NCBI GenBank assembly: GCA_947501845.1
Contig: CANMXP010000012.1
Location: 62,001-126,000, forward strand
Length of the DNA stretch: 64,000 bases
DNA from: an uncultured Flavobacteriaceae bacterium
GTDB taxonomy: Bacteria > Bacteroidota > Bacteroidia > Flavobacteriales > Flavobacteriaceae
Direction of reading: 5' to 3'
Shown piece after piece: positions 1-64,000 of this stretch; positions within the stretch are counted from its first letter, which is position 1; each line of letters begins with the position of its first letter. Under the pieces are notes generated by a model that ran no database searches, was not told the origin of the DNA, and saw nothing but the letters and a program-made list of their open reading frames with translations. The translations under genes and the position numbers were made by a program.

Positions 1-200
1 CAGACATTAAAAATAATCTATAGGATGGATTGCTCAGGGACAAGCTAGAAATGTTAAGCACACTAAAAATATATAACTCAAAAAGGAAATAAGAATCGTT
101 TTTATTAAGGTCTAAAGGTTAGTTAAAAGTCAAAAATGATTCTGTTTCCTTTTTTTAGTAAGTCTAGACCTTTTTGGTTCTTTTTGCGGTCATGACAAAA

Positions 201-2160
201 AACATCCTGTCTATACTAGGAGCTACAGCGTACCACATTTTTTCGGTATTTATAACAAGTGTTTTAGAGTTTACTTTTCTTTGCTCGTCCAAAGAAAAGT
301 AACAAAAGAAAAGACGCCCTTTCGGGGGCATTTCTTCTCATGCTCGCGCCAGAGAAGAACCAAGCCCAAAACTTCGCGTCGCCCAGCCCCAACGTCCAGC
401 ACTGATGCTCCTGTACCTCGAAGCTTTTGTGCTTTATGCTTCCGAAAGGTCGGGGACAGTCCAATGGTCCTTTCCGTGCAATGGGCAGCGTGACTCTACC
501 TCCCTGAATAAAAATGACGATGGAGCCGGCATAGCCTAGACTTTTTTGGTTCTTTTGTGGCCATGACAAAAAAACATGTCATTTATGTGGTTTGATCTTG
601 TTTGTGTTGTAAATCATGTAGTTATATACATTTTAGGTGAGTTCATGTCATTCCGAATGAGGAACGAAGAGGAATCTTACCCCTCTGAGGTTTCTCATTT
701 CTTTCGAAATAACAAACATCTGAGAACAAAAATTTAATGTTATTTCATTAAAAAAGTTATATCGACTGACGTTATCATAGAAAAACAACATCCTGCCTAC
801 ACTAGGACCTAGAGTGTACCACATTTTTTCGGTATTTATAACAAGTGTTTTAGAGTTTACTTTTCTTTGCTCGTCCAAAGAAAAGTAACAAAAGAAAAGA
901 CGCCCTTTCGGGAGGCATTTCTTCTCATGCTCGCGCCAGAGAAGAACCAAGCCCAAAACTTCGCGTCGCCCCGCCCCAACGTCCAGCACTGATGCTCCTG
1001 TACCTCGAAACTTTTGTGCTTTATGCTTCCGAAAGGTCGGGGACAGTCCAATGGTCCTTTCCGTGCAATGGGCAGCGTGACTCTACCTCCCTGAATAAAA
1101 ACGACCATGAGGCTGGCATAGCAATCATATAGTTATATACATTTTAGGTGAGTTCATGTCATTCCGAATGAGGAACGAAGAGGAATCTTATTCCTCTGGG
1201 ATTTCTCATTTCTTTCGAAATGACAAACATCTGAGAACCAAAATTTAGTGTTATTTCATTTAAAAAGTATACCGACTGACGTTATCATAGAAAACAACAT
1301 TATGCCTATACTAGGACCTAGAGTGTACCACATTTTTTCGGTATTTATAACAAGTGTTTTAGAGTTTACTTTTCTTTGCTCGTCCAAAGAAAAGTAACAA
1401 AAAAAAAGAAGCCCTTTCGGGAGGCATTTCTTCTCATGCTCGCGCCCAATGCCATTAATTTAAGAGTGAAATGTCAGTCTGAGTGCAGTCGAAGACAATA
1501 TAAAGTTTTAGTTTTAAAAGCATTTCGACTGCGCTCAATGTGACAAAACAAAATAAATTCCCTTAACTTAATGACATTGTGCTCCCGCCAGAGAAGAACC
1601 AAGCCCAAAACTTCGCGTCGCCCTGCCCCAACGTCCAGCACTGATGCTCCTGTACCTCGAAGCTTTTGTGCTTTATGCTTCCGAAAGGTCGGGGACAGTC
1701 CAATGGTCCTTTCCGTGCAATGGGCAGCGTGACTCTACCTCCCTGAATAAAAACGACTATGGGGCTGGCATAGCAATCATATAGTTATATACATTTTAGG
1801 CAAGGTTATGTCATTCCGAATGAGGAACGAAGAGGAATCTTACCCCTCTGGGATTTCTCATTTCTTTCGAAATAACAAACATCTGAGAACAAAAATTTAA
1901 TGTTATTTCATTAAAAAGTTATACAGACTGACGTTATCATAGAAAACAACATCCTGCCTATACTAGGACCTAGAGTGTACCACATTTTTTCGGTATTTAT
2001 AACAAGTGTTTTAGAGTTTACTTTTCTTTGCTCGTCCAAAGAAAAGTAACAAAATAAAAGACGCCTTTTCAGGAGGCCCAATGGTTCTTTCCGTGCAATG
2101 GGCAGGCGAGACCTTATTGCCCTGAAGAAGAACGGCCATGGGATTGGTATAGCGGCCTAT
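201..2160. repeat. Gene-free array of tandem ~509-bp repeats
   Basis: Four copies of one unit start near 201, 787, 1296 and 1948. The second-to-third spacing is 509 bp. The third-to-fourth spacing is 652 bp, which is 509 plus a 143-bp insertion described separately. The last copy is cut short near 2110. Each unit has a block containing a perfect 13-bp hairpin (TTACTTTTCTTTG, 6-nt loop, inverse), then a GC-richer block ending in GGGCAGCGTGACTCTACCTC, then a spacer resembling the dispersed TGTCATTCCGAATGAGG / TTTCGAAATGACA palindromes. A reverse-complement copy lies at about 17290-17690. Open frames inside it give low-complexity peptides with no recognisable domain, so I do not call genes here. 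Bases 1-200 carry no gene either. Confidence 0.85.
1447..1579. mobile_element. 133-bp MITE-like element nested in repeat copy 3
   Basis: The element begins CAATGCCATTAA and ends TTAATGACATTG, forming imperfect terminal inverted repeats. It is flanked by TGCTCGCGCC (1437-1446) and TGCTCCCGCC (1580-1589), a 10-bp target duplication with one mismatch. Copies 1 and 2 of the host repeat lack both the element and the second flank. Internally it carries a second inverted repeat of the GACTGCGCTCA / TGAGYGCAGTC type. It has no coding capacity, so it would need a transposase in trans. The same insertion occurs at 17448-17580. Confidence 0.8.
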
Positions 2161-2914
2161 CTAAAATTCCGTTGAAAATCAAGGAGGCAGGATCGGCTGA
2201 GGGATAAAAAGCTGTTTGAGCGAGCTATCGTTTTATTGATGCTCATTGATATTATGGTAAATAAACAACATAGGCAGACAAACCGAGACATTGGGAGAGT
2301 TCTTTTTATCCGTGGCTGGGGACTCCGTAGCATTTTCAGCGAAATTTTAGTAAGCCTAGACTTTTTTGGTTCTTTTTGCGGCAATGGCTAAAAGAACATA
2401 CAATAATTCTTCATGTAACTTAAAACCAACCAAATAATTTTATTCATGCGAAAGCAATACCTATTTGAGTTTACCAGTTAGTTAATATTAAGTCTCAGTT
2501 TTCAACTCAATCAGCAAAGTAATCTTATGACTTCACCATAATGTTTTTACTTAAAACCACCAGGTCTGTAATCGTTAATTTCACAATTCAAGCATTTTAG
2601 TAGCTAAAAAATAAAGATTTATTAATATTTAATTTACTGATAATTAAATAATTGTATTTTTTAAATAAAATTTATACCACCCCCTTTTTATTTTTAGTTG
2701 TAATAACTATACAGAACTCATCGACTCTCTCTTATCAAAGTGAAAAATGAGACTCTCACCACCCCCCCCTAATTTACCTTTTATTAAATTATAGTATGAT
2801 AGTTGAATGATATACTATGAAATAAAAAAGGTGTGGTAATGGTGACTGATAAGTAGAAATGATATTTATATCATAAAAAATGAAAATGAGTTTATAATCT
2901 AACTAATAGCATTA
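2161..2914. other. Intergenic region upstream of fecR with C-rich motifs; no sigma factor gene
   Basis: I see no supportable gene here. ECF sigma factor genes normally sit directly upstream of fecR in Bacteroidota, but no sigma-like frame is present. Two C-rich tracts, ACCACCCCCTTTTT near 2676 and CACCACCCCCCCC near 2757, precede fecR by about 240 and 155 bp. A related tract, ACCACCCACCCGCTTTT near 18290, lies about 210 bp before the fecR remnant at 18499. The tract is therefore conserved between the two loci and may be regulatory. Confidence 0.5.
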
Positions 2915-4081
2915 ATGGATCATTCCAATAAAATAAAACCTCTCTCAAAAAAATTAGCAGCTTCGCTAATTAAAAATGAAGCACTTGGTGATATAGACAA
3001 ATCTGAGATTTTCGACACTAACACTAAAGAGGACATGCTTATGGCTATTAGAGAAAGCAAATATGCAAAGCTTTTAAAAGAGATCGATACAGAAAAAGAT
3101 TGGAAGGCTTTAGAAAGAAAAATACAACAACGTTCCAGAAACCCTTATAGGTTTTGGTATTATGGTGCAGCAGCTTCGGTTGTGCTACTCATCTCTATAG
3201 GCTTAGTTTTTAATGAAACAAATAAAAAACAGAATTTTGACTATGAGGAGCCAACAATAGTAAACAATAATATAGAAATAGGAACAGACAAAGCAACCTT
3301 AACCTTAGAGGATGGGTCTAATATCATTCTTGAAAAAGGACAGCTTTACGAATCAAACCATATAACCAGTAACGGCGAAGAAATTATTTACCAATCACAG
3401 GCACCCCGAGTACAGTCGAGGGACAATAACTACAACATATTAACCATTCCCAGAGGTGGTCAATTCTATATCATGTTATCCGATGGGACCAAAGTCTGGC
3501 TGAACTCAGAATCTAAACTAAAATACCCAGTAGCATTTCATGACGGTAAGACCCGACAGGTAGAGTTGGTTTATGGGGAAGCTTACTTTGATGTGTCTTC
3601 AAGTACAGAACACCAAGGTTCTAAATTCAAAGTGTTTCATCAAGCTCAAGAGGTTGAGGTATTGGGTACAGAGTTTAATATCAAAGCTTATAAAGATGAG
3701 CCGAATATCTATACCACTTTGGTGGAGGGGAAAGTAGCTGTACGTATAGCTGGTGCTAAGCGGACATTAGTGCCAAATCAACAATTACATCTTAATCTTG
3801 AAACTAGCAGCATAGCTGTTTCCAAGGTTGATATCTACAATGAAATTTCCTGGAAAGATGGTGTTTTTAGTTTTGAAAATATGCCATTGAAAGCCATTAT
3901 GAAAGTACTATCTCGGTGGTATGATATGGAGGTTGTTATTGAGAATGACATACAAAAGGAAGAGAGGTTTATTGGAACCTTCAATAAGAGCAATAGTATA
4001 GAAGATATACTAATAGCTATTAAGAATACTGGTTTTATTGATAACTATGAAATACATGATAAAATATTAACTATTAAATGA
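2915..4081 (+). CDS. FecR-family anti-sigma factor
   Basis: This is an inner-membrane anti-sigma regulator of 388 aa, the usual length. Residues 1-78 are cytoplasmic. One membrane helix lies near 80-100. The periplasmic FecR domain covers about 170-275, with PRGGQFYIMLSDGTKVWLNS and GEAYFDV. A C-terminal DUF4974 domain covers about 315-388, starting FSFENMPLKAIMKVLSRWY. In this family the periplasmic part contacts the STN domain of a TonB-dependent transducer, and the cytoplasmic part controls an ECF sigma factor. The STN-bearing SusC at 5888 is the obvious partner, although a T9SS gene lies between them. The expected sigma factor gene is absent from the 750 bp upstream, so this is an orphan fecR unless its sigma factor is encoded elsewhere. 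Confidence 0.93.
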   Translation: MDHSNKIKPLSKKLAASLIKNEALGDIDKSEIFDTNTKEDMLMAIRESKYAKLLKEIDTEKDWKALERKIQQRSRNPYRFWYYGAAASVVLLISIGLVFNETNKKQNFDYEEPTIVNNNIEIGTDKATLTLEDGSNIILEKGQLYESNHITSNGEEIIYQSQAPRVQSRDNNYNILTIPRGGQFYIMLSDGTKVWLNSESKLKYPVAFHDGKTRQVELVYGEAYFDVSSSTEHQGSKFKVFHQAQEVEVLGTEFNIKAYKDEPNIYTTLVEGKVAVRIAGAKRTLVPNQQLHLNLETSSIAVSKVDIYNEISWKDGVFSFENMPLKAIMKVLSRWYDMEVVIENDIQKEERFIGTFNKSNSIEDILIAIKNTGFIDNYEIHDKILTIK

Positions 4082-4219
4082 ATTACTAACAATTAAATAA
4101 TCCCTATTATGAAACAGCAATACTCAATTTTTAGACAGTTCAAGATTTTATTAAAGATATTACATGCTGGAGCTGAGTGTAGTCGAAGTATGTTCTTTAT
4201 AAAAAATAGAGATACACAT

Positions 4220-5398
4220 ATGAAAAATTTTGCATCTTTATTTGCACTATTAACATTAGCTTTTAATACAGTTAGTGCGCAAACTCTTTTCGGATGGGAG
4301 GCAGCGGTAGCAAGTGGAGATGCTACAACCGAGACCATTGATGGAATTACCACGACTTTAACCAATGATAACGTTGGTGCGGGAATTGCTATACCAACGA
4401 ATTGGGGAGGCTGGCAAGGGTCATCGGGCAATGTTGTAAGCACTGGTTCTACAACTTCGGTTACATTTACTTTTAGTGAAGCGGTTGATGTCCATTCCAT
4501 TTTGCCTATGGATGCTTCTTCTGCAACAATTGATTATACATTAACACCTTCAGGAGGTTCAAACTCACCAGTTGTGGTGTCTTTAACTAGTGGTGGAGCA
4601 CCTGGTTTGGTCCCTGTGGAATTAAACTGGACGAACGTAACCTCCTTTACGGTAACAGCTCCATCTCTTTCTAACATGGCATTCGATTTGTTATCGATGA
4701 GTATGGCTAGTCCACTACCAGCTATTGTTTTTGGTTGGGAAACTGCAGTAGCAAGTGGAGATGCTACAACCGAGACCATTGATGGAATTACCACGACTTT
4801 AACCAATGATAATGTTGGTGCGGGAATTGCTATACCAACGAATTGGGGAGGCTGGCAAGGGTCATCGGGCAATGTTGTAAGCACTGGTTCTACAACTTCG
4901 GTTACATTTACTTTTAGTGAAGCGGTTGATGTCCATTCCATTTTGCCTATGGATGCTTCTTCTGCAACAATTGATTATACATTAACACCTTCAGGAGGTT
5001 CAAACTCACCAGTTGTGGTGTCTTTAACTAGTGGTGGAGCACCTGGTTTGGTCCCTGTGGAATTAAACTGGACGAACGTAACCTCCTTTACGGTAACAGC
5101 TTCATCTCTCTCTAATATGGCATTCGATTTGTTATCGGTGAATGTCGCTAGATTGTCCAATCCAGAAATTTTTAATAACCAAAGAATATCTGTTTATCCT
5201 AATCCAGTAAAAAATATTTTATACATTAAAAATGCTTCTGGTTTAAATTATATAAATGTATATGATAGTCTAGGACAGAAAGTATTGAGAAGTAACCATA
5301 AATATATTGATGTAAGCAATTTGTCAAAAGGAATGTACTTTTTAGAAATACATACTACTAATTCTAGAATAGAAACTAAAAGAATTATTAAGAGGTAA
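4220..5398 (+). CDS. T9SS-sorted surface protein with two near-identical 147-aa repeats
   Basis: I chose the ATG at 4220 because it opens a clear signal peptide (MKNFASLFALLTLAFNTVSA, cut before Q). An upstream in-frame ATG at 4109 would put a charged 37-residue stretch, partly a dispersed repeat, ahead of it. The mature protein has two 147-aa modules starting FGWEAAVASGD and FGWETAVASGD, rich in Thr, Ser and Gly and probably beta-sandwich. The last ~75 residues are a type A type IX secretion sorting domain (VYPNPVKNILYI; LSKGMYFLEI). The product should cross the outer membrane by T9SS and be surface-attached or released. I do not recognise the repeat module's function. The gene lies between fecR and susC, where a gene of this kind is unusual. 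Confidence 0.85.
   Translation: MKNFASLFALLTLAFNTVSAQTLFGWEAAVASGDATTETIDGITTTLTNDNVGAGIAIPTNWGGWQGSSGNVVSTGSTTSVTFTFSEAVDVHSILPMDASSATIDYTLTPSGGSNSPVVVSLTSGGAPGLVPVELNWTNVTSFTVTAPSLSNMAFDLLSMSMASPLPAIVFGWETAVASGDATTETIDGITTTLTNDNVGAGIAIPTNWGGWQGSSGNVVSTGSTTSVTFTFSEAVDVHSILPMDASSATIDYTLTPSGGSNSPVVVSLTSGGAPGLVPVELNWTNVTSFTVTASSLSNMAFDLLSVNVARLSNPEIFNNQRISVYPNPVKNILYIKNASGLNYINVYDSLGQKVLRSNHKYIDVSNLSKGMYFLEIHTTNSRIETKRIIKR
4311..5151 (+). repeat. Near-identical 441-bp direct repeat inside the T9SS gene
   Basis: Bases 4311-4710 and 4752-5151 match almost perfectly with a register of exactly 441 bp (147 codons). The few differences cluster at the edges, for example AGCTCCATCTC versus AGCTTCATCTC. 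This indicates a recent in-frame duplication or ongoing gene conversion. Deletion or expansion by recombination would keep the frame. Confidence 0.9.
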
Positions 5399-5409
5399 AT
5401 AAAAGTTTT

Positions 5410-5443
5410 ACTTTGAGTCTCTGCAAAGACAGAGATTCAAAGT
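5410..5443 (+). terminator. Hairpin downstream of the T9SS gene
   Basis: ACTTTGAGTCTCTG and CAGAGATTCAAAGT form a 14-bp stem with one G-T pair and a 6-nt loop, beginning 12 bp after the stop codon. There is no strong T-run after it, so termination is likely but not certain. Confidence 0.5.
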
Positions 5444-5788
5444 ACTTTGTGATATTCGACGAATCTGCCGAACTCGTTTCAGTATATAATTAGAAGGTAA
5501 ATGTGGGGCTGAGAAAGTAATTATTGAATCTGTTGGGATACGGATATGGTAATATTTAGGTTTTTTGAAGAAGAGTTTGTCTACTGATTTGTCAATACAG
5601 GGACATTAAAAGTTGGTAAGTTTATTGATTCCACGATGCAGTCAGGACCTTAAAATCATATAATTCCTAAGTCCTGTTCTTAGTAGGGTGTTAGAAGAGT
5701 TATTATAGCGAATAAAAGTAATTCGAATGACTAATTTAAAAATGTTCCAAATATAAAATCACAACGGTCTAAATAGAGTTTTATTAAA

Positions 5789-5838
5789 GGAGGGAAAACA
5801 GTTCGCACTGTGGTAAGTAGAAAAACTGTAAACCCTCC
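5789..5838 (+). promoter_or_regulatory. Hairpin in the leader of susC (locus 1)
   Basis: GGAGGGAAAACAGTT and AACTGTAAACCCTCC pair over 15 positions with a 3-nt internal mismatch, separated by 20 nt. The structure ends 49 bp before the susC ATG. Its loop holds TGGTAAGTA followed by AACTG and a C-rich stretch. A similar string, TGGTAAGTAATTAACTGAAG then CCCCC, occurs at 18817-18841 before the second susC. I infer a shared 5' regulatory element. The rest of 5444-5887 shows no gene. Confidence 0.4.
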
Positions 5839-5887
5839 AAAGTTGCGTAATCATTAATTAAATAACTAACAAATTACACGTAAATTT

Positions 5888-8800
5888 ATGAAAATTGAAT
5901 GGACTTATGTGCTTTTCATAAGTGGAAAAATAATAAATCTTATTATGCGAACTTTTATTTTTTTGTTCTGTGCTGCTCTATTTAGCTTATCACCAGAGCA
6001 TACTATGTCCCAAAATGATAAGATTGTTATAGGAGAAGATATGGAGGTGTCTGTAGATAAGGTATTCAAAATCATTAAAGCGCAAACAGACTATTCATTT
6101 GTTTATCATGAAAATTTGTTTAAAAGCTTTCCAATGGTTGAGCTCAAAAAAGGAAGAATTCAAGTTAACAAACTATTAAGACAAAGCCTTTTGCATGGAG
6201 ATGTCAATGTTATTTTTACGGCTAACAGTACAATTATTATAAAAAATAATTCTAAATCTCAGCAAATCAGTGTCTCTGGAAAAGTTACAGATGAATCAGG
6301 AATGCCTGTGCCAGGGGTCACTGTGTTAATCAAGGGAACAACTAAAGGCACGTTAACTGATACAAATGGGTATTACACTATTAAAGTACCAGATCCAGCC
6401 AATGTTTTAGTTTTTTCATATGTCAGCTATGAAAAGTATGAAATTACTGCAGGAACACAATCAGTTATTAATGTCTCACTCAAGGAAAGTATTACCGAAT
6501 TGGATGTAATTACTATTAGTGCCCGGTATTATAATAATAGCCAAAAGGAAGAGACAGGAGCAGTCAGTAAAATTGATGCTAGAGTTATTGAAAAGCAACC
6601 AGTAAATAATCTACTAGCTACTATGCAGGGGCATATACCGAGTGTCAACATATCACAGAATACGGGGGTTCCGGGTAGTAATTTTCGTATTAGAATTCGA
6701 GGAGAAAATTTTATAAATGAAGGCCCTTTCTCTATTGATAATGACCCTTTGTATGTTATCGATGGAGTACCTTATAATTCTACATCCTTGGAGAATGTGT
6801 CGAGTTTAGCAGGAGGTATCATTGGCAGTGGAGGGGTTAGTCCACTAAACGCTATTAACCCTGGAGATATTAAAAGTATAGAGGTGCTTAAAGATGCCGA
6901 TGCCACAGCTATTTATGGTTCTCGAGGCGCAAATGGGGTTGTGCTAATTACCACCAAAAAAGGAAGGATTGGGAAAACACAAATCAAGGTCAACCTTAGT
7001 ACTTCATTAAGTGAAGTTACTAATTTTGTGGATTTGTTAAATACAAATCAGTATTTAGAAGTTCGTAAAGAAACTATTGAAAATGAAGGATATAATCTAG
7101 AAGAGCCACTTCCAGGGTTTATATCAAGCGCACTACAAGATGTACTTTTATGGGATAATGAGCGTAATATTGATTGGCAAAAGACACTTATTGGTAATGC
7201 GGCATATAGACAGAATGTTCAAATTTCTTTTTCAGGGGGAAATGAAAATACCCAATTTTTATTAAGTGGAGGGTACGTAGGTGAAACTACAGTTTTCATT
7301 GGCGACTCGAAATATGAGAAAACTTCAATGCATGTTAGTATAACTCATAAATCAAAAAATGACCGGTTTGGTTTAAATTTTTCTGGTAATTATGGTGCAG
7401 ATAATAATAATCTCCCAGGTAATGATCTAACAAGGCAATCAAGAGTATTACCTTCAAATGCCCCTCCGTTATATAATGATCAGGGTAACCTAAATCATTG
7501 GGACGAAATTTCTGCAAATAACTCGTTTATTAAAAATCCATTGATTTTTTTAGAGTCACAGTATAATGCCAAAAATCGAAGTATTATTGCGAATACCTTA
7601 CTGTCTTATAATTTAACTAAAGCATTAGAACTTAAGACAAGCTTTGGATATACAGATTATCGTTTGGATTCTTATTTGGCGCAGCCACATACAAGATTTA
7701 GTCCAAACATTATTCAGGGGCAATCTAGCAAGTATTCCCGAATTAAGAAAAATATAGGGGCTCGTAAATCTTGGATTATTGAACCACAAGTTAATTGGCA
7801 TCATAATTTGGGTAGTTTTAAACTTAAATTACTATTCGGAGCTTCATTCCAAAAGGATAGAGATGAACAATTGCGCATTTCTGGAGAGGACTTTTCTAGC
7901 AACTCACTTTTACTTAATTTGGCAGCTGCAGGAGAAACATTTATAGATCTTGATACGAGTTCCGAGTATAAATACCAGTCTTTTTTTGGAAGAGTTAATG
8001 TAAACTGGAATGATAAATATTTTTTAAACCTTACGGGTCGTCGAGATGGGTCTTCACGTTTTGGACCTGGTAGGCAATTTGGATTGTTCGGTGCTATTGG
8101 TGCCGCTTGGATATTCTCTGAAGAAAATTTCTTAAAGAACAATGCAATTTTAAGCTTTGGTAAATTACGTGCCAGTTATGGTATTACAGGAGCCGACACA
8201 TCGCCAAATTACGCATTCTATGATTCCTATGATGTTTCTGGAAACTATAATGGCTCGGGTTTAGAACCTTCAAGATTGTTCAATCCCGATTTTCGATGGG
8301 AAGAAACAACAAAGATGGAAGCCGCTATAGAATTAGGATTTTTTGATAATCGGATCTTCTTGTCAACATCATGGTATTGCAACCGCTCCTCGAATCAACT
8401 TACCAATCGTCCTTTGCCTTCCACAACAGGTTTTTCAAGTGTTAGCGCTAATTTGGATGCTATTGTAGAGAATAAAGGTTTTGAGGTAGAATTACGATCT
8501 TTAAATATTCAAGCTGGCAAGTTTAATTGGCGCACAACATTTAATATTTCAGCAAACAGGAATAAACTGGTAGCTTTTCCAAATCTTGAGGGGTCAACTT
8601 TTGCCAATAGACTTGTAATAGGTGAGCCATTAAATATTAACAGGTTGTATAATTTTTTAGGAGTAGATGCAGAAACTGGAATATACCAATTTGAAGATTT
8701 TAATAATGACGGAGTAATAAATGGAAACGATAACAATGAAAAACTTGTAGATTTAACACCAAAATATTTTGGAGGCTTTGGAAATACATTAAGTTATAAT

Positions 8801-9232
8801 AATTTTCAACTAGACGTGTTTTTCCAATTTATTAATCAAAAAAGTAAAACATATAACTCCCTTCATAACTTTGATGGAAGTACAATCGGTAACGTGCCTA
8901 CAACAGTTTTGAATCGTTGGCAGCAAGTAGGAGATTTAAGCGCTATTCAAGCCTACTACCTATGGACAAATCAAGAAGCTCGAATTGCAGCAGATAGGTA
9001 TGCTTTTAGCACGGCTTCGGTAACCGATGCTTCATTTATCCGATTGAGAAATGTATCATTAAGCTATTCAGTACCCAAGAAAGTAACAAAAAACTTGGAT
9101 GTTAATATTTACTTGCAAGGGCAAAACTTATTTGTTTTAACGGGGTATGATGGGGCAGACCCTGAAGTAAAAAGCTTATCAACATTACCTCCGTTACGCC
9201 AATTTACGTTAGGTCTAAACTTAAGCTTTTAA
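5888..9232 (+). CDS. SusC/RagA-family TonB-dependent transporter with STN domain
   Basis: This outer-membrane transporter would work with the SusD-like lipoprotein encoded next. It has 1114 aa. The N-terminal membrane segment (RTFIFLFCAALFSL) is followed by an STN domain at about 51-119. A CarboxypepD_reg-like domain at about 128-205 starts VSGKVTDESGMPVPGVTVLI. The plug domain follows, with the SusC signature AIYGSRGANGVVLITTKKG near 340, and then a beta-barrel ending in GLNLSF. An STN domain marks a transporter that signals across the envelope, consistent with the fecR gene at 2915. The substrate cannot be read from sequence. The downstream genes are not glycosidases, so a glycan substrate is not implied. 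It shares long stretches with the SusC at 18870. Confidence 0.95.
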   Translation: MKIEWTYVLFISGKIINLIMRTFIFLFCAALFSLSPEHTMSQNDKIVIGEDMEVSVDKVFKIIKAQTDYSFVYHENLFKSFPMVELKKGRIQVNKLLRQSLLHGDVNVIFTANSTIIIKNNSKSQQISVSGKVTDESGMPVPGVTVLIKGTTKGTLTDTNGYYTIKVPDPANVLVFSYVSYEKYEITAGTQSVINVSLKESITELDVITISARYYNNSQKEETGAVSKIDARVIEKQPVNNLLATMQGHIPSVNISQNTGVPGSNFRIRIRGENFINEGPFSIDNDPLYVIDGVPYNSTSLENVSSLAGGIIGSGGVSPLNAINPGDIKSIEVLKDADATAIYGSRGANGVVLITTKKGRIGKTQIKVNLSTSLSEVTNFVDLLNTNQYLEVRKETIENEGYNLEEPLPGFISSALQDVLLWDNERNIDWQKTLIGNAAYRQNVQISFSGGNENTQFLLSGGYVGETTVFIGDSKYEKTSMHVSITHKSKNDRFGLNFSGNYGADNNNLPGNDLTRQSRVLPSNAPPLYNDQGNLNHWDEISANNSFIKNPLIFLESQYNAKNRSIIANTLLSYNLTKALELKTSFGYTDYRLDSYLAQPHTRFSPNIIQGQSSKYSRIKKNIGARKSWIIEPQVNWHHNLGSFKLKLLFGASFQKDRDEQLRISGEDFSSNSLLLNLAAAGETFIDLDTSSEYKYQSFFGRVNVNWNDKYFLNLTGRRDGSSRFGPGRQFGLFGAIGAAWIFSEENFLKNNAILSFGKLRASYGITGADTSPNYAFYDSYDVSGNYNGSGLEPSRLFNPDFRWEETTKMEAAIELGFFDNRIFLSTSWYCNRSSNQLTNRPLPSTTGFSSVSANLDAIVENKGFEVELRSLNIQAGKFNWRTTFNISANRNKLVAFPNLEGSTFANRLVIGEPLNINRLYNFLGVDAETGIYQFEDFNNDGVINGNDNNEKLVDLTPKYFGGFGNTLSYNNFQLDVFFQFINQKSKTYNSLHNFDGSTIGNVPTTVLNRWQQVGDLSAIQAYYLWTNQEARIAADRYAFSTASVTDASFIRLRNVSLSYSVPKKVTKNLDVNIYLQGQNLFVLTGYDGADPEVKSLSTLPPLRQFTLGLNLSF

Positions 9233-9309
9233 TAATAAAAATAACTTATGCAGCTTAAAAATTATACAAAAGTAAGATGTCAGTTTCACTAAATATTTTA
9301 AGATATAGA

Positions 9310-10668
9310 ATGAATAGTTTAAATAGATTTCACATTATATTTTTAATCTTATCTACTCTAGGATGTGATGATTTTGTTGATGTGGATTTACCTAAAGATA
9401 GATTAACTTCTGAAGCAGTCTTTTCAGATGTGGCTACTGCAACCTCTGCTTTAAGAAGTATTTATGCTAATATGAGAAGTAATACATTGACTTCTCGGTT
9501 AAGTACAAGGCTAGGTTTATATACTGATGAATTGGATAGTTATAGAATCGTTGGAAATGATTATTATGATCATACAATAATAGCTACGAATAGTGACATT
9601 TCCGCTTTATGGAGTAGTTCTTATAATATGATCTTTGCAGCTAATGCAGTTTTAGATGGGGTTGAGAATTCTGTTACCTTAAGTTTGGAAGACAAAAGGC
9701 AATTAAGAGGAGAAGCCTTATTCATAAGAGCATATATACATAGTTTATTAGTGAATACTTTTGGTTCAATTCCGTATATAGTTACAAAAGACTTCAGAGA
9801 AAACACTTCGGTGTCACGTATGTCGTTAAATGATGTTCATCAGTATATTATTGACGATTTATTAGAGGCATCTAACTTGTTAGAAGAAGATGTTTCAGGA
9901 GAACGAATACGTGTCTATGGTGCGGTTGTAGATGCATTATTGGCTAGGGTTTATCTATATACTGAACAATGGCAACTTGCAGAAGAAAAGGCATCTAAAA
10001 TTATAGAGCATTTTACATGGGAGTCCGATTTAAATGAGGTGTTTTTAAAAGATGCATCAGGAACTATTTGGCAATTTAAACCTTTCCCAGAAGGAAGTAA
10101 TACCGAAGATGCAACTAGTTTCATTTTTAATGGACGACCTACTAATATGGCTTTGAGCTCGTCAATTTTGGAAGCTTTCGAATCTGGTGATCAACGAAAA
10201 TTAAATTGGATTGGAACAACAACCAGCACTAGTGGAGGAATAACTGAAACATGGTATTATTCGTTTAAGTATAAAGAGCCTGGAAATACCACTAGTTCAT
10301 TAGAATATCCAATCATTTTCAGGTTGGCAGAACAATATTTAATTCGTGCTGAAGCTAGAGCTCAATTAAGTAATAATCTACCTGGGGCACAATCAGATTT
10401 AAATGTCATTAGAACTCGAGCTGGTTTACCTAATACCACCGCAGATTCTAGAGATGAATTATTGTATGCTATTTTTCATGAACGCCAAGTGGAGTTCTTT
10501 ACAGAAAAAGGACATCGTTGGTTTGATTTAAAGAGGTCAGGAAATGCGGGCGAAGTACTAGCGCCTTTAAAACTAAACTGGAAAGAGACGAACTTATTAT
10601 TTCCAATTCCAGAATCTGAAATTTTATTAAATCCAAACTTATTACCACAAAATGACGGTTATAATTGA
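9310..10668 (+). CDS. SusD/RagB-family substrate-binding lipoprotein
   Basis: This is the surface lipoprotein partner of the preceding SusC, expected to cap the barrel and deliver substrate. I prefer the ATG at 9310 over the in-frame ATG at 9277. It gives a compact lipoprotein signal (IIFLILSTLGC) with the lipid-attachment Cys followed by DDF, the usual D-rich start of SusD proteins. The length is 452 aa. Typical family features are ALRSIYANMRS near the N-terminus, the TPR-like central region (RGEALFIRAYIHSLLVNTFG), and the C-terminal ERQVEFFTEKGHRWFDLKR with LLFPIPESEILLNPNL. The gene follows susC by 77 bp and is probably cotranscribed. Confidence 0.94.
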   Translation: MNSLNRFHIIFLILSTLGCDDFVDVDLPKDRLTSEAVFSDVATATSALRSIYANMRSNTLTSRLSTRLGLYTDELDSYRIVGNDYYDHTIIATNSDISALWSSSYNMIFAANAVLDGVENSVTLSLEDKRQLRGEALFIRAYIHSLLVNTFGSIPYIVTKDFRENTSVSRMSLNDVHQYIIDDLLEASNLLEEDVSGERIRVYGAVVDALLARVYLYTEQWQLAEEKASKIIEHFTWESDLNEVFLKDASGTIWQFKPFPEGSNTEDATSFIFNGRPTNMALSSSILEAFESGDQRKLNWIGTTTSTSGGITETWYYSFKYKEPGNTTSSLEYPIIFRLAEQYLIRAEARAQLSNNLPGAQSDLNVIRTRAGLPNTTADSRDELLYAIFHERQVEFFTEKGHRWFDLKRSGNAGEVLAPLKLNWKETNLLFPIPESEILLNPNLLPQNDGYN

Positions 10669-10749
10669 TACCGTTATTGAGAGGAACTTTTTTTAGTGAC
10701 ACTATTATAGTAATACAAAACCATTTTTATAAAAAAACAAAATAAAGAA

Positions 10750-12237
10750 ATGAAAGAATTGATAAAAATAACAATCCTATTCCTATATGTCTGTACTATT
10801 CGGAGTTATACTCAATCAGTTAAATCAAATTTAGGTCCCAATGACTTCCCAGAACTCATTTTTATAGATATTCCAGGTGCACCAAAATTGAGCAAGCCTC
10901 AGTTAATCATGGGAGATTCTTTACCTGTTATGGGTGAAGGGAATGGTTGGGCGGCACCAGCAGTATTCGATTGGGATGGAGATGGTAATAAGGATTTATT
11001 AATTGGAGAATTTGCTAGTGGTGCAAAATTGGGTTTAAGCATAGGACATTTAATTCGGGTCTATCGTAATATAGGAACTAATGAAACACCCAAATTTAAT
11101 GACTTTTTCAGGTATGCTATGGGGGCTGATTCAGATTTTACAAATGAATTCACCACAGGCTCACCTTTATCTATTCATACTTTTTGCTGCCTTCCATTTA
11201 CACCACGATTTGCCGATTTAAATAATGATGGTTTTATGGATTTATTATCTGGACAATACTCACCGGGTTACATTACATGGTTTCGTGGAAGTGAAAAAGG
11301 GTTTTTACCAGGAGAAGAGCTAGAAGAAATATATAAGGTTAAGGCTAAAAAAAACAGATATTCATTTTCATTTACAAATCCTGAAGGTACTAACTATTGG
11401 CAATATGCTTCAGCAGCTTTTGGTGACTTCGATAATGATGGAGATCAGGATATGGTCGTTGGAGGAGGTGCTTTACGCATCAGCAAAAATATTGGAACAA
11501 AATTTAAGCCACTATTCGGTAAACGTGAGGAGTTATTAGATGTCAATGGAGACCCTTTAAAAAATTGTGATATGCCAGAGGAAAAATTAACCAATCCAAA
11601 ATCAGTATATAACTCAATATATAAAGATGAAGATTTTTATTGGATTCCTCCACCATTTGGAGTTCCTAATTCAGTGCCCTATGTAGTGGATTGGGATCAA
11701 GATGGGATATTGGATATTTTAGCTACATACAATTTCACCTCTAGGTGTGGTGCCGCTGTAACTTATTATCGTGGTGTAAAAACAAAAGAAGGACTGCGTT
11801 TTGAACCTGGTATACCTCTGTTTAGTACAAAGAATGGAGAAAAGGAATTTCCAGGAAGTTGGCTCAACTTATGTGTAGCCGATTGGAACAATGATGGGGT
11901 AAATGACTTATTAATAGGGACAAACGTAGCAACGTTAAATGGAAAGTTTGACTATGAACTATCTTGGAGTTGGGAAAAAAATTCAGGAATTTCTAAAAAA
12001 GACCCAGCATATTTTTCAGCTAGCGATAAAAAGATTTTAGAACAACAAATAATGCGTGCCGAAGCATCCCAAAAGAAGGCTGGCCTTAATGATGAAGAAT
12101 GGGATAAAGACCCATTAAATCCTTCAAAGAGAAAGATTTTAGAAAAAAATTACGGAAAAGGAGGATATAAAAATAAATCATTAGCCCATAAAGGCTATGT
12201 CTTTGTTTTGTTAGGTGAAAAAAATATTAATAATTAA
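10750..12237 (+). CDS. FG-GAP/VCBS repeat exported protein
   Basis: A 495-aa exported protein with a signal peptide (KITILFLYVCTIRSYTQS). It has at least five calcium-binding-like propeller repeats: DWDGDGNKDLLIGEF, DLNNDGFMDLLSGQY, DFDNDGDQDMVVGGG, DWDQDGILDILATY and DWNNDGVNDLLIGTN. Each carries a DxDxDGxxD loop, consistent with a beta-propeller. There is no catalytic domain I recognise and no T9SS tail, so its location (periplasm or outer surface) is uncertain. It lies 81 bp after susD and 11 bp before the DsbD-N-like gene, so it belongs to the same operon. It may act in substrate handling or adhesion; this is inference. Confidence 0.85.
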   Translation: MKELIKITILFLYVCTIRSYTQSVKSNLGPNDFPELIFIDIPGAPKLSKPQLIMGDSLPVMGEGNGWAAPAVFDWDGDGNKDLLIGEFASGAKLGLSIGHLIRVYRNIGTNETPKFNDFFRYAMGADSDFTNEFTTGSPLSIHTFCCLPFTPRFADLNNDGFMDLLSGQYSPGYITWFRGSEKGFLPGEELEEIYKVKAKKNRYSFSFTNPEGTNYWQYASAAFGDFDNDGDQDMVVGGGALRISKNIGTKFKPLFGKREELLDVNGDPLKNCDMPEEKLTNPKSVYNSIYKDEDFYWIPPPFGVPNSVPYVVDWDQDGILDILATYNFTSRCGAAVTYYRGVKTKEGLRFEPGIPLFSTKNGEKEFPGSWLNLCVADWNNDGVNDLLIGTNVATLNGKFDYELSWSWEKNSGISKKDPAYFSASDKKILEQQIMRAEASQKKAGLNDEEWDKDPLNPSKRKILEKNYGKGGYKNKSLAHKGYVFVLLGEKNINN

Positions 12238-12248
12238 TATTTAGAATA

Positions 12249-12725
12249 ATGTTTTATAAAACACAAACGGTATTTATTATCTGGGTTATGACCTTAATAG
12301 GAGGAGCAAGAATAATAGCACAATCTATTTCGAGTGACCCAGTAAGCTATATAGTTGAGGCACCAGAAATTGTAAAAGTTGGAGATACATTTACCATTAG
12401 TGTAGTATTCGATATTCAGCCCAATTGGTATGTATATGCACCAATTGATATAAATACAACAAGAGGTAAAATTCCTACAAATGTAGTTTTTGAAACTTCT
12501 GAAAGCTTTAAAAAAATAGGGTTATTAAAATTACCTGATTCAAATAAATTCTTTGATAAATATAGAGGTAAAAATGTAAAGATGACACAAGAATTTCAAG
12601 TAGAAAAGAACACACTACCAAAAAAATATAGTATAAAGGGCAGTTTAGTATATCAAACCTGTAATGAAGATATATGCTATCCACCAGTTAGAGAAACAAT
12701 AGACATTGAAATTATTGTTAATTAA
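12249..12725 (+). CDS. DsbD N-terminal-domain-like periplasmic protein
   Basis: A 158-aa protein with a signal peptide (IIWVMTLIGGARIIAQS) followed by a single immunoglobulin-like domain. This matches the N-terminal domain of the thiol:disulfide interchange protein DsbD. The diagnostic features are QPNWYVYAP near residue 57 and the near-terminal pair CNEDICYPP. In full-length DsbD that pair accepts electrons from the membrane domain and passes them to periplasmic partners. Here the membrane and C-terminal thioredoxin domains are missing. The gene stands alone in an operon with a TlpA-like protein 111 bp downstream. A thiol-relay or metal-handling role is plausible but inferred. Confidence 0.8.
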   Translation: MFYKTQTVFIIWVMTLIGGARIIAQSISSDPVSYIVEAPEIVKVGDTFTISVVFDIQPNWYVYAPIDINTTRGKIPTNVVFETSESFKKIGLLKLPDSNKFFDKYRGKNVKMTQEFQVEKNTLPKKYSIKGSLVYQTCNEDICYPPVRETIDIEIIVN

Positions 12726-12836
12726 TAGTTCATTGTAATTATTGTAGAGAAAAGAATCAAATACTACTCGTATTACTCGAATATAAAATAGGATAACTAG
12801 TCTAAACAAAATAACAATTAAACAAATAAATCTGAT

Positions 12837-14156
12837 ATGAACATCATAAAAAATAGTAAAAGAATATTAAAATCAGTAATGAGTATTATACTCATATCTG
12901 GTTGTTGCATTGCTAATTTACAAGCGCAAGAAACAATTACTAGTAAGAAGTTAATAAAATCGCAAGCTGATATAGACTGGGAGGCATTAGATTATGAAAT
13001 GCAGTATTTTGGGTCTCCTTTGGAATATGAGGAAGCTAAAAAGAGTTTTTTGACAATGAAACAATATGAGGATAAAATTTTAAAAAAAAGATCACAATTA
13101 GCAAAAGCTTTTTGGGATAATTACCCAGACGATGAGCGTCATTTTAGTGCCTTATATATTTTTTTTAATGCTTACGCAGAGCCTCGTTTTATACAACAAG
13201 AAGTTTCAGATAATTTAACAATGCTACTAGCTAGCGTTCCACGAAGTAGCGAGCAAATTAAGAGGCTGTTGCCAAGAGATAACTTAGCTAGAGAGCAGTG
13301 GTTAAAAACAGGAGATGCTATGGTAGCAAGTGTATTAAACTCCAATACATCCTTGGAACTTAAAGAATCGGCTGAATTTCAATTGATTTCTCGCGAGTTT
13401 CGCCATACTTTAAAGTTGAGTTGGGGTTTGACGCGAATCAAATCTGAATCTGATTATTGGAATCGTTTTGAGATACAGTATTGGAGACATATCTGTTTGC
13501 TTTTAGAAAGCCATGTTAACAAATATGGGGCTTTAGAGGTAGTGGCAGACCGTGTTCAAAATATTTTGAATTTACTCAAAAAATTTTCCACTTCAGCATC
13601 AGATGCTTATTGGCAATACTTTTATAAGAATACAGGAAAGGACCACTCAAAAGCAAACCAACTAGGTATAAGAGCCTTATATAAGTTAGCAAAAGAGAAT
13701 GTAGCAGCTATAGAAGCATTAAAAGAAATAGACTATACCAAACCGTTAGATATGGAATTTACTGCAATGGATGGAAGTAAAATTGATCTTGACAATATGA
13801 GAGGTAAAGTTGTGCTTATCGATTTCTGGGCAACTTATTGCGCTCCTTGTATTAGAGAAATGCCCCATGTTAGAGCCATGTATGATAAATACCATGATCA
13901 AGGCTTTGAGGTGATAGGTATCGCAGCAGATGGAGATGGAAGCAAAAAAAGGATAGAAGCCATTCTAAAAAAGGCTGGCGCCAATTGGCCACAGCGATTA
14001 GATCATGGGTCAGATGCTTCGGTAAGTTTTCATTCTTTATATAAAATCACATCTTTACCAACGGTGTGGTTATTAAATAAAGACGGTAATATAGTAGATA
14101 GGGATGCAAGAGGTGAACGATTAGAATCACTTATTCGTAAACATTTGGATTTATAA
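12837..14156 (+). CDS. TlpA/ResA-like thioredoxin-fold protein
   Basis: A 439-aa exported protein. The N-terminus is hydrophobic (SVMSIILISGCCIANLQA) and could be a lipoprotein signal or a simple signal peptide. Residues ~35-295 form an all-helical region without a recognised name. The C-terminal ~140 residues are a TlpA-like thioredoxin domain with the redox motif CAPC in DFWATYCAPCIREMP (near residue 335) and the cis-proline region ITSLPTVWLLNKDG. Such proteins reduce periplasmic disulfides or assist cytochrome maturation. It is last in the susC-susD operon and is followed by a strong terminator. Confidence 0.87.
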   Translation: MNIIKNSKRILKSVMSIILISGCCIANLQAQETITSKKLIKSQADIDWEALDYEMQYFGSPLEYEEAKKSFLTMKQYEDKILKKRSQLAKAFWDNYPDDERHFSALYIFFNAYAEPRFIQQEVSDNLTMLLASVPRSSEQIKRLLPRDNLAREQWLKTGDAMVASVLNSNTSLELKESAEFQLISREFRHTLKLSWGLTRIKSESDYWNRFEIQYWRHICLLLESHVNKYGALEVVADRVQNILNLLKKFSTSASDAYWQYFYKNTGKDHSKANQLGIRALYKLAKENVAAIEALKEIDYTKPLDMEFTAMDGSKIDLDNMRGKVVLIDFWATYCAPCIREMPHVRAMYDKYHDQGFEVIGIAADGDGSKKRIEAILKKAGANWPQRLDHGSDASVSFHSLYKITSLPTVWLLNKDGNIVDRDARGERLESLIRKHLDL

Positions 14157-14194
14157 AAATAATTCAATCCGTTGGTTTTAATTTCGTGAATAAG

Positions 14195-14219
14195 AAAGGT
14201 GTCCGTTTTGGACACCTTT
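14195..14219. terminator. Bidirectional terminator between convergent genes
   Basis: AAAGGTGTCC and GGACACCTTT form a perfect 10-bp stem with a 5-nt loop, followed by a T-rich run. It lies between the end of the TlpA-like gene (+) and the end of the DUF6520 gene (-), and can serve both. Confidence 0.85.
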
Positions 14220-14241
14220 TCTCTAATCTTTACAAAAAGGA

Positions 14242-14529
14242 TTATAGTGGCTGTGGCTTAAACAATTCAATGTTGCATTTACCATTGCCATCTTTGTCAT
14301 ATAATTGATGAGTAATAGGTCCTTGTTGAATTTCACAGAATCCAAGACCTTGATCTACAGTATCACATCTAACAGGCTCTACAAGTACACATGTATTCTC
14401 ATCAGGGTTTTGATACCATGCTTTTGTAACTATAGCATCGTCTTCTACAGATGTAAAGGCAAGCGAAGCTGTGATAGCTAACATTAAGGCAAAAGCTGGT
14501 AAAACGATTTTTAAAAAATTTGTTTTCAT
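14242..14529 (-). CDS. DUF6520-family small exported protein
   Basis: A 95-aa protein with a long signal peptide (LKIVLPAFALMLAITASLAF) typical of the DUF6520 family of Bacteroidota. The mature part has about 65 residues and four cysteines (TCVL, VRCD, GFCE, KCNIE) and begins WYQNPDENTC. Function is unknown. It is last in a three-gene operon after the 401-aa gene (36-bp gap). Its paralogue at 22278 shares the signal peptide and the W-[FY]-QNPDE-C start. Confidence 0.8.
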   Translation of the reverse strand: MKTNFLKIVLPAFALMLAITASLAFTSVEDDAIVTKAWYQNPDENTCVLVEPVRCDTVDQGLGFCEIQQGPITHQLYDKDGNGKCNIELFKPQPL

Positions 14530-14565
14530 AATATAGATATTTAAAAATTAATGACCTACTCTTTT

Positions 14566-15771
14566 TTACAGGTTTTCGGTCTTAACCCTGACTGCAGTAT
14601 GTTTAACCGGTAATCTGGTGTTGTTTTTTTGAGTTTGAGATTTGTATATTATTGTTTTTTTGTTTTGATGTTTTATCAGCCTATCTGTAGGCAGGTTAGC
14701 TATAGTCTGTGCGACTTTAAAGCGATTATCTAGTTGATAGGTAATGATATGGTTACCTACCAACCCAATAAACTTATCATGAAGTACATAAAATGTTTTT
14801 AGTTTGTGTTTCTCGATGTCGGCTACATAAAAACTAAATTCATAACGATTCTTCACTAAGTCATATACATCAATAACTGATGATTTTTTCCAAAGCTCAA
14901 TGGATTCTGTCTTTCCTAATAATTGTGAATTCACAAACAAGTAGTTCTCGGAGACGGTGCTGTATTTGTTCACCATGAGAGGAGGTTTCGCCAGTTTTTG
15001 TTGATTTTTGGAGGCTATGGTACCCACCTGTATTTGAGCTTGACTAATGGTGTCTATGGTCTTTCCAAGGTGTTGTAATTGCAAGCTATCATCAGCCATA
15101 ATATATTGGTTGCGATAGCGGTAGGTATAAATCAATTCTTGTCGCTGCTGACTATATTGAAGTGTGCCATCGACATCAAAAAGGCCATCTACTTGTTTTT
15201 GTAAGAGTTTATGGGAGAGTATCATTTTTGCTGTATCTGAAAGACGTATGGTGCCTAAAGCAAATTCATTGGTCTTGCTACTTGTGGTTCGTATGGCTAT
15301 GGTAACGGAGTCCATGGGTTGGGCTGTTGAAAAATAAAGAGGATTATTTAGTATGGAATGTGCTTTCCAATCCCTGGTTTTTCCTCTAAGGATGTATGGA
15401 ATGGTCCCATCCATCAAAAAGAAGTAAGGGGGTATGACACGGAGTTGAGGAGATCGTAATGGGAGACTGTCTTGGTCCATGGTTATATGGACTTCTCGTT
15501 TGCTTTGAAGTGCTGTATCCACGACTGTGAGGTATAAAGGAGACTTTGGATTACTCAGGTAAATTTGTCCCTCTGCGGCTCCTGCTATCTGATACCCATT
15601 ATACTCCAAATCCAACTCATGAATTTTCTTAGGCGCATCATAAAGAAAGCCCCGTTTAAAACTCATGTCCCGTTCTGGACCTTTATTGGTGAAAGCAAAC
15701 AAAAGGGAGATAAACCCAATACTACCAATAGTACAGATAAATAGCAATATATATAGTTTCTTCTGTATCAT
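14566..15771 (-). CDS. Conserved membrane-anchored protein, 401 aa, function unknown
   Basis: One N-terminal membrane segment (KLYILLFICTIGSIGFISLL) is followed by about 370 residues of predicted periplasmic domain. Regularly spaced beta-rich stretches (GYQIAGAAEGQIYL, LRVIPPYFFLMDG, YELVKN-like segments) look like a beta-propeller, but I recognise no named family. The start overlaps the stop of the MauE/DoxX-like gene by 4 bp, so the two are translationally coupled. From memory, this trio (MauE-like, ~400-aa protein, DUF6520) recurs in Bacteroidota; I could not check this here. Confidence 0.7.
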   Translation of the reverse strand: MIQKKLYILLFICTIGSIGFISLLFAFTNKGPERDMSFKRGFLYDAPKKIHELDLEYNGYQIAGAAEGQIYLSNPKSPLYLTVVDTALQSKREVHITMDQDSLPLRSPQLRVIPPYFFLMDGTIPYILRGKTRDWKAHSILNNPLYFSTAQPMDSVTIAIRTTSSKTNEFALGTIRLSDTAKMILSHKLLQKQVDGLFDVDGTLQYSQQRQELIYTYRYRNQYIMADDSLQLQHLGKTIDTISQAQIQVGTIASKNQQKLAKPPLMVNKYSTVSENYLFVNSQLLGKTESIELWKKSSVIDVYDLVKNRYEFSFYVADIEKHKLKTFYVLHDKFIGLVGNHIITYQLDNRFKVAQTIANLPTDRLIKHQNKKTIIYKSQTQKNNTRLPVKHTAVRVKTENL

Positions 15772-16235
15772 GAGAGGGCATATTTTTGGGTGATGTAATC
15801 ATTATTATTTTGTCCATTTTTGATAAGGATGCCTACAGCAGCCAGAACAACAAAAGCGATATTAAAGATTAAATGCTCAGCCCAGCCCAGTTTTTCAATA
15901 ACACCACCGCAGGAGCAGGGAACATCATTACTAAAATTTAAAATGATAAAAATATAAGCAGTAAACATCACCATAAGATTAAAGGCAGCGAGCAACCCTA
16001 AAAGTTTAAATCGCGGAATGATTAAAAGTAAGGCGATCAAAATCTCAAGAAATGGTATCGCCCAGGCCACTATATTAACAAAAGGAGTGAGCATGGCAGA
16101 TTGCCCGATCTGGATTTTAAATTCATCGAAAACCAATAATTTACTCATTGCAGCATAAACAAATAAGAGTATATATAGGAAGCAAATAAATTCTAACAAG
16201 ATATTTTTATATTTACTATTAATTTTCATAACCAT
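15768..16235 (-). CDS. MauE/DoxX-like four-helix membrane protein
   Basis: A 155-aa protein with four predicted membrane helices (starting near residues 10, 48, 74 and 120). Between helices 3 and 4 it has the Cys pair of this redox-associated family (NDVPCSCGGVIEKLGW). MauE is needed for disulfide formation during methylamine dehydrogenase maturation, and relatives in Bacteroidota are thought to handle thiol redox in the envelope. It is first in an operon with the 401-aa and DUF6520 genes. The ATG at 16235 is used, with a second at 16229. It is probably controlled by the two-box promoter at 16264-16318. Confidence 0.8.
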   Translation of the reverse strand: MVMKINSKYKNILLEFICFLYILLFVYAAMSKLLVFDEFKIQIGQSAMLTPFVNIVAWAIPFLEILIALLLIIPRFKLLGLLAAFNLMVMFTAYIFIILNFSNDVPCSCGGVIEKLGWAEHLIFNIAFVVLAAVGILIKNGQNNNDYITQKYALS

Positions 16236-16263
16236 GTTATAATGACTTGATTTATTAACAATA

Positions 16264-16318
16264 CAAAGGTGGGAGATAAAATTTATTTTAAATGGATAAA
16301 TAATTGTCTTAGAGGGAT
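16264..16318 (-). promoter_or_regulatory. Two-box activator site 1 with -7 element (MauE operon)
   Basis: On the + strand GGAT occurs at 16294 and again at 16315, exactly 21 bp apart, with TTGTCT between. CAAA at 16264-16267 ends 27 bp before the first box. Read leftward, the direction of the operon, this is CACCTTTG, a weak TAnnTTTG -7 element, 29 bp upstream of the ATG. There is no TTG at the -33 position, which suggests activator dependence. Confidence 0.6.
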
Positions 16319-16330
16319 TTTAGTGAGATT

Positions 16331-16399
16331 CAACTTTAAGCATGTCTCACGGACATGCTTAAAGTTGTAAGCCGAACTAATCCCGCTTTTGTGCGGGAT
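16331..16399. repeat. Two adjacent perfect hairpins
   Basis: CAACTTTAAGCATGTC with its exact inverse forms a 16-bp stem and 5-nt loop at 16331-16367. ATCCCGC with its inverse forms a second stem at 16380-16399. Both look like dispersed palindromic intergenic repeats. No gene lies between 16236 and 18498. Confidence 0.7.
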
Positions 16400-16691
16400 C
16401 TCATATTTGACCTGCCCTTGAAGAGTTTTTAGCATATATTTTAATAGAAAAGAATTCCTCAATATACTGGGTTGGGTTTTTTGTTAGACCTGCCAATATT
16501 GAGGCGTGACCATGATTTTTATAGGGAGATTTTAATTTTTAGCTCTAACATAAATTTATAATCTCTATAAACTCTCCTATCTTTAAAGGGGAGTGGTTCT
16601 ATTTCAGCATCTTGAATAGGAGACGAGGAGGTTCTTTCCTAAGTTGTTTATATCTTTCAATAATATATAAGTCATTAAGAATCGCGAAATA

Positions 16692-17060
16692 CGGTCGTTG
16701 AGCGAAGTCGAAACGCGGTATAATTATATAGCACCACTCTTGTATACAAATATATTATGAGATTTCTCACTTTGTTCGAAATGACAAATCGTTACTTTTT
16801 ATTTTTCTAAGTATGAAAGCAGAACATGCCTTAGTCTAAGAGTTATATTGAAAAGCGGTCGTTGAGCGAAGTCGAAACGCGGTATAATTATATAGCATCA
16901 CCCTTGTATACCAATATATTACGAGATTTCTCACTGCGTTCGAAATGACAAATCGTTACTTTTTATTTTTCTAAGTATGAAAATAGAACACGCCTTAGTC
17001 TAAGAGTTATATTGAAATGCGGTCGTTGAGCGAAGCCGAAATGTGGTCGTTGAGCATAGC
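16692..17060. repeat. Tandem 164-bp repeat, two copies plus a partial third
   Basis: Copies start at CGGTCGTTGAGCGAAGTCGA, at 16692 and 16856, and a third begins near 17021 but is cut off. Each contains a hairpin-forming GAGATTTCTCACT...TTCGAAATGACA segment and ends with CCTTAGTCTAAGAGTTATAT. A further copy lies at about 17926-18075, on the other side of the reverse-orientation long repeat, so the array seems to have been split by that insertion. Confidence 0.75.
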
Positions 17061-17289
17061 CGAAAGACTTCAAAATCCAAATTTTAATGGCATATTCAAC
17101 AACCAGCTCGTCCAACAGCTATAATGTATCCATAAATTAACAAACATTGATAATTATATGGCATGGTCGTAAAAAGAAATAAAAAAGTCTAAGCCTACAA
17201 GAATCCTATAGAAAATCCTATGGAGACCCCAACCACAGAAAAACAACTCACTTTAGACCCATTTGTTAGCCCATTCTTCTTCAGGCAGT

Positions 17290-17690
17290 CAGGTCACGCT
17301 GCTCGTTGCATGGGAAGGACTATTGGGGGCGTCCCCGACCTTTCGGAAGCATAAAGCACAAAAGCTTCGAAGTATAGGAGCATCAGTGCTGGGTGTTGGG
17401 GCTGGGCGACGCGAAGTTTTGTGCTTGGTTCTTCTCTGGTGGGAGCACAATGTCATTAAGTTAAGGAATTTTATTTTGTTTTGTCACATTGAGCGCAGTC
17501 GAAATGCTTTTAAAACTAAGACTTTATATAGTCTTCGACTGCGCTCTGACTGACATTTCACCCTTAACTTAATGGCATTGGGCGCGAGCATGAGAAGAAA
17601 TGCCTCTCGAAAGGGCGTCTTTTCTTTTGTTACTTTTCTTTGGACGAGCAAAGAAAAGCAAGCTCTAAAACTTGTTATAGATACCTGAAA
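17290..17690 (-). repeat. Reverse-complement copy of the 509-bp repeat from the window start
   Basis: This matches the coding-like part of the repeats at 201-2160 in reverse orientation. It includes the GGTCGGGGA-equivalent segment and the perfect TTACTTTTCTTTG hairpin near 17628. It carries the same nested 133-bp insertion as the copy at 1296. The open frame 17263-17553 within it reads only repeat sequence and I do not call it a gene. Confidence 0.85.
17448..17580. mobile_element. 133-bp MITE-like element, second copy
   Basis: The ends are CAATGTCATTAAGTTAAGG and CCTTAACTTAATGGCATTG, terminal inverted repeats matching at 18 of 19 positions. Flanks are GGTGGGAGCA (17438-17447) and GGCGCGAGCA (17581-17590). 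It has the same length and insertion point as the element at 1447, and shares the mismatched base in the target duplication. This implies one insertion event followed by copying of the whole host repeat. Confidence 0.8.
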
Positions 17691-17839
17691 AATATGGTAC
17701 ACTGTAGCTCTTTACACAGACAGGGTATTCTTTTTGCATGGTCGCAAAAAAGAACTCGCCTTAGGTCCATTGTGTGTTTGCTCATTACTTTTTTTGCTAT
17801 CGTATAGTTGAATCAAGATAAAATATCATAGAGTGAGGC

Positions 17840-17872
17840 AGACCTGACAGGTTTTAAAAACCTGTCAGGTCT
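17840..17872. repeat. Perfect 33-bp palindrome
   Basis: AGACCTGACAGGTTTT, one central A, then the exact inverse. A 16-bp stem with no loop to speak of is typical of dispersed palindromic repeats; I recall related ACCTGACAGGTTT palindromes in other Bacteroidota genomes. Confidence 0.8.
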
Positions 17873-17925
17873 CTCAATACAGATTATGTTAAATTATTAT
17901 TAGAAGCTATAGCTATCATTTCGAA

Positions 17926-18075
17926 TGCGGTAAGATATCGCATCACCCTTGTATACAAATATATTATGAGATTTCTCACTTTGTTCGAAATGACAAATCG
18001 TTACTTTTTGTTTTTCTAATTATGAAAGCAGAACATGCCTTAGTCTAAGAGTTATATTGAAATGTAGTCGAAACG
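17926..18075. repeat. Further copy of the 164-bp repeat
   Basis: It matches the 16692 and 16856 copies from the GCATCACCCTTGTATACAAA segment through CCTTAGTCTAAGAGTTATAT, with a few substitutions, and is followed by the start of another degenerate copy. No gene is visible between it and 18498. Confidence 0.7.
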
Positions 18076-18498
18076 AGGTGCAATTAAGATATCACACCAC
18101 CCCTACATAACTTATATTTTAGCTTGTCTTGAGCGTAGCCGAAAGGCTCAGTACAAGTCATTCGAGATAATAGGTCGTTGTTTTTCATGTAATCTGTACA
18201 AGCGAACTGTGACATGTCTAAACATATTTAAATAATTATAAATATTTATTTAATTGATAATAAGGTGTTTAAATGTTTTTTGTAAAAAACCACCCACCCG
18301 CTTTTGTGCTTTTGTTGTATTTACTTTGGAGTAGAATCCATTTTTTCATTTTTTATTGAAGCAAAATGAAGCTCCAATATAAATAGACCTCTTTTATTTC
18401 TCTTGACGTTGCTATAATATGTGAAGTGAAAAAGATAAAATTTAAGGATTTCGAGCAAAATAGACAGGGTTATTTTAAATCATAAAATTATAATCTGT

Positions 18499-18677
18499 AC
18501 GAATCATTCCAATAAATAAAGTCGCTCTCAAAATGATTAGCAAGTTGCTACTTAAGAATAAAAACTTTTACAATATAGAAAAATCCGATAGCTCCGATAA
18601 AAAATAAAAAAGCGCGGATGAGATTTTGTGCGTTAGATTGGGATGAAGTCTTTAAAAAGAAACTGATTGATAAATAA
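18499..18677 (+). pseudogene. Decayed fecR remnant upstream of the second susC
   Basis: The sequence aligns base by base with the start of the fecR at 2915. AATCATTCCAATAAA matches that gene's codons 2-6, and CTACTTAAGAATAAA followed by AATATAGAAAAATCC matches its codons for LIKNEALGDIDKS. The start codon has become ACG, a base is lost after the sixth codon, and TGA and TAA stops interrupt it. A last recognisable stretch, DWDEVFKKKLIDK then stop, corresponds to the DWKALERKI part. The membrane, FecR and DUF4974 domains are gone. The next intact gene is susC at 18870, matching the fecR-susC order of locus 1. Confidence 0.82.
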
Positions 18678-18869
18678 GTAAACCGTTTTTTGAGCTTGAA
18701 ACTTTTTAAAGGTTAAGTCAGATAGCAATTAGCTAATCATTTTGAGTATACTATTATAATGTAGATTCCTGAAAATAATGCATTCCTAAAAAGAAGGTGC
18801 ATAAATTTTTGAATTTTGGTAAGTAATTAACTGAAGCCCCCTAAAATAAATTAAAAATTTAATGAACCT

Positions 18870-21800
18870 ATGGCCCGTAAATCTAAGGAAATTGAATTAA
18901 GTAGTGTGCTTTTCAGTATAAAGAGAGGACTTATAAAACTCGTCATAAGAACCTTTATAGGCTTATTTTGTACTGCAATGCTCAGTTTTACAACAAAACA
19001 TACGATATCCAAAAATAATATCCTTTTTATAAAAAAGTTACCAGTACAAGAACTTAAAGTTTCAGGTACCGTTACAGATCAATTAGGACTTCCCATAGCT
19101 CATGTAACCGTTTTGATAAAAGGCACAAATAAAGGTAGGGTCACTAATTCAGATGGTCAGTATGCCATAACAGTATCAGGGCCTTCTCAAGAATTGGTCT
19201 TTTCGTCTATAGGTTTTGAAACACAAGAAATAAGAGTCGATAATCAAAGGACTATTAATATTGTCCTTAAAGAAAATATTGGTCAACTGGATGAAATAAC
19301 CATTGAAGCTGGCTATTATAAAACTTCCCAAAGATTGACTACAGGTAGCATTAGTAAACTAGAAGCAAAAACTGTAGAAAAACAACCTGTTAACAATCCG
19401 TTGGCTGCTATTCAAGGGCACTTGCCTGGTGTAAGTATTACCCAGAATACAGGTGTTCCTGGTGGGGATTACCATATTCGAATTCGAGGGCAAAACTTTA
19501 TAGGTCCTGGAGGACCTTTTGATGAGGTTAACAATCCGTTATACATAATAGATGGAGTACCTTACAATTCTGGATCGCTGGAATTGAGTTCCTTAACAGG
19601 TAATATTATTCCTAGCGGAAAGGTAAGTCCGTTAAATACTATAAACTCAGCAGATATAAAAAGTATCGAAGTGCTTAAGGATGCAGATGCTACGGCCATC
19701 TATGGATCTCGTGGTGCGAATGGTGTGGTGTTGATTACGACCAAGAAAGGCAGGGTAGGAAAAACACAGGTTAAGCTTAATGTAAGTAATACATTAAGTG
19801 AAGTTACTGGTTTTGTAGATCTATTGAATACGCAACAGTATTTAGAAATGCGTAGAGAAGCTATTAAAAATGAAGGACTCACACTTGAAACTATACCAAT
19901 TTCATCTCGATCGACCTTTCCCGATTTATATATTTGGAGTCAAGAACGGGATACAGATTGGCAAGAGGTGCTTATTGGGGGTACGGCCCATAGGCACCAT
20001 ACCCAACTGTCCTTTTCGGGAGGCGATGCCCAAACCCAATTTTTGTTAAGTGGAGGGTATTTAACAGAAACCACTGTGTTTCCCGGAGATTCGAAATATA
20101 ATAGAACGTCGGTACATGTTCATGTAAACCACCAGTCGGAGAACCATCGTTTTAAACTCAGTTTTTCTGGAAATTATGGGTCTGATCTAAATAATTTACC
20201 TCCTCAGGATTTTACAAAGGTAGCTGTAGTTTTATCACCAAACGCACCAGCACTTTACAATGATGCTGGTGATTTAAACTGGGAAAATTCTACTTGGAGA
20301 AACCCATTAGCTATATTGGAGCAGGATTACCTAGCAAGGACACATAGTTTTATTGTGAATACGGTATTATCTTATTACCCAATTCCAGCATTGGAATTTA
20401 AAACTAGCTTAGGTTATACAGATTACCGTTTAGAGTCTTATGCAACATTTCCGCATACCAGTTTTGATCCTAATACGACCTCTGGTCAAAATAGCAGTCG
20501 ATCTAGCATTAGCACCAATAATAGTACACGTGAGTCCTGGATTGTAGAGCCGCAGATTAATTGGAAGCACCATTGGGGAGCAGCCAGTTTGAAACTACTT
20601 TTAGGAACCACTTTTCAACAGGATAAGGATGAGCAATTGGGGATGTCTACATCAAATTTTCCTAGCAATGCCCTGTTGCATAATCTGGCAGCAGCGAAAG
20701 ATAAAATGATTATTCTTGATACAGGTACCGAGTATAAGTATCAGGCTGTTTTTGGCAGGATTAACTTTAATTGGAAAGATAAACTAATTCTAAACATAAC
20801 TGGACGTCGGGACGGTTCTTCCCGATTTGGACCAGGTAAGCAATTTGGTAAATTTGGAGCTATTGGGACGGCATGGCTGTTTTCTGAGGAAAATTTCTTT
20901 GAGAATCATTCGATTTTAAGTTTTGGGAAATTACGTGCCAGTTATGGTATAACAGGGAGTGATAAACCACCAGACTATGCTTTTTTGGATACTTATGAGG
21001 TTTCAGGGAACTATAATGGTTCGGGCTTGGCACCAACCCGCTTGTTTAATCCAGATCGAGCCTGGGAAGAAAATAAAAAACTGGAAACAGCTTTAGAGCT
21101 AGGCTTCTTTAAGTACCGTATATTTTTGTCGGCAATCTGGTATCGTAACCGTTCTTCCAATCAGCTGCTCCCTATTCCTTTGCCCGGTACTACGGGATTT
21201 TCTAGTATCAGTGCTAATTTAGATGCCATAATAGAAAATAGAGGTGTTGAGATCGATTTACGTACGGTAAATATTCAAAACGATGCTTTTAAATGGCGTA
21301 CCACTTTTAACATTTCAGCAAATAGAAACAGATTGGTAGTATTTCCAGAACTAGAAAAGTCTACTCTGGCCAATGAGTATTTGGTAGGAAAGTCTTTAGG
21401 GGTTAGGCAACTATATCACGTTTTGGGAGTCAATCCAGAAACAGGTGTATGGCAGTTTGAAGATTATAATAATGATGGCGCTATAGATAAAGATGATCGC
21501 CAATGGCTTGAGGATCTCACACCAAAGTATTTTGGAGGCCTGGGTAATACCTTGACTTATAAAAATATACAGCTGGAGGTATTTTTACAATTTACAAAAC
21601 AAAAAGGGAGAAGCTTTTTTCAATCAGGTGTACTTAATCTTGGAGGTATGGTCCAAAATATGCCTGCATCTATATTGGATCGTTGGCAGCAAATAGGTGA
21701 TGAAAATCCGATACAACGTTATTTCCTATCCGTCAATAATGACGCTACAATAGCATCGAACAGATATAGACATAGCAATGCATCTGTGACGGATGCTTCC

Positions 21801-21998
21801 TTTATTAGATTGCGAAATGTATCGTTAAGTTATACGATGCCTAAGACTATAACAAAGCATACAGATGTAAATGTCTATTTGCAAGGGCAGAACCTGTTCG
21901 TTATTACGGATTATGATGGGGCAGATCCAGAAGTGCAGAGTACATCGGTATTACCTCCATTACGGCAATTTACTTTAGGATTGAATATGACATTTTGA
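18870..21998 (+). CDS. SusC/RagA-family TonB-dependent transporter lacking the STN domain
   Basis: An outer-membrane transporter of 1042 aa, 72 shorter than its relative at 5888. The N-terminal membrane segment (RTFIGLFCTAMLSF) runs after ~20 residues straight into the CarboxypepD_reg-like domain (VSGTVTDQLGLPIAHVTVLI, near residue 64). The STN signalling domain present in the relative is missing. The plug carries the AIYGSRGANGVVLITTKKG signature and the barrel ends GLNMTF. Long segments are nearly identical to the first SusC. No susD follows, only 280 bp of gene-free DNA and a convergent DUF6520 gene. It may use another SusD, or be non-functional in uptake despite an intact frame. Confidence 0.93.
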   Translation: MARKSKEIELSSVLFSIKRGLIKLVIRTFIGLFCTAMLSFTTKHTISKNNILFIKKLPVQELKVSGTVTDQLGLPIAHVTVLIKGTNKGRVTNSDGQYAITVSGPSQELVFSSIGFETQEIRVDNQRTINIVLKENIGQLDEITIEAGYYKTSQRLTTGSISKLEAKTVEKQPVNNPLAAIQGHLPGVSITQNTGVPGGDYHIRIRGQNFIGPGGPFDEVNNPLYIIDGVPYNSGSLELSSLTGNIIPSGKVSPLNTINSADIKSIEVLKDADATAIYGSRGANGVVLITTKKGRVGKTQVKLNVSNTLSEVTGFVDLLNTQQYLEMRREAIKNEGLTLETIPISSRSTFPDLYIWSQERDTDWQEVLIGGTAHRHHTQLSFSGGDAQTQFLLSGGYLTETTVFPGDSKYNRTSVHVHVNHQSENHRFKLSFSGNYGSDLNNLPPQDFTKVAVVLSPNAPALYNDAGDLNWENSTWRNPLAILEQDYLARTHSFIVNTVLSYYPIPALEFKTSLGYTDYRLESYATFPHTSFDPNTTSGQNSSRSSISTNNSTRESWIVEPQINWKHHWGAASLKLLLGTTFQQDKDEQLGMSTSNFPSNALLHNLAAAKDKMIILDTGTEYKYQAVFGRINFNWKDKLILNITGRRDGSSRFGPGKQFGKFGAIGTAWLFSEENFFENHSILSFGKLRASYGITGSDKPPDYAFLDTYEVSGNYNGSGLAPTRLFNPDRAWEENKKLETALELGFFKYRIFLSAIWYRNRSSNQLLPIPLPGTTGFSSISANLDAIIENRGVEIDLRTVNIQNDAFKWRTTFNISANRNRLVVFPELEKSTLANEYLVGKSLGVRQLYHVLGVNPETGVWQFEDYNNDGAIDKDDRQWLEDLTPKYFGGLGNTLTYKNIQLEVFLQFTKQKGRSFFQSGVLNLGGMVQNMPASILDRWQQIGDENPIQRYFLSVNNDATIASNRYRHSNASVTDASFIRLRNVSLSYTMPKTITKHTDVNVYLQGQNLFVITDYDGADPEVQSTSVLPPLRQFTLGLNMTF

Positions 21999-22083
21999 TA
22001 TAGGGAGTCTTGTTAATTCGGAGATATTGAATGTTTTGATTTGTTATGTACTTTCAATGAAATTTTCATTTTAGTAATACTTA

Positions 22084-22130
22084 AGATAAACTTTGGCAAG
22101 AATCCATAAAATCCCAACTAAAGTTTATCT
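22084..22130 (+). terminator. Inverted repeat downstream of the second susC
   Basis: AGATAAACTTT at 22084-22094 and its inverse at 22120-22130 could form an 11-bp stem with a 25-nt loop. No T-run follows, so this is a weak terminator candidate. I see nothing else in 21999-22277. Confidence 0.3.
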
Positions 22131-22277
22131 CAGAACATTATACAGGTTGAAGTTGATGTATTATTTAATTTAGATATTATTTTATTGAAATTTAAATGCT
22201 TACAGTAATTGATGCAAGTTCAATAAATTAATACAAGAAACCAAAATGAGTAGCTTTTCCTCTAGTCCTCTTCAAAA

Positions 22278-22577
22278 CTAATCTAAACCTTCATACAAAA
22301 GAACATTACATGGAGATATACTGTTCAGTTTTTGATATACTTGATGAATGCTAAAACCTACTACAATAGTACATACAGGGTTGTATGAAGACGTACAATC
22401 ACAGTTAATTGGAGATGCTATTGTACAACTAAGTTCATCAGGGTTTTGGAACCACCCGGAAGTAACCACAATATCATCTGCCATATTGTTCCCGTTAGGA
22501 GCAAAAGCAAGTGAAGCAGTGATAGCCAGTATCAATGCAAAAGCTGGTAAAACGATTTTAAAAAATGTTGTTTTCAT
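22278..22577 (-). CDS. DUF6520-family small exported protein, second copy
   Basis: A 99-aa protein with nearly the same signal peptide as the protein at 14242 (FKIVLPAFALILAITASLAF). The mature part starts GWFQNPDELSC and has five cysteines (SC, NC, DC, VC, PC) in about 65 residues. It stands alone, convergent with the second susC, and its upstream region carries two-box site 2. Function is unknown. The repeated pairing of a SusC locus with a DUF6520 gene suggests a linked role or joint duplication. Confidence 0.78.
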   Translation of the reverse strand: MKTTFFKIVLPAFALILAITASLAFAPNGNNMADDIVVTSGWFQNPDELSCTIASPINCDCTSSYNPVCTIVVGFSIHQVYQKLNSISPCNVLLYEGLD

Positions 22578-22658
22578 AATATAAATATTTAAAAGTTAAT
22601 AAATCATGTATACTTGAATTTAAATTACTGATAATCAATGGTTAACAATTGTTTTAAT

Positions 22659-22713
22659 GCATATTACTCATTAAAACTTATTTTTAAAGGATAAATACTT
22701 GTCTTAGACGGAT
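22659..22713 (-). promoter_or_regulatory. Two-box activator site 2 (second DUF6520 gene)
   Basis: GGAT at 22689 and 22710, 21 bp apart, with CTTGTCT between. At the expected -7 position the leftward strand reads TAATATGC, only a partial match to TAnnTTTG, but the spacing is the same as at the other sites. It lies 82-136 bp upstream of the gene start. The rest of 22714-23159 shows no gene. Confidence 0.5.
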
Positions 22714-23159
22714 TTGTTAGTGAGGATTAGCATTTTGCGTGTCTATAAGATATACTTTGACTACGCACCACAGTACAAGAGTTTAGTATGATATGTGACA
22801 CAAAATAGGTATTCATTAGATTTTAAGCCTATTATTAAAATCTGTAGAATAATAAATAAAGATCTTTATGTGATTTCTCCTGTTGTCGAAATGACTTGAA
22901 AAGATAAATTTATGTATTTTGAGTTGTGTTGAATTGAGTTACGGTTGGGGTTTCACATGATTTTGGCATTTCAATGTATGATATGACATTTCATTTATTC
23001 GAATCGTACTATTAAATTATAGTTAGCTCGAGTAAAGTGCTATCAGTATTTTTAATATTATGAGTTACAATATTTCAAGCTAACTATAAGCAAAGTCTCT
23101 GTTCTTTATTCTAGTAGGAAAGCGGTCTTAATTCTTTTAGCTACAAGTAATCTAGAAGA

Positions 23160-23231
23160 AAAAACCAGAGCGCACTTTTTTTGTTGTGAAAAGGATTCTA
23201 AAAACTTAAAAAGATTTTGCTCTGGTTTTTT
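23160..23231. terminator. Long-loop terminator-like inverted repeat
   Basis: AAAACCAGAGC at 23161-23171 and GCTCTGGTTTT at 23219-23229 form a perfect 11-bp stem flanked by A- and T-runs on both sides. It lies just beyond the stop of the 206-aa gene (-). The loop of about 47 nt is long for a simple terminator. Confidence 0.55.
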
Positions 23232-23267
23232 GGGGATCTGTTTATGGTAGTAAACCCTTATTTCTTA

Positions 23268-23888
23268 CTATAAAGTAATAAGAGGTAGATGGTCCAATTT
23301 GGATAAGGATTCACTTGATTTTATCTGTTTAATAAGATCGGCTCTGTCTATACCAAAGGCACTGGATAAATAATGAAGCTTTGTTTTTTTTCCTTTTGAA
23401 TCATCAGAAGTTGTAAAAAAGCAATGCCAATGCTCGCCACAATCGATAATTTTGGCAACCGATTTAAAATCTTTCTTAGAGAATTCGGAGATGTATTGGC
23501 TTAATGTATATCCAAATTCGTGATAAGCAGTAAAAATAAAAGATGTTAAAGTTTCCAGTGAAAGAAAGAACCCATCAAGTAATTTTTCTTGATCCTTTTT
23601 CTTATTGGTTTTTAAAAGTTGCATTAAATTATTTGGGGTTTTTATTTTTTGAAAATCACTTTTTAGTTTTAACCAATGTAAATGAGCACTTTTAAATATT
23701 TCACTGCTCGTAGCAGTAAGTTCCTTTTCACCAGTCACTTCTTCTTTAGGAACACCGTTTAAAATCATTTGTTTTACAATAATGTCACTGCCGTATTGCT
23801 TGATAGGGTTTTTCTTTTCAAATTCGCTATCATCAAAAGCTATGAGTTTCTTATTGGTCTTCTTATGTGTAAATATGCGGTGTAACAT
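23268..23888 (-). CDS. Hypothetical protein, 206 aa
   Basis: I do not recognise this protein. It is lysine-rich and soluble, with no signal peptide or membrane helix. Visible features are an N-terminal FTHKKTNKKLIAFDD, a central helical section (FFLSLETLTSFIFTAYHEFG) and a section with aromatic, Cys and His residues (IIDCGEHWHCFF). The ATG at 23888 has a two-box promoter (site 3) 30-84 bp upstream, and a terminator-like repeat follows the stop, so it looks like a one-gene transcription unit that belongs to the local regulon. Confidence 0.65.
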   Translation of the reverse strand: MLHRIFTHKKTNKKLIAFDDSEFEKKNPIKQYGSDIIVKQMILNGVPKEEVTGEKELTATSSEIFKSAHLHWLKLKSDFQKIKTPNNLMQLLKTNKKKDQEKLLDGFFLSLETLTSFIFTAYHEFGYTLSQYISEFSKKDFKSVAKIIDCGEHWHCFFTTSDDSKGKKTKLHYLSSAFGIDRADLIKQIKSSESLSKLDHLPLITL

Positions 23889-23917
23889 TGTTTTTTTTGA
23901 TTGCGGGTGACTTTATA

Positions 23918-23972
23918 CAAAAGTCGAAAATTAAACTTATTCTAAAAGGATAATAAATTACCTGAGAGGGAT
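23918..23972 (-). promoter_or_regulatory. Two-box activator site 3 (206-aa gene)
   Basis: GGAT at 23948 and 23969, 21 bp apart. CAAA at 23918-23921 gives GACTTTTG on the leftward strand as the -7 element, 27 bp from the nearer box as at site 1. It is 30 bp upstream of the gene's ATG. Confidence 0.6.
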
Positions 23973-24087
23973 TTGTTAGTCCATACTTAACACGTGGTAT
24001 AAAAACTTGATTTTATTAAGTTTGTAGGACGCATTAAAAATTGCAATTCGAGCCCATACTAAACGTTCCTATGTTGAGTTTCTTGAA

Positions 24088-24147
24088 CTAAATTTTGGAT
24101 AAATGTTTCAGTATTTTATCTAAAGGAATCTCAGGTTTAATTTTCAT
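24088..24147 (-). CDS. Possible 19-aa small ORF after two-box site 4
   Basis: An ATG followed by 18 sense codons encodes MKIKPEIPLDKILKHLSKI, amphipathic and lysine-rich. It lies about 120 bp downstream (leftward) of the site 4 promoter, after an inverted repeat (CTAGGTAGT / ACTACCTAG). No homologue is known to me and an ORF this short can arise by chance, so this is a weak call. Confidence 0.2.
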   Translation of the reverse strand: MKIKPEIPLDKILKHLSKI

Positions 24148-24266
24148 TATAATTTATATTTTAGTTAAAACTAGGTAGTCTCATTTAAAAAGCGATTTTT
24201 AGAACAACTCAAATTAGCACTACCTAGCTTAAGGGGGATAATTATTAAGCGAATTTAAATCGATTA

Positions 24267-24321
24267 CAAATGTAGATGATGGAATTTAGCTGATAAGGAA
24301 TAAAAATTACCTGAGAGGGAT
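24267..24321 (-). promoter_or_regulatory. Two-box activator site 4, no annotated target
   Basis: GGAA at 24297 and GGAT at 24318, 21 bp apart, with ATTACCT between as at site 3. CAAA at 24267-24270 keeps the 27-bp spacing. The nearest leftward gene is the 206-aa gene, about 380 bp away and with its own site. Confidence 0.5.
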
Positions 24322-24475
24322 TAATTCTACCTAAAATCTAAAGAATATATAATTTGTTTGTGCTGATTATGTGTTTTTTGAATAATTTATAGTTTTATTT
24401 CTGCTGAGTTTGTTGAAGCGAAAACCGAATTAAATCAGTAGATTTTATTAAAAGGAAGGCCATTCCAAGATTAAT

Positions 24476-24605
24476 TTCAGTTACGCTCAATCACCTAAAT
24501 CCCTATAAAAAAGATGGTCGTGCGCAACCGAAATTAGATATCAGACAACGCAAATATCGATGATAAGATTTAACTAAAAAGGATTAAGACTTATCTAAAA
24601 AGGAT
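24476..24605 (-). promoter_or_regulatory. Promoter-hairpin repeat with two-box site 5
   Basis: GGAT at 24581 and 24602 (21 bp apart) and CAAATATC at 24551, giving GATATTTG leftward. Directly downstream of this promoter is a stem-loop with arms at 24516-24532 and 24476-24492 (TTCGGTTGCGC and its near inverse). The whole ~130-bp unit recurs at 24698-24836 and 27904-28045. No gene follows it leftward before site 4. A short structured RNA is possible. Confidence 0.5.
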
Positions 24606-24697
24606 GACTTGTCAATTTGGCTTAGTGCTAGGTGTTAAAAATGTTAGGTATTGTTGGTGAGTGTGTTATATCTGATTGAGGACCGTTAATTTTTTGT

Positions 24698-24836
24698 TTC
24701 GGCTACGCTCAATCTGAAGAATCCAACGAAATGGTGATTGGGCGCAACCGAAGTCAAAAAGACAAAAATTACTAACCGCAACAAATATCGATGATAAGAT
24801 TTAATTTAAATGGATTAAAACTTATCTGTAAGGGAT
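24698..24836 (-). promoter_or_regulatory. Promoter-hairpin repeat with two-box site 6
   Basis: GGAT at 24812 and 24833 (21 bp apart), CAAATATC at 24782 with 27-bp spacing, and a 17-bp stem with arms 24736-24752 and 24698-24714 (two G-T pairs, one mismatch) about 30 nt into the presumed transcript. No open frame follows. The unit closely matches 24476-24605. The interval 23973-24964 holds no recognisable gene other than these repeats. Confidence 0.5.
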
Positions 24837-24964
24837 TTTGCGCAATTATACTGGTTTTAACCAAATAAAAATTCCTCGGTGATTTGCTTCTAAGCCATCA
24901 TTACGACTGCTGTTTCCGCTTTAGTAACGAATTAATTTCTGTAAAAGCAGAAATTTAAATACCT

Positions 24965-27628
24965 CTAAAAATTATTAAACTTCCAACTAAAGCTTAGCAT
25001 AAAGTATTGCTTAAGCACTTTGTTTTGAGAATCTTGAATGTAGTTTTTTGTGGCAATACGTCTAACGTTTGTATTTTGGTTCAATAAATCGTAAACCTTT
25101 AAAGATAAAATACCATGGTCTTTAAATATCGTATAGGCTAAAGTTGTGTTCCAAAACCAGGCACTTTTTTGAAAACCTTCTGCAACGTTTGGGTTATAAT
25201 TAAAACTAATATCGTGTCGCCATTCTAATTGTTTAGGAACAAATGTTGTTATTTGTAGCCCAGCAGAATGATTAATAAATTCTTGGTCTTCAAAATCGTT
25301 CAAATCAAAAGTGGTTTTATTAATTGATAATCTGTAATTTGGTACGACCATCATAACCTGATCCCAAGCAAATGTGATACCAATATGAGGTGTTAACGAG
25401 ATATTGTTTGAAACATATTGAACGTCATTATTAAAGTTAACCGATCTATTAATACCTGTGGATAGACCAGCATGGTATTTAATTGTTTTTAAGGAGTCTA
25501 TTTTTATAGTTTTATTATAACTGCCACCAGCGTTTAAGCTATAGCCTCCATTTACATTGTCATAGCTGGTGTTTCTTACAAAATTATCATCAATGGTTGT
25601 TTTGGTCACCACTTGATTGTTGTTTAAATTGGCATAAATATGCCCAAAGAACCCATGGCGTTTTTGAAAATTGAATGTATTATACCCAAAATAAAAACTA
25701 TGCGTGTTTGCAGGTTTTAGATTAGGATTTCCGGTTACTGTATTTAAAGGATTTGAGATGTCTTGAAAGGGCTGTAGTTGTGATAGTTGTGGGGGAATAT
25801 TATCTAGGCCATAACTGGCATATACATACGATTTTGGATTGAATTGATAATGAAAATTCGATCGCAGCTCTACAGTTTCAAAATGACGTGCCAAACTTAG
25901 ATCTGGCCTCAAAAAATCACTATTTTTTAAGGCTCTAAAGACATACCCCATTTCGGAGCTAACAGACCATTTCTCTTTCTTATATGTTAGTTTCAAAGCT
26001 GGAGTACTTCTTGTATTTGTATACTTAAAATCTGTACTCAAGTCTTCATTAAATATGGTGAAATCTTGAGTGCTTGTATCAAAAGTATAAGTACTCTTTA
26101 TATTTTCCTGTTTGTCATGTCTGTAATTAAACTTAAGATCTAAAAACAAGCCCTTCGCTATTAATGGCCATCTGAGGGATATATTGGTATAAAAACCTTT
26201 AGATTTCTGGTCGCTATCAGTAAATAAATTTCTATTAATTTCTTCTGGATTGTCTCCAAAAATATTGGTTTCAGAATTTAAAAAATTATTGGCTTCTATG
26301 GTTTCGTACTTATTAGACATGTTAAATTTTAAATATGCTCCATGTATACCTAATCGTTTTGTGACATCTAAATAGTTGTTAAAATTTTTATTTGTTGTTT
26401 CTGCAAATGAAGACAAACTGGATTGATTTGTCAGGACATTTTCTTCACTTCTGGAAGTTTCACTTCCTAAGGTTTCTATTTTATTTTTAGAAATGTTAAA
26501 TGCTGGGTTAATATTGATTAAGAGCGTAGAATCGATTTCGATATTAAACCCTAAACGAACATTGTGATTTTCACCCTCGTTATGCGATTTTGTGTTGGAG
26601 TTACTTGTGTATCTCGAATCTGGAAGAATATTGATTTGTTGTGTAGTACGTTCATTTTCTGAACGCGTTCCAGAGAAAAAATAATTGGCAGAAATATCAT
26701 GTTTTTTTCTCAATTTATCAATGTAATTCGAACCATAATTGCGAGATATAGTAATTCCTTGCCCACTTGTAAGGCCACTTCTAAAACTAAATCCAGGTGA
26801 ATTTATATTGTTACCTCCGGCAAGAAGGCTAATACGTTGACTATTGTTGAAGAGGTTATACATCCCAGCAAACTCATAACGTTTGTTAGTACCTGTGCCA
26901 GCTGCAACCTGCCCAAAAGCACCATCGTTGTTTTCTTCTTTTATAACGAGATTGATCGTTTTTTTTTCTTTACTGCCTTCATCACCAGCAAAAGCTTCTG
27001 CTTTGGTTTTTGTATCCGTGATTTGGATGTTATCAATGATTTCTTTTTTTAAATATCTTGTCGTTATAGTTGGGTCATTGCTAAAAAATGGTTTTCCATT
27101 TACCAAAATATTGTCTACTTCTTTTCCGTTTATAGTTATTTTGCCAGTATCATTAACTTCTACTCCTGGTAATTGTTTTAATAAATCTTCAACATTGGCA
27201 TCTTTTTTAGTTTTAAAAGAAGTAGCATTAAACTTTAAGGTATCTTTTTTTATAACGACAGGAGGACTAACCTTTATAAGGACTTCCTCTAAAGCACTAA
27301 GGTCTGTTTTTAGATTAATAATGTTTAGGTCGATGGTTTCCTTGTCTAAATGAATAGCTTGAAAGTGGGGCTGATACCCAATATAGGAAATATAAAGATT
27401 TAAACGTTTATCTGCTGTTTTGCCTTCTAAAGAAAAATAGCCATTTTTATCTGAAATGGTATAAGTAATCAAAGAGCTATCCTTAACACGTTCTAAATGA
27501 ATAGTTGCTGCCTCTAAAGCTGTTTTCTCGGCTTCTGTTATTAAAGTTCCAGAGATTTTAAAAGGCTTCGTTTGTGAGAAAGATACCGTTATGCAGAGTA
27601 TTGTATATACAAAAAAACAATATTTCAC
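24965..27628 (-). CDS. TonB-dependent receptor-like outer-membrane beta-barrel protein
   Basis: An 887-aa outer-membrane protein of the OMP_b-brl_3 type. The start is GTG, opening a signal peptide (VYTILCITVSFSQ). Residues ~22-110 are a CarboxypepD_reg-like domain (KISGTLITEAE; DKNGYFSLEG). A plug-like domain follows (DLLKQLPGVEVNDTGKITI; ILVNGKPFF), then a ~600-residue barrel ending in an aromatic strand (FMLSFSWKFNNF). It is not a SusC: it lacks the SusC signature and has no SusD neighbour. Its substrate is unknown. The leader of ~360 nt carries promoter-hairpin unit 7. Confidence 0.88.
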   Translation of the reverse strand: MKYCFFVYTILCITVSFSQTKPFKISGTLITEAEKTALEAATIHLERVKDSSLITYTISDKNGYFSLEGKTADKRLNLYISYIGYQPHFQAIHLDKETIDLNIINLKTDLSALEEVLIKVSPPVVIKKDTLKFNATSFKTKKDANVEDLLKQLPGVEVNDTGKITINGKEVDNILVNGKPFFSNDPTITTRYLKKEIIDNIQITDTKTKAEAFAGDEGSKEKKTINLVIKEENNDGAFGQVAAGTGTNKRYEFAGMYNLFNNSQRISLLAGGNNINSPGFSFRSGLTSGQGITISRNYGSNYIDKLRKKHDISANYFFSGTRSENERTTQQINILPDSRYTSNSNTKSHNEGENHNVRLGFNIEIDSTLLININPAFNISKNKIETLGSETSRSEENVLTNQSSLSSFAETTNKNFNNYLDVTKRLGIHGAYLKFNMSNKYETIEANNFLNSETNIFGDNPEEINRNLFTDSDQKSKGFYTNISLRWPLIAKGLFLDLKFNYRHDKQENIKSTYTFDTSTQDFTIFNEDLSTDFKYTNTRSTPALKLTYKKEKWSVSSEMGYVFRALKNSDFLRPDLSLARHFETVELRSNFHYQFNPKSYVYASYGLDNIPPQLSQLQPFQDISNPLNTVTGNPNLKPANTHSFYFGYNTFNFQKRHGFFGHIYANLNNNQVVTKTTIDDNFVRNTSYDNVNGGYSLNAGGSYNKTIKIDSLKTIKYHAGLSTGINRSVNFNNDVQYVSNNISLTPHIGITFAWDQVMMVVPNYRLSINKTTFDLNDFEDQEFINHSAGLQITTFVPKQLEWRHDISFNYNPNVAEGFQKSAWFWNTTLAYTIFKDHGILSLKVYDLLNQNTNVRRIATKNYIQDSQNKVLKQYFMLSFSWKFNNF

Positions 27629-27903
27629 ACGTTTAAATTTTAATTACCTGCCTATGAACTAATATTAAAATATGGAATCTATATGTACATAGTGTCTTCA
27701 CATGGAGCATTTTAAATACTAATAAAAATAAATGTCTCTTTATTGTTATGGAGGCATTAGCTACGTATCCTTTAATATGAACATTATTTTGAACCTTACT
27801 GTAGGTTCTTAAAGCGGGTGTCTTTTTGTTAATACACAATAATATAGTTGTCAATGGGTACTATTGACTTATTATTCAGTCTTTAAAATTTTGTCCTTTT
27901 CAA

Positions 27904-28045
27904 TTCCAGCTACACTCAATCCCTAAAATCCCAATAAAGATGATTGGGCGCAACCGAATTTGAAAAGACAACTAACTAACAACTATAGAGCAAATATCGA
28001 GGATAAAACTTAACTTAAATGGATTAAAACTTGTCTGAAAAGGAT
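27904..28045 (-). promoter_or_regulatory. Promoter-hairpin repeat with two-box site 7 (TonB-type gene)
   Basis: GGAT at 28021 and 28042 (21 bp apart) and CAAATATC at 27991, 27 bp from the nearer box, giving GATATTTG leftward. The stem-loop has arms at 27942-27958 and 27904-27921. It lies about 280-420 bp upstream of the TonB-type gene's GTG and about 130 bp beyond the stop of the AraC gene. The interval between it and the GTG has an open frame on the same strand (27633-27854) with no recognisable domain, which I do not call. Confidence 0.55.
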
Positions 28046-28178
28046 GTTGTGTTTAATGAATACACATAAATACCAGAAAACAGGTGCGTAATAGAACATA
28101 TAAGTATTGACTGCTACCAAAAGTGCTTAGTACATAATACTTAATACTTGGTCCCCAGTACTAAAGTTGATGCTTGTT

Positions 28179-29165
28179 CTAAATTTCTGGGTTTTGATTG
28201 GATTGTTTTCTTAAATCCCTTGGGGTAAATCCATATTTTTCCTTAAAAGCTTTAGAGAAATGAGGTGCGCTTATAAAACCAGTTACGTGTGCTACTTCTT
28301 TTATGGATGTATCTGTATGCTGAATTAAAACACTAGCTTTTCTCAACCTTTCATTTATTAAAAAACGAAACACGGTTTGGCCATACAGTTGTTTGAAACC
28401 ATATTTTAGTTTATACTCATTAGTTCCAAAAGTATGTGCCAATTCAATCAATGGGGCAAGCGGTTTGTCTAAATTATTTATAATATGATCATGTACTTTT
28501 CGGATTTTTCTAATATCGGTAAAGCTTAAATTGAGCTGTTTGCTTTTATTACTGTCTTGAGGGGTCTTTGCTGTTTTGTTTTTTCCAGTATTTACAATTT
28601 TTCGTAATTCAATTTCCCTTTCTGTGCTGTTTTTAATAATTTCTATGGATGTAATCACAATTCTTTCTGATTGATTGGCTCGATCGACAAATTTGCTAAC
28701 CAAACAATTGGATGTTAAAATTAACTGTTGTTTGGTTTTAAAAGATAACACGATAAATTCTTCATGAGCATCAAGATTAGTGCGCATTAACTTAGATTTT
28801 AAACCATTCCAAGCTAATTTTGAGTCCTGAGTTAAAAATGTAGAAAAATCTTTTTCTTGTAACTCATTATCATCAAAGAATAACATCTGTTTAATGCGGG
28901 TATTAAAAGCTATAATAGTGTCTTCTGTGTCCAGAACAAAGAACATTTGAACCAGATGTTTGTAGGTTTCATTTAGGTTCGCATAGCCTTGATGGAGAAA
29001 AGAAGTTCTTATTTCTTCAAAGGTCATGTTAACCAGTGCAGTGAGTGCTTCAATATCATCGTCCAAATCGGATCTTTCAATCTTGTATGCAAAATTACCG
29101 CTGGCAAACTCCATAAGCATCGTGTGGATTTGTTTTATTCTTTGTTTATTGTTTAGTTTCATCAC
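28179..29165 (-). CDS. AraC-family regulator with PAS-like sensor region
   Basis: A 328-aa cytoplasmic transcription factor. Residues 1-75 are helical and HAMP-like (LMEFASGNFAYKIERSDLDD), residues ~76-170 resemble a PAS domain (MFFVLDTEDTIIAFNTRIKQ), and the last ~100 residues are the double helix-turn-helix AraC domain (LAPLIELAHTFGTNEYKLK; RLRKASVLIQHTDTSIKEVA; ending YGFTPRDLRKQ). There is no membrane helix, so the sensed signal would be internal. It follows the DUF7793 gene by about 120 bp, probably as an operon. AraC proteins bind direct repeats about two helical turns apart, which is exactly the pattern repeated at eight nearby sites, so it is my candidate regulator for them. Confidence 0.88.
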   Translation of the reverse strand: MMKLNNKQRIKQIHTMLMEFASGNFAYKIERSDLDDDIEALTALVNMTFEEIRTSFLHQGYANLNETYKHLVQMFFVLDTEDTIIAFNTRIKQMLFFDDNELQEKDFSTFLTQDSKLAWNGLKSKLMRTNLDAHEEFIVLSFKTKQQLILTSNCLVSKFVDRANQSERIVITSIEIIKNSTEREIELRKIVNTGKNKTAKTPQDSNKSKQLNLSFTDIRKIRKVHDHIINNLDKPLAPLIELAHTFGTNEYKLKYGFKQLYGQTVFRFLINERLRKASVLIQHTDTSIKEVAHVTGFISAPHFSKAFKEKYGFTPRDLRKQSNQNPEI

Positions 29166-29284
29166 GTAGAAAAGCTAGTTTGTAGATTTATTTATTGTTC
29201 AAGAAATTTATACTGATTTTAAACAGGAAAAATAAAAGGCTATTTTATATTAAAAGCAGAAGCGTGCAAAAGTTTCATAACGAA

Positions 29285-29665
29285 CTATTTAGAGATATAA
29301 CTATTTAGAAAACTTAAGGCATCCTCTTCTTTGATAAATATCTGGGTCGTGATTGCTGGATTACTGGTTTTAACATAAAAACCAGATATCGTATTGGTTA
29401 ATGGATTGTTGACCAACAAAGCAACAGCTTTAATTAGGGCAGAACCTTCTATTGCTAAGTAGTTTCTTGCACTTTTATTGACGCTTTTAACGCCTCTCAT
29501 GTCACAAAAGATTAGAAATTCTCTACCTTGCTGTAATAAAAGTCTATCTTCAACAACTCTCATAGCAACAGATTGATCTATAGAAATTCCGTTTTTGTAA
29601 ACAAAATAAAGAATGTCTTTTTCAATCCAGAACTTCGCATACTCGTTTTCTATATGATCTATCAA
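29285..29665 (-). CDS. STAS-like DUF7793-family protein
   Basis: A 126-aa soluble protein with an alternating beta-alpha pattern resembling SpoIIAA/STAS folds: KFWIEKDILYFVYK, EFLIFCDMRGVKSVNKSARN, and a C-terminal helix (FIKEEDALSFLNSYI). I assign it to the DUF7793 family from memory. The only plausible start is TTG at 29665, because an in-frame stop lies two codons upstream and the next Met is residue 29. The gene precedes the AraC regulator, suggesting the two act together, for example with this protein modulating the regulator; this is inference. Confidence 0.75.
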   Translation of the reverse strand: MIDHIENEYAKFWIEKDILYFVYKNGISIDQSVAMRVVEDRLLLQQGREFLIFCDMRGVKSVNKSARNYLAIEGSALIKAVALLVNNPLTNTISGFYVKTSNPAITTQIFIKEEDALSFLNSYISK

Positions 29666-30039
29666 AATATTTTAAGATTTTTGGGGTTAAAAGATTTCAT
29701 ACTTAATTAAATTTAAATACGTGTTTTTACAATTATTATCTGTATTAATTTATCTTAAGAGAGAAAATGTTCTTTATAATAATGTTCTTTATGATTTTGA
29801 ACAAATCAAAACAAATAAACATAGGGCAAAACAAATATAATTACAATTATTTTAACTTAACTGAGGTAAAACCGTACTTTTAACTTTTTAGGGATAATTT
29901 TAATACCAATTGTGTTTTGCTCTTTTGTGCTCAATTAAAAAGATGTTTTTTTTAATTCCGTGAAGTATCAATTACCTGTTTTTAAGTGTTTTAGTGTTTT
30001 TTTTGTTTGTATTATAACGCTGGAATATATTAGTTTGTT

Positions 30040-30085
30040 TGTTTAAAACTTGTCTTAAAAGGATAAAAACTTATCTGTAAGGGAT
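30040..30085 (-). promoter_or_regulatory. Two-box site 8 with a degenerate third box
   Basis: GGAT at 30061 and 30082 (21 bp apart) with CTTATCT between, and a third ACTTGTCT 21 bp further left at 30048, where the GGAT part is degraded. No CAAA is found at the usual distance, unlike the other sites. It lies between the divergent DUF7793-AraC operon (396 bp to the TTG) and the fused synthase gene (~155 bp to the ATG), so it could act on either. The rest of 29666-30237 shows no gene. Confidence 0.5.
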
Positions 30086-30164
30086 TTTTTACCTAATACT
30101 TACGGGAATAATAAAATTAGGCTATAAATTTTTATAGTTTTATACGTTCTATGACTACAATGAG

Positions 30165-30196
30165 TTGTTAATGAGTTTAGTTATAGAATATACTTG
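30165..30196 (+). promoter_or_regulatory. Candidate promoter of the fused synthase gene
   Basis: TTG at 30165, 21 bp, then TATACTTG at 30189-30196, one mismatch from the Bacteroidota TAnnTTTG element. It lies 42 bp upstream of the ATG. Site 8 sits about 80 bp further upstream. Confidence 0.4.
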
Positions 30197-30237
30197 CCTC
30201 CCTATAAATTACATTAACCATATTAATAAATATTGAG

Positions 30238-32658
30238 ATGGCAAAAATTAAACATAACAACTTTTTAGATACTGTAAATGAGGTTTTTACAGACGCTAAA
30301 GAACAAGGTGTATTGCATTTGTATGCAGAGGGAGATAATTTTACGGGAAGAAAAATAAGGGTGAAACAAAAAGACCTTTTTCATTTCGGAACAACAGGTT
30401 ATTTAGGATTAGAACAAGATAAGCGCTTAAAAGAAGCGGCTATGGATGCTATTTACAAATATGGGACACAGTTTCCTCTTTCTAAAAGTTATATTTCAAA
30501 TCCGTTATATCGTAAGTTAGAAGAAAAGGTTACCCAGTTGTACAATGCACCTATTATTATTACTAAAAATAGTACACTTGGACACCTTGGAGTAATTCCT
30601 AGTGCTGTTAATGATGGTGATGCCATTATTTTAGATCATCAGGTACATTGGAGTGTGCAAAGTGCGGCAAATGTTCTTAAAACCCGTAGTGTGCCCATTG
30701 AAATGATTCGACATAGCCACCTTGATATGTTGGAGGATAAAATAAAAAAATTATCTTCTAAATATAAAAAGATCTGGTATATGGCAGATGGTGTTTATTC
30801 CATGTATGGCGATGTAGCTCCTCTAGATGAGCTTATGCAGTTGTGTAATAAATACCCACAATTGCATTTGTATTTAGATGATGTTCACGGTATGAGCTGG
30901 GCTGGTAAGCGTGGTACGGGTTATGTACTTAGCAAACTTGATGAATTACCCGACAATATATTGTTGTTTGGAACTTTAAGTAAAACCTTTGGAGCCAGTG
31001 GTGCTGTAGCTGTATGTACCCATAAGAAAAGATACCATAAAATAAAAACCTTTGGAGGCCCTTTAACTTTTTCTGCCCAATTAGAGCCTGCTTCTGTTGC
31101 AGCGGCAATAGCTTCTGCTAATATCCATCTTTCTCCCGAAATTTATATGCTCCAAAACGAATTACTAGAACGAATAACACTGTTTAATACCCTTTTGGCA
31201 AATACAGATTTGCCTTTAGTTGAGCAAAATAATTCTCCAGTATTCTACATAGGCACAGGTATGCCAGTTACTGGGTATAATTTTGTGAATAGATTAATGA
31301 AAGAAGGGTTTTTTGTGAATTTAGGAATATTTCCAGCCGTTCCTGTAAAGAATACTGGTGTAAGAATAACCATTTCTAGGCATAATCAGGCAGAAGAAAT
31401 TAAAAGCTTGGTTGATGCTATGGTTTACCACTATCCGAAAGCTTTAGAAGATACACATACAACGCCAAATAAGGTAAGGAAAGCCTTTAAACTACCTGTT
31501 TTGGAAACATTGCCAAAAAAGAATATTGTTGAAGAATTTCGTATAGAATATGAAACAACTATAAAGAATATTGATAAAGATGAATGGAATAGGCTTATGG
31601 GAAAACAGGGAGCCTTTGATTGGGATGGTCTACTTTTTCTTGAAAATGTTTTTACACAAAACGAACTTCCTGAAAATAATTGGGACTTTCATTATATGGT
31701 CATTAAAGACGAGGAAAAGACACCTGTACTAGCTACATTTTTCACATATGCACTATGGAAAGAAGATATGCTCGCACCAGTTTCCGTTTCCATCAAATTA
31801 GAAGAAACACGAAAAAAAGATCCTTATTATCTTACTTCTCATGTACTGGGAATGGGGTCGCCATTTACAGAAGGAGCACACCTTTATTTAAATAAATCTC
31901 ATCCTCATTGGAAATTGGCTATTAAGCAGATGTTGAATAAGGTTGAAGATCTGGAGCAGCAATTTAACTCAAATTGGATTGTGCTAAGAGATTTTGAACA
32001 TGATGATCAACTAAGTCAATTGTTTCATCAACAAGGATTTATCAAGACAGTGATGCCCGATTCGTGCCAAATACTTGATCTTTGTTGGAAAACTATGGAT
32101 GAATATCCAGAGTCATTGTCTAAACGTTCTAGAAAGCACTTTAAAAAAGATATCCAGCCTTATGAAGCTCGTTTTGAGGTAGTGTATAATGAAACGCCAG
32201 AACAAGAACAAATAGATCAATTCTATGAGTTGTATAGTAATGTGAACAAGCATAATCTTGCTTTAAACATGTTTCCACTACCTAAAAAACTGTTTGCCAT
32301 GATGTCCCAACACCCTAATTGGGAATTTTTAACGCTTTATTTAAAAGAGGAATCTAACAAAGGGAAATCGCATATACCAGTGGGTGTTATGTTTTGTTAT
32401 AAAAATTTAGAAGAAGCATATACGCCAGCTTTTATTGGTATGGATTATAATTATACCGATGAATATCAGGTTTATAGACAATTGCTGTACCAAACAATAA
32501 AGCGGGCTACAAAACTTGGGTATAAAAAGATAGATTTTGGTATGACGGCATCTTTTGAAAAGAGAAAAGTGGGCGCAACTATTATTCCCAAAGCAGCCTA
32601 TATACAAGCAAAAGATAACTTTTCTTTAGAGTTAATGGGGGTTATGGAAAATAATTAG
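30238..32658 (+). CDS. Fused alpha-oxoamine synthase / GNAT-like acyltransferase
   Basis: An 806-aa two-domain enzyme. Residues ~1-400 are a PLP-dependent alpha-oxoamine synthase of fold type I, like serine palmitoyltransferase, BioF or CqsA. They show LYLDDVHGMSW (PLP-binding Asp and His) and the catalytic lysine in FGTLSKTFGASGAVAV near residue 249. Such enzymes condense an amino acid with an acyl thioester. Residues ~440-806 resemble the BioF2/FemAB-like GNAT fold (KRSRKHFKKDI; MTASFEKRKVGATIIPKAAY). The first domain could make a long-chain aminoketone and the second could N-acylate it, which would give an amino lipid; this is inference. No sphingolipid- or sulfonolipid-pathway gene is adjacent. 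Confidence 0.85.
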   Translation: MAKIKHNNFLDTVNEVFTDAKEQGVLHLYAEGDNFTGRKIRVKQKDLFHFGTTGYLGLEQDKRLKEAAMDAIYKYGTQFPLSKSYISNPLYRKLEEKVTQLYNAPIIITKNSTLGHLGVIPSAVNDGDAIILDHQVHWSVQSAANVLKTRSVPIEMIRHSHLDMLEDKIKKLSSKYKKIWYMADGVYSMYGDVAPLDELMQLCNKYPQLHLYLDDVHGMSWAGKRGTGYVLSKLDELPDNILLFGTLSKTFGASGAVAVCTHKKRYHKIKTFGGPLTFSAQLEPASVAAAIASANIHLSPEIYMLQNELLERITLFNTLLANTDLPLVEQNNSPVFYIGTGMPVTGYNFVNRLMKEGFFVNLGIFPAVPVKNTGVRITISRHNQAEEIKSLVDAMVYHYPKALEDTHTTPNKVRKAFKLPVLETLPKKNIVEEFRIEYETTIKNIDKDEWNRLMGKQGAFDWDGLLFLENVFTQNELPENNWDFHYMVIKDEEKTPVLATFFTYALWKEDMLAPVSVSIKLEETRKKDPYYLTSHVLGMGSPFTEGAHLYLNKSHPHWKLAIKQMLNKVEDLEQQFNSNWIVLRDFEHDDQLSQLFHQQGFIKTVMPDSCQILDLCWKTMDEYPESLSKRSRKHFKKDIQPYEARFEVVYNETPEQEQIDQFYELYSNVNKHNLALNMFPLPKKLFAMMSQHPNWEFLTLYLKEESNKGKSHIPVGVMFCYKNLEEAYTPAFIGMDYNYTDEYQVYRQLLYQTIKRATKLGYKKIDFGMTASFEKRKVGATIIPKAAYIQAKDNFSLELMGVMENN

Positions 32659-33037
32659 TCGCCTATTATTATCTGAAAATAAAAAGACCTATTTAAGCCA
32701 GAAAGAAGTATAATGTTGAATAGAGTCTTCAATTTTAGATTGAAGGTTTTTATTTTCTAACCTAATTAGAGGTTTGACCTCTTCAATATTGCTTTGACTT
32801 ATTTGTTGCGCGATATAGTTTCTAACACAATTTTATAAGTAATTGATACAACATTATAAGTAACAGGATATCGCCTACGGTATTTTTACTTAAAGTTTTT
32901 GGGGTTTACTTAGAAGGTCTTTCCCTGTTTAAATGATAAAAGTGACAGAAGGAAAGAGGTATTTGGACAATATGGATACCATACCTTGGATTACTACAGA
33001 TTATTTTTACTGTTAAGAATATACACCAACTATATAA
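32659..33037. other. Intergenic region without visible features
   Basis: I see no gene, hairpin or repeat I can support in this stretch between the fused synthase and the glycosidase gene. Confidence 0.6.
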
Positions 33038-34390
33038 ATGAAATCAAATATGATAAGATCAATAAAAAATACAAGTAAAAAAGTAATTGTTCTATGTAGT
33101 ATATGTACTTTGATATTAGCTTGTCAAACTGCAGAAAAAAAACAAATAAAACTTGAGAGTACTAAAGAAGTAAAAAAAATGGATGTAGAAAATCTTCGCC
33201 CTTTATTAACAAGTATTACTTCTAAATATGATGAACTTAGGCCAAAAGTTGTACAACCAGCTGAAGGATATTTAAAATACCCTTATCTTATTCCAGCAGG
33301 ATTTTATAAACAAATGTGGGACTGGGATGGCTTTTTTATGGGTAATCATTTTGTAAGTATAGGAAAACCAGAATACCTAAAATATTGGGCGCTTAATTTG
33401 ATAGAAGGTGTAGATGAAGAAGGTTACGTTTCTGGTTGCGCAACAACTAAAGGGCCTCGATTGCTTTTTGGTAAATTTGCTATGAAACCATTTTTGTCTC
33501 AAGGTGTACACTTTGCTTCAAAAGGGCTGCAAGATTATAAATGGGTAGAACCTTATTACGAAGCTCTTAAAAAAGTACTAGCTTACAGAGAAAAGACCCA
33601 ACAAGATGAGAAAACAGGATTGTTTTTCTGGGAAAACGGAATGCAAAGTGGTGCCGATAATAATGTAGCAATGAATTATTTTACTGGTGATAAGCGATCA
33701 TTTTTAGCACCCGATGCCAGTGCTTTTCAATATAAAGAATACCTAGCTCAAGCTCAAATAGCCAAGAATTTAGGGAAATTAGAAGAAGCCAGCGAATATA
33801 AAATTAAGGCAGATAACTTAAAGAAAGCGATTAATAAATATCTTTGGTCTGAAGAGGATAAAATTTACTATACAGTGGATAGAGAAACTGGCGATTTTTA
33901 CAAAAGAGTGAGTTACTCTTCTTTTGTACCATTAATGCATAATATTGCACCTCAAGAAAAAGGAAAATCAATGCTGTCTGAGTATTTAATAAATCCAGAC
34001 CATATGAAAGCTGAATATGGATTTAGAACGTTATCATTACAAGATCCAGATTATAACAATAAGAATATTATTGTGCCTTTTTCTAATTGGCAAGGACCTG
34101 TTTGGCCTATAGCAAATTATATTTATTCTGTTGGATTAAAAAATTATGGTTTTAAAGAAGCTCTTTATTGGCAAGCAGAGACTTTAGGTACATTATTGTT
34201 AAACGATATTAAAAAGTATAACACCATGCATGAAAACTATCATGCAGATACAGGAGAACCATTGGCTCCTAGTCATGATCATGTAGATAAAGATGGAAAT
34301 ATTGTTGGGTTCATTAGTTGGAACCTTTGTATTCAAAACCTTTTGGAAGGTGTTGTTGATGATAAATGGATGCTGCTAGAAATCGAATAA
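33038..34390 (+). CDS. MGH1/GH63-type glycoside hydrolase lipoprotein
   Basis: A 450-aa lipoprotein. The signal ends LCSICTLILAC, with the lipid Cys near residue 29. The catalytic part is an (alpha/alpha)6 barrel of the trehalase/GH63 clan: QMWDWDGFFMGNH near residue 100, FWENGMQSGADNNVAMNYF near 210, and the clan signature NWQGPVWPIANYI near 350. Enzymes of this group are inverting hydrolases of alpha-glycosides such as mannosylglycerate or glucosylglycerate; the substrate here is open. It stands with a second glycosidase, a LacI regulator and two sugar-acid genes, suggesting release of a sugar acid. Confidence 0.83.
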   Translation: MKSNMIRSIKNTSKKVIVLCSICTLILACQTAEKKQIKLESTKEVKKMDVENLRPLLTSITSKYDELRPKVVQPAEGYLKYPYLIPAGFYKQMWDWDGFFMGNHFVSIGKPEYLKYWALNLIEGVDEEGYVSGCATTKGPRLLFGKFAMKPFLSQGVHFASKGLQDYKWVEPYYEALKKVLAYREKTQQDEKTGLFFWENGMQSGADNNVAMNYFTGDKRSFLAPDASAFQYKEYLAQAQIAKNLGKLEEASEYKIKADNLKKAINKYLWSEEDKIYYTVDRETGDFYKRVSYSSFVPLMHNIAPQEKGKSMLSEYLINPDHMKAEYGFRTLSLQDPDYNNKNIIVPFSNWQGPVWPIANYIYSVGLKNYGFKEALYWQAETLGTLLLNDIKKYNTMHENYHADTGEPLAPSHDHVDKDGNIVGFISWNLCIQNLLEGVVDDKWMLLEIE

Positions 34391-34497
34391 AAAATAGTTG
34401 TTTTACTATTTAGTGACGATATGTCTTTTCACCAATATACCTCGTTTACATCCATAATGCATAGATTTACATCTTGTTATTAAATTATATATGGAAC

Positions 34498-36543
34498 ATG
34501 AATAAAAAAATAATGACTTCATTATTACTATTTTACCTTGTGCAGTTTTCGTTATTTGCTCAAGATATAAGTAATACTTCGGGAAAGCATTGGAGTATTT
34601 CTGGTGGTGCAGAGATTACTTTCGATATAGATAACAAAAATAATTTACCTTATACCGATGACATTGAAATGGCAGGCAAGCGTGTTGCTGGCATTATTAA
34701 ATATAGTATTGATGACAAAGGAAAATTGTCTCTTAATAGAACCGTTTTTTTTCCACAATTGCATGAATTTAAAACATCAGAAGACACATGGTTTCACGAT
34801 TATAGAGCCTATTTAAAAGGGGAGTATGCTGACGATTTGTTGCCAAAACTTTATATAAAAAATGAGCAATTTGTACCAGGAACTGTAAAAACAGTTTCAA
34901 TAAATGGTGTGCTCAATTTTGTGCATCATCCTTCTAAAAATGGATTGATACTGTCCCGATCCCTTTTTCCATCTATGGACGAACGGCTTTTTATAGAAAT
35001 GTGGACTATAAAAAATACCACCGATTCCATTATGAAAATTCAAGCAGGTAATACATCTCTAGAATTTAACGACTATGGTTCTAAAGGAAAATACAGCAGG
35101 CGTATCAAAACTAATGCACCAGAAAATATTTTGCTAAAGCCAGAAGAAGAAATATCATTTTCTTTGAATATTATGGCTAAAACTTCTGAGGAAAAGTTTA
35201 CAGAAGAATCGGGCGGAATAACTTTAGCAAAACGAAAAGCATTTCTTGGTTTAATGTCGGGATCATTACAACTAGATACACCAAACCCAGTGTTGAATAC
35301 CCTATTCGAATTTTCAAAAATAAGAGCATCAGAGAGTATTTTTGAGTCCGAATTAGGTTTAATCCATTCCCCAGGAGGCGGTAGATACTATGTAGGCATA
35401 TGGGCAAATGACCAAGCCGAATATATCAATCCGTTTTTTCCATATCTGGGTTATGCCCTAGGTAATGAATCTGCGATGAATACATTTAGGGCGTTTGCTA
35501 AAGAAACTAACTCTGAATACAAAAAAATTAGATACGCGTTTGAGATTGAAGGTTTGGTAAAACCTTTCTTAAAAGATAGAGGGGATGCAGCGATGATAGC
35601 CTACGGAGCGGTGCACTATGCGATGGCCCTTGGCGATGTTCAAATTGCAAATGAATTATGGCCCCTTATAGAGTGGTGTCTCGAGTATTGTAATAGACAA
35701 CTTAATGAGGAAGGTGTTGTTATGTCTGAGTCTGACGAAATGGAAGGAAGAATAGAAACAGGAAACGCCAATTTATCAACATCTTCGCTATATTATGGAG
35801 CATTGCAACATGCCAAAGATTTGTCAAAATCTCTTAATAAATCGAAAACATTACAAAAAAAATATAAAGAACAAGCAAATAAACTTAGTCTAGCTATAGA
35901 AAATTATTTTGGAACTCATGTAGAAGGTTTAGATACTTACAAATATTATAAAGAGCATAAATATTTACGTCATTGGATTTGTCTTCCATTGGTTGTTGGT
36001 CTTAATAAAAGAAAAGAAGCTACAGTTACCGCACTTTTTAATCGTCTTTGGACAGATAATGGGGTACACGTTGAAAAAAATAGTGACGACGAAGCTATAA
36101 CCAAAATATTTTGGGACCGAGGGACTTTATACGCCCTACGCGGAACATTCGCTTCTGGAGAGACAAAGAAATCGTTAGAAAAGTTAGAGCAATTTTCAGA
36201 AAAAAGATTGTTGGGTAATCGGGTACCTTATGTAGTTGAAGCATTTCCAGAAGGGAATATGGCACATTTATCGGCAGAAAGTGCCTTGTATTGTAGAGTT
36301 TTTACCGAAGGTGTTTTTGGCATAACGCCCACAGGACTTAACAGTTTTACTTGTACTCCCAGATTACCTGAAAATTGGGAGCATATGTATTTAAATAATA
36401 TTAAAGCATTTGGAGAAGACTTTAGTGTAAAAGTAAATAGAGCAGGAAGACAAGTAAAAGTAAAAGTGGTTAAAAGTAACGGGAAAGTAATACTCAACAA
36501 GAAAATTACTAAAGGAAACTCATTAAACGTAACATTTAGATAG
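34498..36543 (+). CDS. Six-hairpin glycosidase-like exported enzyme
   Basis: I use the ATG at 34498 because it opens a clean signal peptide (TSLLLFYLVQFSLFAQ); a TTG at 34474 is in frame but poorer. The mature protein has ~660 aa. A beta-sandwich-like N-terminal half is followed by an (alpha/alpha)6 region with GIWANDQAEYINPFFPYLG, YCNRQLNEEGVVMSESDEME and KIFWDRGTLYALRG. The C-terminus is a small beta domain. This layout resembles rhamnosidase or fucosidase-like GH families, but I cannot name one. It follows the MGH1-type gene by about 107 bp, probably in the same operon. Confidence 0.72.
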   Translation: MNKKIMTSLLLFYLVQFSLFAQDISNTSGKHWSISGGAEITFDIDNKNNLPYTDDIEMAGKRVAGIIKYSIDDKGKLSLNRTVFFPQLHEFKTSEDTWFHDYRAYLKGEYADDLLPKLYIKNEQFVPGTVKTVSINGVLNFVHHPSKNGLILSRSLFPSMDERLFIEMWTIKNTTDSIMKIQAGNTSLEFNDYGSKGKYSRRIKTNAPENILLKPEEEISFSLNIMAKTSEEKFTEESGGITLAKRKAFLGLMSGSLQLDTPNPVLNTLFEFSKIRASESIFESELGLIHSPGGGRYYVGIWANDQAEYINPFFPYLGYALGNESAMNTFRAFAKETNSEYKKIRYAFEIEGLVKPFLKDRGDAAMIAYGAVHYAMALGDVQIANELWPLIEWCLEYCNRQLNEEGVVMSESDEMEGRIETGNANLSTSSLYYGALQHAKDLSKSLNKSKTLQKKYKEQANKLSLAIENYFGTHVEGLDTYKYYKEHKYLRHWICLPLVVGLNKRKEATVTALFNRLWTDNGVHVEKNSDDEAITKIFWDRGTLYALRGTFASGETKKSLEKLEQFSEKRLLGNRVPYVVEAFPEGNMAHLSAESALYCRVFTEGVFGITPTGLNSFTCTPRLPENWEHMYLNNIKAFGEDFSVKVNRAGRQVKVKVVKSNGKVILNKKITKGNSLNVTFR

Positions 36544-36566
36544 AAAAGGTCAAGATGGGTTCAGAA

Positions 36567-37598
36567 TTAAGCGTTTTTAATATTTGAGGAATCTCTAGTA
36601 ATTAATTCTGCATCCAATATTATTTTGTTCAATTGTTGCTTTACAATAGTTTTTTTAGCATGTTGCAAAAATGTTTTAGCAGCTTGTTTTCCAATTTCCG
36701 AACTATGTTGATTGATACTTGTAATGGTAGGTGTTACCATTCCCGTAAAAGGTTCATTGCCAAATCCTACTAAAGCAATATCTTCAGGAACCTTAATACC
36801 TTGTTCGTTTAATACTTGTAAAGCTCCTAAAGCAGCATAGTCGCCAGCGACGTATATAGCATCTGGTCTATTTTTTAAAGCTAATAATTGAGTCATTTTT
36901 GCTCTACCATCTTCCGTAGTAAGACTGCTCTCAATCAATAACGCATCTTCTAAAGGGAGTTGGTGCTTTTTTAGGGCATCAATATAACCTCTAATTCTGT
37001 TGTTAAAAATTCGTGTATGCTTATAGCCTCCAATATGGGCAATTCGTTTACACCCCTGTTTTACTAAATGCTCAACAATCATATGACTGCTATCGTAATC
37101 GTTAATACCTATATAATCTACATTTAAATCGTTTTCTCCACGGTCAAACAAAATTAAAGGGATGCCTTTAGATTTGATTTTTTCGTAATATTCTAAATTA
37201 ATAGTTTCATTAGCCATAGATGCTATAATACCATCAACTTGTGTGAACAATAGTGTATCAATATTGCGGCATTCCTTTTTATAGGATTCGTTAGATTGTG
37301 TGATGATAATATTGTACCCCTCTTTATCTAATTCTTCCTCTATATTTTGAATCACCGAAGAAAAAAAATTGCTATTCGTTCTGGGAACAATAACACCAAC
37401 TAAGTGACTTTTTCCTTTGCGTAAGGCACTAGCAAGATGATTTGGTTGATAATTTAGGTTTTTGGCAACCTGTTTTACAGCCTTTTTTGTCTTTTCACTT
37501 ATCCGAGAGTCATTATGCAAAGCTTTAGAAACCGCAGCAGGAGAGATGTTTAAAACGTTTGCAATATCTTTTATGGTGGTTTTCTTTTTGATATTCAA
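36567..37598 (-). CDS. LacI-family transcriptional regulator
   Basis: The N-terminal helix-turn-helix (TIKDIANVLNISPAAVSKAL) is followed by a periplasmic-binding-protein-like effector domain (LVGVIVPR; GYIDALKKHQLPLEDALLIE; YVAGDYAALGALQVLNEQG). I place the start at TTG 37598 (343 aa). The in-frame ATG at 37658 lies upstream of a TATATTTG -7 element and its operator palindrome, so it cannot be in the transcript from that promoter. The divergent kdgK has a matching operator, so the protein probably represses both its own gene and kdgK-eda, released by a sugar-acid intermediate. Confidence 0.88.
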   Translation of the reverse strand: MNIKKKTTIKDIANVLNISPAAVSKALHNDSRISEKTKKAVKQVAKNLNYQPNHLASALRKGKSHLVGVIVPRTNSNFFSSVIQNIEEELDKEGYNIIITQSNESYKKECRNIDTLLFTQVDGIIASMANETINLEYYEKIKSKGIPLILFDRGENDLNVDYIGINDYDSSHMIVEHLVKQGCKRIAHIGGYKHTRIFNNRIRGYIDALKKHQLPLEDALLIESSLTTEDGRAKMTQLLALKNRPDAIYVAGDYAALGALQVLNEQGIKVPEDIALVGFGNEPFTGMVTPTITSINQHSSEIGKQAAKTFLQHAKKTIVKQQLNKIILDAELITRDSSNIKNA

Positions 37599-37610
37599 TT
37601 TTTTTATATA

Positions 37611-37636
37611 TTTGCTTAAACGTTTAAGCAAATATA
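37611..37636 (-). promoter_or_regulatory. lacI-type promoter and operator O1
   Basis: A perfect 22-bp palindrome at 37611-37632 has the core TGCTTAAACGTTTAAGCA and the central CG typical of LacI sites. It overlaps TATATTTG, read leftward at 37629-37636, an exact TAnnTTTG element. Repressor binding here would block transcription of the regulator's own gene. Confidence 0.8.
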
Positions 37637-37694
37637 CAGCGTTAGTTTTTATAATCAAAATGATATATTTTTTATGGTTTTGATTATATTTTAA

Positions 37695-37718
37695 TATATC
37701 TGCTTAAACGTTTAAGCA
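37695..37718 (+). promoter_or_regulatory. kdgK promoter and operator O2
   Basis: The same 18-bp palindrome, TGCTTAAACGTTTAAGCA, at 37701-37718, overlaps TATATCTG at 37695-37702, a one-mismatch -7 element facing kdgK. The centres of O1 and O2 are about 88 bp apart, which would allow looping. It ends 35 bp before the kdgK ATG. Confidence 0.78.
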
Positions 37719-37753
37719 ATAAAATAATTAAACTAAAATAAGAATTTTAAACA

Positions 37754-38800
37754 ATGGGTAAAGTAGTAACATTTGGAGAAATCATGTTAAGATTAGCTCC
37801 TCAAGGGTTTTTAAGATTTTCACAAGCAAATAATTTTGATGTTATATATGGTGGAGGTGAATCAAACGTAGCAGTGTCATTAGCCAATTATGGTGTTTCA
37901 GTAGATTTCGTAACACGTATACCAAAAAATGATATTGGTGAATGTGCTATGATGGAGATGCGCAAAAGAGGTGTTGGTGTAGATAAGATTGTTTATGGTG
38001 GTGATCGCTTAGGAATTTACTTTTTAGAAACTGGAGCCGTTTCAAGAGGTAGTAAAGTTGTTTATGATAGAGCACATTCTGCAATGGCAGAAATTGAATC
38101 AGGAATGATTGATTGGGATGCTGTTTTTGAAGGAGTAGAATGGTTTCATTGGACAGGGATTACACCTGCTATTTCTCAAGGTTCGGCAGATGTTTGTTTG
38201 GAAGCTGTAAAAGCTGCAAGTGCAAAAGGTATTACTATTTCTACCGATTTAAATTACCGTGCAAAACTATGGAAATACTGTGATGATGCTCATAGAGAGG
38301 CGGTTATGACAGAATTAACGTCGTACTGTGATATTGTATTAGGAAACGAAGAAGATGCAGAAATGCACTTTGGTATTAAACCAGAAGGTATCACCGTTCA
38401 AACTCAAGGACATGATGTAAAAGCAGAAGCGTTCTTATCTGTTTGTAAACAAATGATGGAAAAATTCCCAAGAGCTAAAAAAGTAATTACAACTTTGAGA
38501 GGTTCTATTTCTGCATCTCACAATACATGGGCAGGTGTTTTATACGATGGTAAGAAAATGTATGAGACACGTCAATACCAAATTACAGATATCGTTGATA
38601 GAGTAGGTGGTGGTGATAGTTTTATGGGTGGATTAATTTACGGATTATTAAAATATCCTGAAAATGACCAGAATGCTTTAGATTTTGCTGTAGCAGCGTC
38701 ATGTTTAAAACACACGATAAAAGGAGATGCTAACTTGGTTACTGTTAGTGAAGTAGAAAAATTAATGGGTGGAGACGCTTCAGGTCGTGTAGCTAGATAA
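37754..38800 (+). CDS. kdgK: 2-keto-3-deoxygluconate kinase (PfkB family)
   Basis: Phosphorylates KDG to KDPG in the cytoplasm, the step before KDPG aldolase. The 348-aa protein starts KVVTFGEIMLRLAPQG and shows the PfkB N-terminal pattern GGGESNVAVSLANYG. The C-terminal catalytic signature is DRVGGGDSFMGGLIYGLL, which contains the catalytic Asp. It is followed after 82 bp by the aldolase gene, and preceded by the O2 operator, so the pair should be a LacI-controlled operon. The combination points to breakdown of uronic acids such as those from alginate or pectin; no lyase is in the window. Confidence 0.93.
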   Translation: MGKVVTFGEIMLRLAPQGFLRFSQANNFDVIYGGGESNVAVSLANYGVSVDFVTRIPKNDIGECAMMEMRKRGVGVDKIVYGGDRLGIYFLETGAVSRGSKVVYDRAHSAMAEIESGMIDWDAVFEGVEWFHWTGITPAISQGSADVCLEAVKAASAKGITISTDLNYRAKLWKYCDDAHREAVMTELTSYCDIVLGNEEDAEMHFGIKPEGITVQTQGHDVKAEAFLSVCKQMMEKFPRAKKVITTLRGSISASHNTWAGVLYDGKKMYETRQYQITDIVDRVGGGDSFMGGLIYGLLKYPENDQNALDFAVAASCLKHTIKGDANLVTVSEVEKLMGGDASGRVAR

Positions 38801-38882
38801 ATTATTAAATGTTTAGATGTTTAATCGTTGATTTGTGTAATCGATTCAACAGTTAAACAAATAAACGCATAAACATTAAAAG

Positions 38883-39551
38883 ATGGCACAATTTACAAGA
38901 ATAGAAGTTGCAGAAGTTATGAAAAACACAGGACTGGTGCCTTTGTTTTATAATAGCAATATAGAAGCAAGTAAAAAAGTATTAAAAGCTTGTTATGATG
39001 GTGGTGCTAGATTGCTAGAGTTTACAGCTCGTGGTGATTTTGCTCATGAGGTTTTTGGCGAATTAGTAAAGTATGCAATTAAAGAATTACCAGGCATGGT
39101 AATGGGGGTTGGATCTGTAACCGATGCAGCTGCTGCCTCTAGGTTTATGGGCTTAGGCGCTAACTTTATTGTAACACCAGTTTTAAGAGAGGATATCGCT
39201 ATTGCCTGTAACAGAAGAAAGGTTTTATGGTCTCCTGGTTGCGGTACTTTAACAGAAATAACCAGAGCTGAAGAATTAGGTTGTGAGATTGTTAAATTAT
39301 TCCCTGGGGATATTTACGGACCACAATTCGTAAAAGGTATTAAGGGGCCACAACCTTGGACAAACATTATGCCTACTGGCGGGGTGTCTCCAACAAAAGA
39401 AAACCTTGAAGCTTGGTTTAATGCAGGGGTTACTTGTGTTGGAATGGGGTCTAAATTAATGGCTAAAGACGCCAATGGTGAATTTGACTATGCTAAAATT
39501 GAAGAACAAGTAAGATTTTCTATTGAGTTAATCAAAGAAGTTAGAAGTTAA
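38883..39551 (+). CDS. eda: KDPG/KHG aldolase
   Basis: Cleaves KDPG to pyruvate and glyceraldehyde 3-phosphate. The 222-aa protein has the class I aldolase pattern: the catalytic Glu region (LLEFTARGD), GVGSVTDAAAASRFMGLGA, and the Schiff-base lysine in EIVKLFPGDIYGP. It is a single-domain (beta/alpha)8 barrel of the usual size. It lies directly downstream of kdgK and ends in a strong terminator. Confidence 0.93.
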   Translation: MAQFTRIEVAEVMKNTGLVPLFYNSNIEASKKVLKACYDGGARLLEFTARGDFAHEVFGELVKYAIKELPGMVMGVGSVTDAAAASRFMGLGANFIVTPVLREDIAIACNRRKVLWSPGCGTLTEITRAEELGCEIVKLFPGDIYGPQFVKGIKGPQPWTNIMPTGGVSPTKENLEAWFNAGVTCVGMGSKLMAKDANGEFDYAKIEEQVRFSIELIKEVRS

Positions 39552-39575
39552 TTTAAAGTATATTATACATACTTA

Positions 39576-39604
39576 AAAGCCTTCCTTAATTCAAGGAAGG
39601 CTTT
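39576..39604 (+). terminator. Rho-independent terminator of kdgK-eda
   Basis: AAAGCCTTCCTT and its exact inverse form a 12-bp stem with a 5-nt loop, followed by CTTTTTTT. Confidence 0.92.
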
Positions 39605-39730
39605 CTTTTTTTATGTGTGTAAATTTGTTACTTTTGGCATCAATTGAAAAATAACTAAAATGAAATGTGGCGTTTATAAATTTTAATTATAAATGTTTCA
39701 TACTAATAACTAAAAAATTAAAAATAAAAG

Positions 39731-40462
39731 ATGAAAACAGTAAAAATTTTAAGCATAGCAATGATTGCTTTACTTGTTGTTTCGTGCAACAACAAGAGTG
39801 GTGTTACAAATTTACCGCTAAAAACAGAAATAGATTCAGTGAGTTACGCAATAGGATTAAGTAATGGATACCAAGTAAGAACTGGTTTTCAGGAGGTAAA
39901 TATAGACCTTTTTGTTCAAGGGCTTAAAAATGGGGCTGATTCAACAAATGTTTTATTAGCGCAAGATAAAATTAATACGACTATTCAAGCTTATTTCCAA
40001 AAAAAGCAGCAGGAAGAAATGAAGAAAAAGCAAGAAGAAGCGCTTAAAAAAGCAGAGGAGCAATATGGTGAAAACAAAGCTGAGAGTGAAAAGTTTTTAG
40101 CAGATAATATATCAAAAGAAGGTGTAGAAACAACTGAAAGCGGTCTACAATACATTATTTTAAAAGAAGGTGATGGAGAGAAACCAACAGCAACGTCAAG
40201 AGTAAAGGTTCACTATCATGGGACTAGAATTGATGGAACTGTATTTGATAGTTCTGTAGACAAAGGGAGTCCTTTTACAACCCCTGTAAATAGAGTTATT
40301 AAAGGATGGATTGAAGGGCTTCAACTTATGAAAGTTGGTTCTAAATATAAATTTTTCATTCCACAAGATTTGGCATATGGGGCTTTTCCTCAACCAGGAG
40401 GTACTATTAAACCTTTTGATGCTTTAATTTTTGAAATAGAGTTATTGGAAATAGTTAAGTAA
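39731..40462 (+). CDS. FKBP-type peptidyl-prolyl isomerase lipoprotein
   Basis: A periplasmic lipoprotein of 243 aa. The signal is MKTVKILSIAMIALLVVSC with lipid Cys at 19. Residues ~30-130 form the helical dimerisation arm typical of FkpA/Mip proteins, ending in a Lys/Glu-rich coiled coil. The C-terminal ~110 residues are the FKBP domain (VKVHYHGTRIDGTVFDSS; VIKGWIEGLQLMKVGSKYKF; IPQDLAYG). It helps fold exported proteins. A TACTTTTG element at 39629 could be its -7. It ends in a strong hairpin. Confidence 0.93.
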   Translation: MKTVKILSIAMIALLVVSCNNKSGVTNLPLKTEIDSVSYAIGLSNGYQVRTGFQEVNIDLFVQGLKNGADSTNVLLAQDKINTTIQAYFQKKQQEEMKKKQEEALKKAEEQYGENKAESEKFLADNISKEGVETTESGLQYIILKEGDGEKPTATSRVKVHYHGTRIDGTVFDSSVDKGSPFTTPVNRVIKGWIEGLQLMKVGSKYKFFIPQDLAYGAFPQPGGTIKPFDALIFEIELLEIVK

Positions 40463-40490
40463 TTTATAACGACTTAATCTTAATATTTTA

Positions 40491-40524
40491 AAAAGAACAG
40501 GAGGCATATGTCTCCTGTTCTTTT
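40491..40524 (+). terminator. Rho-independent terminator after the FKBP gene
   Basis: AAAAGAACAGGAG and its inverse form a 13-bp stem with an 8-nt loop, running into TTTTGTTTT. Confidence 0.9.
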
Positions 40525-40564
40525 GTTTTATAAGTATTCATGGTGTGATAAGGTATAAACATTG

Positions 40565-40572
40565 TAAATTTG
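40565..40572 (+). promoter_or_regulatory. -7 element of era
   Basis: TAAATTTG matches TAnnTTTG exactly and lies 21 bp before the ATG at 40594. It includes the TTG at 40570, which therefore is part of the promoter, not the start codon. Confidence 0.6.
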
Positions 40573-40593
40573 CAGAGTAAAACTAAAGAACAT

Positions 40594-41475
40594 ATGGGGC
40601 ACAAAGCAGGTTTTGTAAATATTATTGGAAATCCCAACGTAGGTAAATCTACATTAATGAATGCTTTTGTTGGAGAGAAGTTGTCTATTATAACATCTAA
40701 GGCTCAAACTACTAGACATAGGATTTTAGGTATTGTGAATGGCGACGATTTTCAAGTATTATTTAGTGATACGCCAGGTATTATAAAACCAGCTTATGAG
40801 TTACAGGAATCTATGATGGGGTTTGTGAAATCTGCTTTTGAAGATGCCGATGTACTCATTTATATGGTAGAAATTGGTGAGCAAGCGTTAAAAGATGAAG
40901 CTTTTTTTAAAAAAATTACAAGCTCGAAAATTCCTGTACTATTGCTTTTAAACAAAATTGATACGTCAAATCAAGAACAATTAGAAACTCAAGTACAGCT
41001 TTGGGCAGAAAAAGTACCTAATGCCGAAATTACGCCTATTTCTGCATTAGAAGGGTTTCAAGTAAAAGAAGTTTTTAATAGAATTATAGAATTACTACCA
41101 GAATCTCCGCCATTTTATCCTAAAGATCAATTAACAGATAAGCCTGAACGTTTTTTTATAAATGAAAGCATAAGAGAAAAAATTCTGCTTCATTATAAAA
41201 AAGAGATTCCTTATGCCGTTGAAGTCGATACTGAAGAATTTTTAGAGGAAGAAAAAATTATTAGAATTCGTTCTGTTATTATGGTAGAACGTGACACTCA
41301 AAAAGGCATTATTATCGGACACAAAGGAAGTGCTTTAAAGCGAGTAGGAGTTGAGGCCAGAAAAGATTTAGAAACATTCTTTGGCAAGCAAATCCACCTA
41401 GAACTTTATGTTAAAGTGAACAAAAATTGGCGAAGTAATCAAAATCAGTTGAAACGTTTTGGTTACAATCAATAG
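40594..41475 (+). CDS. era: GTPase Era
   Basis: An essential GTPase that binds 16S rRNA and helps mature the 30S subunit. I use the ATG at 40594 (293 aa), placing the G1 motif GNPNVGKS near residue 11. G3 is DTPG and G4 is NKID. The C-terminal KH domain carries KGIIIGHKGSALKRVG. The length is normal for the family. der lies about 1 kb further along, with one small membrane-protein gene between. Confidence 0.96.
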   Translation: MGHKAGFVNIIGNPNVGKSTLMNAFVGEKLSIITSKAQTTRHRILGIVNGDDFQVLFSDTPGIIKPAYELQESMMGFVKSAFEDADVLIYMVEIGEQALKDEAFFKKITSSKIPVLLLLNKIDTSNQEQLETQVQLWAEKVPNAEITPISALEGFQVKEVFNRIIELLPESPPFYPKDQLTDKPERFFINESIREKILLHYKKEIPYAVEVDTEEFLEEEKIIRIRSVIMVERDTQKGIIIGHKGSALKRVGVEARKDLETFFGKQIHLELYVKVNKNWRSNQNQLKRFGYNQ

Positions 41476-41792
41476 CAAAAGCTAATACTTTCTTCTTAAT
41501 AGGGTAACCTTAATTTTAAATACCGTTGCGATATTTGGGCTGTTAATAGTAACCAGATATGATAACATTGTAGTAAACTATTTTTGGTAGTTTTCCTTAT
41601 GTCATTTTTAAGTAACTTAAATGACGATGGGAAAATTTCAGAATCTAGTGTTTAATACTACGTCAAATTTTCAATGTAAAGGAAACAATCGAAGTAACAG
41701 TACCGTTAGTTTCCATAAAAATATTCAATAATGTTTAGTTAGTTTAGTTTATTGAGTTTTAGTTAGTTGTTGAAGCACTTTAATTTTTAAGA
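41476..41792. other. Intergenic region without visible features
   Basis: It lies between the convergent era and the 168-aa gene. A weak stem (AAGCAC / GTGCTT) straddles the stop of the latter; otherwise I see nothing. Confidence 0.55.
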
Positions 41793-42299
41793 TTAGGGTG
41801 CTTTTTCTATTTCTAGAACACCATTCATAAAGTCATTTAATGCACGCATTTCATTTTCACTGGAAGCTTTTCCAATACTGCCTGCAAAGTATAAAGCTAT
41901 CCAGATAACGACCATTAAAATCATTAAGCTAACTTGTATCGCAAAACTTTGCTTTAAAGACCAATTGGTGTAAGCCCATATTCCAAAAGCTATGAATAAG
42001 GCAGCAATTATAAAATGAAAAAACATAAATAGGGTCCAAACTGTTGGGTTAGGGCCAAATAGCCCATGAACCAAACTTGAATTTTTGTCAATCTCATCAA
42101 TTTCCAGATGTAGTTGCGGTGACCAAAAATGCTGTTTTTCCTTAGGAAACTTAATAAAAACATGATTATCTAATCGTGTCACAATAAAATCAGATTGATT
42201 CGCTTTTAAAACTTCAAAATCTTTTAAGACAGATTGGTTGTTTGCATTAAGCTTAATTTTAAAACGTGGTCTTAAAACGATATCATTGGTTGTTGACAT
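41793..42299 (-). CDS. Membrane protein with two helices, 168 aa
   Basis: I recognise no named family. Residues 1-80 are a small soluble domain (FKIKLNANNQSVLKDFEVLK; NHVFIKFPKEKQHFWSPQLH). Two membrane helices follow near 88-110 and 118-142 (WTLFMFFHFIIAALFIAFGI; VSLMILMVVIWIALYFAGSI), and the last 25 residues are soluble. The SPQLHLEIDE motif suggests a conserved family. It lies between era and der, divergent from der. Confidence 0.7.
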   Translation of the reverse strand: MSTTNDIVLRPRFKIKLNANNQSVLKDFEVLKANQSDFIVTRLDNHVFIKFPKEKQHFWSPQLHLEIDEIDKNSSLVHGLFGPNPTVWTLFMFFHFIIAALFIAFGIWAYTNWSLKQSFAIQVSLMILMVVIWIALYFAGSIGKASSENEMRALNDFMNGVLEIEKAP

Positions 42300-42378
42300 A
42301 TTATAAGGATTTTAAGCACAGTAAATTACTGTTTTTTTCTATTAAACATATAATATTTTAATCTTTGTAAAAAATAAC

Positions 42379-42406
42379 TTGGAGTAGACTATATTTCCTA
42401 TTTTTG
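42379..42406 (+). promoter_or_regulatory. Promoter of der
   Basis: TTG at 42379, a 17-bp spacer, then TATTTTTG at 42399-42406, an exact TAnnTTTG element. It lies 144 bp upstream of the ATG, with a small repeat element in between. Confidence 0.6.
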
Positions 42407-42434
42407 CAAAATATTTCCAGTAAGGAGTTTAAAT

Positions 42435-42524
42435 ATCATATTGTCTAAAAAGTAGGTGCAATGTCACACTGAGCGCAGTCGAAGTGCTCAACTTGATAAA
42501 GTATTTTACAATGACTTTTCAGGC
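42435..42524. repeat. Small inverted-repeat element in the der leader
   Basis: It contains CACTGAGCGCAGTCGAAGTG, a palindrome-like core dispersed in this window, and ends ACTTTTCAGGCAGT, matching the ends of the element at 61722. It would be transcribed as part of the der 5' leader. Confidence 0.5.
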
Positions 42525-42550
42525 AGTTTGTTGTATATCATTTATAGATT

Positions 42551-43855
42551 ATGAGCAATATAGTAGCTATAGTAGGAAGACCAAATGTAGGGAAGTCAAC
42601 TTTTTTCAACCGTTTAATACAGCGAAGAGAGGCTATAGTTGATGCCGTAAGTGGTGTTACAAGAGACCGCCATTATGGTAAGAGTGATTGGAACGGAAAA
42701 GAATTTTCTCTTATTGATACAGGCGGATATGTGTTAGGTAGTGATGATGTTTTTGAGGCTGAAATAGATAAGCAGGTCGAATTAGCCATTGATGAAGCAG
42801 ATGCTATTATTTTTATGGTAGATGTTGAAAACGGTGTTACTGGAATGGATGAAGACGTTGCTGATTTACTTCGAAAAGTAAGTAAGCCTGTATTTTTGGT
42901 TGTTAATAAAGTAGATAATGCTAAACGTTCTGAAGATGCTGTTGAGTTCTATTCGTTAGGTTTAGGAGAATATTACAATATTGCAAGCATCAATGGTAGC
43001 GGCACAGGTGAATTATTGGATGCTTTAGTAGAAGCCTTACCAGAAAAGGAAGAAATAGAGGAAGAAGAGTTGCCGCGTTTTGCAGTAGTTGGTCGCCCCA
43101 ATGCGGGGAAATCATCATTTATTAATGCATTAATAGGTGAAGATCGATACATAGTAACCGATATTGCAGGCACAACAAGGGATGCTATTGATACGAAATA
43201 CAACCGCTTTGGTTTTGAGTTTAATTTAGTTGACACAGCAGGAATACGTAGAAAAGCTAAAGTAAAAGAAGACTTAGAGTTTTATTCGGTAATGCGTAGC
43301 GTTAGGGCGATTGAGCATGCAGATGTATGTCTTCTGGTTTTAGACGCCACGAGAGGCTTTGATGGTCAGGTTCAGAATATATTTTGGTTAGCAGAACGAA
43401 ACCGAAAAGGCATCGTTATTTTGGTTAACAAATGGGATTTAGTAGAGAAAGACCATAAATCAATGAAAGCATACGAAAAGGTGATTAAAAAACAAATTGA
43501 ACCTTTTACAGATGTCCCAATAATATTTATCTCGGCTTTATCGAAACAGCGTATTTTTAAAGCGATAGAAACAGCTGTTGAAGTTTATAAAAACCGTTCC
43601 AAAAAAATAAAAACGAGTCAGCTTAATGATGTTTTGCTTCCTATTATAGAGAGCTATCCACCACCTGCCTACAAGGGGAAATTTGTAAAGATTAAATACA
43701 TTATGCAATTGCCTACACCGCAACCACAATTTGCTTTTTTCTGTAATTTACCACAATACGTAAAAGATCCTTATAGGCGTTTCTTAGAAAATAAACTTCG
43801 TGAACACTTTGATTTTACTGGAGTTCCAGTGAGTGTTTATATGCGGAAGAAGTAG
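42551..43855 (+). CDS. der: GTPase Der (EngA)
   Basis: An essential ribosome-assembly GTPase with two tandem G domains. G domain 1 has GRPNVGKS (residue 8), DTGG and NKVD. G domain 2 has GRPNAGKS (near 180), DTAG and NKWD. The C-terminal KH-like domain follows (VYMRKK at the end). At 434 aa it has normal length. Confidence 0.97.
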
Positions 43856-44083
43856 TTTTAGCAATCATTATATAAACGTTGCATACGATTTTATCTTATT
43901 AAATTAGGTTACTTTTTTTGCATTAAGGACTGCTTGGGTAGACAGATATTTTATAACATTAGACAAATTGTTCAGGCACCAAGTTTTTCACATTTAATTA
44001 GCATAAAGCTAGTTTGTTTTTAATATACTTAGGCTTTTTAATTTGAATTAAAACCAGATAAATTAAATACTAATTGTATAATC

Positions 44084-46663
44084 ATGAAAAAAAGCCTTAT
44101 TGCCTTTCTTTTAGGACTAGTAGTATGCACTAGTTTATTCGCCCAAAAAATAATTGAAAATCCTGATTATGGTTATAGTACTGTCCCTGGAGAAATAACT
44201 AAAATGGAAATATTAGAAGATGCAACGATATTGCATTTTCACGTTAAATATAAACCAGGATATTGGATTTCTATTCCTAAAAAAACATTCATAAAAAGTG
44301 TTGGCTCTGAGGAAAAACTCTTTATTACAAAAACAGAAGGAATTCCTTTAAACAAGCCCTATTTTATGCCAGAGTCGGGTGAAACGAATTATAAGTTATA
44401 TTTCCCTAAATTAAACAAATCCATTAACGAAATTGATTTTGGAGAAGATAATGACGGAGGTACTTGGTATATCTATAATATCGTTATTAATGAAAAAGAA
44501 GGTGTCTTGACTTTACCAAAAAACCTTCGAGGGAATTGGATGTTAACAGGTGGTGGGAACCAGTGGCATTATGGTTTGTCTTCGAAAAAAGCTATTATAA
44601 ACAAAGAGATTTGGAATTATAAATCAATAAAAAAGAAAGGAAAAAAGTATACAGTTGTTTTAGAAAAAGGAAATGATGTTAAAGAAGTATATATAAAACT
44701 TCTTAAAAAAGGAAGAGCTGCTTTAGGTGAAGATCCAAAAAACTTACAAAATTATAGTTTAGAGAAAGTAAATAACCCCAATTATGAGTTAACCAATAAT
44801 ATTGAATATCAAGAGCCAATATTTAATTTTGATACTGCAAAATATTCTGGTGTCATTAAAGGTTTCTCTAGTCATGCTAAACAAAAAACAGGAACTTTAT
44901 ATGTTAATAATGTCTTTTCAGGAAGCCAAGAATCTTATTTAATTAAAGTTGCTGACGATGGAAGTTTTTCTATAAAAATTCCAATTACCCATCCGCAGTC
45001 CGTATTTGTACGAATGCCAAATGGAGCCTATACAATTTTTGTAGAACCAGGAAAAGAAACATTCCATTATATGGATGGTAAAAACTCATTTTTTATGGGA
45101 GATTGTGCCCAATTGAATGCAGATTTACAAGCTTTGGAATTTATTAGATATTTTAATCATAAAAAAATAAGAAATAGTATTGGAGTAACATCCCCAGAAG
45201 ATTATAAAAAAACATGTTTAGACGTAAGAAATAAAGAGTTAAAGGCGCTTGAAGAATACATTAATGGGCATTTTGTAAGTCGTAAAGCCTTCCAGATTAA
45301 AAAACTACAAATAGAGCTTTCAGCTTATCAAAATATGTTAGCTTATAACATGTTTAGAAGAAGTATAAAACAGCGAAATGAAAAGGCAAAATCTGAAGAA
45401 AAGAAAAAGCCTTTTAAAGATTTTGAGGTTAACGAAGACTATTATGATTTCCTTCCAAAAGATATTATAAATAATAAGTTAGCATTATTGTCTAATGACT
45501 ATTATTTTTTTGTAAACTATTTAATATACCTAGACATTTTTAAAGAGAATCAGTCTTCTAGAGCCACTTTGGTAGAAATTGCAAATTGGTTACAAAAAAA
45601 TAATAAAGAGCTTACACTTGAAGAATTGGAGATGGTTGAAATGAGCAAACAAATAAAAACTCCAGAAGTAATCAAGAAAGAAAAACTTTTTAGAAGTATT
45701 CATGGCAAAGTTGAACAAGCATTTTATAAAAGGAATCGAGAAAATACTAAGGCTTATAATGACTATTTAAAAGAAAATAATTTAAAGCCTAAGCATAGTT
45801 CTTTTATTTTGAACATAGCGGAATACTTAAAGGAAAAAGGTGAAGTATTGTCTGATGAAGAAATGAAGATGATTGAAGCTGTTAAGGTTATAAAAACTAC
45901 AGAAGAGTTTGAGAAAGAACGTCTTTTTAATGAAACTTATGGAAAAGTAATGGGACAGTTTTATAAGAAGTATAGCAATAGTATATCAGACGTGTATAAA
46001 GATTTAAGGAATTCAAAAATAGATAAAAAAATTAAGGTCTTTTTCGGTGAATCTGATGCGTTTTTATATGATGTTATAAAATTACAAAGAGCTAGTAAGA
46101 AGTTAGAAGATTATAACGTGTATACTGATGATGAGTTGGCACGGGTTCAGAGTGAATTAAAAGATCCATTTTTAACCAACTATCTAGCTGTAGCAAACGA
46201 ACGGACAAAGGTTAAAATAGAAGCAAATAAGACTAAAGATGGTTATACTGTAAATAAAGTCAATAAAACAGAAGGAGATGAATTATTTGATTCTATGGTA
46301 AAAAAGTTTAAAGGTAAAGTTGTGTACGTAGACTTTTGGGCAACATGGTGTGCCCCGTGTAAATCTGGCATTCGTAGAATTGCGCCACTTAAAGAAGAGA
46401 TGAAGGACGATGATGTTGTGTTTTTATACATAACAAACCAAACATCTCCAGAAGGAACATGGAAAAATGCCATTGCAAATATAAAAGGGGAACATTATAG
46501 AGTCTCTGCCGATGAATGGAATTACTTATCCGATAAATTTAAAATATCTGGAATCCCACATTATACTTTGGTAAATAAAAACGGAGAAATAGTAAAACCT
46601 AAAATGGGGCATAACCCTAATAAAAAGTTAAAAACAATTTTAAAAGCTGAAATGCAGAAATAG
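44084..46663 (+). CDS. Large exported protein with C-terminal TlpA-like thioredoxin domain
   Basis: An 859-aa protein with signal peptide SLIAFLLGLVVCTSLFAQ. Residues ~20-330 are beta-rich and unfamiliar. Residues ~345-720 are helical and highly charged, with two similar segments (KKEKLFRSIHGKVEQAFYK and EKERLFNETYGKVMGQFYK) that look like an internal duplication. The last ~125 residues are a thioredoxin domain with CAPC in DFWATWCAPCKSGIRR (near 755) and the cis-proline region ISGIPHYTLVNKNG. A periplasmic disulfide-reducing role is likely; the partner is unknown. A hairpin terminator follows. Confidence 0.83.
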   Translation: MKKSLIAFLLGLVVCTSLFAQKIIENPDYGYSTVPGEITKMEILEDATILHFHVKYKPGYWISIPKKTFIKSVGSEEKLFITKTEGIPLNKPYFMPESGETNYKLYFPKLNKSINEIDFGEDNDGGTWYIYNIVINEKEGVLTLPKNLRGNWMLTGGGNQWHYGLSSKKAIINKEIWNYKSIKKKGKKYTVVLEKGNDVKEVYIKLLKKGRAALGEDPKNLQNYSLEKVNNPNYELTNNIEYQEPIFNFDTAKYSGVIKGFSSHAKQKTGTLYVNNVFSGSQESYLIKVADDGSFSIKIPITHPQSVFVRMPNGAYTIFVEPGKETFHYMDGKNSFFMGDCAQLNADLQALEFIRYFNHKKIRNSIGVTSPEDYKKTCLDVRNKELKALEEYINGHFVSRKAFQIKKLQIELSAYQNMLAYNMFRRSIKQRNEKAKSEEKKKPFKDFEVNEDYYDFLPKDIINNKLALLSNDYYFFVNYLIYLDIFKENQSSRATLVEIANWLQKNNKELTLEELEMVEMSKQIKTPEVIKKEKLFRSIHGKVEQAFYKRNRENTKAYNDYLKENNLKPKHSSFILNIAEYLKEKGEVLSDEEMKMIEAVKVIKTTEEFEKERLFNETYGKVMGQFYKKYSNSISDVYKDLRNSKIDKKIKVFFGESDAFLYDVIKLQRASKKLEDYNVYTDDELARVQSELKDPFLTNYLAVANERTKVKIEANKTKDGYTVNKVNKTEGDELFDSMVKKFKGKVVYVDFWATWCAPCKSGIRRIAPLKEEMKDDDVVFLYITNQTSPEGTWKNAIANIKGEHYRVSADEWNYLSDKFKISGIPHYTLVNKNGEIVKPKMGHNPNKKLKTILKAEMQK

Positions 46664-46693
46664 CTTGGATTTATATTGTATGTATAAAAAAAA

Positions 46694-46717
46694 CCTCAAT
46701 TATAAAATAGATTGAGG
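46694..46717. terminator. Bidirectional terminator
   Basis: CCTCAAT and ATTGAGG form a 7-bp stem flanked by an A-run on the left and TTTTTTTT on the right. It lies between convergent genes. Confidence 0.85.
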
Positions 46718-46743
46718 CTTTTTTTTGATAATATCCAATAAAT

Positions 46744-47595
46744 TTACCAACTACCTCCAGCACCTCCACCAGAGAATCCACCGCCACCAAAGCCGCCTCC
46801 GAAACCACCGCCGCCAGAAGACCAGCCGCCTCCAGAGCTGCCACCCCAACCTCCAGAAGAGCCACGGTTATAATTACCGCGTCCCATATTGCTAAGTATG
46901 ATGGCTTCTAAAATGTCAACGCCACTAGATCTGTTACCTCTGCCACCTCCGCCGCCGCCACGTTTATTTTTAGAAATAGAAATGAGAATGATGATAAAAA
47001 TAAAAATGAAAACAAAAACAAGTCCAATTGGAAAACCATTATCTGATGACTTTTTACGAGAACCTTTATATTCCCCATTTAAAACTTGAAAAATAGCGTC
47101 AGATCCCTTGTTTAGTCCACCATAATAGTCACCACGTTTAAATTCTGGAATAATAACATTTCTAATAATTTCTCCTGTAGTACCAGCTGTTAACTTGTGT
47201 TCAACACCGTAGCCCGGAGATATCCATATTTTTCGATCGTCTTTAGCTAATAAAACAAAAACACCATTATCCTCTTTAGCTTGTCCGACGCCCCATTCAT
47301 GCCCCCATCGAGGAGCCAATAAACCAATATTTTCTCCTTTAGTTGTAGATATTATAGCAATAACTATTTGAGTAGAAGTGGTGTCTGAGTATTTAATAAG
47401 TTTTTGCTCTAAGCTGTTTTTTTGAGAGACAGAAAGCAAATCAACATAATCGTAAATACTCGTTTGTAATTCAGGCTTTTTAGGAATGTCAAATTGGGCA
47501 TGAGTGCTAGTAAAAGAGAAAAGCGCTATTATTAAAGTAACAATAAAGTTTTTTGTTTTTGGAACTGAATGAAAACCGAAGATTAAAGACTGCAT
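46744..47595 (-). CDS. TPM-domain membrane protein with Gly-rich tail
   Basis: A 283-aa protein with a signal-like N-terminus (FIVTLIIALFSFTSTHAQ), a TPM (Psb32/MOLO-1) domain at ~40-165 (YVDLLSVSQKNSLEQKLIKY; GVGQAKEDNGVFVLLAKDDR), one membrane helix (IGLVFVFIFIFIIILISI, near 195), and a Gly/Ser/Trp-rich C-terminus ending GGGAGGSW. It is the third gene of a lemA-TPM-TPM operon, a conserved arrangement with an uncertain role, possibly in envelope protein quality control. Confidence 0.87.
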   Translation of the reverse strand: MQSLIFGFHSVPKTKNFIVTLIIALFSFTSTHAQFDIPKKPELQTSIYDYVDLLSVSQKNSLEQKLIKYSDTTSTQIVIAIISTTKGENIGLLAPRWGHEWGVGQAKEDNGVFVLLAKDDRKIWISPGYGVEHKLTAGTTGEIIRNVIIPEFKRGDYYGGLNKGSDAIFQVLNGEYKGSRKKSSDNGFPIGLVFVFIFIFIIILISISKNKRGGGGGGRGNRSSGVDILEAIILSNMGRGNYNRGSSGGWGGSSGGGWSSGGGGFGGGFGGGGFSGGGAGGSW

Positions 47596-47604
47596 ATTTA
47601 AAAC

Positions 47605-48042
47605 TTATTCTTTAGAAATTTCATTAGATAACTCATCAATATCTCCATGCTTCCAAGGAAAATAAGTTTCTAATTGTTTGCCAGCTTTTAAAACACCTTC
47701 AGAGATACCTTCTTTAAAGTTACCATTTTTAAAATGTGATTGCATAAGATCTTTAGTACTGTCCCAGAAATTATTAGGAACAACATCATTAATCCCTTTA
47801 TCCCCATAAATAACAAAGGTTTTATCTTCAACAGCAATATAAATCAAAACACCATTTTGCTCTTTGGTATTGTCCATTTTAAGATAATGAAATACTTCCA
47901 TAGCACGATTAAAAGTATCACCGTCTGATGTTTTTTCAATATGAACTCTAATTTCTCCAGAAGTATTTTGTTCAGCTATTCTAATAGCTTCAACGATTTC
48001 CTGTTCTTCTTCCTTAGAAAGGAAATCCTCTATTTTAGACAT
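47605..48042 (-). CDS. TPM-domain cytoplasmic-side protein
   Basis: A 145-aa protein without signal peptide, consisting of a single TPM domain (EEQEIVEAIRIAEQNTSGEI; GVLIYIAVEDKTFVIYGDKG; FKEGISEGVLKAGKQLETYF). It lies 9 bp upstream of the Gly-rich TPM gene and 6 bp downstream of lemA, clearly in one operon. Confidence 0.87.
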   Translation of the reverse strand: MSKIEDFLSKEEEQEIVEAIRIAEQNTSGEIRVHIEKTSDGDTFNRAMEVFHYLKMDNTKEQNGVLIYIAVEDKTFVIYGDKGINDVVPNNFWDSTKDLMQSHFKNGNFKEGISEGVLKAGKQLETYFPWKHGDIDELSNEISKE

Positions 48043-48048
48043 GGACTT

Positions 48049-48645
48049 TTACTTAAAATCAAACTCTACATCAACAGGCTTATCTGCACCTACTTCAGCA
48101 TCAAAATATGGTTTTTCATCAAAATTTAATATCCCAGCAAGTATTGTATTGGGAAATTTATTTACATGTACATTATATGGTTTTATTTTTTCATTATAAC
48201 GTGTTCTTGCAGTTTGGATAGTGTTTTCTGTACTCGTTAATTCGTCTTGGAGTTTTAAGAAATTCTGATTTGCTTTTAATTCAGGATAACGTTCTACGGT
48301 TACTAATAAACTCTTTAAGGCACCACTTAAGCCTCCTTGAACTTGATTGTATTGTGCCAATTGTTCAGGAGTGACATTAGATGGGTCGATACTTATAGAT
48401 GTTGCTTTAGCTCTAGCTTCAATAACAGCAGTTAATGTGCTTTTTTCAAAATCTGCTGCACCTTTTACGGTATTAACTAAGTTGCCAATAAGATCATTTC
48501 TACGCTGGTAAGATGTCTGAACATTGCCCCAGGCCTCTTTTACATTTTCATTAAGATCGACAGCAGTATTGTTAAATCCTTTTCCCCAAGAATATAGACC
48601 TATAGCGAGAATTCCTATAATGATCCATGGTAAAAACTTTTTCAT
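48049..48645 (-). CDS. lemA: LemA-family protein
   Basis: A 198-aa membrane-anchored protein. An N-terminal helix (KFLPWIIIGILAIGLYSWGK) is followed by the LemA four-helix coiled region (NVQTSYQRRNDLIGNLVNTV; VTVERYPELKANQNFLKLQD). It heads the lemA-TPM-TPM operon. The molecular function is not established. Confidence 0.92.
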   Translation of the reverse strand: MKKFLPWIIIGILAIGLYSWGKGFNNTAVDLNENVKEAWGNVQTSYQRRNDLIGNLVNTVKGAADFEKSTLTAVIEARAKATSISIDPSNVTPEQLAQYNQVQGGLSGALKSLLVTVERYPELKANQNFLKLQDELTSTENTIQTARTRYNEKIKPYNVHVNKFPNTILAGILNFDEKPYFDAEVGADKPVDVEFDFK

Positions 48646-48748
48646 AATAAACTGGTTTAATATAATTTGTTAATGGTTACTTAGTAAGACACTCAATTTA
48701 AAAAAAGTTACATCATTAAGCTGCATTTTTTTAAATTGCAGTTAACGC

Positions 48749-49078
48749 TTAAAGATGTTGTTTTATTTTTATTAGTTGATTTTTAACATCTTCAAGTTTG
48801 CTAATAATTTCAAAATTAGAAAGTGTATCTTTTTTGCCTTCTTTTAAATGAATTTTAGCTCCTTCAAGGGTAAATCCACGCTCTTTTACAAGATGATAAA
48901 TAAGTTTAAGATTTTTTATGTCTTCAGGAGTAAATTTCCGATTGCCTTTGGCATTCTTTTTAGGCTTAAGTGCATCGAATTCTTTTTCCCAGAAACGAAT
49001 TAAAGAGGTGTTAACATGAAATGCTTTGGCAACTTCGCCTATACCATAATATCGTTTTTCGGGCAGATCTATATGCAT
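48749..49078 (-). CDS. MerR-family transcriptional regulator
   Basis: A 109-aa protein with an N-terminal winged helix-turn-helix (YGIGEVAKAFHVNTSLIRFW; NRKFTPEDIKNLKLIYHLV) and a short C-terminal coiled coil. It has no ligand-binding domain. The start lies 2 bp after the stop of the M23 peptidase gene, so the two are cotranscribed. Confidence 0.88.
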   Translation of the reverse strand: MHIDLPEKRYYGIGEVAKAFHVNTSLIRFWEKEFDALKPKKNAKGNRKFTPEDIKNLKLIYHLVKERGFTLEGAKIHLKEGKKDTLSNFEIISKLEDVKNQLIKIKQHL

Positions 49079-49080
49079 TG

Positions 49081-50052
49081 TTAATCCAGAGATTGATTTT
49101 CTAAAGAAGCATGCTCCAATAGTTTGTTAAATTCTTCGGCTGTTAAACTTCCGTAGTAGAAATTTATGGGGTTAATACGGTCTCCGTCTTTAAAAATCTC
49201 ATAGTGTAAATGAGGCGCTTCAGAACGTCCTGTACTCCCCACAAAACCAATAATGTCACCGCGTTTCACTTTCTGATTTTTCCGTACGTTATATTTGTAT
49301 AAATGCGCATATAAACTAACGTATCCAAAACCATGATCAATTCTTATATGTTTACCATAACCGCTGGATCCAGAATCGGCACGAACAACCTTTCCGTCGC
49401 CACTAGCATAAACAGGTGTGCCTCTTGGAGCAGTAAAATCCATGCCCCAATGCATTTTTCGAGCTTTTGTAAAAGGGTCAGATCGCATACCATAACCAGA
49501 AGCCATTCTTGTTAAATCTTCATTGCTTACAGGTTGAATGGCAGGGATAGCAGCCAAAATCTTTTCTTTTTTTTCTGCTAAAACAGCAATTTCATCAAGT
49601 GATTTAGATTGTACTACAATTTGCTTTTGTAATATGTCTATGCGCTTATTGCTTTCTATTATTAATTTAGAATTATCAAACCCTTCCAAATCTTTATATC
49701 TATTTATTCCCCCAAATCCAGCTCTACGTTGTGCCTCAGGTATGGGATTGGCCTCAAAATAAACACGATAAATGTTATTGTCTCTATCTTCAATATTTGC
49801 TAGTACAGCTTCAGCTTCAGCCATTTTTTTATTAAGTAATTCAAATTGAAGCTGCATATTATGTAACTCTCTTTTTATAGCTTTTTCTTTTGGAGATTCA
49901 ACATATTGACTTGCTATAAAAACAAAGATAAAAGCAAAAAAGGCACAGCCCAAAATAAAGAAGGAGGCATACTTGAAAGTAGTCCTTTTTTTTCGCTCAA
50001 TTTTTCGATAAGAAAGCGATTCGGAATCGTAATAATATTTTACCTTACTCAT
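49081..50052 (-). CDS. M23-family metallopeptidase, membrane-anchored
   Basis: A 323-aa protein with an N-terminal membrane helix (YASFFILGCAFFAFIFVFIA), a coiled coil at ~55-165, and a C-terminal LytM/M23 domain. The zinc and catalytic motifs are visible: HWGMDF and HLHYEIF, with a GYGKHIRIDHGFGYVSLYAH strand. It probably cleaves peptidoglycan cross-links or activates amidases during envelope remodelling. Confidence 0.92.
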   Translation of the reverse strand: MSKVKYYYDSESLSYRKIERKKRTTFKYASFFILGCAFFAFIFVFIASQYVESPKEKAIKRELHNMQLQFELLNKKMAEAEAVLANIEDRDNNIYRVYFEANPIPEAQRRAGFGGINRYKDLEGFDNSKLIIESNKRIDILQKQIVVQSKSLDEIAVLAEKKEKILAAIPAIQPVSNEDLTRMASGYGMRSDPFTKARKMHWGMDFTAPRGTPVYASGDGKVVRADSGSSGYGKHIRIDHGFGYVSLYAHLYKYNVRKNQKVKRGDIIGFVGSTGRSEAPHLHYEIFKDGDRINPINFYYGSLTAEEFNKLLEHASLENQSLD

Positions 50053-50276
50053 TTCTTAAATTATACTATTTTTGCAACTAAATTGGGTAATTCAATCACT
50101 GCATTTAATATGCAAACGGACAAACCTACAAAAAAATTATTATAATCTATATTACGATTATTATTCATAGTAGGTTTATAGCATCCTAAATTTGAAATAA
50201 AATTAGAAAGTAAATATAAAAATTGTTTCTTATAAAAAGTAATTTAAATAGAAACAAGGATTTTTAATAAGAATAC

Positions 50277-52892
50277 ATGAAGTCACAAGATATACGATCA
50301 AAGTTTTTAAGTTTTTTTGAAGAAAAGAAACATAGTATAGTTCCATCTGCACCTATGGTTTTAAAAGATGATCCTACCTTAATGTTTGTGAATTCAGGAA
50401 TGGCTCCCTTTAAAGAGTATTTTTTAGGTAATGCACAACCAAAGAATAACCGCATTGCCGATTCTCAAAAATGCCTTCGTGTTTCGGGGAAGCATAATGA
50501 TTTAGAGGAAGTAGGTTATGATACATACCACCATACACTTTTTGAAATGCTTGGTAATTGGAGTTTTGGAGACTACTTTAAAAAAGAAGCTATAGCTTGG
50601 GCTTGGGAGCTGTTGACGGAAGTTTACGGTATTGATAAAGATATATTATACGTCACTGTTTTTGAAGGGAGTGATGATGCAGATAACCTCCCGATGGATA
50701 CGGAAGCTTACGATTTTTGGAAACAGTACATTGCAGAAGACCGTATTTTAAAAGGTAATAAAAAGGACAATTTTTGGGAAATGGGAGAACAGGGGCCTTG
50801 TGGACCTTGTAGTGAAATACATGTTGATATTCGTTCTGCAGAAGAGAAAGCAAAAATTCCTGGGAAAGATTTAGTAAACCAAGATCATCCGCAAGTTGTG
50901 GAAATTTGGAATTTGGTTTTCATGCAATACAACCGGAAAGCTAATGGAAGTTTAGAGAATCTTCCTGATAAACATATTGATACAGGTATGGGGTTTGAAC
51001 GTCTATGTATGGTATTGCAAGGTGTTCAATCTAATTATGATACCGATGTTTTTACGCCTTTAATTAGAGAAATAGAAACGATTACCAAAAAGAAATACGG
51101 AAAACTTGAAAAAACAGATATAGCCATACGTGTTATAGCCGATCATGTTCGAGCTGTAGCATTTTCTATAGCAGATGGCCAATTGCCTAGTAATACGGGT
51201 GCGGGTTATGTAATTCGTAGAATTTTGCGACGTGCTGTACGTTACGGCTTTACATTTTTGGATAAAAAAGAAGCATTTATTTACAGATTGGTTGATATTT
51301 TGAGCAAGAAAATGGGAGCAGCCTTCCCAGAGTTGAAAGCACAAAAACAGCTTATTGAAAATGTTATAAAAGAAGAAGAGCAATCCTTTTTAAGAACCCT
51401 AGATCAGGGATTGGTGTTGTTAAACAGAATTGTTGAAGAAACAAAAGAGAATACCGTATCTGGTGAAAAAGCTTTCGAACTATATGATACTTATGGTTTT
51501 CCGATAGATTTAACAGCACTTATTTTAAGTGAAAAAGGATTAAAACTTGATGAAAAAGGTTTTGATGCTGAACTTCAAAAGCAAAAGAATCGTTCGCGCG
51601 CAGCCAGTGAAATGTCAACCGACGATTGGACCATTTTATTTGATGATACTGAAGAAGAATTTGTAGGTTATGAAACGCTTGAGGCCAATGTTAAATTAAC
51701 TCGATACAGAAAGGTTGTTTCTAAGAAAGATGGAGAAATGTATCAGCTGGTATTTAATATGACACCGTTCTATCCTGAAGGTGGAGGGCAAGTAGGTGAT
51801 AAAGGGTATTTAGAAGATGCACATGGTGATGTTGTTTATATCTTGGATACAAAGAAAGAAAATAATGTGATTATTCACTTTGCTAAAAATTTACCCAAGC
51901 ATATTGAAGAGATGTTTAAAGTGGTTGTAGATGCCAAACAGCGTTATAGAACGGAATGTAACCATACTGCAACACATCTATTACATCAGGCTTTAAGAGA
52001 GGTTTTAGGGACGCATGTGGAACAAAAGGGAAGTGCTGTGCACTCCAAGTATTTACGTTTTGATTTTTCGCATTTTTCTAAACTAACACTTGAAGAATTA
52101 AGAGATGTCGAAAATTTTGTGAATGCTAGAATAGAAGGGAAATTACCATTAGTAGAGAAACGAAATATTCCTAAAGAAGAAGCCATAGCAGATGGAGCCA
52201 TGAGCTTGTTTGGTGAGAAGTATGGTGATACGGTTCGTGCCATTCGTTTTGGTCAGTCTATAGAACTTTGCGGAGGAACACATGTGAAAAATACGGCTGA
52301 TATTTGGCATTTTAAAATTGTGTCTGAAAGTGCGGTTGCTGCTGGAATTCGTCGTATCGAAGCAATTACCAACGACGCAGTTAAAGATTTTTATTTTGAA
52401 AATAATCGTGCTTATTTTGAAATGAAGGATTTGCTTAACAATGCAAAAGAGCCCGTAAAAGCATTACAGAATTTGCAAGATGAAAATACAAATCTTAAAA
52501 AACAAATAGAATTACTTTTAAAAGATAAAGCTAAAAATATAAAAGGAACTCTAAAAAGTGAGTTAGAGCATATTAATGGGGTTCAGTTTTTGGCTAAAAA
52601 ATTGGACCTAGATGCAGGTGGAATGAAAGATGTTGCTTTTGAGTTGGGAAGCCAGTTTGATAATTTATTTCTGTTATTTGGCACAGAGCAAAATGGTAAA
52701 GCTTTATTATCTTGTTACATTTCAAAAGAATTAGTAGCAAGTAAGGCATTAAATGCAGGACAAGTTGTTAGAGAACTTGGAAAATATATTCAAGGCGGAG
52801 GCGGCGGACAACCGTTTTTCGCAACCGCAGGAGGTAAAAACCCAGCTGGGATTGATGAGGCTTTAGAGAAGGCTAGGGATTATCTGAGTTAA
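50277..52892 (+). CDS. alaS: Alanyl-tRNA synthetase
   Basis: Charges tRNA-Ala. At 871 aa it has normal length. The class II catalytic core is at the N-terminus ([31 protein letters not shown]). The editing domain has the zinc ligands of [11 protein letters not shown] and [13 protein letters not shown]. The C-Ala domain is at the end, with the Gly-rich loop [14 protein letters not shown]. It is transcribed divergently from the M23 gene. Confidence 0.97.
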
Positions 52893-53341
52893 CCTCTCAA
52901 AGGCGCAGAGTTGCAAAGTTATATAAAGAAGAGAGATGTTATGAGTTTCTATGACTTATATTTGAAGTATGCCTTAAAAAAGGAAAATTAATAGTCTGTA
53001 ATTTTTGAAGCTATGCGTTTTTGCGTCTTGGCGAGATGAAAAAGCTTTTCGGAATCTTAAATAGCAATCAAAGGCATAAGTATAAAAGTTATGATGGAAA
53101 AAAAGAAGCTCTTTTTGAAAATTATCTAGCCACAAAAATAGTTGATTGTTGTTATCATATCCATGTTAATTTAGGCCCTGGTTTATTGGAGTCTGTTTAT
53201 GAAGAAATCTAAAATTATCAGGTTTAAAACTTGGATTGTTAATTAATTTCAATAGTCCTTTAATAAAAACTGGCATAACCAGAATAGTTAATGACTTATA
53301 ATAAGAGGCTCTTTGCGCCTTCGCGTCTCAGCGAGAAAAAA
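52893..53341. repeat. Dispersed repeat fragments flanking the GxxExxY remnant
   Basis: CTCTCAAAGGCGCAGAGTTG at 52895, GCGTTTTTGCGTCTTGGCGA near 53015, and TTTGCGCCTTCGCGTCTCAG near 53314 are forms of one motif; the first is inverted. This motif often occurs near GxxExxY genes in Bacteroidota, from memory. Confidence 0.55.
53036..53301 (+). pseudogene. GxxExxY-family gene with internal deletion
   Basis: The N-terminal part (from ATG 53036) reads YHIHVNLGPGLLESVYEE, the family signature, then stops at 53210-53212. From 53212 in a different frame the sequence reads KLSGLKLGLLINFNSPLIKT and GITRIVNDL, the family C-terminus, ending at TAA 53299-53301. About 65-75 central residues are missing at the junction near 53210. 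The intact family has ~125 aa and no firmly established function. Repeats resembling GCGTCTTGGCGAGA flank it. Confidence 0.82.
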
Positions 53342-53364
53342 ATATTGAGATATTGTAAAAATAA

Positions 53365-54324
53365 ATGAAATTACAAACAAAAATACCAATAGAAAAACAG
53401 TCTAAAAACCCAATAGGCTATCATTCTAATATCCTTTTAATTGGTTCTTGTTTTGTAGAAAATATTGGTAAAAAACTAGACTATTTTAAGTTTCGAAATA
53501 CTCAAAACCCATTAGGTATTTTATTTCATCCCAAAGCCATTGAAAATTTAATTTCTCATGCAGTAAACAAAAAGATATACTCAGAAAATGATATCTTTTT
53601 TCATAATGAGCAATGGCATTGTTTCAATGCGCATTCTAAGTTGAGCAATACCTCTAAACAAGATTTAATAAATGATTTAAACAGAGGTGTTAAGTTAACA
53701 AGTCAACAAATTTTAGAATCCACGCATATTGTCATTACTTTAGGTACAGCCTGGGTATATCGCTCATTAAATACCAAAGAGGTTGTGGCGAATTGCCATA
53801 AGGTCCCTCAGAAACAATTCACAAAAGAATTGCTTTCGGTTGATGAGGTTTCCAGATCAATAGAAAAAATAGTAGGTTTAATTAGAAATGTGAATGCTAA
53901 GGCATCAATCATCTTTACCGTGTCCCCTGTACGACATATAAAAGATGGCTTTATTGAAAATACACAGAGTAAAGCGTATTTAATTTCAGCTATTCACAAT
54001 TATTTGTCCTCCCAAACACAGTTGGAAGGTCTTTCATATTTTCCTTCTTATGAGATTATGATGGACGAACTTCGTGATTATCGTTTTTATAAAGAAGATA
54101 TGCTTCATCCAAATATTACTGCTGTTAATTATATCTGGAAGAGTTTTTGTGAAACCTGGGTTTCTTCTAAAGCAGAAAAAATAATGGCGGAAATTGATAT
54201 CATACAAAAAGGTTTACAACATAGGCCATTTAATCCAAACTCAGAAGCTCATCAAAGATTTCTTAAAAACTTAGAAGCTAAAAAAACTCAGATTAAAACT
54301 CAATTTTCTCACATCGTGTTTTAA
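53365..54324 (+). CDS. GSCFA-domain protein
   Basis: A 319-aa cytoplasmic protein. The family signature is IGSCFVENIGKKLDYFKF near residue 27, followed by FHNEQWHCFNAHSKLS and TLGTAWVYRS. It resembles SGNH/GDSL hydrolases (GSCF as the nucleophile block) and may act on envelope or lipid substrates, but the activity is not established. It is transcribed in the same direction as the following DUF4230 gene, 517 bp apart. Confidence 0.87.
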   Translation: MKLQTKIPIEKQSKNPIGYHSNILLIGSCFVENIGKKLDYFKFRNTQNPLGILFHPKAIENLISHAVNKKIYSENDIFFHNEQWHCFNAHSKLSNTSKQDLINDLNRGVKLTSQQILESTHIVITLGTAWVYRSLNTKEVVANCHKVPQKQFTKELLSVDEVSRSIEKIVGLIRNVNAKASIIFTVSPVRHIKDGFIENTQSKAYLISAIHNYLSSQTQLEGLSYFPSYEIMMDELRDYRFYKEDMLHPNITAVNYIWKSFCETWVSSKAEKIMAEIDIIQKGLQHRPFNPNSEAHQRFLKNLEAKKTQIKTQFSHIVF

Positions 54325-54841
54325 AATCTATCTAAATTAAAACAGGCTTTAAAGTAAAAATAATACACATTCATAATTTTGAAAGGCAAAACATATAGTT
54401 AGGATTTGTTGATTGGGAATCATAAAAAACATTATTACGGTTAATCTTTTTTAATAACGTTTTATCGAAAAATTACGAATTCTAAAACTAATAATTGTAG
54501 ATTTAAAACGCTATTAATCAGTTCATATCAAAAACATCAATTGCAAGATCAGTAAAATGGTTAGCGATTGGTGTTTTTTTTATGCGGTATTTCATCTTAA
54601 ATATTAGGCCTTGAAATTCTAGGTATATTAAGAAATGTAAACTGTGAATTACGGCATCTTTAATATAACTTTTGTTTAACTTTCATTTAATATGGTTAGT
54701 AGGGAAGTTTGCTAGTTTTGTCTTGTTAATTTATATTTCAAAACTACATTGGTTAGACTTCTTATGTCGAAGGAAACTAATGTTTTTTTTGTTTTATAGA
54801 CAAAGAGCAAGAATACTATAGAATTATTTTTAAATTAGTAC
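54325..54841. other. Intergenic region with a possible -7 element
   Basis: I see no gene. TAGTTTTG at 54713 matches TAnnTTTG and is 121 bp upstream of the DUF4230 start, but no TTG is at a suitable distance. Nothing else stands out. Confidence 0.45.
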
Positions 54842-55456
54842 ATGCGAAAAATTCTATTTGGTGTTATAATTACTTTGGTTATCCTATTTTCCTTTAAATA
54901 TTGCGGAGATAAGCAAGAGGATAGAATGGTGCTTCATGAAAGTTCTGAATTAATTCAGGAACAAATAAAGAATGTTGGAAAGTTAGTAGTCACAGAAGGA
55001 CATTTTAGCGAGGTCTTTAATTATAAGAATTCTAAAGATATTTTTGGGGATTATTTTACTTCAGAAAAAAAAGCGTTAGTTGTTGTTAATGCAGACGTTA
55101 CTATAGCTTATGATTTAAGCAAAATTGAATTTAAGGTAGATGAGGCTAATAAAACACTAACTATTTTAAGTATGCCTAAAGAAGAAATCAAAATCAGTCC
55201 AGATTTGGAATATTATGATATTCAGTCGGACTTTTTTAATCCTTTTGAGGCCAAAGATTATAATGATATAAAAAATATAGTAAAGGCATCATTGGATAAA
55301 AAGTTAGAAGCATCCGATTTAAAGGCAAATGCTAAAAACAGATTAATAAGTGAACTTTCGAAGTTTTATATACTAACAAATTCATTAGGGTGGACATTAA
55401 AATATAATGAAAACCCAGTGTATACAATAGATGCTTTACAAGGCTTAAAACTATAA
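54842..55456 (+). CDS. DUF4230-domain protein
   Basis: A 204-aa protein with an N-terminal membrane helix (ILFGVIITLVILFSFKYC, which could be a lipoprotein signal). The following DUF4230 domain starts LVVTEGHFSEVFNYKN. Function is unknown. The stop is 6 bp before the dehydratase start, so they are probably cotranscribed. Confidence 0.83.
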   Translation: MRKILFGVIITLVILFSFKYCGDKQEDRMVLHESSELIQEQIKNVGKLVVTEGHFSEVFNYKNSKDIFGDYFTSEKKALVVVNADVTIAYDLSKIEFKVDEANKTLTILSMPKEEIKISPDLEYYDIQSDFFNPFEAKDYNDIKNIVKASLDKKLEASDLKANAKNRLISELSKFYILTNSLGWTLKYNENPVYTIDALQGLKL

Positions 55457-55462
55457 CTGTAT

Positions 55463-56398
55463 ATGGATAAAATTACTTTACAAAAAGTTCATAACCTTAT
55501 TAAGCCTTATATACACAGAACGCCAGTTTTAACATCCCAGTTAATAAATACAATGTGCGGAGCTGAGGTTTTTTTTAAATGTGAGAACTTTCAAAAAATG
55601 GGCGCATTTAAAATACGGGGCGCAACACATGCTATTTTAAATTTAACTGAAGCGCAAAAAAGTAAAGGTGTTGTTACACATTCTTCAGGGAATTTTGCCC
55701 AAGCACTGTCATTGGCGGCCAAAAATCTTGGTGTAAAAGCCTATATAGTCATGCCTGAGAATGCACCAGAAGTTAAAAAGGAAGCTGTTAGAACATACGG
55801 AGGTATTATTATTGAATGTGATTCTAATGTAAATAGTAGAGAACATGAAGCAGCACGAATTCAAAAAGAAAAAGGTACGGTATTTATTCATCCTTCTAAC
55901 GATGACGATGTTATTTATGGCCAAGGAACCACAGCTATAGAATTGTTGGAAGATTATAACGATTTAAATTATATATTCGCACCTGTTGGTGGGGGAGGTT
56001 TGTTAGCAGGTAGTATTTTAGCAGCGCATCATTTTTCGGAGGCATGTAAGGTTATAGCAGGAGAGCCTATGGAAGTAGATGATGCTTATAGATCATTGAT
56101 TTCTGGAAAGATTGAAAAAAACGAAGCTTCTAATACGATAGCCGATGGGTTGCGTACTTACTTAGGGGACAGAAATTTTCCAATTATAAAGGCACATGTT
56201 AAAGAAATAATACGTGTTGAAGAAACTGAGATTGTTGAAGCTATGAAACTCATTTGGGAACGAATGAAGATTGTAATTGAACCATCCAGTGCTGTTGCCT
56301 TTGCTGCAGTTCTAAAAGATAAAAAAAGAATAAAGAATAAAAAAATAGGCGTTATAATATCTGGTGGGAATGTCGATATATCTAATCTCCCTTTTTAA
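55463..56398 (+). CDS. Serine/threonine dehydratase or serine racemase-like PLP enzyme
   Basis: A 311-aa fold type II PLP enzyme. The catalytic lysine is in FQKMGAFKIRGATHAILNL. The phosphate-binding loop is GGGGLLAGS near residue 175. The short length, without a C-terminal ACT domain, fits serine racemase or a catabolic threonine dehydratase better than biosynthetic IlvA. It lies between DUF4230 and the enoyl-CoA hydratase-like gene. Confidence 0.87.
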   Translation: MDKITLQKVHNLIKPYIHRTPVLTSQLINTMCGAEVFFKCENFQKMGAFKIRGATHAILNLTEAQKSKGVVTHSSGNFAQALSLAAKNLGVKAYIVMPENAPEVKKEAVRTYGGIIIECDSNVNSREHEAARIQKEKGTVFIHPSNDDDVIYGQGTTAIELLEDYNDLNYIFAPVGGGGLLAGSILAAHHFSEACKVIAGEPMEVDDAYRSLISGKIEKNEASNTIADGLRTYLGDRNFPIIKAHVKEIIRVEETEIVEAMKLIWERMKIVIEPSSAVAFAAVLKDKKRIKNKKIGVIISGGNVDISNLPF

Positions 56399-56420
56399 AT
56401 AAATACTATAATTTGTAGTT

Positions 56421-57173
56421 ATGTTAGAGTCTTACGTTAAATTAACCGTTAGTGATAAAATTGGGTATGTTGAATTCTTTCACCCAAATAGAAATTCTAT
56501 GCCAAGTGATGTTTTGTCACAATTGGCACAAACTATTCAAGAAGCAGGGAATAACAGTGCTGTTAAAGTTATAGTTTTAAAAAGTGGAGGAGATAGAACT
56601 TTTTGTGCTGGGGCTAGCTTTAATGAATTAATAGCTATTGAAGATGTTGAAACGGGAAAGGCCTTTTTCTCAGGTTTTGCTAATGTTATTAATGCCATGC
56701 GTAAATGTCCGAAGCTAATTATTGGTCGCATTCAAGGGAAATCTGTTGGAGGGGGCGTAGGTTTAGCTGCTGCAACCGATTATTGTATGGTAACTAAATA
56801 TGCTTCTATAAAATTAAGCGAGTTAAGTATAGGTATTGGACCTTTTGTAATAGAGCCTGTAGTGACAAGAAAAATAGGATTGTCGGCCATGTCTCAAATG
56901 ACTATAGATGCTGAAACTTTTTTTTCTGCAGAATTTGCTAAAGAAAAAGGATTGTATGCCGATGTTTTTGAAACAGCAGAAGAACTTGATGAAGCAGTTG
57001 AAAGCTTGGCTACCAAACTGGCGTCTTATAACCCTGAAGCTTTAAAAGAAATGAAAACTGTTTTTTGGAAAGGTACAGACCATTGGGACACTCTATTAAC
57101 GGAGCGAGCAGAGATAAGTGGTAAACTCGTGTTGAGCAAATTCACCAAAAAGACTTTGAAACGTTTTCGTTAA
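56421..57173 (+). CDS. Enoyl-CoA hydratase/isomerase family protein
   Basis: A 250-aa crotonase-fold enzyme. It shows FCAGASFNELIAIEDVET and IGRIQGKSVGGGVGLAAATD, the oxyanion-hole and acyl-CoA-binding segments. The substrate is unknown; methylglutaconyl-CoA hydratase-like relatives act in leucine breakdown. It follows the PLP enzyme by 22 bp and ends near a bidirectional hairpin. Confidence 0.85.
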   Translation: MLESYVKLTVSDKIGYVEFFHPNRNSMPSDVLSQLAQTIQEAGNNSAVKVIVLKSGGDRTFCAGASFNELIAIEDVETGKAFFSGFANVINAMRKCPKLIIGRIQGKSVGGGVGLAAATDYCMVTKYASIKLSELSIGIGPFVIEPVVTRKIGLSAMSQMTIDAETFFSAEFAKEKGLYADVFETAEELDEAVESLATKLASYNPEALKEMKTVFWKGTDHWDTLLTERAEISGKLVLSKFTKKTLKRFR

Positions 57174-57209
57174 TTGACTACGCTCAACGATCATATTTCA
57201 GCCTGATGT

Positions 57210-57253
57210 AAAAGAAGTATAGTTTAACTTGGAATAGTATAAGAACTTCTTTT
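57210..57253. terminator. Bidirectional terminator candidate
   Basis: AAAAGAAGT at 57210 and ACTTCTTTT at 57245 form a 9-bp stem with a 26-nt loop between convergent genes, with T- and A-rich flanks. Confidence 0.5.
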
Positions 57254-57256
57254 ATT

Positions 57257-59014
57257 TTAAACATTAACTGCTTGTCTAACAATTTCTAGACCATCATCAA
57301 TTAAATGACCAACTTCTGGTCTATTTTGTTTCACGGTTTCTAAATGGTTTAAGATATTTTTACAAAGGTTAGATTCGTTTGCTATAGCAGTCAATTCGTA
57401 TAGTTCTACAGATAATAACCAATCATTAGGGTGTTTTTCAATCAATTGTTCCAGTACTTTAGTTCGAGAAATCGTTTTGTTTTTATGATTTCTATAATCT
57501 CTAACTTGCTGGTAGAGTGTTTCTAGTTGTATGCGTTCATTCGATTTTTTTACCTGAATTGTTTTGGTTGATGGTATATGCGTCATTAAATCAAAACTAT
57601 TTAGATCTGCAATTCCAGAGAAAGCAGAAACAATCTCCTTGCCAATAGCCATATCATAAATGCCCCATTCTGGTCGAAACAGTATGGTGTTATTATGTGT
57701 AACGGTACAGTTTTTAAAACTAATTAATATTATTTTTCCTTGAAGATTGCGCTTGCCCGTAATAATTTCACCAGAAACTTTAATCCCGCCTTCAAATTCC
57801 AAAATGATGCTTTGTTCTTCATAAATAGCATAGGCACTTAAGTCACGAGGACTCATATCTTCAATTGCTAAGTTGATGCCTTTAAGTTTCCCAATAGGAG
57901 ATCCAAACCCCTTTTTATGTGTATTCGTGCCATGTCCAACCAATTCCTTTTCTCTATAGGCTAAAGCAGTTTCTCCCGTAGTTTGAATATACATGGGATT
58001 TCCATTGTTTTCAATAACACTGGTAAATATGCCAGAAACCTGGAGCCCAGTACTCAACTCTATAGTGCCTAAAGCTTTAGATTCTATTAATTTGTTTACA
58101 CCTAAAAGGCCTCCTTTGCGCAATGCCATAGTATTTGCAAATTCTTCTAAAATAAGGCTTAAGTGTGCAAAATCAGGCGTAACAAAAAGCTGAGGTTGTG
58201 GTTTGGTGATATCGAAATTTGTATAAGTTGCACCAATATCGTAAGGACGTTTTTTTACTTTGTCGGTCATACACCAAGCACTTTCACCAATAGAAGATAA
58301 AAGACCCGCTCCATATATTTTAGGATTTTCTAGAGTGCCAATTAGACCATATTCAACGGTCCACCAATGTAAGTTTCTAATAAGAGCCATTTCACTAGGA
58401 GCTCCCATGTTTTGTTGTAAGTCTTCTACTTTTTTTTCAGCAGCGGCAATATCGCTTTCACTAGAATTTGGTGCTTCTTTAATAATGGACAAATGCCTTA
58501 CAGCTTCATATAATTCATAGTCTTTAGCAGATGAAATAGCTTTGCATCCAATCTCTCCAAAACGTCTTAAATATTCCGCATATTCTGGATTTGCAATAAT
58601 TGGAGCATGTCCAGCACCTTCATGAATAATATCAGGGGCAGGCGTATATTCTATATGTTCTAACTGTCTAATATCACTGGCAATAACCAATACATTGTAG
58701 GCTTGAAATTCCATAAATGCATTTGGTGGTATAAAACCATCAACAGCTACAGCAGCCCAACCAATATCTTTTAAAATCCTGTTCATACCATACATGTTAG
58801 GGATACTATCAATGGAAATACCTGTTTGATTTAGGCCTTCTAAGTAAGATTTGTGAGCTACTTTACTTAAAAAGTCTACATTTTTACGCATTACATAACG
58901 CCAAACGGCTTGGTCTACAGCAGAATAGTCCTCATAGTTTTGAGGTTTTATAAACTGCATTAAATGCTTAGGTAAGCGATTTAATATGTCGTTGGATTCA
59001 ATGGTATTAGACAT
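57257..59014 (-). CDS. Aromatic amino acid hydroxylase with long C-terminal extension
   Basis: A pterin-dependent hydroxylase, probably phenylalanine 4-monooxygenase. I use ATG 59014 (585 aa), because the preceding 16 residues from 59062 are poorly conserved in character. The non-heme iron site is visible: HEGAGHAPIIANPEYAEYLR (both His) and the Glu in WWTVEYGLIG. The catalytic domain ends near residue 320. A further ~260 residues, beta-rich (VSGEIITGKRNLQGKIILIS) then helical, are beyond the bacterial PhhA length. Confidence 0.88.
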   Translation of the reverse strand: MSNTIESNDILNRLPKHLMQFIKPQNYEDYSAVDQAVWRYVMRKNVDFLSKVAHKSYLEGLNQTGISIDSIPNMYGMNRILKDIGWAAVAVDGFIPPNAFMEFQAYNVLVIASDIRQLEHIEYTPAPDIIHEGAGHAPIIANPEYAEYLRRFGEIGCKAISSAKDYELYEAVRHLSIIKEAPNSSESDIAAAEKKVEDLQQNMGAPSEMALIRNLHWWTVEYGLIGTLENPKIYGAGLLSSIGESAWCMTDKVKKRPYDIGATYTNFDITKPQPQLFVTPDFAHLSLILEEFANTMALRKGGLLGVNKLIESKALGTIELSTGLQVSGIFTSVIENNGNPMYIQTTGETALAYREKELVGHGTNTHKKGFGSPIGKLKGINLAIEDMSPRDLSAYAIYEEQSIILEFEGGIKVSGEIITGKRNLQGKIILISFKNCTVTHNNTILFRPEWGIYDMAIGKEIVSAFSGIADLNSFDLMTHIPSTKTIQVKKSNERIQLETLYQQVRDYRNHKNKTISRTKVLEQLIEKHPNDWLLSVELYELTAIANESNLCKNILNHLETVKQNRPEVGHLIDDGLEIVRQAVNV

Positions 59015-59149
59015 AATTAATTTAAAATAAGACTTAATGAGGTAAAAATACGAAATATTCAAATAATTGTCGATTTTTTTATGATTTTAATAATATTGAA
59101 GGTGTGACTTATTTTAGTATTTTTATGTTTTTTAAATCTTAAAATATTT

Positions 59150-60253
59150 ATGTACACAAGACGTATATTTCCTATAGGAGGAGTTCTAAGATGGACTCGT
59201 AGGCATATTTTCTTATTTATTTTTCTAGCGTTAATCCCTGTTTTTTTATTTGATGTGCTAGGCTTAAAGTGGTTGCACGTGCCTTGGTTGCCCTTGGGGG
59301 TTTTGGGTACAGCAGTGGCATTTGTTGTAAGTTTTAAAAATAATGCTTCTTATGACAGATTATGGGAAGCTCGAAAAATATGGGGAGGTATTGTCAACGC
59401 TTCACGTTCCTGGACAATCATGGTGAAGGATTTTATAAATAATGACCATACTGTTGAAGATAGGACAGAAGAAGAAATGCAAGCTATTAAACGCGAGTTG
59501 GTACATAGGCACGTGGCATGGTTAACTGCATTACGTTATCAATTAAGGCAAGACAAACCATGGGAAATGCACCTTAAAGCTGGTAAATCCAATAAAGAAT
59601 TTAGAGCTTCGAACTACAGGGTTTGTGAAGACGTAGAAGATTTGGAAGGAGCTATAAGCCCTTATCTTTCGGAGGTTGATTACAAGGAGGTTTTTGCCAA
59701 AGGAAACCAAGCCTCACAATTATTAGGAATTCAGTCCCGGCGTTTAAAAGAGTTGATGAGTCAAGGTTTAATTGAAGACTTTAGGCACATGGAAATGATG
59801 AACATGTTGGTGGAATTTTACACACTTCAAGGAAAAAGTGAACGTATAAAAAATTTCCCATACCCTAGGCAGTTTGCTACGCTCAATTATTTATTTGTCT
59901 GGATTTTTATTTTATTAATTCCTTATGGGATTATGGAAGGGTTTGAGAGTTTTGGTGAGAAAATCTTAGGATTATTAAGTAAGCATGAAGAGAGAGCGTC
60001 TATAATGCATGTAGTGCAAGAAACTATTGCAAAACATTTTGTGTGGTTTTCAGTACCATTTAGTGCTTTAATATCGTGGGTGTTTCATACCATGGAAGCG
60101 ATTGGTGAGAATACCGAGAACCCATTTGAAGGCGGCCCTAACGATGTGCCTATTACCGACTTAAGTCGAGGTATTGAGATAGATATCAGGCAGCTTATTG
60201 ACGATACTAATATTCCTAAACCGTATGTTTGGGAGAACGATATAGTTATGTAG
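59150..60253 (+). CDS. Bestrophin-like anion channel
   Basis: A 367-aa membrane protein of the bestrophin/UPF0187 family. The first helices are near residues 22-40 and 45-62 (HIFLFIFLALIPVFLFDVLG), followed by the signature FKNNASYDRLWEARKIWGGI. Two further helices are near 245-265 and 295-310, with PFEGGPNDVPITDLSRGIEI at the C-terminus. It probably conducts chloride or other anions. It is divergent from the hydroxylase gene. Confidence 0.9.
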   Translation: MYTRRIFPIGGVLRWTRRHIFLFIFLALIPVFLFDVLGLKWLHVPWLPLGVLGTAVAFVVSFKNNASYDRLWEARKIWGGIVNASRSWTIMVKDFINNDHTVEDRTEEEMQAIKRELVHRHVAWLTALRYQLRQDKPWEMHLKAGKSNKEFRASNYRVCEDVEDLEGAISPYLSEVDYKEVFAKGNQASQLLGIQSRRLKELMSQGLIEDFRHMEMMNMLVEFYTLQGKSERIKNFPYPRQFATLNYLFVWIFILLIPYGIMEGFESFGEKILGLLSKHEERASIMHVVQETIAKHFVWFSVPFSALISWVFHTMEAIGENTENPFEGGPNDVPITDLSRGIEIDIRQLIDDTNIPKPYVWENDIVM

Positions 60254-60258
60254 CAAAC

Positions 60259-60430
60259 AGACTGTTTAATAAGTGTCATTTTGAACGTAGAGAACCGTGT
60301 CTGTGTGTTAGACAGGCAATCTTAAAAAAATCAAATCTTTATTTACCAAGATGTTGAGATTTTTCGACTTTAGCTTTTGCTGGGCATAGTCGAAGTACTC
60401 AAAATGACATTTATGAACTTCTAGACAGCT
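60259..60430. repeat. Degenerate copy of the 61722 element, inverted
   Basis: The central segment (TCGACTTTAGC...AGTCGAAGTACTCAAAA) is the reverse complement of 61753-61797. The ends, AGACTGTTTAATAAG and GACAGCT, are weakly inverted. It lies between the bestrophin and DUF4136 genes. Confidence 0.6.
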
Positions 60431-60432
60431 TT

Positions 60433-61011
60433 TTATTGTTGAGCTACTGGAGGGTATTTCGTCATTATCTCTGTTACAAACTCTTTAATACGAGCTTCTT
60501 TTTTCTCCATATTTCTGCTTAAATAGCCAGTCCCCATACCTTGCCATACAAGTTCTTTTTTATTGGCATCGATAAGATCTATATATAAGTGACCTTGTAC
60601 GCTGGTAGACACATTAGGTTGATTCCAACCCCAACCCCAGCCAGGCCCAAAGCCACCCCAACCAGGTCCGAAGCCGCCCCAGCCGCCCCAACCCCAGCCA
60701 CCATAACCCCAAGAGTTATTGTAAACGTCTACACGTTGCTGAGATTTTGTAAAAAGACTCACTAATAAATCGGGTTTTTGGGATTTTGTAAAGCCTTTGG
60801 CCAACAATTCTGCTTCAATAGCACGGAGAATTCTTCGTTTATCTAAATCGCTAATTTCTGCTTTGTCAATACCTGTTTTAAAAAATGCAAAGGTTTTGTA
60901 TTCTCCAAAATTGGCATTCTTATCGTAATCTGCAGCAACACGTACAGAACTGCATGAGGTAACCACAATAAGCAATGCTAAAAGTGGTAGGGTGTTTAAT
61001 AGTTTTTTCAT
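60433..61011 (-). CDS. DUF4136 lipoprotein
   Basis: A 192-aa lipoprotein with signal LNTLPLLALLIVVTSC (lipid Cys 20). The DUF4136 domain begins DYDKNANFGEYKTFAFF. A Gly/Trp/Pro-rich insertion (GWGGWGGFGPGW repeats) lies at ~105-132, then the domain resumes VQGHLYIDLIDANKKELVWQ. Outer-membrane attachment is likely. Function is unknown. Confidence 0.85.
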   Translation of the reverse strand: MKKLLNTLPLLALLIVVTSCSSVRVAADYDKNANFGEYKTFAFFKTGIDKAEISDLDKRRILRAIEAELLAKGFTKSQKPDLLVSLFTKSQQRVDVYNNSWGYGGWGWGGWGGFGPGWGGFGPGWGWGWNQPNVSTSVQGHLYIDLIDANKKELVWQGMGTGYLSRNMEKKEARIKEFVTEIMTKYPPVAQQ

Positions 61012-61155
61012 AGCCTTTTATTTTTGTTCTACATGACTTAAATAGCTTTTAGAATCAATGATTTTAAACGCTTTTTAATTTAATAATAGCATCAATAATC
61101 GTACCAAGCCTACTATTAACGGATTGTAACAGGGATAGTTACCCCATTTTAGATG

Positions 61156-61305
61156 CTATTTGTTTCTGTCGTATCCGTATGGACAATGCCTGCATCCGCT
61201 TTCACAACAATAGCCTCTTCTTAAGTGGTACTGTTCTGTGAAACAGCGATAACCTTCTGGTGTTAAGTAGTAATCACCTTTTTCTATAGGGATTATTTTT
61301 TTCAT
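61156..61305 (-). CDS. DUF5522-family small Cys-rich protein (49 aa)
   Basis: ATG at 61305 opens a 49-aa frame: MKKIIPIEKGDYYLTPEGYR, then CFTEQYHLRRGYCCESGCRH, then CPYGYDRNK and stop. The CC-x4-C-x2-C arrangement looks metal-binding and fits the DUF5522 family. It is conserved in many Bacteroidota and Gammaproteobacteria, from memory, with unknown role. Confidence 0.82.
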   Translation of the reverse strand: MKKIIPIEKGDYYLTPEGYRCFTEQYHLRRGYCCESGCRHCPYGYDRNK

Positions 61306-61363
61306 CTAATCGTATTGTAACAAAGATAATGTAATTTGGATTGGTTTTTGAGTGATATAAAAT

Positions 61364-61702
61364 ATGATTTTAATTTCTAAATATTTAGTCCCTAAAGGTT
61401 GTATTGGTTTAGCTATTTTTCCTTTTGTATTTTTGAAATCGAAACATTTACAATCGCATACCATTTTGATTAACCATGAAAAAGTTCACTTAAGGCAACA
61501 ATTAGAAATGCTAATAGTTCCTTTCTATTTAATGTATGGCATCGAATTTTTGGTGCGCTTGTTTCAATATAAAGAATGGGATTTGGCATATAGAAATATT
61601 TCTTTTGAACGTGAGGCCTATGATAATGAGTCAAATTTAGATTATTTAAGACATCGTCCAATTTGGGCATTTTTAAAATACGTCTTTGTTAAGGATATTT
61701 GA
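61364..61702 (+). CDS. Small protein with HExxH motif (112 aa)
   Basis: A 112-aa protein with a hydrophobic N-terminus (GCIGLAIFPFVFLKSK). It has HEKVHLRQQLEML, a zinc-protease-type HExxH, a hydrophobic middle (MLIVPFYLMYGIEFLVRLF), and a downstream ERE-AY (FEREAYDNESN) that could give a third zinc ligand, as in gluzincins. I cannot name its family. It is divergent from the DUF5522 gene. Confidence 0.7.
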   Translation: MILISKYLVPKGCIGLAIFPFVFLKSKHLQSHTILINHEKVHLRQQLEMLIVPFYLMYGIEFLVRLFQYKEWDLAYRNISFEREAYDNESNLDYLRHRPIWAFLKYVFVKDI

Positions 61703-61721
61703 GGTATTGAATAAAAAAAGA

Positions 61722-61876
61722 AGACTGTCTGAAAAGTGGTTAACCTTGTCGTTTTGAGTACTTCGACTATGTTCAGCACAAGCTAAAGTCGAAAAACCCC
61801 AACATTTTGATAAACAAATCTTTATTTTTTTTAAAGATTCTTCACTACGCTCTGAATGACATTTTTCAGGCAGTCT
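61722..61876. mobile_element. 155-bp MITE-like element
   Basis: The ends AGACTGTCTGAAAA and TTTTCAGGCAGTCT are inverted repeats matching at 13 of 14 positions. The core contains TGAGTACTTCGACTATG and CACTACGCTCTGAATGAC, members of the dispersed palindromic family. No target duplication is clear. An inverted degenerate copy lies at 60259-60430. Confidence 0.65.
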
Positions 61877-61904
61877 CTTTCATTTTCTATAGAAAATATA
61901 TATG

Positions 61905-63359
61905 TTAATTTAATGTTCTAAGAAATTCTGATGTTTTTTTATGCTGTTCATCTTTCATTAAATCAATCTCTTCTTTACTTTTTCCTTCACTTGATTTAAT
62001 ATAAGCATCAAATATATGGCTCAAGTATATTGGGGACTTATTGCCTGCAAAACTTATCGGGTTATGACAAGTAAAACAATTTTGAAGATTTGTTACATTA
62101 ATATCCGAAATGTTTTTTTGAGAGGTTTGTGTAAATGTTTCCATGGTAACGTTTGCACAATTTAATGAGCCTCGAGCATTAGATCCAGGTGTTGCGGCGC
62201 CTATACCTCCTCCTAGACTTACAATTTTTTTAGCTTGTTGGTTAGGTGTTAAACTGTCTGTGTCTATCCATATAGAACCATTGTAAAAATAGTTTTTCCA
62301 AACGTCTTTAAGGTTTTTTGCCACACTGGCATTTATTTCTTTTATATTATCAAAATTTTCAGGTTCATTTTGGCTTGTTTTCATATAACCTGATGCGGTT
62401 ACAGGTACTCCATATTGAAATAAGTCGAAAGCTTTACTTGCTAACACAGGCTTGTCATCTTTAATAAATGTAATACCATCTAAGCCCGTTGTGCTACCTT
62501 CGGCAAATAATAATTTTTCGCTGGTTGTACTTGCAGAGTCAGCTTTCCAATCGTAATTTGGTGCCATGTCGTTATGTTCGAAAGTAGCCCAAATAAATTC
62601 TGGATGGTTTTCTACAACGCCTACCACATGCATTCCTAATAAAGCTACCTCGGTATTTGTATATGTTTTACCATCTTTATTAATTATGGCCGCTGTTGTT
62701 GTATAATAATTGTTTGATTTATCGCTTGGTATCGCTGTGGCATCTGCCCAAGCAACTTTCAATTCTAAAGACCCTACAGGGAAAGTCTGCAAATTATCTG
62801 CTGGTAATTTTCCTGATGCTAAAGCAGCTTTAAAAGCTTCGGCGGCATCTTGCATAATCAAGCTTATGTGTATTGAATAATGTACTGTAATGGCTTTGCC
62901 CGTTGCGCTATTATATGCTGGATTTGTTTTTAGTACCCCATGTTCAAAGCCTGCCTGTATGGTATCTGTTAATACAACAGAAGCCCCTTTTTGTTGCGTA
63001 ATAGGTTCCATAGCATCTGTGACTTGAATAATTTCTTTTTGGTTAAGGAATAGTGGTAAGCTATCTTCAGGTTTAGTAACCCATAGAAACTTTTGCCATG
63101 ACCATTGATGAAAAATACAGTTTGTTGTCGAAGTTACATCAAATGGGCTGCCTTTTCCTTCTGCGGGAGGAGGTGTTTGGCTATGGGGAAACCAGCTAGC
63201 TTCTGATAAGCATAAAGTATCTCCACTTTTTTCGTTGTAGGTTGTTACGGCTTCAGTTTTAACATTTTCTACTTTTTTTTCATTTTTACAAGACAAAAAG
63301 CATACGGTTAAGATGAAAGCTAATAATGCGGAATTTAGTGCAATAATTGATTTTTTCAT
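61905..63359 (-). CDS. Lipoprotein with a single c-type heme motif
   Basis: A 484-aa lipoprotein (signal ALLAFILTVCFLSC). Near the C-terminus CFTCH (in LQNCFTCHNPISFAGNKS) is a heme c attachment motif; a distal Met is not obvious. The remaining ~400 residues are of no family I know (HQWSWQKFLWVTKPEDSLPL; GMHVVGVVENHPEFIWATFE). The context gives no electron partner. Confidence 0.72.
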   Translation of the reverse strand: MKKSIIALNSALLAFILTVCFLSCKNEKKVENVKTEAVTTYNEKSGDTLCLSEASWFPHSQTPPPAEGKGSPFDVTSTTNCIFHQWSWQKFLWVTKPEDSLPLFLNQKEIIQVTDAMEPITQQKGASVVLTDTIQAGFEHGVLKTNPAYNSATGKAITVHYSIHISLIMQDAAEAFKAALASGKLPADNLQTFPVGSLELKVAWADATAIPSDKSNNYYTTTAAIINKDGKTYTNTEVALLGMHVVGVVENHPEFIWATFEHNDMAPNYDWKADSASTTSEKLLFAEGSTTGLDGITFIKDDKPVLASKAFDLFQYGVPVTASGYMKTSQNEPENFDNIKEINASVAKNLKDVWKNYFYNGSIWIDTDSLTPNQQAKKIVSLGGGIGAATPGSNARGSLNCANVTMETFTQTSQKNISDINVTNLQNCFTCHNPISFAGNKSPIYLSHIFDAYIKSSEGKSKEEIDLMKDEQHKKTSEFLRTLN

Positions 63360-63591
63360 TTTAAAAAGGTTTATTATTTGGTTAATTCAAGTAAGCTCAA
63401 TTTTAGGTTTCAAATGATTATTTAAATTAATACTAAATTTAAACAAACATCTCAAATGTAAGTTATTTTTTACTAATATATAGTTTTTTCCTTCTTTTAA
63501 TTAATTGTAAACTAGGTGTAAAGACAATTTTTTGCTTGTATGCGTTCAAAGCAACATTCGTTTTGGAGATTTTTAAAGTATCTTCGTGCTA

Positions 63592-64000
63592 ATGAATTTT
63601 AAGCTTGGGCATAGTGTTAATCAACAGGTTTCTTTAACCAAAGAAAAAGGCGTAGAGCTGTTTGTAAAACGTGAAGATAAAATTCATCCATTTGTGTCTG
63701 GAAATAAGTATAGAAAGCTCAAATACAACTTTTTTGAAGCTAGAGAAAAAGGTTTTAATACGCTGCTTACTTTTGGTGGCGCTTTTTCTAATCATATAGC
63801 TGCTGTAGCTTCGGCAGGAAAATTATTAGGATTTAAAACAATTGGTGTTATAAGGGGAAATGAGTTAGAAGATAAAGTCTTTGAGAACGAAACCTTAAGT
63901 TTTGCAAAACAAAATGGCATGCAATTTAAGTTTGTTTCTAGAGAAGATTATAGAAATAAAACTTCAGAGGCTTTTTTAAGTGGATTAAAAAAAGAGTTTA
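63592..64000 (+). CDS. D-cysteine desulfhydrase / ACC deaminase-like PLP enzyme, partial
   Basis: The 5' 136 codons of a gene cut by the window end. The pattern is typical of the family: LFVKREDKIHPFVSGNKYRK (the PLP lysine in GNKYRKL), then LLTFGGAFSNHIAAVASAGK. ATG 63592 is used. Substrate specificity cannot be told from this part. Confidence 0.85.
   Translation, partial: MNFKLGHSVNQQVSLTKEKGVELFVKREDKIHPFVSGNKYRKLKYNFFEAREKGFNTLLTFGGAFSNHIAAVASAGKLLGFKTIGVIRGNELEDKVFENETLSFAKQNGMQFKFVSREDYRNKTSEAFLSGLKKEF

Follow-up and report, generated by a model that had tools for sequence, protein, structure and literature searches.

The window analysed here (a stretch of 64,000 nucleotides from a marine bacterium) appears to hold a regulon in which a PAS-AraC regulator, acting on tandem sites, activates protein genes together with a row of hairpin-RNA units, a reading to which we give a probability of roughly 85%. 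It is built around eight 42-bp sites, all on the minus strand, as are the genes and units discussed with them. In the orientation of the genes, the eight sites share the 21-bp unit ATCCnTTnnAGAYAAnTnTTA in two successive copies, and it is the whole unit that repeats within each site, not the four-base boxes alone. The eight GGA[TA]-N17-GGAT pairs listed in the initial annotation were all recovered at their coordinates on one strand. A 39-column weight matrix, whose training sets included the eight sites, scores them at 35.8-48.3; the next best position in the 64-kb window reaches 12.3, and none of 20 mononucleotide shuffles exceeds 13.3.

A search of the 5.37-Mb draft genome with a 25-letter consensus, also drawn from the eight sites, returned seven exact matches, 7/7 at the locus; the eighth site differs by one mismatch, and a ninth match, with two mismatches, overlaps site 8. 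Since the eight sites went into both matrix and consensus, the decisive comparison is with the rest of the sequence and with a reversed pattern: elsewhere in the genome the consensus has 15 matches (one with one mismatch, 14 with two), and the reversed control pattern has 18 matches in total. Exact matches are confined to the locus, far above chance, in agreement with the local regulon proposed at the outset. The sequence of the sites, their conservation, their spacing and their exclusivity within the genome are directly established.

Site 8 (30045..30086; score 48.3) lies upstream of the genes for the DUF7793 protein (29285..29665) and the AraC-type regulator (28179..29165), where it is presumed to be autoregulatory. 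Site 7 (28005..28046; 42.2), with GATATTTG at +6, is the predicted promoter of hairpin A1 (27880..27994) and of the gene for an 887-aa outer membrane beta-barrel protein (24965..27628; OMP_b-brl_3 and a CarboxypepD_reg-like domain). Sites 6 (24796..24837; 42.6), 5 (24565..24606; 40.2) and 4 (24281..24322; 35.8; -7 box TACATTTG) are the predicted promoters of hairpin RNA A2 (24665..24785), hairpin RNA A3 (24440..24554) and RNA B (24150..24270), respectively. Site 3 (23932..23973; 38.5) is the predicted promoter of a gene for a 206-aa protein (23268..23888) that matched no family in Pfam, NCBIfam or PHROGs, and site 2 (22673..22714; 36.6) lies upstream of a DUF6520 gene (22278..22577; PF20130, 3.7e-12) encoding a small protein with a signal-peptide-like start and five Cys. 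Site 1 (16278..16319; 37.2) is the predicted promoter of a presumed operon (14242..16235) of MauE (15768-16235; PF07291, 3.5e-31), a 401-aa protein in second place (14566-15771) and a further DUF6520 protein (14242-14529; match at 4e-11). A parallel for MauE in the TMcin preprint (PMC13252029) was dropped, as the section in question describes a DsbA-family enzyme. The literature search, made within one library, returned no paper on DUF6520 or DUF7793. Activation of genes for membrane and secreted proteins is the apparent role of some of the sites. The claim that the sites precede genes stands for the others, but those at 24297, 24581 and 24812 precede predicted hairpin-RNA units without an open frame of at least 55 aa.

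The regulator consists of N-terminal helices, a PAS-like domain and a C-terminal AraC double-HTH DNA-binding domain, as seen in its structural model. Its membership of the AraC/XylS family is indicated by a Pfam match to HTH_18 (1.2e-18) and by Foldseek matches to the AraC DNA-binding domains 3oio and 3w6v. The DUF7793 gene is its conserved upstream partner, and the DUF7793 protein (PF25056, 6.6e-45) has a SpoIIAA/STAS-like fold with Foldseek matches to SpoIIAA-like proteins. Among the 20 proteins scanned with Pfam (11 of the window, nine of relatives), the other regulator-type genes were RteC and an HTH_17 gene, beyond the divergent PLP gene.

The adjoining PAS-AraC protein is very probably the binder of the eight sites, as judged from how the sites are distributed among its relatives. 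At 79 named loci of such relatives across the Flavobacteriaceae, mostly about 40% identical to the regulator, the same tandem repeat stands before DUF7793 in 66/79 and after AraC in 53/79. Shuffled sequences gave the repeat in 0/395 upstream and 0/395 downstream cases, and eight other repeat spacings were found at no more than 3/79 loci. A period test that uses no motif was likewise won by period 21, with 47.6/79 upstream (next best 4.2) and 21.0/79 downstream (next best 5.6). At 16 loci from other genera a site scoring at least 15 is present before DUF7793 in 16/16 and between AraC and MauE in 15/16. At the threshold no site was found in 13/79 upstream and 26/79 downstream searches; some of the site-less loci are rearranged or duplicated, and the Sinomicrobium oceani locus L143 and the paralogues L146 and L185 have no site.

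The two sites of a locus also drift jointly: an upstream and a downstream site match at 23.6 of 34 columns when both belong to one genome and at 20.6 when they do not, a difference reached by 0/20000 permutations in a test that ignores descent. In genomes with the regulator the motif is present in 18/35, against 6/264 of those without it (Fisher 1.3e-14, overlap counted by hand), an association that is partly built in, as some of these genomes supplied the regulator-linked sites from which the pattern was made. Presence of the motif goes with presence of the gene, and the proposal of the AraC gene at 28179 as binder is upheld by the repeats beside its relatives in many genera, the joint drift and the co-occurrence. 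In a separate comparison of regulator residues with motif positions, residue 302 of the second HTH and position 6 of unit 2 gave the strongest covariation (z 5.9), and residues 242, 214, 263, 306 and others covary with the CAA/CCA position of the motif; confounded by clades, this covariation is suggestive only.

These results also bear on the alternative raised in the initial annotation, in which a LytTR-type response regulator encoded elsewhere would bind the boxes spaced at 21 bp and the AraC gene would be a passenger. LytTR regulators such as AgrA likewise use direct repeats, placed about two turns apart (a 21-bp period), and the genome holds 22 LytTR matches. Yet the window contains none of them: the single match on its contig is about 75 kb from the nearest site. 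The motif tracks the AraC gene from genus to genus and in its presence or absence per genome. Each unit, moreover, is wider than that of LytTR regulators, and its two boxes, which span about 17 bp, are what the pair of HTH motifs in an AraC domain would lead one to expect. We consider the LytTR alternative very improbable.

The geometry of the sites is that of AraC/XylS activators with tandem repeats, namely two repeats in the same direction 21 bp apart, the proximal one over the -35/-33 region at a fixed distance from the -10/-7 box. Within the window, a -7 TTTG stands at +10 after the repeat in six of the eight sites, at the offset first reported, with a poor, degenerate box at 22689 (site 2) and none at 30061 (site 8). 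Across the relatives, the TTT of the -7 box is found at +10 after the 42-bp repeat in 58/69 of the downstream, MauE-side sites. No TTG is present at -33, as had been claimed, because the second unit occupies the -33 region. The site before DUF7793 belongs to a different promoter geometry from the target sites: outside Flavivirga it often lies 42-44 bp further up, with TAnnTTTG at +48 to +50 in 25/84 upstream sites, and site 8 of the window has no -7 box at +48.

Activator dependence, as suggested earlier, would fit both the fixed -7 distance and the position of the proximal repeat over -33. The same overlap with the -33 region could be expected of a repressor that blocks it, but there is no -33 TTG to block, and the exact -7 distance in 58/69 sites, like the shift of the own-operon site in many other genera by roughly a whole number of turns, fits contact with the polymerase. 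Repression is in our estimate improbable. We posit instead that a cytosolic PAS-AraC regulator, encoded beside the SpoIIAA/STAS-like DUF7793 protein, would occupy one face of the DNA as neighbouring monomers on the two tandem 21-bp units. With the proximal unit over -33 and the -7 box at a fixed distance, it would replace the missing -33 contact at target promoters and recruit RNA polymerase (class-II-like activation). In many other genera the 42-bp site of its own operon is displaced upstream by a further 42-44 bp and may serve class-I-like autoregulation. The ancestral pair of sites would be those before DUF7793 and before MauE-DUF6520, with an expansion in Flavivirga to about eight sites, through which the outer membrane protein gene, the 206-aa gene and the row of hairpin-RNA units may each have been added with a site of their own. 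Binding and activation, as well as transcription and action of the RNAs, are what we infer from the sequences.

Behind the sites at 24297, 24581 and 24812 there is no open frame of at least 55 aa, and conserved hairpin-RNA units are found on their 3' side. The site at 28021 is followed by a fourth unit, A1, which model R1 detected in the leader that precedes the gene for the 887-aa outer membrane protein; the A1 hairpin is common to A2 and A3 (class A). Searches of Flavivirga genomes, limited to scoring of each genome's top 150 first-look candidates, gave 33 strong matches to the class A model in 9/10 genomes and eight matches to the class B model in 8/10, all at the locus. Thirty of the 33 class A loci were examined, and in 30/30 the match is preceded by a site at a distance of 42, 52 or 57 nt; the four class A matches outside the training set also follow a site. 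Scores of class A are 68-119 bits on the strand of the site and at most 44.3 on the opposite strand, and one G-U pair is invariant in 32/32 hairpins, which together indicate the transcribed strand. Pairing in class A is conserved in 98.3% of cells, a value reached by 16/500 shuffles, and the covariation measures are not above shuffles for class A (200-226 of 500) or class B (104-225 of 500). Neither Rfam at gathering scores nor a tRNA search gave a match in the 64-kb window.

A protein-coding reading of the units was set aside, since no ATG-ORF is conserved (the longest have 0-38 aa in class A, where some frames are open without ATG, and 0-7 aa in class B). The combination of a conserved promoter with a conserved structured unit that has no conserved ORF is that of small RNAs. 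It points to two RNA families, newly described here, as predicted members of the regulon, and the three tandem sites seem to drive small hairpin RNAs arranged in a row, whose transcription we propose from the promoter pattern.

The units might instead be what remains, promoter and 5' UTR, of the leaders of outer-membrane-protein gene copies since lost, or a read-through leader of the 206-aa gene. Such an origin would fit A1, which shares its hairpin with A2 and A3 and belongs to the leader of the 887-aa gene, as well as class A hairpins in which no T-run or terminator was seen. Similarity among A2 copies is 0.89 for pairs from one genome (n=7) and 0.81 for pairs from different genomes (n=113), a difference that would also follow from local duplication. 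A2 and A3 are, however, conserved islands across nine and eight genomes, respectively, with identity at background soon after the hairpin, which is unexpected of leftovers, and at the end of RNA B a hairpin (CTAGGTAGT...ACTACCTAG) with TTTT after it resembles a terminator. We regard an origin as leaders as unlikely, though worth keeping in mind. Dispersed REP-like repeats placed here by accident are the least probable source: the 3' arm GAGCGTAGCCGAAA resembles REP-like fragments elsewhere in the window, but strand-specific scores and the invariant G-U pair speak against them, and the many copies expected of such repeats were not seen in the whole-genome model searches, where strong matches (among the best 150 candidates per genome) occurred at the locus only. 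If the units are small RNAs, they could possibly be decoys or pairing partners that tune the outer-membrane-protein mRNA with which they share the element, forming a feed-forward loop of activator, mRNA and sponge array, a role that we put forward tentatively.

The gap between the XylS repeats gives a 21-bp period, and AraC activates from I1-I2. The likeness of both XylS/Pm and AraC I1-I2 to the present system lies in an AraC-type double HTH and two-box direct repeats. For XylS, two homologous 15-bp direct repeats, each with box A and box B, are described in a passage of PMC5481539, and the title of a work cited there has activator and polymerase sites overlapping at Pm. In contrast to both, the boxes here are different (ATCC / AGAYAA), the promoter is a Bacteroidota -7 promoter without a -33 element, and the regulator has a PAS-like input domain, a partner gene of the STAS-like type and, as its apparent targets, a row of hairpin-RNA units. 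Sets of the Qrr and RsmY/Z type comprise several paralogous RNAs under one regulator, as predicted here; unlike those, the predicted RNAs of this locus stand in tandem, are apparently driven by an AraC-type protein and have their hairpin in common with a target mRNA, where it is part of the leader.

The host phylum has unusual promoters, and to our knowledge few activator sites have been mapped in it. The repeat would provide a family-wide, directly testable operator for the uncharacterised PAS-AraC/DUF7793 regulator pair. In many genera the motif has drifted along with the protein, and the pair may therefore offer natural variants for reading how AraC-type proteins recognize DNA.

The eight spaced box pairs described in the initial annotation (16294 to 30061) were recovered by a sequence check at the coordinates claimed, all on a single strand. 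In gene direction each site consists of two head-to-tail copies of a 21-bp unit, ATCCnTTnnAGAYAAnTnTTA. With a weight matrix whose training sets include these eight sites, they score 35.8-48.3, against 12.3 for the runner-up in the window and 13.3 for the top of 20 mononucleotide shuffles. The genome-wide search that had been proposed was performed with a 25-letter consensus and gave seven exact matches in the 5.37-Mb draft genome, every one within the locus and none outside it; the eighth site carries one mismatch, and another match with two mismatches overlaps site 8. The 15 matches elsewhere in this genome, of which 14 have two mismatches and one has a single mismatch, amount to background, since the reversed control pattern yields 18 in total.

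Homologues of the proposed binder, a PAS-AraC protein encoded at 28179..29165 on the minus strand, were found (E <= 1e-20) in 35 of 299 Flavobacteriaceae genomes, its own genome counted. Sixteen of these homologue loci, all from other genera, were inspected at 18-19 kb and share the order divergent PLP-GNAT gene (15/16), site, DUF7793, AraC, site, MauE and usually DUF6520 (14/16 by BLAST clustering), with SusC/SusD converging on the row. A site scoring at least 15 precedes DUF7793 in all 16 and lies between AraC and MauE in 15; the best score in that interval of the remaining locus, L060, is 7.4. The 21 DUF6520 proteins listed contain 2-5 Cys. Many of the 16 loci have a module resembling a mobile element behind the PLP-GNAT gene, made up of RteC, an HTH_17 gene and a DnaC-like loader (L066:12738-18980 and equivalents; L066 is the one locus for which the families were tested).

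Named genomes, some of them also in the 299-genome set, were scanned as well, with the analysis restricted to the best 79 of 367 candidate loci, the closest being from Flavivirga. Here the orthologous promoters, whose comparison had been suggested at the outset, carry the site before DUF7793 (upstream) in 66/79 and after AraC (downstream) in 53/79, compared with 0/395 shuffles at either position and at most 3/79 for eight alternative spacings. With 25 loci from further genomes added, the counts are 90/104 and 69/104, same-genome repeats being possible. A motif-free self-similarity measure over shifts of 12-32 bp also favours 21 bp, which wins 47.6/79 upstream and 21.0/79 downstream (ties shared; runner-up shifts 4.2 and 5.6).

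Of the 35 genomes in the 299-genome set that encode the regulator, 18 contain the exact motif; of the 264 that lack it, 6 do (Fisher 1.3e-14, overlap counted by hand). This association is partly built in because the pattern derives from regulator-linked sites of some of the same genomes; the reversed pattern gives a single match in each of two genomes. The initial annotation had named a LytTR-type protein as an alternative binder, and this speaks against it: the window holds no LytTR match, though its genome has 22. In favour of the PAS-AraC protein as binder, the paired sites of a genome drift together. In 75 loci with both sites passing thresholds, the two sites of one genome agree at 23.6 of 34 columns versus 20.6 between genomes, which none of 20000 permutations matched (the permutation ignores descent). 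Muricauda, Allomuricauda and Flagellimonas loci have ACTCCGTTT...TCAAG at both sites, L050 has the first unit AATACCGCTGGGATAAGT in both, with poor second units, and one large genus has units resembling CCCGAATTG or CCTGATTTG. Most regulators have Y at residue 255, which lies in the first HTH. Where this residue is K, R or Q, 6/10 upstream sites have CCA for CAA (C at unit-1 position 14), compared with 0/63 for Y255; the four without CCA are L164, L125, L126 and L048. A covariation scan of 91 regulators (50 clusters) ranked residue 302 of the second HTH with unit-2 position 6 highest. Clade structure prevents a firm claim on such residue-motif pairs.

The predicted regulator model (mean pLDDT 77.9) comprises N-terminal helices (residues 6-62) of possibly HAMP-like appearance, a PAS-like domain (66-180) and an AraC domain (215-324), in an arrangement that is uncertain given a pTM of 0.39. 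The best Foldseek matches include PAS domains and the DNA-binding domains of AraC proteins, the first row being a meaningless alignment (TM 0.21). The model of the upstream partner DUF7793 (pLDDT 86.9, pTM 0.83) is similar to SpoIIAA/STAS proteins, with 2q3l (E 6.2e-6) as the best match.

At downstream sites, the TTT of the -7 box, given as TAnnTTTG for flavobacteria in PMC9723704, begins +10 past the 42-bp repeat in 58/69; upstream sites lack this peak (6/90). With Flavivirga, Croceivirga and near kin (L116-L126) left out, 25 of 84 upstream loci have TAnnTTTG at +48 to +50, and the other 59 have no exact match there. This position is 42-44 bp farther than the downstream +6, about four helical turns, an offset that would keep the site on the same face of the DNA relative to polymerase. 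The -7 element at fixed offset, as initially claimed, holds for six of the eight window sites, is degenerate at 22689 (the L118 counterpart has CACCTTTA) and is missing at 30061. In 36 of 63 MauE-side leaders outside L116-L126, the start region is covered by an inverted repeat, CATATC-N~10-GATATG, whose 3' arm contains the likely ATG start (e.g. L129, L133 and L136, just 3' of AraC).

Four sites are followed by hairpin units. Class A, with consensus CGGTTGCGCC...GAGCGTAGCCG, comprises three subtypes, A2, A3 and A1, behind sites 24812, 24581 and 28021, with A1 in the leader of an 887-aa outer membrane protein gene; class B, behind 24297, reads CT[AG]GGTAGT...CTACC[CT]AG, then TTTT. Thirteen loci gave 34 class A units (from 12) and six class B units (from 6), of which 32 and 6 were aligned, two Croceivirga units being omitted. 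Each unit is a conserved island (one unit per genome; 9, 8, 8 and 6 genomes), with mean pairwise identity per 20 columns of 0.27-0.52 before the site, 0.63-0.97 from site through hairpin and 0.15-0.56 after. Folding z-scores are -2.7 to -4.8 in the eight units tested, and pairing is retained in 98.3% of alignment cells for class A and 94.7% for class B. Since covariation in both alignments showed no excess over shuffles, the proposed structure rests on conservation and folding. An invariant G-U pair (32/32) and a U-G pair in 25/32 class A units favour the site strand as the one transcribed. In Flavivirga jejuensis (L122:13564-14886) the array is rearranged, as four A units and the AraC gene are on opposite strands. 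The gene-poor stretch 16700-18200 of the window holds several REP-like fragments of TTTCGNCTNCGCTCAA type, similar to the hairpin A 3' arm.

Searches of ten Flavivirga and Croceivirga genomes, scoring the best 150 first-look candidates per genome, gave 33 strong hits (E <= 1e-8) to the class A model R1 in nine, all in the AraC locus. Croceivirga G667 had none, a divergent hairpin being nonetheless visible. Nineteen weaker hits (E 4e-4 to 0.1) comprise 13 on the opposite strand of known units and six elsewhere. The class B model R2 hit once per genome in eight of the ten. In 199 family genomes searched under stricter filters (18 scored), R1 hits were confined to G000, G019 and a single weak place (E 6e-5) that has no site. 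A site lies 42, 52 or 57 nt ahead of the R1 hit in 30/30 class A loci examined (of 33). As most of these loci had entered training through their sites (score threshold 24), it is the four hits outside training that provide a fair check; their sites score 41.7, 22.2, 20.3 and 40.9, and the two that fall below that threshold still exceed the shuffle maximum (13.3).

The sister genome G248, a single contig, has four additional exact matches outside the locus (L195-L198). By eye from translation, these precede a second DUF6520-like and MauE-like pair, a SusC-like gene, a regulator that combines TPR-like and HTH-like parts (~0.4 kb away) and a phosphate-transporter-like gene (~0.5 kb away). In the same genome (L057:2211-5198) DUF7793 and the AraC gene are each duplicated in tandem.

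Literature searches found no paper on DUF6520 or DUF7793, none on MauE with Flavobacteriaceae, and no matching system among the papers listed, nor in excerpts of PMC5481539, PMC9723704 and PMC13252029. We take the PAS-AraC protein to be a putative activator whose ancestral regulon had two sites and comprised MauE together with small exported proteins that carry Cys residues (DUF6520); in Flavivirga we take this regulon to have been enlarged to about eight local sites, hairpin-RNA units included. Because the candidate RNAs and the outer-membrane-protein leader have a common hairpin, a model is invited in which these RNAs may act as decoys for that leader.
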